This document shows positions 1 to 24,890 of a stretch of 24,890 nucleotides of DNA, one piece after another. Origin of the DNA: a virus. Numbering within the stretch: position 1 is the first letter of the stretch; every line of letters starts with the position of its first letter. Both the position numbers and the translations under genes were made by a program. The DNA is taken from positions 1-24,890 of IMG/VR virus record IMGVR_UViG_3300020281_000118. One strand, given 5' to 3'. The notes beneath the pieces were generated by a model. The model saw nothing but the letters and a program-made list of their open reading frames with translations, did no database searches and was not told the origin of the DNA.

Positions 1-227
1 ATGTCGGCAGGACTATCACATCGTTCTTTGAATTCCTTTTCTAAGGAATCACTGACAATAGGATAAGGCTCACTGATGACAAAGCCATGTCTGGGAAGAG
101 TAGCTCTTAATAAATTTGCAAAGTTGTTTGCTTCGTCAATGGTAGAAAAGCGTGGTACAAATGTTACCTCCTTCTTTTCTACTGTTGAGTAGACGAAGAT
201 CATGTAATCGATTACAGAATGATTCAT
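1..227 (-). CDS. Hypothetical protein, 3' end outside window
   Basis: Open frame read from an ATG at 227 to the left window edge, at least 75 residues. The start overlaps the stop of the upstream gene as TAATG, the usual coupling in this operon. The sequence starts MNHSVIDYMIFVYSTVEKK and continues as a mixed polar protein with no stop. I recognise no family. The Phe/Val-rich start followed by an alternating pattern suggests a small alpha/beta fold. Its function is unknown. Confidence 0.7.
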   Translation of the reverse strand, partial: MNHSVIDYMIFVYSTVEKKEVTFVPRFSTIDEANNFANLLRATLPRHGFVISEPYPIVSDSLEKEFKERCDSPAD

Positions 228-397
228 TAAGAAAGAGGGATTGGTCCTGACTTATAGTATTTGTTTGGTTCATTTTGTATCGCTTCGTCAGCATCACAAC
301 AATTTTTACATACACGGATTACTTCTGTCTTTCCATCAGAACGGAGTGCATTTACTGTCCAAACTAGATCTGGATATGAGTTTGAGCTTTCAATCAT
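227..397 (-). CDS. Small hypothetical protein with CxxCC motif
   Basis: A 56-residue protein starting MIESSNSYPDLVWTV. It carries a Cys cluster (C30, C33, C34 in CKNCCDADEA) that could bind a metal, but there is no second Cys pair. GAGG lies about 13 bases before the ATG, a little far for a good ribosome site. The stop overlaps the next start as TAATG. No family recognised; the acidic, Asn-rich composition matches the other small proteins of this strand. Confidence 0.7.
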   Translation of the reverse strand: MIESSNSYPDLVWTVNALRSDGKTEVIRVCKNCCDADEAIQNEPNKYYKSGPIPLS

Positions 398-550
398 TTT
401 ACTTTATTTCCTCATGCGGTAATTCATTATGGAGTACATAAATCTGTATAGATACATGACCTATGTAGTAACAAATACGCACAAAATTTATGAGTGCTCA
501 GGAATACTAACCACTCATTGGAAATTGTAAATAGTTAAGATTGTAAAGAT
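398..550 (-). promoter_or_regulatory. Spacer with hairpin and possible 17-residue leader ORF
   Basis: 153 bases between two gene blocks. It holds a 7-bp inverted repeat (ATGAGTG 490-496, CACTCAT 512-518). Read on the minus strand this is followed by TATTTGTTACTACATAGGTC and an ATG at 457 that opens a 17-residue ORF ending at 404 (MYLYRFMYSIMNYRMRK). The hairpin, then TTTGTT..AC, then ATG loosely resembles the spacers at 5247, 5713, 6180 and 7156. The small ORF may be a leader peptide or chance; I cannot tell. Confidence 0.35.
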
Positions 551-790
551 TTATTTCGAACTGATATCCATATCATCGAAAGCCCACCAGGGAGCTGAGT
601 CATAGAGAATCTTCTTAACTTTTGGAAGCTTCTCAATCAACCTGGCAACCTGTCTGGGCTCGACTGATCTAGTCTTGGAGGTGAGTAGTTTATCAAAGCT
701 GAGGATGATAACTACAAGAGAAAGAATGTCATACAGTGCATAAATAGTTTTCTTGGTCTGCTGGTAACGCTTCCCATACTTTTTTGGCAT
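551..790 (-). CDS. Small putative membrane protein
   Basis: A 79-residue protein with a very basic start (MPKKYGKRYQQTKK), then a hydrophobic stretch at about residues 16-32 (IYALYDILSLVVIILSF) long enough for one membrane span, then a mixed C-terminal half with several Lys. GAGGT lies 7 bases before the ATG, so the start is well supported. The basic N-terminus suggests that end stays in the cytoplasm. Family not recognised. Confidence 0.7.
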   Translation of the reverse strand: MPKKYGKRYQQTKKTIYALYDILSLVVIILSFDKLLTSKTRSVEPRQVARLIEKLPKVKKILYDSAPWWAFDDMDISSK

Positions 791-808
791 TCGAATACCT
801 CATAATAA

Positions 809-1003
809 TTAATAACTTGCCTCCTCTTGTTTCCTAGAATTTAGATAGCACAAGGCTCTCCATTTTAGCTCGTCAGATTCGGTATTGTGTTGCGGATGTG
901 TGCAGCAGTACTCTGCTATTTCAAGTATTAAATTCTGAGACCACGAAGGATAAATGAAACTGAGTTTGTCATAGTAATCATTGAAAAGATCAGTGTCTGT
1001 CAT
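809..1003 (-). CDS. Hypothetical small acidic protein
   Basis: A 64-residue soluble protein beginning MTDTDLFNDYYDKL, with adjacent Cys residues in the middle (EYCCTH) and a basic C-terminal third. There is no clear Shine-Dalgarno sequence; it lies 29 bases after the preceding gene and 18 bases before the next. No family recognised. Its place in an unbroken run of same-strand genes is the main support. Confidence 0.65.
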   Translation of the reverse strand: MTDTDLFNDYYDKLSFIYPSWSQNLILEIAEYCCTHPQHNTESDELKWRALCYLNSRKQEEASY

Positions 1004-1032
1004 TTATTCTTTTGTATTGTCTCTATCCTAAC

Positions 1033-1293
1033 TTACTTTTTACTGGCAGGTAGTTTTACTGGAGGCATTTGTATAGTGATCTCAGATGATATAGCATCTG
1101 GGTCCATGAGTGGACGCATCCAGTTCTTAAATTTTTCTAGATGATATTGAGCTAATGCTTTTAACTCATCTTCTTCCAGGAGTTCTGCACAACCTCTAGC
1201 TGTGAGTTCGTCAACAGATGCTTGTAGCATATCTTCATCATTTACTTCATATTTATGAATGTTGACATGTCTGTAGTGGGTTTCGAGGTTCAT
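1033..1293 (-). CDS. Hypothetical protein
   Basis: An 86-residue, acidic, mainly helical-looking protein (ARGCAELLEEDELKALAQYH in the middle). The ATG overlaps the upstream stop as ATGA, so translation is probably coupled. No motif of known function. The tail ends in two Lys. Confidence 0.7.
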   Translation of the reverse strand: MNLETHYRHVNIHKYEVNDEDMLQASVDELTARGCAELLEEDELKALAQYHLEKFKNWMRPLMDPDAISSEITIQMPPVKLPASKK

Positions 1294-1565
1294 GGTAGTA
1301 AGTCCTTTGGTAATAGATTTCTTGTTTTGAAATACTTCAGTAACATCAGTGCTTGCATACTTCTGACCTCGTCTTTAGAGTTAGAGTCTTTGATTAACTT
1401 GGCCAGGAAGTAAGGGTCCTGAAGACTTGGCTCTAAAAACTTTCTGTGTATCTTATCGAGTAACAAGAAGTAAAGAGCTTCTGCATTTTTGTGGTCACCT
1501 CTTTTTGTACAGGCAGTACTTTCGTCTGCTATAGCTTCAAGAAGTTCTTTAGTGAGTTCAGTCAT
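1290..1565 (-). CDS. Hypothetical helical protein
   Basis: A 91-residue protein predicted by eye to be almost all helical. The N-terminal part (ELLEAIADESTACTKRGDHK, then AEALYFLLLDKI) looks like a pair of tetratricopeptide-type helices, but one pair is too little to name a repeat. It overlaps its upstream neighbour by 8 bases and its downstream neighbour by 4. Confidence 0.7.
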   Translation of the reverse strand: MTELTKELLEAIADESTACTKRGDHKNAEALYFLLLDKIHRKFLEPSLQDPYFLAKLIKDSNSKDEVRSMQALMLLKYFKTRNLLPKDLLP

Positions 1566-1836
1566 CGTAGTTAGGAATAAAAGGTCTCATGCAAGTGTTG
1601 ACTGGATAAGTCAGATCAACCTGTAGTATGACTTCATCACAGGTCATACTCCATCCGTACCATGATTGATCTTGATACTTATGGTGACCATATTGAAGGA
1701 TTTGATTAAATAGATTAGAGAATTTCTTAGCTAGTTCTTCAGCTTTCTCTTCTGCTTGTTCAGCAGATTCAGCAACAACTGTAGTAGCATAGGGTACACG
1801 GAAGTGTGCTTCTACGTTGTATTCTTTTTTAGTCAT
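1558..1836 (-). CDS. Hypothetical alpha/beta protein
   Basis: A 92-residue protein. A beta strand (YNVEAHFRVPYATTVVAES) is followed by an amphipathic helix (AEQAEEKAEELAKKF) and a Trp/Tyr/His-rich middle (YGHHKYQDQSWYGW). The strand-then-EEA-helix start is common in very small phage proteins of unknown function. ATGA overlap with the gene upstream. Confidence 0.7.
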   Translation of the reverse strand: MTKKEYNVEAHFRVPYATTVVAESAEQAEEKAEELAKKFSNLFNQILQYGHHKYQDQSWYGWSMTCDEVILQVDLTYPVNTCMRPFIPNYDD

Positions 1837-2102
1837 ACAAATCTCCTTCCATGTGATTCACTTTTCATTTCTAACATTCTTTGATTTACCACATGAGGTG
1901 GGTCTTGATAGTCATTATTGTATGCTTCTAGTTCAGCATCACTAGGTTCATAATTAATAATTGAATCAAGAATGTCTAAGGCATCATAAATCTTATCCCA
2001 TGTTGGGACATTGTAATTAGAATCACAAGGCCACCTAGAAATTAACTTATCTTCTTTTTCAACAAAAGAATTAAGTTGTTCATAGATTTCTTCAAGCTTC
2101 AT
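1833..2102 (-). CDS. Hypothetical acidic protein
   Basis: An 89-residue protein with a helical, charged N-terminus (MKLEEIYEQLNSFVEKEDK) and a second helix around residue 40 (YDALDILDSII). It is coupled to its neighbours by 4-base overlaps on both sides. No family recognised and no membrane segment. Confidence 0.7.
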   Translation of the reverse strand: MKLEEIYEQLNSFVEKEDKLISRWPCDSNYNVPTWDKIYDALDILDSIINYEPSDAELEAYNNDYQDPPHVVNQRMLEMKSESHGRRFV

Positions 2103-2470
2103 TTTGTAATCTCCATGTAAGGTTCTCCTCCTGTGTCATCATAAAGATGTTGTGGTGTGGGATCAATTTCATAAGGTCCAGAGTTACCTAACTCACCCCA
2201 CTTATCTTCGATTAGATTCTCACCACATTCTTCCCACCAATCATCAATGTAATCACTATCTAAGTGGATACAGGTGGGATCAAACAGGTGGGGATTTTGA
2301 GTCATGTAATCGTGATACCACTCTGCAAAGTGTTCATGAAACTCAGAGTGAACATTGTAGTGTTTAGCAATTTCTATTGCATGTTCAAAAGTTGCATACT
2401 CAAAATTTCTATCTAGATGTATTTGGTCTTTCTCAGCCATGACTTGATCTGGTAGTGGATTGTCAATCAT
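2099..2470 (-). CDS. Hypothetical highly acidic protein
   Basis: A 123-residue protein rich in Asp, Glu, His and aromatic residues, for example HFAEWYHDYM and DYIDDWWEECGENLIEDKWGE. Such acidity is seen in phage proteins that mimic DNA or bind host enzymes, but nothing here shows that directly. A second in-frame ATG lies at residue 11. It overlaps the next gene by 4 bases and the previous one by 8. Confidence 0.7.
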   Translation of the reverse strand: MIDNPLPDQVMAEKDQIHLDRNFEYATFEHAIEIAKHYNVHSEFHEHFAEWYHDYMTQNPHLFDPTCIHLDSDYIDDWWEECGENLIEDKWGELGNSGPYEIDPTPQHLYDDTGGEPYMEITK

Positions 2471-2633
2471 TTTTAGTTACCTTTTCTACAGTTAACTTGG
2501 TGTACCTTGTTAAGGTTTCTTTAATGACATTAAACAGAACGTCATCATTATTACAGTCAGCTGGTACAGACCATTCTTTTCTGACTTGTTTGTCGATACT
2601 TTTAAGTAGTTCGAAATTGTCGGGCTTGGTCAT
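2463..2633 (-). CDS. Hypothetical small protein
   Basis: A 56-residue protein starting MTKPDNFELLKSIDKQVRKE. The start overlaps the upstream stop as ATGA and its end overlaps the next gene by 8 bases, filling what would otherwise be a 160-base hole in the operon. The composition is balanced and protein-like. Family unknown. Confidence 0.7.
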   Translation of the reverse strand: MTKPDNFELLKSIDKQVRKEWSVPADCNNDDVLFNVIKETLTRYTKLTVEKVTKND

Positions 2634-2923
2634 TTGATCCTCTTGAGGTGTGGGTGAAATGAAGTCTTGAACTTTATTGATTTTCTAACCTCATCTTCTA
2701 TTAAGTTGAGAGTTTCTGGATCAATATCAAAGAAAGCACGGATGTTCTCCGGCTCACCTTGTTCATTTAATCTGTTACTTTGAGTACAGATCATGTCATA
2801 GATTGCCATGACATCATCAAAGTCTTTCTCTTTCGTTTCTAAGTAACGCTTAAAAGTATCTAAATCAATGTCAAAGTTAATAGTGACTCTGACATTCTTT
2901 AGTGTTACTTCTTCGAAAGTCAT
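2630..2923 (-). CDS. Hypothetical protein
   Basis: A 97-residue protein with a beta-strand start (VTLKNVRVTINFDIDLD) followed by helical, acidic segments and a basic C-terminus (FHPHLKRIK). ATGA overlaps on both sides. No recognised motif. Confidence 0.7.
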   Translation of the reverse strand: MTFEEVTLKNVRVTINFDIDLDTFKRYLETKEKDFDDVMAIYDMICTQSNRLNEQGEPENIRAFFDIDPETLNLIEDEVRKSIKFKTSFHPHLKRIK

Positions 2924-3159
2924 GAGTCAAATATATTGAACTGACCTTTACGAGCATTCACTCTGGTCTGTTTACCATTTGACCATAGGTTGGCATAGGT
3001 TTTAACACCTTGGGTTATGAACGTAGCAATGAATGCACCAGCTAAACCTGAACCATAAAACTGTGTATTATCAGGTGAACCTAGTGGTGGTATGTTGCCA
3101 GTCTTGTTGGAGAGGCTAGGGTCATAGCGTTCAACATCGAAGTCATCAAAATCATTCAT
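2920..3159 (-). CDS. Small protein with one hydrophobic segment
   Basis: The chosen start is the ATG at 3159 (79 residues, MNDFDDFDVERYDP). The frame stays open further upstream, but that extension runs through a strong hairpin and reads like translated spacer. An acidic N-terminus is followed by a short Gly/Ala-rich hydrophobic segment (GSGLAGAFIATFITQG, about residues 36-51) and a basic tail. It may be membrane-associated. It is the first gene after the structured spacer at 3160. Confidence 0.65.
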   Translation of the reverse strand: MNDFDDFDVERYDPSLSNKTGNIPPLGSPDNTQFYGSGLAGAFIATFITQGVKTYANLWSNGKQTRVNARKGQFNIFDS

Positions 3160-3258
3160 GATAATAAATGTGATAGGACATACAGCTGGAAAAAGCTGCA
3201 GAGAAACTACTGGTCGGTGTAGTCTCTGTGCAGCCCTTAACAACTATGATAGATAATT
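3160..3258 (-). promoter_or_regulatory. Structured intercistronic leader (element G)
   Basis: A 99-base spacer. It holds a long bulged stem: GCTGCA/TGCAGC, GAGA/TCTC and CTAC/GTAG (3195-3210 with 3219-3234), 14 base pairs with two 2-base internal bulges and an 8-base loop. A smaller hairpin, CAGCT/AGCTG (3183-3187, 3194-3198), overlaps it and competes with it. On the minus strand the sequence after it, TGTCCTATCACATTTATTATC-ATG, resembles the leader at 4550. It probably acts at the RNA level (processing, stability or start of a new transcript). Confidence 0.55.
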
Positions 3259-3384
3259 TTAATTATTATTTCTACCTTCTATTTCCTTTCTTAATCTTTT
3301 GACAGACTCCGCATCACGACTAGCTTGTTGCTTAGATTTGATGTCGAGTTCTATCTTTTGCAGGATGGTTTTAATGTGTTCCAT
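3259..3384 (-). CDS. Small basic helical protein
   Basis: A 41-residue protein starting MEHIKTILQKIELDIKSKQQ, entirely helical and rich in Lys, Arg and Glu, so a short coiled coil is likely. The ATG at 3384 lies inside the last codons of the upstream gene (14-base overlap). An ATG further upstream in the frame would overlap that gene by more than 100 bases and is less likely. Confidence 0.6.
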   Translation of the reverse strand: MEHIKTILQKIELDIKSKQQASRDAESVKRLRKEIEGRNNN

Positions 3385-3859
3385 AATTAATAAGACCTGG
3401 TTCTTTGTAAATGTGTCCACTGGCTGTGTCAAATGACTCAATGTTTTCTCCACTTGGATAGTAGATCCAGAGAGCAAGTTGTTCTTTGCCATGAATATCA
3501 GGATGATCTGATGTCTTTACTACACAGCCGACAGTGAGCATAGTTTCATGGTGTGCATACAGTATGACAGGATACACTTCTCCTAGCTTCATGTTGTCAC
3601 AGTCAAAGGTTCCTTTCTCTATGTCACAGATGTCATAGTAGCCATTCTGAAAGTCACCTTGTGGATGAATGTAAGTCTTGAAAGCTATACGCTCCAGGTC
3701 TCTCTTTTCATGCATGAGTTTAGACCACGGAGCTGCAGGATTATTAGTAGGATCATTCTGGTATGGTGTTGCATACGCATGAACGATAGGATTTTTCTCC
3801 AAGTAATGATCATGAAGATTTTTGAAATGATCAATAGATGTAGGTCCCCACATGGTCAT
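3371..3859 (-). CDS. Hypothetical protein, largest of the minus-strand operon
   Basis: A 162-residue soluble protein, rich in His, Tyr and Asp. A perfect AGGAGG (3867-3872) stands 7 bases before the ATG at 3859; a second ATG follows two codons later (ATGACCATG). The middle has beta-rich stretches (GEVYPVILYAHHETMLTVG) and a Trp-containing strand (LALWIYYPSGE), as in a small barrel or OB-like fold, but I cannot name a family. Confidence 0.75.
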   Translation of the reverse strand: MTMWGPTSIDHFKNLHDHYLEKNPIVHAYATPYQNDPTNNPAAPWSKLMHEKRDLERIAFKTYIHPQGDFQNGYYDICDIEKGTFDCDNMKLGEVYPVILYAHHETMLTVGCVVKTSDHPDIHGKEQLALWIYYPSGENIESFDTASGHIYKEPGLINYGTH

Positions 3860-3861
3860 GA

Positions 3862-4173
3862 TTAATCCTCCTTATATTTTTGATAAGTTTTATCAAGTCT
3901 CTCTAATGTTTTAGAGACTCTATCATTATTGTTTGGAACAAAGGGAGACTCTTCCAGAGTACAATCATCCCAAGGTTCCATACAGAGTACACCAGAGTTG
4001 TATCGTGCATGTGCAGCTCGATAGCAGTCGATCTCATCGTAGTCTGGTGATTTGTAAAAGAGCCAGTCACCTCTGACTCTGATCTCTTTTGGATCAACAA
4101 AAAGACCTGTTCTTTCTCCGAAGCACAAGGCTATGTCTTTCTTTGTATGGTGAGAGGAATAAGTCTTAGACAT
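3862..4173 (-). CDS. Hypothetical protein with Cys residues
   Basis: A 103-residue protein with four scattered Cys residues, none in a clear metal-binding arrangement, and a basic helical C-terminus (RVSKTLERLDKTYQKYKED). It overlaps the gene upstream by 8 bases and ends 2 bases before the next ATG, so the Shine-Dalgarno sequence of the next gene lies within this gene's last codons. No family recognised. Confidence 0.7.
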   Translation of the reverse strand: MSKTYSSHHTKKDIALCFGERTGLFVDPKEIRVRGDWLFYKSPDYDEIDCYRAAHARYNSGVLCMEPWDDCTLEESPFVPNNNDRVSKTLERLDKTYQKYKED

Positions 4174-4549
4174 TTGATAGTTCTCCTACGATAGTTTGTA
4201 GTTCTGCTTTAGATTTATCATTCCAGTGGACATCAAGATTTCTGTAGTGATTGTAGACACGTTCTTGCATGTCTGGTGTCAAGCTGTGGAAGTATTTGTA
4301 AGCTGACCAGGCTTTTCTGGTCCACTTACCAGTAGTGTATTCACACTCTTTTGCATAGCCATGTTCATCTGTTTCACCACTCATCACACTGACGTTGAAG
4401 TTGCTGTTGAACATGTGATGCTTGTAATGTTTGTGGGCTTTGTTGACTGCAGAGTTTATATCTCTCGCAAGGATCTTGGTATAGCCACTCATCTTTTCAT
4501 GAGTGCTGTTGAGGGAATGTTTCCAAGCCCAAAAGGTTTTCATGGTCAT
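4166..4549 (-). CDS. Hypothetical basic, aromatic-rich protein
   Basis: 127 residues if started at the ATG at 4549 (MTMKTFWAWKHSL). The open frame continues 13 codons upstream, but those codons lie in the conserved leader, so I prefer the later start. It is rich in Lys, His, Trp and Tyr (AHKHYKHHMF; GKWTRKAWSAYKYFHS), which would suit nucleic-acid binding, though no fold is recognisable. Confidence 0.65.
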   Translation of the reverse strand: MTMKTFWAWKHSLNSTHEKMSGYTKILARDINSAVNKAHKHYKHHMFNSNFNVSVMSGETDEHGYAKECEYTTGKWTRKAWSAYKYFHSLTPDMQERVYNHYRNLDVHWNDKSKAELQTIVGELSNV

Positions 4550-4609
4550 GATAATAGTGAGAGTAAAGGACAAAGTTGGACTACACAACGAACTTAACTA
4601 CCAAAGTTC
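4550..4609 (-). promoter_or_regulatory. Intercistronic leader with hairpin (element F)
   Basis: On the minus strand a hairpin with a 6-bp stem, GAACTT/AAGTTC (4590-4595 with 4604-4609) and an 8-base loop, is followed by CTTTGTCCTTTACTC, then CACTATTATC-ATG. TTTGTCCTTTAC is the same motif found at the same place before the genes starting at 5246, 5712 and 7155. There is no Shine-Dalgarno sequence before the ATG. Confidence 0.55.
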
Positions 4610-4715
4610 ATGTCATTGCATAGTCCAAGTCTCCCATTAAAGATTTGCACTTCAAAGATTGTTGTATGAGGTCAACAATCTCCACTAGAGATGGGAGTAG
4701 GTCTGGGACTAACAT
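4608..4715 (-). CDS. Possible 35-residue protein
   Basis: An ORF starting MLVPDLLPSLVEIVDLIQQS and ending at 4608. It is amphipathic and protein-like and fills most of the space between its neighbours. It has no ribosome site. The same DNA can fold into a cloverleaf-like structure (4631-4697), so this stretch may code, act as RNA, or both. Confidence 0.35.
   Translation of the reverse strand: MLVPDLLPSLVEIVDLIQQSLKCKSLMGDLDYAMT
4631..4697 (-). other. tRNA-like cloverleaf fold
   Basis: A 67-base segment closed by a perfect 7-bp stem (CTCCCAT / ATGGGAG). In minus-strand order it holds a 3-bp arm with a 5-base loop, a 7-bp arm (ATTGTTG/CAACAAT) with an 8-base loop containing CAT, and a 5-bp arm (TGAAG/CTTTA, one G-U pair) with the 7-base loop TGCAAAT, close to a T-loop. 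Against a working tRNA: there are no bases between the closing stem and first arm, no GG in the D loop, an 8-base anticodon loop, and no CCA. It may be a decayed tRNA or a chance fold. Confidence 0.3.
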
Positions 4716-4773
4716 AGCGAGTTTTTAGAACCTCAGCCGGATGCAGTTTTGGTACTGCTAATGCCCAGAAGAT

Positions 4774-4974
4774 TTAGTCTTTAGCTACACATCTCTTGAC
4801 AGATCCGAAAGGAGTGTCAACAGTAACGATGGTGTAGTCAGGACCATATCTACCACAGAATTTGATAGCTGTAGTAGATAGAGTATTGATAATCATAAAC
4901 ACTGGTAAGATGCCTATGAATACACCGATGCCAACTGTAAGGAAGGCACGGGTGATAGGTGAAAGGTTATTCAT
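4774..4974 (-). CDS. Small membrane protein
   Basis: A 66-residue protein. One strongly hydrophobic segment at about residues 11-34 (FLTVGIGVFIGILPVFMI and beyond) is followed by a polar tail with two Cys (C40, C62) and a beta-like stretch (DYTIVTVDTPFGSVKRC). The start overlaps the upstream stop as ATGA. After its TAA stop the same frame stays open for 33 more codons that look protein-like. Function unknown; it could be a membrane accessory or lysis-related protein. Confidence 0.7.
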   Translation of the reverse strand: MNNLSPITRAFLTVGIGVFIGILPVFMIINTLSTTAIKFCGRYGPDYTIVTVDTPFGSVKRCVAKD

Positions 4975-5246
4975 ACAGCAGCAAGATGAGATAGAGATAA
5001 ATCTATGCGGTCTTGCTCTTTATAACCTTTACGCTTTAATAATTCAACTCTGTTGTTGATGAGATCTAAAGGTGCTTCTAATTTAATAAGTTTACTTTCT
5101 GTTTTGTTGCAGATTTCTTTCCTAGCTTTGTCATAATAATAATGACAAGCAGTTAAATCAAGAAGGATAAGTTCTGCAAAATCATCATAGATGTTTAACA
5201 GAACAGCATCTTTTTCAGAGCGTTGGTAAAGTTTAGATAGCCACAT
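4971..5246 (-). CDS. Hypothetical helical protein
   Basis: 91 residues from the ATG at 5246 (MWLSKLYQRSEKDAVLL). An upstream extension would run through the paired hairpins at 5270-5304 and is rejected. Leu-rich helices (DDFAELILLDLTACHYYYD; KLIKLEAPLDLI) suggest a small helical bundle. The start is preceded by CCTAACTACC and the conserved leader, not by a Shine-Dalgarno sequence. Family unknown. Confidence 0.7.
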   Translation of the reverse strand: MWLSKLYQRSEKDAVLLNIYDDFAELILLDLTACHYYYDKARKEICNKTESKLIKLEAPLDLINNRVELLKRKGYKEQDRIDLSLSHLAAV

Positions 5247-5317
5247 GGTAGTTAGGTGGTAAAGAACAATGAGGGAGTCCCTCAGTCTGCCTCCGAAGAG
5301 ACAGAGGGAGAGAATCA
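5247..5317 (-). promoter_or_regulatory. Paired-hairpin intercistronic leader (element C)
   Basis: Minus-strand order: TGATTCTCTCCCT; hairpin 1 with stem CTGTCTC/GAGGCAG (5287-5304, one G-U pair) and the very stable TTCG tetraloop; hairpin 2 TGAGGG/CCCTCA with a 3-base loop (5270-5284); then TTGTTCTTTAC, CACCTAACTACC and ATG. The GAGGG of hairpin 2 can instead pair with CCCTC upstream of hairpin 1, so two exclusive folds exist. The same layout and leader occur at 6180 and 7156. Confidence 0.7.
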
Positions 5318-5557
5318 CAGCATCTTATCTCTTCGACAAGAGTTAGATTCGTAGAAGTTAGTCATCTCTTCAAGAAGATCTTTCACAGATGAGAAACCTC
5401 CGACTGCAGTGGAGTCTACAGTTTTCCAGTAAGAATTACCCTGAGCATCAATCATTTCTTCTTGGTACTCAAGTATGTGAGCAGGTCGTGTAGGAATGTA
5501 CATAACTCTGTCACATACGTAATTAACTGGCCAACACCAAGGTTTGATATTAGGCAT
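5315..5557 (-). CDS. Hypothetical protein
   Basis: 80 residues from the ATG at 5557 (MPNIKPWCWPVNYVCDRV), chosen because it overlaps the upstream stop as TAATG; an ATG 30 bases earlier in the same frame would run far into the upstream gene. It has four Cys, two of them in the Trp/Tyr-rich N-terminus. The middle is acidic (EYQEEMIDAQ) and the tail basic. Family unknown. Confidence 0.65.
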   Translation of the reverse strand: MPNIKPWCWPVNYVCDRVMYIPTRPAHILEYQEEMIDAQGNSYWKTVDSTAVGGFSSVKDLLEEMTNFYESNSCRRDKML

Positions 5558-5712
5558 TAGCCTCTCCATCCATAGAACATCTGCCAATAGTCATTTGGCT
5601 TAGTGTTCTCCTTGATGTAGGAGTTTACTGTCTGGTTCGGTCTAGGACCAGCAGTCTCAAGCCTGGTGTATTTGAACTGGGCTTGGGTAGATAATAGTCT
5701 TGTGTTAAGCAT
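5557..5712 (-). CDS. Small basic hypothetical protein
   Basis: A 51-residue protein beginning MLNTRLLSTQAQFKYTRLE and ending in an aromatic-rich tail (DYWQMFYGWRG). The ATG is preceded by TTTGTTCTTTACGCATTACTACC, the leader shared by several genes of this operon, which supports the start. It overlaps the next gene as TAATG. Family unknown. Confidence 0.7.
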   Translation of the reverse strand: MLNTRLLSTQAQFKYTRLETAGPRPNQTVNSYIKENTKPNDYWQMFYGWRG

Positions 5713-5801
5713 GGTAGTAATGCGTAAAGAACAAATTTGACCTGACTCTTCAGGACGGGTAGGTCATCTCCCGTCGACTCCCCGAAGGGAGTTTCGTCAA
5801 G
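5713..5801 (-). promoter_or_regulatory. Triple-hairpin intercistronic leader (element D)
   Basis: Downstream of the ssb gene, minus-strand order: ACTCCC-TTCG-GGGAGT (5777-5792), GACGGG/CCCGTC with a 10-base loop (5754-5775), CCTGA-AGAG-TCAGG (5741-5754), then AAATTTGTTCTTTACGCATTACTACC and ATG. The stems differ in sequence from those at 5247 and 6180, but the order (hairpins, TTTGTTCTTTAC, ACTACC, ATG) is the same. The first hairpin has no T-run after it, so it is not a standard terminator. Confidence 0.65.
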
Positions 5802-6179
5802 TTAGACAGCTAACTTAGTTTGTTGAGCTTTAGATTGCTCTAACTTTTCTAAGCTCTTCTTACCACGACGGATTGTGGTAGGAATTTGTGTGACTTGTAA
5901 ACGTAGAGCACTACGCTTCTCACCTTCTGCAGTCTCCCAAACTTCGTTGCGAGGCTCGTAGAAGAGTGATACCAAGTCACCTTGGCTGTACTTTTCAACA
6001 ATGCTGTCACCTATTCCATTGAAAGCTTGGAATGGGATAGCAGGGTTTTCGTCACTAGCACCTTGTACTTTAAGTTTGAAGTCAGTGATAGTGAATGGCT
6101 TGTCTTGGCTGCCAGGCTTTCTCTGAGTGATTTCAGAAACGATTGTGCCTGTAACTTGGCCGAAGTTGCAAGGTAACAT
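5802..6179 (-). CDS. ssb: Single-stranded DNA-binding protein (OB fold)
   Basis: A 125-residue protein. FGQVTGTIVSEITQR, KPFTITDFKLKVQG, AIPFQAFNGIGDSIVEKY and GDLVSLFYEPRNEVWE follow the strand order of bacterial and phage SSB proteins. It would coat single-stranded DNA during phage replication. The C-terminus is basic and Gln-rich (KSLEKLEQSKAQQTKLAV) and lacks the acidic tail ending in Pro-Phe with which cellular SSBs bind partners. AGGAG lies 7 bases before the ATG, unlike the other leader-type genes. The assignment is by pattern, not by search. Confidence 0.75.
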   Translation of the reverse strand: MLPCNFGQVTGTIVSEITQRKPGSQDKPFTITDFKLKVQGASDENPAIPFQAFNGIGDSIVEKYSQGDLVSLFYEPRNEVWETAEGEKRSALRLQVTQIPTTIRRGKKSLEKLEQSKAQQTKLAV

Positions 6180-6257
6180 GGAAATTCTCCTGTTAGTAAA
6201 TGTACAAATGAGGGTGAATCCCTCAGTCTGCCCTAGTTAGAGCAGAGGGAGAGAGTC
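6180..6257 (-). promoter_or_regulatory. Paired-hairpin intercistronic leader (element A)
   Basis: Minus-strand order: TGACTCTCTCCCT; hairpin 1 CTGCTC/GGGCAG with a 6-base loop (6228-6245); hairpin 2 TGAGGG/CCCTCA with a 5-base loop (6209-6225); then TTTGTACATTTACTAAC, an AGGAG Shine-Dalgarno and the ssb ATG. Compared with 5247, hairpin 1 has changed bases on both sides while pairing is kept, which is evidence for an RNA structure. CCCTC before hairpin 1 can compete for GAGGG. Confidence 0.7.
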
Positions 6258-6264
6258 ATAAGAA

Positions 6265-6612
6265 CTACACAGATTCTGGTGGATAGAACTTATCGTCAGG
6301 ATCATCTCGATCTTGAGCTTCCTGAACTTGTTGTTCCATCTCACCATCTTCTTGGAATTCATATTCTTCTATTTCTTCTTCAGTATTTTCTGGTCGTAAC
6401 CAGTCAGATAACTTTGTTCTGATACTGTTGAAGGTAGCCTTAGCCTTGGATTTAGTTTCAGGAGGTGCTGATTTATATAATGCAACACCTGTTACTGAAA
6501 GGGCGATAAACGTCAGAGGAGGAGTTAGTCTCATAAGAATGTCAAAGATTAGAATTTTCCAAAGCAAACCTCTGTATCGAGATCGCTTTGGAGGAGTTTT
6601 AGGAGTAATCAT
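6265..6612 (-). CDS. Membrane protein with acidic C-terminal tail
   Basis: 115 residues from the ATG at 6612; an earlier TTG in frame is less likely. A basic N-terminus (KTPPKRSRYRG) is followed by a hydrophobic region at about residues 17-48 (two short segments split by RLTPP), a Lys-rich linker and a very acidic tail (NTEEEIEEYEFQEDGEMEQ). The charge layout suggests the tail lies in the cytoplasm. It starts 2 bases after the upstream stop, with no Shine-Dalgarno sequence. Function unknown. Confidence 0.7.
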   Translation of the reverse strand: MITPKTPPKRSRYRGLLWKILIFDILMRLTPPLTFIALSVTGVALYKSAPPETKSKAKATFNSIRTKLSDWLRPENTEEEIEEYEFQEDGEMEQQVQEAQDRDDPDDKFYPPESV

Positions 6613-6614
6613 AG

Positions 6615-6995
6615 TTAGCACCAATGTAATCCAGATGATAGCTGAATAACTTGTTCAGGAGATAAATGATTAGATAACTCTTTATTGTTAGCTGAATCAA
6701 ATAACTTTAAAGCGAAGTCAGGGTCATTTGTATCACCATATTCTTCTATGTAATTTCCTTTTGGATCTCTTAATAAATTAAACTTACCCCAACCAAATAG
6801 CTTGAAGTGGTTTGCTTTACTAAGATCTCCATCACCTTCAATGTGATCATGATAGTGAGCATACCAGTCATCTGGATACTCTTCTTTATACTGGTCTTCA
6901 ATATACTGAAGACGATCAAAAGTGTCTTCTGGCACGTTGATAAGCTCTGTAAGACATGCAGTGTTATCAGTGTCAGGGTATAAACGTGTGCCCAT
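6615..6995 (-). CDS. Hypothetical acidic protein
   Basis: A 126-residue protein, rich in Asp, Tyr and Asn (YKEEYPDDWYAHYHDHIEGD). The start is certain: TAATG overlap with the upstream gene, and AGGAGG within the last codons of that gene serves as its ribosome site. The composition resembles the acidic protein at 2099-2470 (shared Trp/Tyr/His/Asp-rich style), though I see no clear sequence match. Confidence 0.75.
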   Translation of the reverse strand: MGTRLYPDTDNTACLTELINVPEDTFDRLQYIEDQYKEEYPDDWYAHYHDHIEGDGDLSKANHFKLFGWGKFNLLRDPKGNYIEEYGDTNDPDFALKLFDSANNKELSNHLSPEQVIQLSSGLHWC

Positions 6996-7105
6996 TATTT
7001 ATACCTCCTAGTCTTATTGACTGCTTGATAATCTAATGTGGCTGCAATTGCATTACCTACAACATAGAGGGCATAAAAGCCACCGAATAAAATAAATAAT
7101 TCCAT
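6995..7105 (-). CDS. 36-residue single-span membrane protein
   Basis: The sequence starts MELFILFGGFYALYVVGNAI, one membrane span covering about residues 3-23, with a basic C-terminus (NKTRRYK). The AGG AGG codons for its two Arg also form the Shine-Dalgarno sequence of the next gene. It starts 2 bases after a 15-codon hydrophobic ORF (7108-7155). Such tiny membrane proteins in phages are often holin-like or inhibitors of host membrane proteins; nothing here decides. Confidence 0.6.
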   Translation of the reverse strand: MELFILFGGFYALYVVGNAIAATLDYQAVNKTRRYK

Positions 7106-7107
7106 AG

Positions 7108-7155
7108 TCAAATAAGAATTAGGATAAGGAACATAAGAAATTGAAGTTTTAACAT
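7108..7155 (-). CDS. 15-residue hydrophobic leader ORF
   Basis: MLKLQFLMFLILILI, ending TGA two bases before the ATG of the next gene. The ATG is preceded by TTTGTTGTTTACATTAACTACC, the leader used by full-size genes, so ribosomes very likely start here. It may be a leader peptide that couples translation of the 36-residue membrane protein, or a very small membrane peptide in its own right. Confidence 0.45.
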   Translation of the reverse strand: MLKLQFLMFLILILI

Positions 7156-7224
7156 GGTAGTTAATGTAAACAACAAAGAGGGTGAAACCCTCAGAGAGCC
7201 TAAGAAGGCTCTGGGAGAGTGTCA
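7156..7224 (-). promoter_or_regulatory. Paired-hairpin intercistronic leader (element B)
   Basis: Minus-strand order: TGACACTCTCCC; hairpin 1 AGAGCC/GGCTCT with a 6-base loop (7195-7212); hairpin 2 GAGGG/CCCTC with a 5-base loop (7178-7192); then TTTGTTGTTTACATTAACTACC and ATG. Hairpin 1 has a wholly different stem sequence from the copies at 5247 and 6180 but the same place and size; hairpin 2 and the leader are nearly identical. Confidence 0.7.
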
Positions 7225-7229
7225 AACTA

Positions 7230-7526
7230 TCAGAGTAGGTTAGGTACTTCTGATATTCTTTGAGTCCAGTCTTCAGTGTTATAATCAAATACACAGACTG
7301 GATAACCTACGGGTAGGGTATAACCATTACCGTCAGTGACAACATGATATTCAAGAGATTTGAATGTGCATTGCACTTGGTAATGGTGTAAAGCCATAGC
7401 GATCCATTTAGGTAACCAACCCTGATGATAGGTAGTTACACAAATGTCTTCGCCACATATACCTGTGACAGAACCGCAAATAAGGTTAGGTTCTGGATTT
7501 GTGTGAGTAGAATGTAATTCGTACAT
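7230..7526 (-). CDS. Hypothetical protein, first clear gene of the minus-strand operon
   Basis: 98 residues from the ATG at 7526 (MYELHSTHTNPEPN), chosen because it follows the shared leader CTTTACTTTAACTACC; an ATG seven codons earlier lies inside that leader. The protein is beta-like, with six Cys (for example CGSVTGICGEDICVTTYHQ) and many aromatic residues. The Cys spacing could bind a metal. Family unknown. Confidence 0.65.
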   Translation of the reverse strand: MYELHSTHTNPEPNLICGSVTGICGEDICVTTYHQGWLPKWIAMALHHYQVQCTFKSLEYHVVTDGNGYTLPVGYPVCVFDYNTEDWTQRISEVPNLL

Positions 7527-7713
7527 GGTAGTTAAAGTAAAGTACACAGAAAAGGTTTACTAATTCTGAACATACTGAAACGTAGTCAGAAAGATTTGCA
7601 ACGCTTATAATAAATACATTGCAAACCACATTTAATTGCTTATTAATAACATCCGATGCAATTACATAAGAATTAAACTTAGTAGTAAAATTAATAATTT
7701 CTGTTCTCCACAA
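7527..7713 (-). promoter_or_regulatory. Leader region with a doubtful TTG-started ORF
   Basis: 187 very AT-rich bases. The end nearest the gene holds the shared leader (GTACTTTACTTTAACTACC-ATG). One frame is open from a TTG at 7713 through the leader and into the next gene, giving 75 residues ending at 7486, but it needs a weak start and a 41-base overlap, so I do not call it a gene. It also contains the first copy (7649-7660) of a repeat shared with 7735-7746. Confidence 0.4.
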
Positions 7714-7746
7714 CCTTTGCCGAATCTATAAGTTACATCCGACGCA
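7649..7746. repeat. Two copies of ACATCCGAYGCA
   Basis: ACATCCGATGCA at 7649-7660 and ACATCCGACGCA at 7735-7746, 86 bases apart, one mismatch, both flanked by TA or TT on the left. Their place in the divergent control region suits an operator or a protein-binding iteron. Only two copies were found by eye. Confidence 0.4.
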
Positions 7747-8056
7747 TCTTCTCGACGATACGGGCGAGGAGCCCTCTTCGATAGATATTTTGGAGGGAAA
7801 TTAGGGGAAAATACCCTAATATATGACAGAAATACATGAAATTACACACAATAATTTCACTCACTCTGTTAACTTCTAAACGAAGCAGATATATGTATAT
7901 ATTCTTTTTTTTTCCTCACAGGCACGCCTGCGTAGGTATTACACCAAGTGTCTCTTCTAATTTTTACCCCAATTTAGGGTTTATAAGGACCTTTTTGGGG
8001 GTAAATCATAGGTTGAGTCCACTTAAAATCAATATATTCAAGACTTTTAACGATAA
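7714..8056. promoter_or_regulatory. Divergent control region between the two operons
   Basis: 343 bases with no convincing gene, where all coding turns from minus to plus. It holds an inverted repeat TTAGGG/CCCTAA (7801-7806, 7814-7819), an AT stretch with tatatatgtatatatt next to a run of nine T, a near-perfect palindrome CAGGC-AC-GCCTG (7919-7930), and an 8-bp inverted repeat TTTACCCC/GGGGTAAA (7963-7970, 7998-8005). Promoters for both operons are expected here, and a replication origin is possible. I cannot pick out a single sure -35/-10 pair. Confidence 0.5.
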
Positions 8057-10534
8057 ATGGTCATATCTCCGAATGATTTTTCCCTTTGGTCAAGATTAAC
8101 AGGTAACAAGTACCCTTCCACTCCTAAAGAAAGAGCTCAAAAGGGTCCTGAAGTACAAAGATTTATCCAGAATTTAGGTAGAGAAGGGATGCTAGGGGGA
8201 AAAGAAAATAAAAAAGAAAAAGAGGATAGTAATTTAGGTAAAAAAATTGCTAAAGGAGCACTAATTGCTGGTGGAACCGCTGCCACAATAGCTGCAGCAA
8301 GAGATCCTCGTGTACAAGAGACTATAAAAAAAGCTGCATCTGCAACAAGAAACAAAATTGATGACTTTTTAGTCAATTTAGGTCGTGCTCAAGACGTTGA
8401 TGTAGATATTGTTGATGCAAGTGGTGATGTAACTCCAGATCCCTCAGTACAACAGTCAAATGTAGCTCCACAACAGGATCTTAGAGAGCCAACTGTTATT
8501 GATGCAGAACAAGTATTAAATGATGCAAGAAAAATAGTAAATAGAGAAACATCAATAGATGTAACTCCAGAAACAACACAAAAAAGTCTTCCAGAAAGTC
8601 CATCTCTTATAGAAAGAGTTGAACAAAAGAAAGCTGAATTAAAAAATAGTTTTAAACCAGCTGTGGGAGGTAAAACTTTTCAGACTAGTGGTGCTGTTGG
8701 ATCAGAAGATGTCTACGGAGATATAGGAGATGCAAAATTAAGGGCTAGACGTACATTTGGTCCCACAATTGATGCAATTAAAGAAATGAATCCTGATCAA
8801 AATGTTAGTCGCATGGGCAGACAAATGTTAAATCAGGCTCAAAAAGATAGAGATTTTGATATATCTTACATCACTGCTAGAAACAGTGGTATGAGTGATG
8901 CTGATGCAGTACAAGTAGCTCGTGAAACTGCTGGATTTAATCCAGATGCACCAGTAGGAAAACCTACCCAATATAGAAATCTTCTTGGGACATTAAAAAC
9001 AAGTTCACCTTTAAAACCAAGAGTAGATGATCTTATAAATCTTGTACAAACTGGACAAAAAGTAAAATTACCTGAAGGAGCACAAGAACCTGGTGCTTTA
9101 GTACAAATCTCAGCTAATAATGCAACTCCTGATAATAAAGCTATCAAAGTTGGAGCAGAGATTGGTGGATCAACATTAACAGATCAACAAGCTACAAAAA
9201 TGGCTGTTGATAATGTTTTAGATGAAGCAAAACAAAGAGTTACAAAATTACCAAGATCAGGACCAACTGAAGGTCAAACACAAGATGAATTTATAGAAGA
9301 TCAATTTTCAACTAATCCTGCAGATCCTAAACCAGAAATAAGTGGAACAGTAATGCCTAAGAATGGAGAATCTTATAGACCAACTATAGGACCAGTATCA
9401 GATACTATGGCAGCAAGATTAGGAGATATAAGACTAAAAAATCAACAAGATTTAATGTCTGGTAATGTGAGTCCAGAACAAGCTGCAGCACTTGGAGGAA
9501 GATTAAAGAGTGGATTAATATATAAAAATTCTCCTGAATTACTTCAAAGAGATTCTGAAATATTAACTGCAGCAATGGTTGGTGAAGGGGCATTCAAGTT
9601 TGGTCCTGAATTTACTAAGATGAAACAAAATCTACAGTTAGGAGCAGACTTCCCAGAAATATTACAAGATCCTAGTAAAGAAACAGTAAGTATAGCTGGT
9701 GAACAATTACCTAGAACAGATCTTGAAAAACCTGCTGCTTTTGGTCCAACTGCAGAAAGATTAGATGAAAGAAAATTACAACAAAAAGATTTTAGAGGAA
9801 AAGTAAGATTAGAAGCTACAAGTGATATAAGAGCTGCTGAATCTAATATGAAAGATATAGAAAAAAGAGGTAAAGCTTTAAAATCTTTAGAAGGAACTTT
9901 AACAGCAGATGGTAATACTGCTGGAGCAGAACGTGTAAAAGATGAGTTACAAAAATTACGTAATCAGTATAGATTCCAAAAACAAGAAATTGAAAGATCA
10001 GAAAAAAGAATTGAAGGAATTACAGAAAAAACAGAAGCTAATATAGCTAACTTAGCTGTTCCTAAAACTTTAAAAAATCCTTATGGAGCTGGATACAAAG
10101 TAGAGGTAGGAGCAAATAAAGAAACAGGTGAAATGGAAGCTAAAGCTATTGTTCCTGACTTTGAAAGAAAAATAGAAACTAAAAGAGAAATAGATACTGG
10201 TGGATTTGATATACCAGAAGTAGTAGAAACAGGAAAGAAAGGAGGATTCTCTCTACAACAACCTGGTGTAGGTAGAAAAGTAATTGGAACAAAAACATCT
10301 AAACAAGGAATACAATATCCTGTTCTTAGTAATGAAATAGCTACAGGAGATATGACAGCAGGATCTAAACCTACTGGCATAGCTGGTCAGATTCAAGACA
10401 TATATAGATCAGGAGATCCAACTACAATTAAACAACGTGTAAAAGAACTTACAGAAAGAATAGAAAATAGAAAGATGTTGGGACTACCTACAGATACTAG
10501 ACAATCACCTTTCTTCTATCAGAATGGTGACTAA
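8057..10534 (+). CDS. Large virion-associated protein candidate (825 residues)
   Basis: The first and largest gene of the plus-strand block. The N-terminus has a compact segment (LWSRLTGNKYPSTPKERA, then EVQRFIQNL) that I have the impression recurs in cyanophage structural proteins; this is memory, not a search. Residues about 60-80 form a Gly/Ala-rich hydrophobic stretch (KKIAKGALIAGGTAATIAAA), and about 600-670 is a long charged coiled coil (RNQYRFQKQEIERSEKRI). The rest is Gln/Asn/Lys-rich and repetitive in composition. It lies upstream of other Gly/Ala-rich genes and the terminase, so an internal or ejected virion protein is the best guess. The start ATG has no clear ribosome site. Confidence 0.6.
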   Translation: MVISPNDFSLWSRLTGNKYPSTPKERAQKGPEVQRFIQNLGREGMLGGKENKKEKEDSNLGKKIAKGALIAGGTAATIAAARDPRVQETIKKAASATRNKIDDFLVNLGRAQDVDVDIVDASGDVTPDPSVQQSNVAPQQDLREPTVIDAEQVLNDARKIVNRETSIDVTPETTQKSLPESPSLIERVEQKKAELKNSFKPAVGGKTFQTSGAVGSEDVYGDIGDAKLRARRTFGPTIDAIKEMNPDQNVSRMGRQMLNQAQKDRDFDISYITARNSGMSDADAVQVARETAGFNPDAPVGKPTQYRNLLGTLKTSSPLKPRVDDLINLVQTGQKVKLPEGAQEPGALVQISANNATPDNKAIKVGAEIGGSTLTDQQATKMAVDNVLDEAKQRVTKLPRSGPTEGQTQDEFIEDQFSTNPADPKPEISGTVMPKNGESYRPTIGPVSDTMAARLGDIRLKNQQDLMSGNVSPEQAAALGGRLKSGLIYKNSPELLQRDSEILTAAMVGEGAFKFGPEFTKMKQNLQLGADFPEILQDPSKETVSIAGEQLPRTDLEKPAAFGPTAERLDERKLQQKDFRGKVRLEATSDIRAAESNMKDIEKRGKALKSLEGTLTADGNTAGAERVKDELQKLRNQYRFQKQEIERSEKRIEGITEKTEANIANLAVPKTLKNPYGAGYKVEVGANKETGEMEAKAIVPDFERKIETKREIDTGGFDIPEVVETGKKGGFSLQQPGVGRKVIGTKTSKQGIQYPVLSNEIATGDMTAGSKPTGIAGQIQDIYRSGDPTTIKQRVKELTERIENRKMLGLPTDTRQSPFFYQNGD

Positions 10535-10567
10535 GTAAGGTTAGAATTAATTCAAGAACATAGAACA

Positions 10568-10753
10568 ATGACTAAATTTTTATTACCAATTGCAATCAAC
10601 GTCATAAACAAAGCTGTTGATAAAATTCCAGAAGATCTAGATGAACTACTAAAGAAGTTTGTGGTATCTATCTTAAAAAAAGCTGCAGCTAAGAGTGGTA
10701 ACAAAGTAGATGATCTACTAGTTGCACAGTTAGAAAAAGCTTTATTTGAATAA
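10568..10753 (+). CDS. Small hypothetical helical protein
   Basis: A 61-residue protein that reads as two amphipathic helices (VINKAVDKIPEDLDELLKKF; VVSILKKAAAKSGNKVDDLL). The segment NKVDDLLV resembles NKIDDFLV near residue 100 of the 825-residue protein just upstream (there KKAASATRNKIDDFLVNL), so the two may share a short domain. Family unknown. Confidence 0.65.
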   Translation: MTKFLLPIAINVINKAVDKIPEDLDELLKKFVVSILKKAAAKSGNKVDDLLVAQLEKALFE

Positions 10754-10779
10754 GGCTACTGCTAAAATAGTTTTATCCA

Positions 10780-10974
10780 ATGGCTGATAAATGGATTAAA
10801 GACGCTATCAAACGTCCTGGTGCTTTTACTAAGAAAGCAAAAGCAAGAGGGATGGATGTAAAAGAGTTTGCATCAAAGGTAACATCTAATCCAGATAAGT
10901 ATGATACTCGTACAGTTCGCCAAGCTAACTTAGCTAAAACCCTAAGTAAATTACGTAAACGTAAAAAGAAATAA
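10780..10974 (+). CDS. Small basic conserved phage protein
   Basis: A 64-residue protein starting MADKWIKDAIKRPGAFTKKA and ending in a basic tail (RQANLAKTLSKLRKRKKK). This pattern (MADKWI..AI..PGA...AK, and RANLAKTLSK at the end) is a familiar small protein of marine cyanophages of several types, of unknown function. The strong positive charge suggests DNA or capsid contact. It is followed 2 bases later by the next gene. Confidence 0.75.
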   Translation: MADKWIKDAIKRPGAFTKKAKARGMDVKEFASKVTSNPDKYDTRTVRQANLAKTLSKLRKRKKK

Positions 10975-10976
10975 CC

Positions 10977-11393
10977 ATGTCAGTATTTGATTACAAATTA
11001 AATCGTAGGCAACAGCTGGTTAAGAAGGGTGAAATGATAGATAACAATATTGATTTCTCTGGCAGAACTAATACAGACTTTACAAATAAGTTTGTAGCAA
11101 AGATGCGAGATACAAACAATCTTTATACTAGAGAATCACCTGGACAGTTTGATGATCAAAAAGCAGAGGTTGTCAGAAAAAATTTAATCACACAGGCAGA
11201 TGATAGGGGGCAGTTTAATGATCCCGGTCAGCAAGTTAGATCAGATGCTTTCTTAGCTAAGTTTAGAAATTCAGTATTAGTCAACGAAGAGGAGAAGCCT
11301 AGCAGACAAGGTATCTTACAATATATGCAAGGCAATCCAAAAGATCCACCAGTTAACGGACAGTTCCCAACAGACGGAGTAAAAACAACATGA
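10977..11393 (+). CDS. Hypothetical polar protein
   Basis: A 138-residue hydrophilic protein, rich in Asn, Asp, Gln and Arg. It holds two similar short motifs, SPGQFDDQKAEVVRKNL and DPGQQVRSDAFLAKF, which hint at an internal duplication together with RGQFNDPG. Coupled to the next gene by ATGA. Not recognised; probably structural by position. Confidence 0.65.
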   Translation: MSVFDYKLNRRQQLVKKGEMIDNNIDFSGRTNTDFTNKFVAKMRDTNNLYTRESPGQFDDQKAEVVRKNLITQADDRGQFNDPGQQVRSDAFLAKFRNSVLVNEEEKPSRQGILQYMQGNPKDPPVNGQFPTDGVKTT

Positions 11394-12274
11394 TTGGAAA
11401 AGTAGGAGTAGAAGCAGCTAAAAAAGGAGTCACAATGGCCGGACAGAAGCTCGGTGAGTTCTTTACTAAAGAAGGACTAAAACAAGCTGGTCAACAAGTT
11501 GGCAATGTAGGAAAAGCACTTTATGACAATAGAGCTGCATTAGCTTCAGCATTAGGTGATGATCTAACAAGAGCAGGAGCACAAGTAATGAAAGCACCTG
11601 AAGCTGTAAAAGCTGGAGCACAAGCAGTAGGAGAAGCTGCTAGTCAGGCAGCTGGTCAAGTAGGAAAAGAAGCAGTTAGAACTGGTATAAAACTAGGTGG
11701 TAAAGCTGGTGGTCAGGGAGTAAAGAATATAGGTAAATTAGCAACTACTCCATTTGCTGTACAGACAGGAGTTGGAGTTGCTGCAGAACAATTAATACCT
11801 CGTGCAATGGGAAGACAAGCACCTGGTCTAGGAGAAAGTGTTATACGTCAAGGAGTAAGTCAAGGTATTGGAATGCCAGTAGGTGCAGGTCTAAGAGCTG
11901 GAGGAGTTAATCCAACAATTGCAGGATTTGGAGGACAGTTAACCGGTCAGGTAGCAGGACAATTTGCAGCTGACACATTACTTCCCGGTAAACAAGATTA
12001 TCCTGTAGATTTTGGTGAAGGACCAACTACTCCAACTGGTGCAACTAAACATACTACAGAACCTGAGTACAATGAAGTTGTAAGACCTTCAACTAGAGAT
12101 CTTTCTAATGTACAGGCACAGGAAGCATTATCAGAAAGAGATAAGTATGAATATAGATTAAAGATGGCTCAGATAGAAAAGATGCCTAGTACAGTAATGC
12201 ATATGAGTCCTGATTCGAATAATCAAACTTTAGCCAGTCTTGCACAAAGCATGATGAGACAAGCTAGTTACTAG
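11390..12274 (+). CDS. Gly/Ala-rich probable virion protein
   Basis: A 294-residue protein. Residues about 1-200 are a long run of Gly/Ala/Gln/Val-rich amphipathic helices (KAGAQAVGEAASQAAGQVG; GVSQGIGMPVGAGLRAGGV) like glycine-zipper proteins that insert into membranes. The last third is polar (TEPEYNEVVRPSTRD) and ends in a Met/Gln-rich helix. It starts by ATGA overlap. The composition and place before the terminase fit an internal or ejection protein, but no family is recognised. Confidence 0.6.
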   Translation: MIGKVGVEAAKKGVTMAGQKLGEFFTKEGLKQAGQQVGNVGKALYDNRAALASALGDDLTRAGAQVMKAPEAVKAGAQAVGEAASQAAGQVGKEAVRTGIKLGGKAGGQGVKNIGKLATTPFAVQTGVGVAAEQLIPRAMGRQAPGLGESVIRQGVSQGIGMPVGAGLRAGGVNPTIAGFGGQLTGQVAGQFAADTLLPGKQDYPVDFGEGPTTPTGATKHTTEPEYNEVVRPSTRDLSNVQAQEALSERDKYEYRLKMAQIEKMPSTVMHMSPDSNNQTLASLAQSMMRQASY

Positions 12275-12284
12275 GTAAACGTCA

Positions 12285-13700
12285 ATGGAAATGACAAGAG
12301 GTTCTGTACCTAATTTCTTATCAAATAGTCAAGAGTTTGCAAGAAAGTTTGGGGAAAGGATTGTAGGAGCTGTTAAAGATGTACAAGCACCTAAAAAACT
12401 TATTGATGATATATCTAAAACTATTAGTGTAAATATGAAACGAGCACCTTGGGGTGCTTATGTATCAGATATAGGTAGAACATCTAAAAGCCCAGCTGGA
12501 GGTATACGAGATTATGAAACTCCAGTAGCAGGTGCAACTAAGACTTCAAGAGATGTTTCAAAAAGAGTAACAGACTTTTTAACAGGAGAAGATCAAAGAA
12601 AATATGGATATGGTTTTAATCCTTATAAGATGCAATCAGAAGTAGCGTCAAATATTTCAGGAGTAGTAGAGAATATAGGTCAAAAACAAGCTCTTAATAT
12701 AGGTGGAAAAAGGATTGATATTCCTGGAACTGGACCTATAAAACCTCCTCATGGTATTGAACCTCAATTTGATCCTGATGGAAGAGGAGGCGATGGAGGA
12801 TATGGACCATTAGATTCTACTGGATTAAGTGCTGCTGGAGCAGCTGCTTTAACTTTTGGCATACCTCGTCTCTACAATACGCTTTCTGGAAGGTCCGGCT
12901 CTATAACTGAAGGACTAAGACCTAAAGGATATAAAGCGGTAGCACCTGTATCTAAAGAAGAAGATCCCACTGGTAAGAAATCACGTAGTTTAGTGGAAGA
13001 AGCTGGACTTAGATATTTTGCTGGACAACAAAGTCAGATGTTACCTTTTAAAGAATTTATAAAAGAACGTCCTGATGTGATGCCATCAACTATAAAAGAC
13101 TACAGACGTTATGTAAATCGCAAACCAGAGGCAGGTAAAAGAATAGATATAGATCCAGAGAAACAAACATTTACTGCTTTTGGTGGAGCATTAAAAGGAA
13201 CAGCTCGTGGTTTAAATGATCCAGAAATAAGATTTAAAGGAGTTCCATTCACTGCTTCAGCTACTCTAGGAACTGCTGCAGGTGTAGCTACTGTTGCTGC
13301 TGGAGTTAAACAATTAAATCCATATACAAAAGGAATAAATGCAATGGAGAAAAAACTTAATATGGAAAAAGTAGAGTTACAAGAGCAAATAGGAAGAGGT
13401 GGAGAAGGTAATGAGCGTGTTGTTGAATCACTAAAAAGAAAAGTAGATACTACACAAGATATGATTGATACTGCTAAGAAAGTTAGATATGAAGAGATGT
13501 TATCTCCAGCTGCACAAAAGTTTGATAAGTTAGGATCTCTTAAAGAACCAGCTATATTGTTAGGTGGTACATTGGCAGCTGTTGGTACTGCTGCTGTAGC
13601 TAAAAAGTTGTTCCAAAAAGCTGAACAAGAACGAATCAAGAAAGAAGACCCCTTACAATATAAGAAGTACAAACGTGGCGACTACACAAAAGAAGACTGA
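12285..13700 (+). CDS. Probable virion protein with three hydrophobic segments
   Basis: A 471-residue protein with a basic N-terminal third (KFGERIVGAVKDVQAPKKL; NMKRAPWGAYVSDI). It has three Gly/Ala hydrophobic segments near residues 180-195 (GLSAAGAAALTFGIP), 325-340 (ATLGTAAGVATVAAGV) and 424-442 (AILLGGTLAAVGTAAVAKKL), with a charged coiled coil between the last two. The C-terminus is very basic. It ends in TGATG coupling to the next gene. The pattern suggests an internal protein that inserts in the host envelope; this is inference only. Confidence 0.6.
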   Translation: MEMTRGSVPNFLSNSQEFARKFGERIVGAVKDVQAPKKLIDDISKTISVNMKRAPWGAYVSDIGRTSKSPAGGIRDYETPVAGATKTSRDVSKRVTDFLTGEDQRKYGYGFNPYKMQSEVASNISGVVENIGQKQALNIGGKRIDIPGTGPIKPPHGIEPQFDPDGRGGDGGYGPLDSTGLSAAGAAALTFGIPRLYNTLSGRSGSITEGLRPKGYKAVAPVSKEEDPTGKKSRSLVEEAGLRYFAGQQSQMLPFKEFIKERPDVMPSTIKDYRRYVNRKPEAGKRIDIDPEKQTFTAFGGALKGTARGLNDPEIRFKGVPFTASATLGTAAGVATVAAGVKQLNPYTKGINAMEKKLNMEKVELQEQIGRGGEGNERVVESLKRKVDTTQDMIDTAKKVRYEEMLSPAAQKFDKLGSLKEPAILLGGTLAAVGTAAVAKKLFQKAEQERIKKEDPLQYKKYKRGDYTKED

Positions 13701-14071
13701 TGAGTAGAAACAATTTAGAAAGTGGTAATGATCCAGAAAAGCGCAATAAAAGACGTTTTGGTAGTATTTTCGATGCTATAAATGAAAATCTAAAACGTAA
13801 AGATGAAATAAGTTATGCAGCTCAAGAACAGAGAAAAACAGCTAAAGAGTTAGCAGAAAGTTATAAGAGAGGTAGTACAAAGATATCTGATGATGCAACT
13901 GTAGTGGAAGGTTATCAGGATCAGGGATTCACCTTGCCAGGTCAACAAGGTAGATCATTCGGTGGATTGATTGGAACAGGACTTGGAGCTGTAGGTGGTT
14001 TCATAGCAGGGGGACCAGCTGGAGCTTATAAAGGAGCTCAATTAGGAAGCACAGTAGGAAGTTACTTCTAA
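13700..14071 (+). CDS. Glycine-zipper protein
   Basis: A 123-residue protein. The first 75 residues are charged and helical (NENLKRKDEISYAAQEQRK); the end is a classic glycine zipper (GGLIGTGLGAVGGFIAGG, then GAYKGAQLGSTVGSYF). Such ends are found in membrane-inserting or pore-lining phage proteins. It starts within the upstream stop (TGATG). Confidence 0.65.
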   Translation: MSRNNLESGNDPEKRNKRRFGSIFDAINENLKRKDEISYAAQEQRKTAKELAESYKRGSTKISDDATVVEGYQDQGFTLPGQQGRSFGGLIGTGLGAVGGFIAGGPAGAYKGAQLGSTVGSYF

Positions 14072-14116
14072 GTTTGCTACCTATAAAATATTAATCAAAG
14101 GAGTTAATTAAAAGAA

Positions 14117-14563
14117 ATGTTATTACCATTAGTCGCTGGCGGTTTACTTGTAAATGAAATTAGGAAAGCTGGTGAAAGGAAAGAAGTTAATGAATTGATA
14201 AGAAGACAAAAGATGGCTGATAAAATGTTAGGATCTCCTACTGGTGGCTTTGGATATCAGACAGGTTTTGGCCCTGGTATGGAGTTACCTCTTAGTGGTT
14301 ATCAATCTATTCTTAGATATACAGATCAGATGGGTAAGCAGCAAAGAGAAAATATGATCAAAAACTTACTAGCAATAGAACCAATAACAGATAGAGCAAA
14401 AACAAGAGACTTTGAACGTCAGATGGGAGCTGCTAGATTCCGTACTCAACTTGGCACACAGCAGGGACTAACATTACAAGGTCAGGTAGGTGCTCAAAGA
14501 TTAGCACAACAGGGAATGCAGGGAGCAACTCAAGCATTAGCTTCTAATTATCAGTATCAGTAA
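14117..14563 (+). CDS. Gln-rich protein with hydrophobic N-terminus
   Basis: A 148-residue protein. A short hydrophobic start (MLLPLVAGGLLV) is followed by basic helices, a Gly-rich middle (GGFGYQTGFGPG), and a Gln/Ala/Gly-rich C-terminal half (TQQGLTLQGQVGAQRLAQQG). AAAGGAG lies about 13 bases upstream, further than ideal. Probably a virion component by company. Confidence 0.6.
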   Translation: MLLPLVAGGLLVNEIRKAGERKEVNELIRRQKMADKMLGSPTGGFGYQTGFGPGMELPLSGYQSILRYTDQMGKQQRENMIKNLLAIEPITDRAKTRDFERQMGAARFRTQLGTQQGLTLQGQVGAQRLAQQGMQGATQALASNYQYQ

Positions 14564-15064
14564 ATGAGATTTGCTAATGTCAAATTTGGATTTGCAGGGG
14601 CTAAGAAGAATCCTCTTGGAATACCTTTGCCCGAATTAGGAGTATCAGAACTTTTAGGATTACCTAATTTTGGTGACATTAACAAAAGAATTAATGAGTC
14701 TAAAAAGAAAGAAGAAACAGGATCAGGGTTAGGAGATTCTTACAGTAGAGAACAATATAATAGAGACCTTAGAAATATGATGATAACTGGTGGTGCAATA
14801 AGAGAGTATGAAGCTGGAAGAGAAGCAAAAAGAAACATGGCAGCAGCTAAACAGTATTTCCAAATGGCAGGAGCAGCTCAGGAAACTGCTGCAAGAAGAA
14901 GACTGATGGAAGATCAGTTCTCTCCTACTAAGATTTCTCAACAGAGGTTAAGAGCACAAACAGGAGAGGCAGCATTAATGGATGCTATAGCTAGACAGGG
15001 TAATACAGCAGTCAACATCGCCACAGCTGGACTTTCACCTAGAGGTAGAGCTGGTGGTAGATAA
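14564..15064 (+). CDS. Probable virion-associated protein
   Basis: A 166-residue protein whose ATG directly follows the upstream TAA. The N-terminal third is hydrophobic with Pro and Gly (GIPLPELGVSELLGLPNFG). The middle and end are Arg/Ala/Gln-rich helices (EAGREAKRNMAAAKQYF; GAAQETAARRRLMEDQF). No family recognised. Same compositional style as its neighbours. Confidence 0.6.
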   Translation: MRFANVKFGFAGAKKNPLGIPLPELGVSELLGLPNFGDINKRINESKKKEETGSGLGDSYSREQYNRDLRNMMITGGAIREYEAGREAKRNMAAAKQYFQMAGAAQETAARRRLMEDQFSPTKISQQRLRAQTGEAALMDAIARQGNTAVNIATAGLSPRGRAGGR

Positions 15065-15107
15065 GATTTTTTGCACTAAAATTAAATTAATAGATTAGAT
15101 TTTTGTT

Positions 15108-15521
15108 ATGGGAGGAAGACCACCAGCACCAAGAGTTGAATATATACCTGCTCCACCACCACCTGTTACGGTGTCTACACCAACGCAGTCTTTAAGAACA
15201 CAGACTGAATTGACTAAGTTAACTGGTGAGCAGACCAGATTAAATATGGAAACTGGTGCCGAGTTAGATCGTATTAATGAAGAGTTCTACACTGGTCAGG
15301 ATCTGAGAAGATACAGAGCCAGGGGTGCTGAAGAACGTCTACTCTCCGAAACAAAGGGAGAACAGGAAAGAGCAACAACACAGACCAGAGGTCAGGAACA
15401 GAGACTTACTGTTGGTAAGACTGGTGAAGAAACCAGAGCAACTAACTTGCAACAGGAGCAGTTCAGACGCTATAAAGAGAATAGAGATTATCAACAGGCA
15501 CAATCAGCATACAAATCATAA
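15108..15521 (+). CDS. Pro-rich and 11-residue-repeat protein
   Basis: A 137-residue protein. The N-terminus is Pro-rich (RVEYIPAPPPPVTV). Residues about 40-115 carry a repeat with an 11-residue period: G-x-E-x-R blocks at 40, 51, 63, 73, 84, 95 and 106 (GEQTR, AELDR, GQDLR, GAEER, GEQER, GQEQR, GEETR). This hendecad period is typical of a right-handed or straight coiled coil. It is strongly charged, with no hydrophobic segment. The stop overlaps the ATA proposed as the next start. Role unknown; an elongated structural rod is plausible. Confidence 0.65.
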   Translation: MGGRPPAPRVEYIPAPPPPVTVSTPTQSLRTQTELTKLTGEQTRLNMETGAELDRINEEFYTGQDLRRYRARGAEERLLSETKGEQERATTQTRGQEQRLTVGKTGEETRATNLQQEQFRRYKENRDYQQAQSAYKS

Positions 15522-16003
15522 CCGACTGGTTAGATACTTTATCTGATAAAGAAAGAGAAACATATCTAGCTTTTTGTAAACAGACCAGTTCACCAATACA
15601 GATGTATCTTTATGCTCGTTTTTTAGGGTATAAAGGTTCTATAACTGATTGTGATACCTGGTCGAAAAAAGAATTTAAGAAAAGAAACTTTAGCACCATA
15701 CTTGAGATAGAAATAGATTCTATGCAAGTAGATATATCAAAGCTCAGAGAAGCTATAGATCTTGGAGTTGTAAAACAGGATATGGGAGCTGCTCGCATAT
15801 CCATGCTTCAAAAAGAGTTACGGGCACATATAAAACAACTTGCAGATGAAAAACATCTTACAGATAGACAGGGATTGATATTAGCTGGTGCTGATAGATC
15901 ATTAAGAGAAATACTTTTAATCTTCAGAGATGATCCTATAGAAGGTCCATTACAGGAAGCATCAATGGGTGTATGGACAAAGATTCTTCAGGAAGAATCA
16001 TAA
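15518..16003 (+). CDS. Probable terminase small subunit, ATA start
   Basis: A 161-residue protein just before the large terminase gene, the usual place and length for the small subunit, which binds phage DNA to begin packaging. The first ATG in the frame (15602) would cut off a clearly protein-like N-terminus (TDWLDTLSDKERETYLAFCK). The frame is open back to 15485 with no ATG, GTG or TTG. ATA at 15518 overlaps the upstream TAA as ATAA, just where ATGA would be expected. The C-terminal two thirds are helical (LREAIDLGVVKQDMG; KGLIL-like GLILAGADRSLREILLIF). The role comes from context; no helix-turn-helix is clearly visible. Confidence 0.6.
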   Translation: MTDWLDTLSDKERETYLAFCKQTSSPIQMYLYARFLGYKGSITDCDTWSKKEFKKRNFSTILEIEIDSMQVDISKLREAIDLGVVKQDMGAARISMLQKELRAHIKQLADEKHLTDRQGLILAGADRSLREILLIFRDDPIEGPLQEASMGVWTKILQEES

Positions 16004-16027
16004 GCCTTTATAGGTTAGTCTTAGTAC

Positions 16028-17551
16028 ATGGCTGGAACAAGTATCTATTCTGTTTATCGTAGAACTGCCCGTGCAGCTGCTAAACAACAAGTTGTAAAGA
16101 AAACATCTTCAGTTGATGTTGAAAAAGCTAGAACAGATTTTGCATACTTCTGTGATGTTGTAGGGGACAAACCTCCTGCAGAACACATGAAACTGTGGCA
16201 TGAACATTTATATACACATCAAGATAGTGAATGTTTAATTAATATTGCTGGACCAAATGTAGATATACTCGCACCAAGAGGATCAGCTAAATCTACAGTA
16301 TTAGGTTTATTTACAGCCTGGGCTATTGGTGTACATGCACTCAATCGTAAACCATTAAAGATTTTATATATTTCATATACTGTTGATGTTGCCAGACCAA
16401 AGAGTGCAGCAATAAAAAGAATTATTGAAGATAGTAAAATCTATAGAGAAATATTTCCTATGGTAAAAATTGCCAAAGGAATAAACTCTAATGAGTATTG
16501 GAGTATTGATTGGAAGTTTGCAGGTATAAGATCAACTGGTGAAGAAGAATTTAGTTTATGTTGTGCAGGATTAAAAGGTGCTGTTACATCAAAGCGTTCA
16601 CATTTATGTATTATTGATGATGCTATAAAATCAGCTGATGATATTAAGAACAGAGACATTCGTGTAGCTATGGAAGATAACTGGAACTCAGTTATTGTTC
16701 CAACTATGTTTGAAGGTGGTAGAGCTATATGTCTTGGTACAAGATTCAGACATGATGATATACATCAAACTACCTTTATTCCTGACAATGATTGGATACA
16801 GATAATTCAATCAGCAGTAACTGTTGATGAACATGGTGATGAAAAATCATATTGGCCGGAGATGTGGTCACTTGAGTATCTTAATGATCGTAGAAGACAA
16901 TCACCAATAAGTTTTAGTTTTCAATATCAGAATCAGGTAGTAAGAACAAGTGATATGTCTGTTTCACCTGATCTAATTATTAAGGGTCAGATACCAACAC
17001 AGTTTGATTGTCTAGGTGTTGGTGTTGATTTATCAGCTGGTGTCAGAGAAAGAAATGACTATACAGTTTTTGTAATGGGTGGAAGAGTAGGAGACAAAAT
17101 TTATATTATTGACTGTAAACGATTAAGAATAATGGGTAATGTAGAAAAACTGGAAGCCATTATGGAAATGATGATGGAGTGGGGAATAGTTCATAAAGAC
17201 CAAGATAAATACTTTCCAACTGGTAGTACTGTGGACATCTGGTCTGAAGCAGTGGCTTATCAGGCATCATTAGAAGCTGATTTTAAACGTATATGTCTAG
17301 AAGAACAGGGACTTTATAATCTACTCTGGCATCCTGTAAAAGGATTCAGGGGAGATAAAGTTGCTAGGTTCAGAGGAATTATGGGCTTATTTGAGCAACA
17401 TAAGATATTATTTAATAAATATCGCAAATTCCAGGCACTAACTGATGAGATTGTTAATTTCGGAGTTAGTTCCCACGATGATTGTGTTGATGCACTGGTT
17501 TGGTTATGTAATGGATTAATGTCCAGAGGAAAACTAGAGTTAGAGTATTGA
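16028..17551 (+). CDS. terL: Terminase large subunit
   Basis: A 507-residue protein, normal length for the family. The packaging ATPase has a Walker A at residues 81-90 (LAPRGSAKST) and a Walker B at 192-198 (HLCIIDD). The C-terminal RNase H-like nuclease has its first acidic residue in VGVDLSAG (D334) and others in SHDDCVDALVW (D484, D485, D488). It cuts the concatemer and pumps DNA through the portal. It is preceded by the likely small subunit and followed by the portal gene, the usual module. I cannot place it in a subfamily that would tell headful from cohesive-end packaging. Confidence 0.9.
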   Translation: MAGTSIYSVYRRTARAAAKQQVVKKTSSVDVEKARTDFAYFCDVVGDKPPAEHMKLWHEHLYTHQDSECLINIAGPNVDILAPRGSAKSTVLGLFTAWAIGVHALNRKPLKILYISYTVDVARPKSAAIKRIIEDSKIYREIFPMVKIAKGINSNEYWSIDWKFAGIRSTGEEEFSLCCAGLKGAVTSKRSHLCIIDDAIKSADDIKNRDIRVAMEDNWNSVIVPTMFEGGRAICLGTRFRHDDIHQTTFIPDNDWIQIIQSAVTVDEHGDEKSYWPEMWSLEYLNDRRRQSPISFSFQYQNQVVRTSDMSVSPDLIIKGQIPTQFDCLGVGVDLSAGVRERNDYTVFVMGGRVGDKIYIIDCKRLRIMGNVEKLEAIMEMMMEWGIVHKDQDKYFPTGSTVDIWSEAVAYQASLEADFKRICLEEQGLYNLLWHPVKGFRGDKVARFRGIMGLFEQHKILFNKYRKFQALTDEIVNFGVSSHDDCVDALVWLCNGLMSRGKLELEY

Positions 17552-17578
17552 CGAATTAGACTATTAAGAGTATCTAAC

Positions 17579-17767
17579 ATGGTAGCCAATTTTTTCTATA
17601 AAGGTATTGAACTAGAGCAAGACGCTTATGGTTCTGCTATATTCAATCTTCCTGATGAAGTATGTCACGATCTAGGTCTTCAACCTGGAGAACGCTTCGA
17701 TATTGAAGCTGATGACGAAAACATTATCTTTAAACGACAGGCAGCTGGCTATGAGATTGATGCGTAA
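17579..17767 (+). CDS. AbrB/MazE-like small protein
   Basis: A 62-residue protein. Residues 19-53 (SAIFNLPDEVCHDLGLQPG, then ERFDIEADDENIIFKR) match the swapped-hairpin pattern of AbrB, SpoVT and MazE proteins: strand, LP.E, LGL.PG, strand, acidic turn, strand. Such proteins form dimers that bind DNA as transition regulators or antitoxins. No toxin gene is next to it. Its place between terL and the portal gene is odd; it may regulate late genes or have been recruited to a structural task. Confidence 0.65.
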   Translation: MVANFFYKGIELEQDAYGSAIFNLPDEVCHDLGLQPGERFDIEADDENIIFKRQAAGYEIDA

Positions 17768-17789
17768 TAAAATAATAAAAAGTGACTAG

Positions 17790-20036
17790 ATGAATCAAAC
17801 TAACTCTACTTTTGAAGCAATGCTCAAGGCAGCAATAAGTCGTGACTCGACTGGTGCTACCGATACGATGCTTATACATGCTCATCTAGCACAGATGAAG
17901 ATGTTTGGTATTCGTCAGGGTGTTGAGTTTTACCCTGAGCAGGATAACTTTGGGCAACAGAGATATGATTTTATACAACAGGTAATTAAATTTAATCAGC
18001 TTGATGCAAGATTAGATTCTATATGGGATCATTTTTTAGCTTTAGGAAAAGGTTTATTTTATATTCGTCCCACAGAAAAAACATATAGACTTTACTGGTT
18101 TGATAAAAATTCTTACAGGACTTATTATTCACCAGAAGGAGATCTGGAAGAAGTAATAGTTATCTATCCTTATAAAGTTAAATCCAACAGAGGTTTTTCT
18201 GGATCACAGATTGGATTAAATACTGATAAGAGATACATGCGTCTTCGTATTACAGCAGAAACCATTGAAGAAACACATAGTGAACAGGAATTAAGTTTTG
18301 ATAATCCTGCTGAATTTACTACTTTAAATAAAAAGACACTTACAAATACATTACAGTTTATTCCTTGTGTTGAAGTATTTAATAATCCTGATGCTTTTGG
18401 TACAGATGGTAGTGGTGAATTTGATTGGATAGCTAATCAGATTGTTGCTCATGATGAAATGGTTAAGAACATCAGAGCTAACCTTTCATTCTTTGGTAAT
18501 CCAACTTTATTATCTTCACGTCCTAAACAGGACATTGTTGAAAGTGGTAAAGATGCTCCACCACAAAGACCAAGTATATCTAGTCAATCTGGATTTACTT
18601 CTGATTTAAGTACACTTACATCTACATATAAACAAGATCCTGTAACAAGAAATCCTGCCGGATATATTGGTAGTCCAGGATCTGGTATGAGAGTTCCTAG
18701 AGTTATTGCTAATTTAGAACCTTCAGATCGTGTTGGATTTATTACTCCTAATGCAGTAAGTACAGATCAATCTAGATATGTTTCACAGTTAAGAAATGAA
18801 ATACGTTTAGCTTTAGGTGGTATTGATGATATATCAATCAGCAATGTAACTGCTACTGAAATTAAATCTCAGTATGGAAGAGTAAGTGCTACAGCTAGAA
18901 AGAAATGTTTACAGATATATGAGTATGGAATCTGTAAGTGTCTTGAGTTAATGATCTTCCAGGAAGAACAGATATTCCGTAAGACATTGGCACAGGCATC
19001 TGGTATTAAATATCCTGAAGCACCTGTTGAAGAAACTCCTGAAGCTATGGAGAAATTCGAGAAGCAAAAAGCTACATATGAAAAGAAATTACAGAAGGCA
19101 ATTGATATTGCAAGAGAAACAAAAGAAGTACCTCCAGGTGTACTTGGATTAGTTCCAGATGGAGAAAGAACAGTAGCTTGGAGATGGATGGGTCCTGTGT
19201 ATGAAGATACTGCACAGGACAAAGTGCAGCAATCCATATTCTGTAGAAACTTACAAGAATTAGGGGTTGATAGCATAGAAGCACTGAAGTATTTATTCCC
19301 ATCAAAAACTGATGATGAAGTTGCCGGTATGTTATCGGGATTTCCATTCAGAATGGTAGGACAAGTACAAAGGGCTTATTCTCAATTCCTCGATCTAATA
19401 AATCAAGAAATGAGAACACCACATCCGCAGCAACCGGATATTCCAATGGCTGCAGATCCGAGACTTGATCTCACCCCTTTCTTATATAGAACACTCGAAT
19501 CACTCCAGAAGGAAGTAACTTATGCAGGCAGATACCGCAATGCCGACCCAATCGGCACCCCAACCATCAGTGACCCCACAAGCCAGTTACGGGGCACCGG
19601 TACAAACAGCAGCACAGCAGCCAGCGGTGGCGACAACTCCACAGTGGGTAGCACCTCAACAGGCAGCGGTGGCACCAGCACCACAAGTGCAAGCCCAGAT
19701 GGGTACAACGTCAGTCCCATACAGCCCTACACAGTCAAGCCCCCAAGCCAGCCCATCAGCGGAGAATCCTTACAAGGAGGCGTTCAACAGGGTAGTGGGG
19801 CTCCTGAGTTCACCAGTGCAAATCCCCTTCCTGGGTCAACAGTCTCCAGCGACACAAGAGTACGGCCAGGCGAATTACAGTTCCCCTCAAGCTCCCTCTT
19901 ACAACAATCAGGGGATGCAGACATCGCAGCCTTTGAACGGGAGCAACCAGGCATACTCCAACAACTCTTCCCAAACTTCGCAGGCAATCAGCGACCAGCA
20001 ACTCCTAGCAAACGGAGTAAGTCCAGAAAGTCTTGA
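17790..20036 (+). CDS. Portal protein
   Basis: A 748-residue protein. The typical portal core includes an N-terminal region with YDFIQQVIKFNQLDARLD and ALGKGLFYIRP, a Pro/Phe-rich clip area, and the long stem helix ATEIKSQYGRVSATARKKC. It forms the twelve-part ring at one head vertex and passes DNA during packaging and ejection. The last about 170 residues are Ser/Thr/Gly/Pro-rich and low in complexity (STVGSTSTGSGGTSTTSAS) and coincide exactly with the overlap with the next gene (19522-20036). This tail is probably a by-product or an extension fixed by dual coding. Identified by pattern and by its place after terL. Confidence 0.85.
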   Translation: MNQTNSTFEAMLKAAISRDSTGATDTMLIHAHLAQMKMFGIRQGVEFYPEQDNFGQQRYDFIQQVIKFNQLDARLDSIWDHFLALGKGLFYIRPTEKTYRLYWFDKNSYRTYYSPEGDLEEVIVIYPYKVKSNRGFSGSQIGLNTDKRYMRLRITAETIEETHSEQELSFDNPAEFTTLNKKTLTNTLQFIPCVEVFNNPDAFGTDGSGEFDWIANQIVAHDEMVKNIRANLSFFGNPTLLSSRPKQDIVESGKDAPPQRPSISSQSGFTSDLSTLTSTYKQDPVTRNPAGYIGSPGSGMRVPRVIANLEPSDRVGFITPNAVSTDQSRYVSQLRNEIRLALGGIDDISISNVTATEIKSQYGRVSATARKKCLQIYEYGICKCLELMIFQEEQIFRKTLAQASGIKYPEAPVEETPEAMEKFEKQKATYEKKLQKAIDIARETKEVPPGVLGLVPDGERTVAWRWMGPVYEDTAQDKVQQSIFCRNLQELGVDSIEALKYLFPSKTDDEVAGMLSGFPFRMVGQVQRAYSQFLDLINQEMRTPHPQQPDIPMAADPRLDLTPFLYRTLESLQKEVTYAGRYRNADPIGTPTISDPTSQLRGTGTNSSTAASGGDNSTVGSTSTGSGGTSTTSASPDGYNVSPIQPYTVKPPSQPISGESLQGGVQQGSGAPEFTSANPLPGSTVSSDTRVRPGELQFPSSSLLQQSGDADIAAFEREQPGILQQLFPNFAGNQRPATPSKRSKSRKS

Positions 20037-20547
20037 AGTAATTAATCACTTCGGTGCAGATGCTCCAGCAGTTTTAAATAACTATGCAGTACAAGTCGAA
20101 GATGCTTTAATCAATACAAACAATCAGTTACAGGAAGCTGTTGGATTATTAAAAGAAATGTCTGAAGAGCATAAAGCTTATGAGACAATCTTGACTGATC
20201 CAGATGTGTTAGCAGATTATACATGTGAATTCTATGGTCCTAACGGTCCATATCCAGTAGAAGAAGAGCCAGCAGGACAAGTAGTAGGAAATCAAGGTAT
20301 AACACAGCAACAGCAAGCAGCTGCATTACAACAGCAGCAAGCTGCAGCACAGGCACAGGCAGATCCAAGATTTGCACGTCCTCAAATGCCAGTTCCTCCA
20401 CAGCCACAAGCTCCAGAGAACAATGGGGATTTCTGGAATAACTTCGGAGCCTTAACTGATAAGGACCCTGCTAATGCATGGAGATACTTAAATCAGGCAC
20501 AGCAAACACCTGATATCTTCAGAAACAAGATGTTAGTAATGGAATAA
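19522..20547 (+). CDS. Probable scaffold protein, overlapping the portal gene
   Basis: A 341-residue protein in the +1 frame relative to the portal. AAGGAAG stands 6 bases before the ATG, so initiation inside the portal gene is credible. Residues 1-170 are Gln/Pro/Ala/Ser-rich (PQWVAPQQAAVAPAPQ); 175-250 are acidic and helical (NHFGADAPAVLNNYAVQVED; NTNNQLQEAVGLLKEMSEEH); a Gln/Ala linker and a helical C-terminus (DPANAWRYLNQAQQ) follow. An acidic, coiled, low-complexity protein right after the portal is typical of head scaffolds, but no family is recognised and no capsid gene follows in the window. The 511 bases beyond the portal stop are clearly coding. Confidence 0.65.
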   Translation: MQADTAMPTQSAPQPSVTPQASYGAPVQTAAQQPAVATTPQWVAPQQAAVAPAPQVQAQMGTTSVPYSPTQSSPQASPSAENPYKEAFNRVVGLLSSPVQIPFLGQQSPATQEYGQANYSSPQAPSYNNQGMQTSQPLNGSNQAYSNNSSQTSQAISDQQLLANGVSPESLEVINHFGADAPAVLNNYAVQVEDALINTNNQLQEAVGLLKEMSEEHKAYETILTDPDVLADYTCEFYGPNGPYPVEEEPAGQVVGNQGITQQQQAAALQQQQAAAQAQADPRFARPQMPVPPQPQAPENNGDFWNNFGALTDKDPANAWRYLNQAQQTPDIFRNKMLVME

Positions 20548-20576
20548 TTTCTTAGATTTATACAACTTAAAATTAA

Positions 20577-20601
20577 GGGTAGTTAATAGCTACCCTTTTT
20601 T
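20577..20601 (+). terminator. Intrinsic terminator after the scaffold gene
   Basis: GGGTAG (20577-20582), a 7-base loop, CTACCC (20590-20595), then six T. A 6-bp perfect stem plus T-run on the plus strand, 30 bases after the stop at 20547. The next ATG begins directly after the T-run. It probably ends most late transcripts of the packaging module. Confidence 0.8.
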
Positions 20602-20907
20602 ATGGATGTTGGACAGACTGTAGGTGGTATTGGTGGAGGTATAGCCGGTACAGCTTTACTTGGAGCAATAGATGGACCTTTACCTTTTATGGATATTGTA
20701 GGAGCAGGAATTGGTTCAGCAATAGGTCAAGATATTGGAAAAGCTATAGGTGGTAAAGGTAAGAAACAACGTATGGCTGGTGGAATGGACCCTAGATTAC
20801 TTATGATGAATATGCCTATAGTTAATCCAAATACACAGATGATGGCAGGAATGGGAATAGTAGATCCTAATCCATCAAAAGTCTTACAAGAGTATGCTAT
20901 GTACTGA
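20602..20907 (+). CDS. Glycine-zipper protein with Met-rich tail
   Basis: A 101-residue protein. The N-terminal half is a glycine zipper (VGGIGGGIAGTALLGAIDG; VGAGIGSAIGQDIGKAIGG), the tail Met/Asn/Pro-rich (LLMMNMPIVNPNTQMM). It is similar in style to the zipper at the end of the 13700-14071 product. The ATG sits right against the terminator with no room for a ribosome site; an internal ATG at 20773 would lose the zipper. It may be a membrane-inserting virion or lysis protein. Confidence 0.55.
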   Translation: MDVGQTVGGIGGGIAGTALLGAIDGPLPFMDIVGAGIGSAIGQDIGKAIGGKGKKQRMAGGMDPRLLMMNMPIVNPNTQMMAGMGIVDPNPSKVLQEYAMY

Positions 20908-20964
20908 TAAGCTAAGTCAGTTTAAAATGAATGGAGAAGTAAATACTTTTTATTAGATAAGATT

Positions 20965-21393
20965 ATGCCAGGAATGTTTGCACCAGAAAGAAAACCTCCT
21001 ATGGGTACTATGGATGGTGCTATTGCACAAGGAGAGGCAATAAAGAAAGGAGTAAGAATGGCAGGTGAAGCTTTACGCACAGCATTTGGTGGAGGAGCAA
21101 TAACAGGAGAAAGTGCAGATCGTAGACAACCAACAGAACAGATGATGATAGGTAATCCAATGGCACATCCTATGGCTGCTGATTCAGTCAAGATGCCACA
21201 GGATTTACAAGCCGGTTATATGCACATGAATAGATTTGGATCTCCATTACCTATACATGGTTTAGGTACACCTGGTAGAACAAGCATGGCAAACATGATG
21301 CAGGATCAAAACTTTATGGCATATCACAGAGCAATCATTGGTAATCGTAATCCAATGGGTATGTCCAGAATTCCCTTTGGAGCAATCGCTTAA
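20965..21393 (+). CDS. Hypothetical Met/Gly/Pro-rich protein
   Basis: A 142-residue protein. MPGMFAPERKPPMG is followed by a helix (IAQGEAIKKGVRMAGEALR), then a Met- and Pro-rich part (MMIGNPMAHPMAADSVKMP). It shares the Met-rich style with the gene upstream and ends 2 bases before the next ATG. Family unknown. Confidence 0.6.
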   Translation: MPGMFAPERKPPMGTMDGAIAQGEAIKKGVRMAGEALRTAFGGGAITGESADRRQPTEQMMIGNPMAHPMAADSVKMPQDLQAGYMHMNRFGSPLPIHGLGTPGRTSMANMMQDQNFMAYHRAIIGNRNPMGMSRIPFGAIA

Positions 21394-21395
21394 TT

Positions 21396-21671
21396 ATGGA
21401 AGACAATCGTAAAGAAGCTTTAAACAAAGCAACTAAAGCAAAACAGAAGATGGCTGTAGAAGCAGAGATGATGAAGCAGCTTCAACCTACAGTTCCAGAG
21501 GTAACTGCAGCAAACATTGATATGCAGCCAGGAATCAATCCTAATCCCAAGCCAGAAGGTCCTGTAATCAACGCAAACGTATTTAACCCAGGTAATCTAT
21601 ATCCAGGTATATCAGGTAATACTAAGCTCGCTGCAACATGGAATCCTATGATGGACCCAGCAGCTGGTTAG
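21396..21671 (+). CDS. Hypothetical protein, charged start and Pro/Asn-rich end
   Basis: A 91-residue protein. Residues 1-35 form a charged helix (RKEALNKATKAKQKMAVEAE); the rest is Pro/Asn/Gly-rich and probably unfolded (PGINPNPKPEGPVINANVF). Its TAG stop overlaps the TAA stop of the opposing gene by sharing TTAG, with no room for a terminator between the convergent genes. Confidence 0.6.
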   Translation: MEDNRKEALNKATKAKQKMAVEAEMMKQLQPTVPEVTAANIDMQPGINPNPKPEGPVINANVFNPGNLYPGISGNTKLAATWNPMMDPAAG

Positions 21672-21922
21672 AATTTAGGTAGAGTAGGTAAAGGATTAGA
21701 AGGACCAGTAGGAACTACATCACCTGTAGTGTCAGGAAGACTTGGTATTGATTTACCAAGTTGTTCAGTGAGTAATTTTTGAGCTTCATTTATAGCATAA
21801 CCTTTTATCTTTTCTTGATTAGTCTTATTAGTAAGAGCTAGATAACCAAATCCAATTGCACCTACAGTTGTTAGTGATAAAACAAAAGAAGCAATTGCTA
21901 ATCCATCAATAAGTTTTCGCAT
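21668..21922 (-). CDS. Single-span membrane protein, inverted in the plus-strand block
   Basis: An 84-residue protein. The basic start MRKLIDGLA is followed by a membrane span at about residues 9-30 (ASFVLSLTTVGAIGFGYLAL), a polar helix (NQEKIKGYAINEAQKLL) and a Pro-rich tail. I have the impression of similar MRK...LASFV proteins in other cyanophages, with unknown role. It is the only minus-strand gene between 8057 and 24310, so it needs its own promoter in the 45-base gap to its right. Confidence 0.7.
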   Translation of the reverse strand: MRKLIDGLAIASFVLSLTTVGAIGFGYLALTNKTNQEKIKGYAINEAQKLLTEQLGKSIPSLPDTTGDVVPTGPSNPLPTLPKF

Positions 21923-21967
21923 TTTTATATAGTATTTAATTTAATTATATCTCTTATACTGGAGAGT
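21923..21967. promoter_or_regulatory. Divergent promoter gap
   Basis: 45 very AT-rich bases (TATATAGTATTTAATTTAAT) between two divergent genes. GGAGAGT before the plus-strand ATG at 21968 is a good ribosome site. TATACT and TATAAT-like strings occur on both strands, so promoters in both directions are likely, but I cannot choose one. Confidence 0.45.
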
Positions 21968-22249
21968 ATGAGATTAGCTTCTGTACCCGGTTATTACCCT
22001 AGTTTTCCTGTTAAATATTCGAATATGTATAATGATTATTCGATGACAACAGCTGGACTGGCAGATCCTTTCTTACCACAGAAAAAAGAAGAATCTAATA
22101 AGTGTGACTTTGTAGTTTCATATATAGGTAGAAATGAACCTAAATTTGAAATGAATAATCCACATTACATGAGAGAAGTATCAAGATCTTATTTTGATAA
22201 AATTCCCCCTGTTATTCTTAATAAAGAGCCAATACAAAATAGATTTTAA
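21968..22249 (+). CDS. Hypothetical protein, first gene of the small-gene operon
   Basis: A 93-residue protein starting MRLASVPGYYPSFPVKYSNM, aromatic- and Pro-rich, with no membrane segment. GGAG lies 5 bases before the ATG. The stop overlaps the next start as TAATG. Not recognised. Confidence 0.7.
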   Translation: MRLASVPGYYPSFPVKYSNMYNDYSMTTAGLADPFLPQKKEESNKCDFVVSYIGRNEPKFEMNNPHYMREVSRSYFDKIPPVILNKEPIQNRF

Positions 22250-22497
22250 TGGCACAAGATGATTCAAAATATACCAAACCTGGATTACGTGAACGTATCA
22301 AGAAACGTATTACAGCCGGAAGCAAAGGAGGAAAGCCCGGTCAGTGGAGTGCAAGAAAGGCTCAGATGGTTGCACAAGCATATAAGAAAGCAGGTGGAGG
22401 ATATAAAGGTGGGAAAGGTAAAAAGCAAAAAGATCTAAAACGCTGGGGTAAAGAGAAGTGGATGACCAGAAAAGAGTATGAGAGTAAGAAGAAATGA
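22249..22497 (+). CDS. Small basic DUF5872-type protein
   Basis: An 82-residue, very basic protein. The pattern KPGLRERIKKRI, then GSKGGKPGQWSARKAQ, GGGY and WMTRKEYE is that of a small family (DUF5872, from memory) common in phages and some bacteria, with unknown function. The charge suggests nucleic-acid binding. It is joined to the next gene by ATGA. Confidence 0.75.
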   Translation: MAQDDSKYTKPGLRERIKKRITAGSKGGKPGQWSARKAQMVAQAYKKAGGGYKGGKGKKQKDLKRWGKEKWMTRKEYESKKK

Positions 22498-22706
22498 ACA
22501 CTGTATCTTTAGCACTTAAATTAGTATTTGCTGTAGTAATCTTTGAATTACTTATAGTTGGTGGTACTGTACTCAAATGTTTTGATACAGATAGTTGTGA
22601 TGAAAATGATTCAAATAACATCACACTAATTTTAAATAGTATTGCAGCAAAATCTTTTGCTTTATATGCTGCTGAAAAGGGGAGTGCAGCTAAAATAAAA
22701 GAATGA
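22494..22706 (+). CDS. Small single-span membrane protein
   Basis: A 70-residue protein with one span at about residues 8-27 (LKLVFAVVIFELLIVGGTVL), an acidic Cys-containing turn (CFDTDSCDENDSNN) and a helical C-terminus. ATGA overlaps on both sides. One span and small size would suit a holin or spanin-like part, but nothing proves it. Confidence 0.7.
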   Translation: MNTVSLALKLVFAVVIFELLIVGGTVLKCFDTDSCDENDSNNITLILNSIAAKSFALYAAEKGSAAKIKE

Positions 22707-23122
22707 AACCAAAAGTAGTACTTGTATTAAATAAAAAAGTTTCAGAGGTAAGTGATTCTTGTCCTACTGCAACTATTGATATAGAGGAGAATGCCAAGAA
22801 CAGAAACTGGACTATAGATAATTTTGGTTATGGTCCTTTAAATCCCGATGCACCAGATCCTGGATTCTGGGAAAAGAAAGCTGAACTCTGGAACAGTGAT
22901 ATTGAAACTGTAAAGACAGCTAGATGTGGTAACTGTGCAGCATTTGATCAGACAGATAAGATTATGGATTGCATGATTAAAGGTATCAATGAAACTATGG
23001 CTGCAGATCCACAGGATGTTTTAGATAGAGCAAACTTAGGATACTGTCAGTTATTTAAATTTAAATGTGCAGCCACTCGTACCTGTGATGCATGGCTACA
23101 TGGAGGACCTATTAGAGACTAA
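22703..23122 (+). CDS. Cys-rich putative metal- or cluster-binding protein
   Basis: A 139-residue protein with seven Cys. The C-terminal half holds C75-x2-C78 (RCGNCAAF), C90, then C115, C122 and C128 in GYCQLFKFKCAATRTCDAW. Closely set Cys next to aromatic residues resemble small iron-sulfur or zinc proteins. I have the impression that this ending occurs in many marine phages; its role is unknown. ATGA coupling upstream, and the next ATG shares the last base of its TAA. Confidence 0.7.
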   Translation: MKPKVVLVLNKKVSEVSDSCPTATIDIEENAKNRNWTIDNFGYGPLNPDAPDPGFWEKKAELWNSDIETVKTARCGNCAAFDQTDKIMDCMIKGINETMAADPQDVLDRANLGYCQLFKFKCAATRTCDAWLHGGPIRD

Positions 23123-23256
23123 TGGAAAAAGGAACAGAAAGTAAAATCACTAAGATTATTGGTGAGCTTAATAAAGCTTCTAAAACTCATAAAGGTCAGG
23201 CAGATAGATTAACTACAATATTATCTGTTTTAAAAGGAGCTAATAAAGATGGCTGA
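23122..23256 (+). CDS. 44-residue helical protein
   Basis: A tiny gene bridging its two neighbours: TAATG overlap at its start and 8 bases shared with the next gene. It starts MEKGTESKITKIIGELNKAS and continues as amphipathic helix. It fills a gap that is otherwise empty in a fully coupled operon, which is the main support. Confidence 0.65.
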   Translation: MEKGTESKITKIIGELNKASKTHKGQADRLTTILSVLKGANKDG

Positions 23257-23467
23257 TAAAGCTATAGAACCTGGCAAGAAAAGCACTGAGAGGTATTTAC
23301 CTGAATCAGCTTGGAAAGCTATGTCTAAAGCTGAAAGAAAGAAGACTGATGACAAGAAGAAAAGAGAAAGTAGAAAGGGAAAACAGTTTGTAGAAAATAC
23401 AGAGAAAGCAAAGAGGGCACGTAGAATGGCAAGTGAAAGAGCAAAAAAAAGTATGAAAAATGATTAG
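23249..23467 (+). CDS. Small basic conserved-type phage protein
   Basis: A 72-residue, Lys/Arg-rich protein (KKSTERYLPESAWKAMSKAE; KGKQFVENTEKAKRARRM). The order TERYLP.SAW, then QFV.NT..AK is one I associate with small proteins of marine phages and of unknown function. GGAG lies 8 bases before the ATG. It overlaps its neighbours by 8 bases on both sides. Confidence 0.7.
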   Translation: MADKAIEPGKKSTERYLPESAWKAMSKAERKKTDDKKKRESRKGKQFVENTEKAKRARRMASERAKKSMKND

Positions 23468-23675
23468 ATCAATGAGAGAACAATTAATCAAAGCACTTAT
23501 AGCTCATGCACATGGAGACATTCAGAAACATGCTGCAAATGTAGAAGTCTACTTAAATAATCCTGTAGGTATTGGAGAGCACTCTAATATCATTGAAGCA
23601 ATCGAACAGGAGTTAGATATGATTGCAAAGTATCAAGATCAGATAGATATAATAAATAAATATTTTAAAAAGTAA
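23460..23675 (+). CDS. Small conserved-type cyanophage protein
   Basis: 71 residues from the ATG at 23460; an ATG four codons later (23472, MREQLIKALIAHAHGDI) may be the true start, since the pattern I know begins there. HAHGDIQKHAANVEVYLNNP followed by an acidic helix is a familiar small cyanophage protein without a known role. TAATG coupling to the next gene. Confidence 0.75.
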   Translation: MIRSMREQLIKALIAHAHGDIQKHAANVEVYLNNPVGIGEHSNIIEAIEQELDMIAKYQDQIDIINKYFKK

Positions 23676-23971
23676 TGGCTGCTCGTATTCCTAGAAAAGA
23701 GGGTCAGCCTGCCAAGAGTAAAAAACATAGTGATCTTTATACAGATGAAGATCCAAAAGGAACTATTCAAGGACTACAGTTTAAAAATAAAAGAGCTGCT
23801 GCTTTAAGTGTTGCTAAAATTAAAAGAAGTAATAGATCACATAATCACAAAACACAAGCTGCTATAGCTATGGAACAGAGAGCAGAGGTTGCTGGTAAAG
23901 ATGCAGCTGCTTCTGTCTATAGAAAGTTTATAGAAGAGCAGAAAAGAAAAACAAAAGAAAAAAATGCTTAG
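23675..23971 (+). CDS. Conserved-type phage protein with HSDLYTDE motif
   Basis: A 98-residue basic protein. KKHSDLYTDEDPKGTIQGL is a motif I recognise from many phages of marine bacteria; it is followed by AALSVAKIKRSNRSHNHK and a helix ending in many Lys. Function unknown; a nucleic-acid role is plausible from the charge. It overlaps the next gene by 8 bases. Confidence 0.75.
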   Translation: MAARIPRKEGQPAKSKKHSDLYTDEDPKGTIQGLQFKNKRAAALSVAKIKRSNRSHNHKTQAAIAMEQRAEVAGKDAAASVYRKFIEEQKRKTKEKNA

Positions 23972-24113
23972 ACCAAATACAGAACTACTTACAGAAGATG
24001 TGATGCAAGGTCAACCACGTTTTGTTGATATATCTAAAGGCACATTAACAGCAGAAACTAAAAGATCTAAAGCTGTAAATAAAGCAACTAAATATAAGAA
24101 AGGTATATCATGA
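23964..24113 (+). CDS. 49-residue basic hypothetical protein
   Basis: Starts MLRPNTELLTEDVMQGQPRF and ends with a Lys-rich tail (SKAVNKATKYKKGIS). The ATG lies inside the end of the upstream gene and its TGA overlaps the next ATG as ATGA, so it fits the coupled operon exactly. Not recognised. Confidence 0.7.
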   Translation: MLRPNTELLTEDVMQGQPRFVDISKGTLTAETKRSKAVNKATKYKKGIS

Positions 24114-24310
24114 ATGAAGTATTTGTTTTTATCTATTTCTTTTTCTTTGCATTGATTACTGGTGCTGCTTTTGCATTTATGTGGAGGTCTATGGATCTAA
24201 TGTTTAAACAATTAGACAGACCAATACAACAAATACATCCAGAGATGAGAGATATTAAACCTGATGATGAGTTGTTAGTGTTTAAAGTTGTCGAAGAAGA
24301 GGAAGACTAA
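24110..24310 (+). CDS. Small membrane protein with acidic tail, conserved type
   Basis: A 66-residue protein. N-terminal span at about residues 4-25 (VFVFIYFFFFALITGAAFAF), then WRSMDLMFKQLDRP and an acidic tail (KVVEEEED). I recall close relatives in cyanophages and picocyanobacteria; their role is unknown. It is the last gene of the plus operon and converges with the next, sharing CTAA as overlapping stops. Confidence 0.75.
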   Translation: MNEVFVFIYFFFFALITGAAFAFMWRSMDLMFKQLDRPIQQIHPEMRDIKPDDELLVFKVVEEEED

Positions 24311-24522
24311 GCCTGCCACTGCTTTGCTATTTCAGGAATTATATTTACATCAATACCCATAAATGGTGGTATAAAGCCTAAGACTCTAAAGAGACCATCT
24401 GCAAAAGCTCCCATAAAAACGAATCCTAGTGCAGCACTGACCATAGATGCATTACGATTATGTCTGTTAATTGCTATTGATACAGACTGATCAATAAGAT
24501 CTTGGATTTCTTGTTGAGACAT
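24307..24522 (-). CDS. Small membrane protein
   Basis: A 71-residue protein. A polar helix (SQQEIQDLIDQSVSIAINRH) is followed by a hydrophobic region at about residues 26-55 (MVSAALGFVFMGAFADGLF, then RVLGFIPPFMGI), one long or two short spans. It lies between the hli terminator and the convergent plus operon. Size and layout would suit a holin-like protein, but this is only a possibility. Confidence 0.7.
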   Translation of the reverse strand: MSQQEIQDLIDQSVSIAINRHNRNASMVSAALGFVFMGAFADGLFRVLGFIPPFMGIDVNIIPEIAKQWQA

Positions 24523-24539
24523 AGTAAAAGGTTTTTTTA

Positions 24540-24545
24540 ATTATA
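24540..24545 (-). promoter_or_regulatory. Possible -10 element for the 24522 gene
   Basis: On the minus strand TATAAT lies 17 bases before the ATG at 24522 and just after the hli terminator. No good -35 is visible at the right distance (CTTTTT there is part of the T-run). If used, the transcript would have a very short leader without a ribosome site. Confidence 0.35.
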
Positions 24546-24560
24546 AAGATAGTTAGCATT

Positions 24561-24589
24561 AAAAAAAGCCCCTCTTTAGGAGAGGCTTA
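24561..24589 (-). terminator. Intrinsic terminator of the psbA-hli transcript
   Basis: On the minus strand AAGCCTCTC, loop CTAAA, GAGGGGCTT, then further T: a 9-bp stem with one G-T pair followed by a run of seven T. It lies about 20 bases after the hli stop and should end the psbA-hli message. Confidence 0.8.
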
Positions 24590-24608
24590 CATTAATTAGT
24601 AGTAAAGA

Positions 24609-24716
24609 TTACCAGATTCCAGGAATAACTTGTCCTGTTGTAGCGTAAGCACCAAGTGCTGCTACGAAGCCGAGCATAGCTGCCCAACCATTAAATCTTT
24701 CTGCTTCAGGTGTCAT
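24609..24716 (-). CDS. hli: High-light-inducible protein
   Basis: A complete 35-residue protein, MTPEAERFNGWAAMLGF followed by VAALGAYATTGQVIPGIW. It has the chlorophyll-binding motif E6-x2-N9-G-x2-A13-M14-x-G16-F17 of the Hlip/LHC family, in one membrane helix. During infection such proteins are thought to protect photosystem II by binding pigment and shedding excess light energy. CGGAG lies 9 bases before the ATG. It is 24 bases after the psbA stop on the same strand, so the two are probably co-transcribed, as in many cyanophages. The short length and Trp after Asn-Gly are typical of phage copies. Confidence 0.93.
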   Translation of the reverse strand: MTPEAERFNGWAAMLGFVAALGAYATTGQVIPGIW

Positions 24717-24740
24717 TGTTTTTCTCCGAATAGAATTGAA

Positions 24741-24890
24741 TTAACCGATTGCAGGGGCTGAAAGAGCTACAGTTGTAGACTCAGCACAAGCTAAATCGAG
24801 TGGGAAATTATGAGCATTACGCTCGTGCATTACTTCCATACCAAGGTTTGCTCTGTTTAGAACATCTGCCCATGTAGGAATGATCTTACC
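24741..24890 (-). CDS. psbA: Photosystem II D1 protein, C-terminal end only
   Basis: The last 49 residues of D1; the rest lies beyond the right window edge. [19 protein letters not shown], then [15 protein letters not shown] is the conserved D1 end, including the Glu (EVMHE), His (HERNAH) and final Asp-Leu-Ala that bind the manganese-calcium cluster in known structures. The tail after DLA ([15 protein letters not shown]) is the extension removed by the CtpA protease. Phage D1 replaces the host protein as it is damaged by light, keeping energy flow during infection. Confidence 0.95.

Follow-up and report, generated by a model that had tools for sequence, protein, structure and literature searches.

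A three-strand RNA element at gene junctions of a viral operon, beside a predicted type II hammerhead ribozyme

Structured spacers of the minus-strand operon

The operon studied here lies on the minus strand of the window, by which we mean the whole 24,890-nt stretch analysed (positions 1 to 24,890 of IMG/VR record IMGVR_UViG_3300020281_000118). The record may itself represent a fragment. An earlier note on this DNA had read one hairpin-plus-leader element in six of its spacers (7156, 6180, 5713, 5247, 4550 and 3160). A covariance model, an Rfam match and folding rule out a single element common to all six, and the spacers are of four kinds: three (7156, 6180 and 5247) hold an element that we call R1, and the others hold a hammerhead (5713), a large fold (4550) and an intrinsic terminator (3160). 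The proposal thus stands for the first three spacers and falls for the rest; these three are precisely the ones picked out in the window by the covariance model, which was built from 48 R1 copies, the window's three included.

Each R1 element consists of a UGA, a hairpin of about 20 bp with a 2×2 pyrimidine internal loop, and a third strand that is an alternative partner for the hairpin's 3′ arm. In copy 1 (7178–7224, minus strand; covariance model 63.6 bits, fold z −3.82), the UGA is followed by a lower stem CUCUC:GAGGG, a CC/CU internal loop, an inner stem AGAGCCU:AGGCUCU and the third strand CCCUC (7182–7178). The gene behind it, at 7156, is an ORF of only 15 codons that is conserved in L001. 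Copy 2 (6210–6258, minus strand; 62.9 bits, z −4.17; third strand CCCUC 6214–6210) precedes a small gene, 6179–5802, that is SSB-like by eye only and has no Pfam or PHROG match. Copy 3 (5271–5317, minus strand; third strand CCCUC 5275–5271) scores lower, with 50.3 bits, a fold z of −2.09 and 6 of 200 shuffles folding equally well; the upstream gene ends on its UGA (5317–5315), at stop offset 0. The first hairpin indeed varies in sequence between the three copies while keeping its pairing, and a second, GAGGG/CCCTC hairpin is present in all three, as had been described; the two hairpins compete for the GAGGG strand, however, and are therefore not independent. No Rfam 15 family matched at the R1 sites (whole window at gathering thresholds; positions 3000–8060 at E up to 10) or at R1 in relatives, a search of open-licence papers found no description of such an element, and 3.1 kb of the region, used as a query against phage nucleotide sequences, gave no match.

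Spacer 5713 contains what is very probably a type II hammerhead ribozyme (5736–5799, minus strand), judged from its sequence features. It matches RF02276 with 35.7 bits (E 1.2e-4 and 3.3e-5), 1.3 bits under the family's gathering score of 37; the orthologous copy, identical in the related records G006, G036 and G040, scores 37.5 bits and lies over that threshold. The segment has a GAAAC core (5795–5791), an (N)UH cleavage site, a CUGANGA motif (CUGAAGA, 5753–5747) and three stems in type II order, including stem II (5799–5796:5746–5743) and stem I (5775–5770:5759–5754). Cleavage is predicted after GUC, between 5776 and 5775, and a pseudoknot can form between UGACC (5766–5762) and GGUCA (5742–5738). 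All 16 distinct hammerhead copies keep TGACC in loop I, with only the GGTCA arm fixed by the search pattern, and divergent copies retain the pairings. In the pseudoknot-free minimum free energy fold, stems III and I form and part of the core is paired otherwise.

The two remaining spacers hold no R1. A large multi-stem structure at 4550–4780 (minus strand; −66.7 kcal/mol) is partly conserved in close relatives, with 97.9% identity over 140 nt in L001 and 90.2% over 122 nt in L012. In spacer 3160, a long GC-rich stem followed by TTTTT forms a strong intrinsic terminator (3190–3238, minus strand), which a simple terminator scan of window positions 1–9000 missed; the surrounding 3165–3262 folds with −34.6 kcal/mol.

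Several of the genes are preceded by a short leader. The sequence ACTACCATG occurs five times in the window against 0.16 expected (first bases 7532, 7161, 5718, 5252 and 1299). Before the first gene of the operon, at 7526, it stands without any hairpin (7524–7548, minus strand), just as the earlier note had said. Elsewhere on the minus strand it is part of the leaders TTTGTTGTTTAC...ACTACCATG behind R1 copy 1 (7153–7177), TTTGTTCTTTAC...ACTACCATG behind the hammerhead (5710–5735) and ATTGTTCTTTAC...ACTACCATG behind R1 copy 3 (5244–5270), and the leader of gene 6179 is AACAGGAG. With at most one mismatch, TTTGTTCTTTAC has four sites in the window, every one in these spacers; with at most three mismatches there are 75 against 52.8 expected, mostly outside them. 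Since relatives with the R1 hairpin carry other leaders (L144, for example, has CACCTAGTACGG), as does the window's own gene 6179, the leader is separate from R1. As to the suggestion that ACTACC is a non-Shine-Dalgarno signal, the ACTACC leaders are real, but they are distinct from the hairpin and lineage-specific.

Pairing and covariation of R1

Across IMG/VR, 46 of 57 pattern matches are R1 elements, and they lie upstream of unrelated genes. The pattern behind the 48 distinct copies required no stem, and three GA-prefixed stemless matches were set aside; the inner six pairs of these copies comprise 266 Watson-Crick and 22 G•U pairs, with no A•C and no other combination. When 14 pairs are counted, of which the search pattern fixes five, 99.0% of cells pair compared with 76.0% in shuffles, and two-sided changes number 141 compared with 46.6. 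As a chance control, a nearly identical pattern gave at least 123 matches (119 stretches) in bacterial and archaeal genomes, and none among the matches listed has five or more inner pairs. Covariation, which had been put forward as a check on the element, thus speaks strongly in its favour, and R1 is near certain to be an RNA structure on the sense strand. Because the inner stems contain G•U but no A•C pairs, R1 would act as RNA and not as DNA; on the same counts we reject a DNA-level hairpin for recombination or replication. Together with the overlap between the hairpin and the upstream stop codon, they also point to RNA rather than to a hairpin promoter of the phage N4 type, which would need both a single-stranded DNA hairpin and a virion RNA polymerase and was another of the roles suggested earlier.

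The dimensions of the hairpin are constrained. Among 72 R1 copies the inner stem is 7 bp long in 49, 8 bp in 15 and 6 bp in six, the last being the minimum allowed by the descriptor, and its sequence is free; this combination of narrow length and free sequence points to a length ruler. One pair of facing pyrimidines, required as such by the descriptor at both places, has identical letters (C•C or U•U) in 61 of the 73 copies; the other 12 are mixed.

The 3′ arm of the lower stem, strand 2 (GAGGG), has two alternative partners: strand 1 (CUCUC), which gives the hairpin of about 20 bp, and strand 3 (CCCUC), which gives a short hairpin. In fetched loci totalling 2.57 Mb, a descriptor blind to strand 3 found 73 R1 copies, against none in the reversed sequence. 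Strand 2 differs from GAGGG in nine copies, and in eight of these its exact complement lies 1–5 nt downstream. The triplet CTCTC:GAGGG:CCCTC is replaced by CCAGC:GCTGG:CCAGC or CTTTC:GAAGG:CCTTC, with both pairings kept. These changes show that both predicted pairings (1:2 and 2:3) are maintained by compensatory change, in copies that are few and partly related (GCTGG in four, GAAGG twice in one genome), two of which, in L041 and L159, are the least R1-like. Strand 3 is absent from two copies (L009:713 and L147:3073), and L024:9718 has no exact strand 2 complement at the usual place; these exceptions suggest that the second helix is not indispensable.

Placement at gene junctions and possible functions

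As a rule, R1 opens with the upstream gene's own stop codon: its UGA is that codon in 48 of the 67 copies with a usable upstream ORF, and four further copies have an overlapping TAG. A start codon could be called behind 74 copies, and in 70 of these it lies 25–51 nt past YUC. Hammerheads are placed similarly, 11 of 16 having a stop no more than 8 nt ahead of CGAAAC. One gene stands behind a hammerhead-like core in L290, and its homologs in L031 and L144 (36% over 56 aa) stand behind R1. The gene following that core was also compared with window gene 4974, and a supposed relationship between the two was discarded (BLASTP E 1.2). In L146 a tRNA-Asp lies upstream of two R1 copies; tRNA punctuation as a general rule was discarded, with no tRNA in 14 of the 19 loci scanned.

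The placement of R1, which resembles that of the predicted hammerhead in the same operon, suggests that the long viral message is cut at these sites. We give about an even chance to the interpretation that R1 is a cis-acting intercistronic processing site of a polycistronic early mRNA; the enzyme would probably be of the host RNase III type. After the last ribosome has left the stop codon, strands 1 and 2 would close into a helix of two turns, and a host double-strand-specific endonuclease (RNase III or Mini-III type) would cut it at or near the internal loop. The freed downstream mRNA would refold its new 5′ end as a protective 2:3 hairpin, the counterpart of the 5′ hairpin (stem I) left by hammerhead cleavage, and the operon would be divided into blocks translated independently, as in T7 early mRNA. 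The predicted downstream products of R1 begin with a 5′ hairpin (whole fragments −13.0, −13.9 and −10.3 kcal/mol), as does that of the hammerhead. Among the four roles proposed in the earlier note, RNase processing as in T7 is the best supported by geometry and junction placement, with cleavage itself a prediction. Published accounts describe prophage hammerheads that flank genes or gene blocks, cleave in vitro and are interpreted there as processing sites, one array cleaving also in E. coli (PMC3088659), and report that all sequenced cyanobacteria carry RNase III genes (PMC10989914).

More tentatively, we suggest that R1 may be a ribosome-gated processing switch, and that phages of this lineage may punctuate their gene junctions interchangeably with catalytic RNA (the hammerhead), with R1 and with one or more other structured elements. 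With the stop codon inside R1, the cuttable helix would exist only when the end of the upstream gene is free of ribosomes, and the cut strand would refold with the pre-placed third strand into the protective 5′ hairpin.

A switch of this sort might also work without cleavage, tuning translation, re-initiation or elongation of the next gene to set an expression ratio; a terminating ribosome on the UGA would hide strand 1 so that 2:3 pairs, and 1:2 would form in its absence. A terminating ribosome covers about 12 nt downstream of the stop codon, and strand 1, within about 12 nt past it, would lie beneath; the stop codon inside R1 in 48 of 67 copies and the two mutually exclusive helices, each kept by compensatory change, also fit. 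However, the start codon and ribosome site lie outside both helices, most copies have no U-tract and so would be no attenuator, and the genes behind R1 are unrelated and need no common feedback. We consider this reading rather unlikely.

It is less probable still, and in our view doubtful, that R1 is a REP-like 3′-end protector or insulator whose hairpin stops 3′–5′ exonucleases after a cut made elsewhere, for example by RNase E in an A/U-rich leader. Its position at the stop codon, its stable hairpin and the U-rich leaders of the window are what one would expect, but strand 3 and the narrow inner-stem length would be left unexplained, and several other lineages have leaders that are not U-rich.

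Another role proposed earlier, the tandem terminator-promoter in which the GAGGG/CCCTC hairpin and a T-rich leader would end upstream transcription and a promoter within the leader would start it anew, can be traced in the window and fails as a general account. Two of the three window copies are terminator-like (7192–7178 and 5284–5270), and positions 1–9000 contain 10 terminator-like sites against 5.1 by chance. Yet only 11 of 69 R1 copies have at least five T among the 8 nt that follow strand 3, so that R1 in general is no intrinsic terminator; sigma-70-like sites in positions 1–9000 (20 against 26.8 expected) are not enriched, and the short hairpin competes with the longer one, which is the predicted minimum free energy fold. 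We regard it as very improbable.

An undescribed small self-cleaving ribozyme at hammerhead-type positions would agree with the placement, with the one junction where some relatives have R1 and another has a hammerhead-like core, and with helices of narrow size; the small number of unpaired bases that are conserved (those of the CC/CU loop and of a Y•Y mismatch) and the lack of any Rfam ribozyme match at R1 sites make it a most unlikely one. Equally little credence goes to a site at which a phage-encoded RNA-binding protein would bind and coordinate the early operon: the lower-stem sequence is conserved in most copies and the facing pyrimidines share the same letter in 61 of 73, but the lower stem also changes with pairing kept (CCAGC, CTTTC), which argues against base-specific recognition. 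The same conservation counts against the processing interpretation, since to our knowledge RNase III requires no conserved lower-stem sequence; we attribute it to the three-strand constraint, and a specific RNA-binding protein would explain it as well.

Known systems and relatives

The T7 early operon holds several RNase III sites, and R1 resembles these in being an intercistronic hairpin, here of about 20 bp, with an internal loop and a position between early genes. The T7 site R1.1, between genes 1.0 and 1.1, is described as a 60-nt RNA with an internal loop and as an RNase III substrate; its loop is given there as asymmetric (4/5), while that of R1 is symmetric (2×2) and all pyrimidine (PMC6121014). 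Unlike the T7 sites, R1 overlaps the upstream stop codon and has a third strand with which the 3′ product could refold, and its cleavage is predicted. With the pseudoknotted type II hammerhead (RF02276; PMC3088659) it shares the order of stop codon, element, short leader and start codon, and differs in having neither a hammerhead core nor an Rfam match. In cluster K mycobacteriophages, whose hosts are different, numerous genes are reported to be preceded by a start-associated sequence (SAS), and roughly half of these sequences have an inverted repeat upstream (ESAS); as characterized there, ESAS are imperfect repeats of 17 bp that share a consensus, in contrast to a covarying RNA with two alternative folds (PMC3203893). 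As for regulation, R1 has a mutually exclusive helix pair adjoining a stop codon, like transcription attenuators and other three-strand bistable leaders, in which two such helices lie beside a translated stop codon; unlike attenuators, it mostly has no U-tract, and the next start codon is in neither helix.

If the processing interpretation is right, R1 would be an RNA family absent from Rfam 15 and carried by some members of a phage lineage common in IMG/VR, and in fewer than 60 nt it would link translation termination with RNA refolding and mRNA processing. It would account for the division of early operons of very small genes into expression units, and it would offer a natural comparison between a ribozyme and a protein-dependent site that serve one purpose at junctions close to each other.

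The distribution of R1 is uneven. At least 598 TerL relatives are present in IMG/VR, and R1 occurs in only some; the earlier idea of looking for the motif in relatives gave a mixed answer, with R1 in 27 of the 47 records searched and none in the other 20. It was found in none of 15 records of close TerL relatives (84–87%), fragments among them, nor in S-EIV1, which suggests that its function is dispensable or met by other elements. A cyanobacterial host is inferred solely from the kinship of TerL with that of the cyanobacterial virus S-EIV1; the pattern match in a Prochlorococcus single-cell contig (L200) is stemless and gives no evidence on the host. At or close to its stop codons S-EIV1 has structured spacers of other kinds, one example being TGATCCGTCAAAGCGGGT with a hairpin of loop TGCAAA behind it, and these, in two copies only, appear three-stranded as well.

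Structure, covariation and placement of the R1 element

The 24,890 bases of the window come from a virus whose large terminase aligns over 91% of its length, at 65% identity, with its counterpart in Synechococcus phage S-EIV1, and relatives of this protein (TerL) are encoded by at least 598 IMG/VR stretches. Structural genes run from 8057 on the plus strand and a set of small genes from 7526 on the minus strand. Scanned against PHROGs, three of ten window proteins received a named function (terminase, virion structural and plasmid stability), and in a Pfam scan of ten the terminase was the sole match; gene names such as SSB-like were assigned by eye and have no family match behind them. The match to PHROG 568 (plasmid stability), an 84-aa protein at 21668-21922 (−), lies inside the structural region. 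Copies of TGACTACGTT lie in the divergent region ahead of the early operon (window ~7595 (−); locus L001, 4341 and 4631; the S-EIV1 locus L005, minus strand ~4355 and ~4320), a possible promoter or regulator site.

Minus-strand spacers 7156, 6180 and 5247 (window copies 1, 2 and 3) share the structured RNA R1, with consensus [U/A]GA-Y-n-CUCUC-CC-(inner stem-loop)-CU-GAGGG-n′-Y-UC-(A)-CCCUC, in which strand 2 (GAGGG) can pair with strand 1 (CUCUC) or strand 3 (CCCUC). The pattern CTCTCCCN{10,40}CTGAGGGN{2,6}CCCTC matched 57 IMG/VR stretches, and R1 is present in 46; the 11 others (L011, L013, L021, L034, L039, L042, L047, L048, L049, L053 and L057) lack a stem and were excluded. We aligned 48 distinct copies with the GA prefix, leaving out L039, L047 and L057. 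Their inner six pairs comprise 266 Watson-Crick and 22 G•U pairs, with no A•C and no other combination; the presence of G•U and absence of A•C in the inner stems argue that selection acts on the sense-strand RNA. When all 14 pairs are counted, including five that the pattern itself fixed, 99.0% of cells are paired and there are 141 two-sided changes versus 46.6 in shuffles. At n-n′ the two bases pair in 42 of the 48 copies, five pair types occurring there, and the facing Y•Y is U•U in 20 and C•C in 19. As a chance control, a near-identical pattern run on bacterial and archaeal genomes gave at least 123 matches in at least 119 stretches, and none of the matches listed had five or more inner pairs.

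The inner and lower stems form a helix of ~20 bp with a narrow size range and a free inner sequence. In 72 copies the inner stem, for which the descriptor requires at least 6 bp, measures 7 bp in 49, 8 in 15, 6 in six, 9 in one and 10 in one, and its loop is 4 nt in 48. Upstream of 67 of 78 copies lies an ORF of 30 codons or more, and R1’s own UGA is that ORF’s stop codon in 48 of these, a TAG overlaps the UGA in four, and the stop lies 4 to 44 nt upstream in the remaining 15, window copies 1 and 2 among them. The next start codon falls 25-51 nt past YUC in 70 of the 74 copies with a called start. Directly after copy 1, the ORF at 7155-7108 (−) has only 15 codons and is hydrophobic; L001 carries the same 15-codon ORF at that place.

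When an R1 model was searched in 47 records, 27 matched; it found no match in the 15 records G053-G067 (TerL 84-87%), nor in G047-G050 and S-EIV1. G043 has six copies, G023 five, G011 four, and the window, G032 and G052 have three apiece. Among the R1-bearing records, 19 of 46 include a TerL relative at 53-100% identity, and the others may be incomplete. The early operon of locus L146 includes a tRNA-Asp (GTC) at 1277-1350, with two R1 copies downstream of it.

Two partners for strand 2

Pairing of strand 2 was assessed with a descriptor that is silent on strand 3, fixing only GA, pyrimidines at the mismatch and 5′ loop, CU, YUC, and lower and inner stem pairing. Applied to 2.57 Mb of fetched sequence, a total that counts overlapping loci and genome stretches, it recovered 73 copies, against none in the same sequence reversed. 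Strand 2 is GAGGG in 64 copies, and in 53 of these CCCTC begins no more than 6 nt after YTC ends. The other nine carry GCTGG (four), GAAGG (two), TAGGG, GCAGC or GATGT, and in eight of them the exact complement of the changed strand follows 1-5 nt after YTC; the two least R1-like copies, L041 and L159, are among the eight (6 of 7 without them), and the four with GCTGG are perhaps related to one another. That a changed strand 2 keeps its downstream complement argues that this strand is selected to pair with both strand 1 and strand 3.

Strands 1 and 2 contain exactly one wobble in 69 of 72 copies, and strand 3 is complementary by Watson-Crick pairing at all five positions in 61 of 72 and at 4 of 5 in eight; 10.2% of shuffled R1 tails reach 5 of 5. 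As far as seen, three copies miss: L009:713, L147:3073 and window copy 3. Window copy 3 counts as a miss solely because the script began its search beyond YTC, which the CCCTC of this copy overlaps. At L024:9718 the exact complement is absent from its usual place. Alignment A4 (70 copies) has two-sided changes at three of five strand 1:2 pairs; its copies were chosen by pairing, so 100% paired there carries no meaning. A further scan without strand 3, with GATT/ATTC fixed, gave 36 distinct copies; by eye, CCCTC or a near form (for example, CCCTT) follows directly in 33, lies ~16 nt on in two and is absent in one.

Predicted hammerheads and a proposed role in RNA processing

Spacer 5713 contains a predicted type II hammerhead ribozyme at 5736-5799 (−), scoring 35.7 bits against Rfam Hammerhead_II, 1.3 below gathering; three related records share one orthologous sequence, which scores 37.5 bits, above gathering. 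At E up to 0.01, Hammerhead_II matches 5 of 47 records and 0 of 14 control genomes. A pattern fixing the core and GGTCA arm found 20 stretches, in which compensatory changes occur in stems I and III, and loop I carries TGACC, left free by the pattern, facing GGTCA. The upstream stop lies within 8 nt of CGAAAC in 11 of 16 distinct copies, and a start codon follows 15-26 nt after the hammerhead in 15 of 16.

Locus L155 carries R1 before and a hammerhead after an SSB-like gene 49% identical to the window’s. L290 has a hammerhead-like core with complementary stems, recognized by eye and by a core regex, with RF02276 giving no hit there at E up to 0.01; the gene after it has homologs behind R1 in L031 and L144. 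In L291 (~5380-4760 (−)), a gene resembling an HNH endonuclease by eye splits the hammerhead-like spacer, which is intact in L290 (3145-3220).

We favour a role for R1 in RNA processing, because it is placed much like the predicted type II hammerhead, a self-cleaving RNA, and shares one junction with a hammerhead-like core, because it has the size of an RNase III site and an internal loop, and because strand 3 would give the product a 5′ hairpin. A 5′ hairpin stabilizes mRNA, and a terminating ribosome covers a certain extent of the message. A ribosome-gated switch acting without cleavage is a serious rival. Under the processing model, we infer from the sequence that the R1 structure would lead to a cleavage step, strand 3 then supplying the 5′ hairpin of the cut downstream product. 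Passages of PMC3088659 propose that hammerheads flanking prophage genes process long phage transcripts, with cleavage shown, and T7 R1.1 is described in passages of PMC6121014.

Elements before the SSB-like gene and in the remaining spacers

Among 11 loci with the SSB-like gene scanned by script, R1 was recognized before it in the window, L001, L043 (one record with L001) and L155, and another element, E3 (TTGACCTGAATAAGTC), stands there in L147, L157 and L095, which are one record. In L290, L291, L161 and L041 the script recognized no R1, hammerhead or E3 before this gene. E3 occupies in L147 the place that R1 has in the window; it is repeated in L147 at ~1030, ~1190, ~1870 and ~2330 (+), and in three of the four a stem-loop whose loop is TGCAA or ATCAAAT precedes a sequence like TTGACCTGA..A.GTC..AAAAC. 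An CGCTCCCTNCGGTCGC-like sequence is repeated in several spacers of L290 and L291.

Other punctuation raised in the earlier note proved to be of separate kinds. The predicted fold of spacer 3160, a long stem with TTTTT after it, is that of an ordinary terminator. The ACTACC leaders are lineage-specific and separate from R1: those of L144 are CACCTAGTACGG-like and occur there before a gene that lacks R1 too, and in L012 ACTACC is missing from the ortholog of gene 5712. Spacer 4550 (4550-4780 (−), ~230 nt) has a multi-stem predicted fold of −66.7 kcal/mol, parts of which are kept in the close relatives L001 and L012, and its CTGGGC...GTCCCAG resembles two S-EIV1 spacers (minus strand ~1480 and ~780). 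Two further S-EIV1 spacers (minus strand ~3790 and ~3500) start at or near a stop codon with TGATCCGTCAAAGCGGGT and contain a TGCAAA-loop hairpin, plus ACCC/GGGT strands that might pair two ways; they are perhaps an analogue of R1.

Follow-up and report, generated by a model that had tools for sequence, protein, structure and literature searches.

An out-of-frame overlap between a portal gene and a probable scaffold gene, conserved among aquatic phages related to Synechococcus phage S-EIV1

Background

Head-gene arrangements relevant to the present locus have been described in several phages: T7 encodes portal, scaffold and major capsid protein in genes 8, 9 and 10; the scaffold Nu3 of lambda starts within the head gene C and is read in the same frame; and phiX174 is an example of a virus with out-of-frame overlapping genes. 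Small genomes, which are short of space, supply the best-known cases of long out-of-frame overlaps with selection on both proteins. A review of out-of-frame overlapping virus genes covers mainly small viruses, below 30 kb (PMC8227390), whereas the genome concerned here is that of a tailed dsDNA phage, about 80 kb long, and one partner in the overlap is a portal gene. A literature search found no paper describing a published portal-gene overlap. Analysis of the locus and its relatives suggests, with a probability that we put at about 0.72, an ancient conserved dual-coding pair of head genes, encoding the portal and a second head-assembly protein that is most likely a scaffold.

Two overlapping frames and their base composition

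The window, i.e. the whole stretch of 24,890 nucleotides that was analysed (IMG/VR virus record IMGVR_UViG_3300020281_000118), contains the following features:

17790..20036, + strand: portal gene, 748 aa, with a structured core (residues 1 to about 580) and a disordered tail (about 600-748)
19522..20547, + strand: ORF2, 341 aa, with an ATG start (ORF call)
19522..20036, + strand: dual-coding overlap, 515 nt, conserved in relatives and constrained in both frames
19508..19524, + strand: ORF2 initiation region, with a Shine-Dalgarno-like AAGGAAG, an in-frame TAA and the ATG
20575..20604, + strand: intrinsic-terminator-like hairpin and T run, about 30 nt past ORF2 (pattern match only)

A first-pass annotation made from the letters of the window had reported two frames open over 515 bases, and a recount of the open reading frames reproduced its coordinates and lengths exactly. 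ORF2 is in the +1 frame relative to the portal gene, such that the first codon position of ORF2 is the second of the portal, the third of the portal is the second of ORF2, and the third of ORF2 is the first of the portal. The low complexity that had been noticed in both products of the overlap is real, and both are also predicted to be disordered there. Equally exact were the hand counts of G+C (35/60 at 19561-19620 and 32/60 at 19861-19920, against 21/60 at 18601-18660): GC content is 56.5% in the overlap versus 36.0% in the remainder of the portal gene and 41.3% in ORF2 beyond the overlap, and elsewhere in 8000-23000 just 0.8% of 60-nt windows hold at least 32 G+C. The GC richness had been described as what overprinting would lead one to expect; the richness stands, but a special origin is unneeded, because the lack of a free wobble position in either frame suffices to account for it. 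Among relatives, GC3 of the portal core ranges over 0.15-0.83, and the wobble positions of the overlap respond to it only weakly (slopes 0.16 and 0.36); the free 3' part of ORF2 tracks it with a slope of 0.91. These comparisons indicate that dual coding has produced the GC-rich patch in a phage that is otherwise AT-rich. When portal synonymous codons were permuted or resampled, the +1 frame was open by chance with P about 0.02-0.03 in the window alone, so the case for the overlap must rest on relatives.

Relatives and the S-EIV1 records

Among isolates, the portal matches Synechococcus phage S-EIV1 alone (53%); its other matches are hundreds of environmental contigs. The overlap is kept in the same phase, at 446-635 nt, in 284/284 relatives with both genes complete (267 of them distinct, in four clades, with portal identity down to about 45%), counted among the loci fetched in the earlier scans. 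Relatives at 44-47% identity in contigs binned into metagenome-assembled genomes (MAGs) also have the overlap, and so have the most divergent members, recovered in a later search. Relatives L164-L171 are in contigs binned to bacterial or archaeal MAGs (Bacteroidetes, Euryarchaeota and others); such MAG-binned relatives are probably phage contigs carried over by mis-binning. One apparent exception without the overlap, L409, was set aside: it has frameshifts throughout, the portal core included, as though it came from an error-prone assembly. Scans of viral and genome contigs and of isolates yielded no outgroup that lacks the overlap, and the last contig scan for one returned mostly loci that were already known. 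As far as sequence comparison can tell, none of the intact members examined of this widespread group of S-EIV1-related aquatic phages has lost the overlap.

In S-EIV1 (KJ410740) the homologous pair is AHV82224 and AHV82225, 53% and 39.5% identical to the proteins of the window over the aligned parts, with an overlap of the same kind as in the window, 554 nt long. GenBank places the second gene at 59863-60264 (133 aa), whereas the conserved open frame begins at 59287 (325 aa), inside AHV82224; the entry thus covers only the last 133 codons of ORF2, and annotation has cut the gene by more than half in the sole isolate. At the major capsid locus of the same phage (L002:8224-9450; KJ410740 60784-62010), the annotation comprises AHV82227, which is an antisense ORF, and AHV82228, a short fragment, but a 383-aa frame on the + strand (L002 8299-9450) matches the major head protein PHROG 1357 (E 1.4e-19); the major capsid gene of S-EIV1 seems to be misannotated.

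The portal protein and the product of ORF2

The upstream protein matches PHROG 20475, a head and packaging family (E 6e-212), and adjoins a large terminase gene (16028-17551; PHROG 38 and PF17289). Its structure model has low mean confidence (pLDDT 47.5). Foldseek with this model gave 37 PDB matches at E <= 0.001, named portals or portal-tail complexes; the model matches the portals of SaPI1, 80alpha, P-SCSP1u and T7 with E down to 1e-8, and its best matches in a BFVD structure search are likewise portals. The low-confidence model thus assigns the protein a portal fold, in agreement with the first-pass annotation, which had also held that the portal core is complete ahead of the overlap: the last core helix spans residues 562-580, and the overlap runs from residue 578.

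The product of ORF2 is acidic (pI 4.2 in the window, 4.1-4.6 among relatives). Its structure model, also of low mean confidence (pLDDT 52.1), has a disordered N-terminus rich in Q, P, A and S and a helical C-terminal half, with helices between residues 158-238 and 301-339 and one long helix at 181-225:

20032..20544, + strand: ORF2 helical domain, almost wholly beyond the overlap, with LEVINHFGADAPAVLNNYAVQVEDAL..., LTDPDVLADYTCEFYGPNGPYP and a C-terminal DFWNNFG...LVME

The gene order is portal, ORF2, major capsid protein (MCP; PHROG 1357 in the relatives) in two clades, the MCP gene lying 121-2600 nt 3' of ORF2 in 31/37 and 43/43 of the loci whose downstream sequence was long enough, the former being the close relatives of the window. 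In the third clade the neighbourhood of ORF2 yielded no MCP, and in the fourth it lies about 3.5 kb from ORF2 in a few matches. The window itself has no MCP within the 4.3 kb past ORF2 (20548-24890), small ORFs being present there instead. A sigma-factor-like gene (PHROG 351, E 3e-83) lies 3' of ORF2 in the clade with GTG starts (L170:5962-6900, L168:6187-7128).

Identification of ORF2 as a scaffold by homology failed: no scaffold family was matched in Pfam or PHROG, the ORF2 profile did not match T7 gp9 (hhalign probability 0.15%), the matches of a structure search that were named scaffold were not significant, and no relatives of ORF2 outside this phage group were found by sequence, profile or fold. 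The scaffold identity that had been put forward as probable at first reading therefore draws no help from homology; what stands is the acidity, the helices with a disordered N-terminus and the position between portal and MCP genes in two clades. These features make a scaffold the best guess, and ORF2 is, by analogy and from its model, probably a capsid scaffold. A dual-coded ORF2 could instead be a component of the virion, such as an internal protein of the head or a head-tail protein, and not a scaffold that is lost during assembly; the want of scaffold homology and of a detectable MCP adjoining ORF2 in two clades would suit such a protein, but a pI close to that of T7 gp9 (4.2 vs 4.3) and a helical protein with a disordered N-terminus, encoded at the usual scaffold position in two clades, make it rather unlikely.

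The start of ORF2

An in-frame TAA lies two codons ahead of the ORF2 ATG, with one codon between them. Three clades use ATG as the start, apart from two sequences with GTG, and the fourth clade uses GTG. The portal Tyr codon at this point is TAT in 198/200 sequences of the three clades (portal cores use TAT for 46-67%), and in the fourth clade the portal Ser codon is AGT, keeping the GTG, in 67/67 sequences (26% in cores), the sequences in both counts being related and hence not independent trials. By remaining TAT, the portal Tyr codon preserves the ORF2 ATG. The AAGGAAG that had been described as the gene's own ribosome site is present, but in the clade of the window it is largely dictated by portal Lys-Glu codons, which supply most of its bases and so weaken it as independent evidence. 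The Shine-Dalgarno-like site is stronger than the synonymous expectation only in the S-EIV1 clade; in three of the four clades it is not significantly above what the portal amino acids predict, and in one it is weak. A programmed +1 frameshift yielding a portal-ORF2 fusion would agree with the location of ORF2 in the +1 frame of the upstream gene, but conservation of the ATG/GTG, which in most cases closely follows an in-frame stop, renders it very improbable.

Selection on both frames

Selection was examined in 118 disjoint pairs of close sequences from four clades, following the OLGenie approach of sorting differences by their synonymy in each frame; these are pairwise counts, made without a full phylogenetic model, with bootstrap intervals over pairs. 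This comparison, which had been proposed as a check, gave omega in the overlap of 0.34, 0.32, 0.34 and 0.37 for ORF2 and of 0.52, 0.66, 0.49 and 0.51 for the portal in the four clades, against 0.82-0.95 (portal core) and 1.4-1.9 (ORF2 3' part) in matched fictive-frame controls. Such values argue for purifying selection on both overlap proteins in all four clades. A search of the four clades for relatives in which one frame is closed or free of constraint found none.

It is hardly credible that the portal is the sole functional gene in the overlap, with ORF2 starting past the portal stop and the open frame upstream a by-product of GC content. The chance probability in the window alone leaves room for such an arrangement, and GenBank annotates S-EIV1 in this way, but it is contradicted already by the comparative data: ORF2 has omega 0.32-0.37 in four clades as opposed to 0.82-0.95 in the geometrically matched fictive frame, the region of the NPYKEAFNRVVGLL motif has omega 0.06, the ORF2 start codon is preserved, and stops occur in 0/284 intact copies. 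Portal-synonymous drift at the core rate would be expected to introduce a stop into ORF2 in 37-67% of lineages, and no intact copy is broken. A frame open by chance is ruled out by this expectation and by conservation in 284/284 complete relatives, in which both frames are open.

A DNA or RNA element, such as a packaging site or RNA structure, that constrains the overlap while the frames stay open incidentally would also slow portal-synonymous change there, but it can be discounted almost entirely as the main cause, since doubly synonymous sites change nearly as fast as elsewhere (rate 0.46-0.50 in the overlap vs 0.60-0.69 in the core), change sorts by codon in both frames, and the overlap accommodates indels of many different lengths, in multiples of three. 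Because doubly silent changes remain fast, the constraint is at the protein level rather than on an RNA or DNA signal.

Distribution of constraint along the overlap

Sliding analysis indicates that the two frames alternate in constraint along the following segments and motifs:

19594..19760, + strand: segment dominated by ORF2, with portal omega about 0.7-1.1
19765..19821, + strand: ORF2 motif NPYKEAFNRVVGLLSSPVQ, with a predicted helix at 83-96
19761..19841, + strand: portal tail motif GESLQGGVQQGSGAPEFTSANPLPGST, with portal omega 0.35-0.5, recognisable across four clades
19911..19979, + strand: portal tail motif GDADIAAFEREQPGILQQLFPNF, with predicted short helices at 709-718 and 722-726
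20010..20036, + strand: basic portal C-terminus KRSKSRKS and stop (relatives compared)

The ORF2 motif NPYKEAFNRVVGLLSSPVQ and the portal motif GESLQGGVQQGSGAPEFTSANPLPGST are encoded by the same bases, and both frames are constrained at 19765-19841; ORF2 omega falls to 0.06 at 19774-19845, which covers NPYKEAFNRVVGLLSSPVQ. At 19882-19990, the stretch of GDADIAAFEREQPGILQQLFPNF, the portal frame is more constrained than ORF2. In the structure models, the predicted helices of the two proteins fall at different places. A basic cluster ends the portal tails of the four clades (KRSKSRKS, RRKRK, SRKRGKS and STRRPK), opposite in charge to the acidic ORF2.

Relative age of the two frames

Codon usage was rejected as a means of dating the frames, as both are unlike genome usage (r 0.03 and 0.24). 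The portal stop lies near the border of the folded domain of ORF2 in three of the four clades; in the S-EIV1 clade it is displaced by roughly 15-35 codons into ORF2, and the portal frame is unconstrained over that stretch (omega above 2). The later stop and the relaxed frame clearly point to a later extension of the portal into ORF2 in this clade. The proposal that the portal tail is the newer part thus holds for these 15-35 codons only; on the whole tail, codon usage and the outgroup search are silent.

A model of the dual-coding locus

We propose that frame 1 encodes a portal whose conserved core leads into a disordered tail, which bears two short conserved motifs and ends in basic residues, and that frame 2 (+1) would begin at its own ATG/GTG within the final conserved codons of that core. 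The product of frame 2 would have a disordered Q/P/A-rich N-terminus, encoded within the portal gene, and a helical domain, acidic and encoded mostly after it. Both products are presumably translated, and because some 500 nt separate the ORF2 start from the portal stop further downstream, internal initiation on the portal message would be required. Short binding motifs may lie in the flexible segments of both proteins, tiled over the DNA that they share, and such tiling would leave most segments dominated by one frame. The basic portal tail may bind the acidic ORF2. It is a good deal more doubtful that portal tail and scaffold N-terminus are binding partners whose motifs have been locked in one stretch of DNA and kept for head assembly; if so, the portal-scaffold contact that starts capsid assembly could change only jointly. 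Compactness is an unlikely reason for the arrangement, because this overlap of head genes persists across four clades with genomes of roughly 80 kb. The hundreds of natural variants constitute a well-replicated system for studying how two proteins share one sequence.

Comparison with known systems

The portal fold is common to T7 and the window, and both T7 gp9 and ORF2 are acidic helical proteins of about 300 aa encoded between portal and capsid genes (here in two clades), but T7 genes 8 and 9 do not overlap, unlike the portal gene and ORF2, and gp9 has no detectable profile similarity with ORF2. Lambda Nu3 provides a precedent for a scaffold that starts inside another head gene, as is proposed for ORF2; Nu3 and C, however, share a frame and nothing is dual-coded, whereas the frames of the portal and ORF2 differ. 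In that respect there is a likeness with the out-of-frame overlapping genes of phiX174 and other viruses, in which one sequence yields two proteins and constraint is split between them by segment, as it is here.
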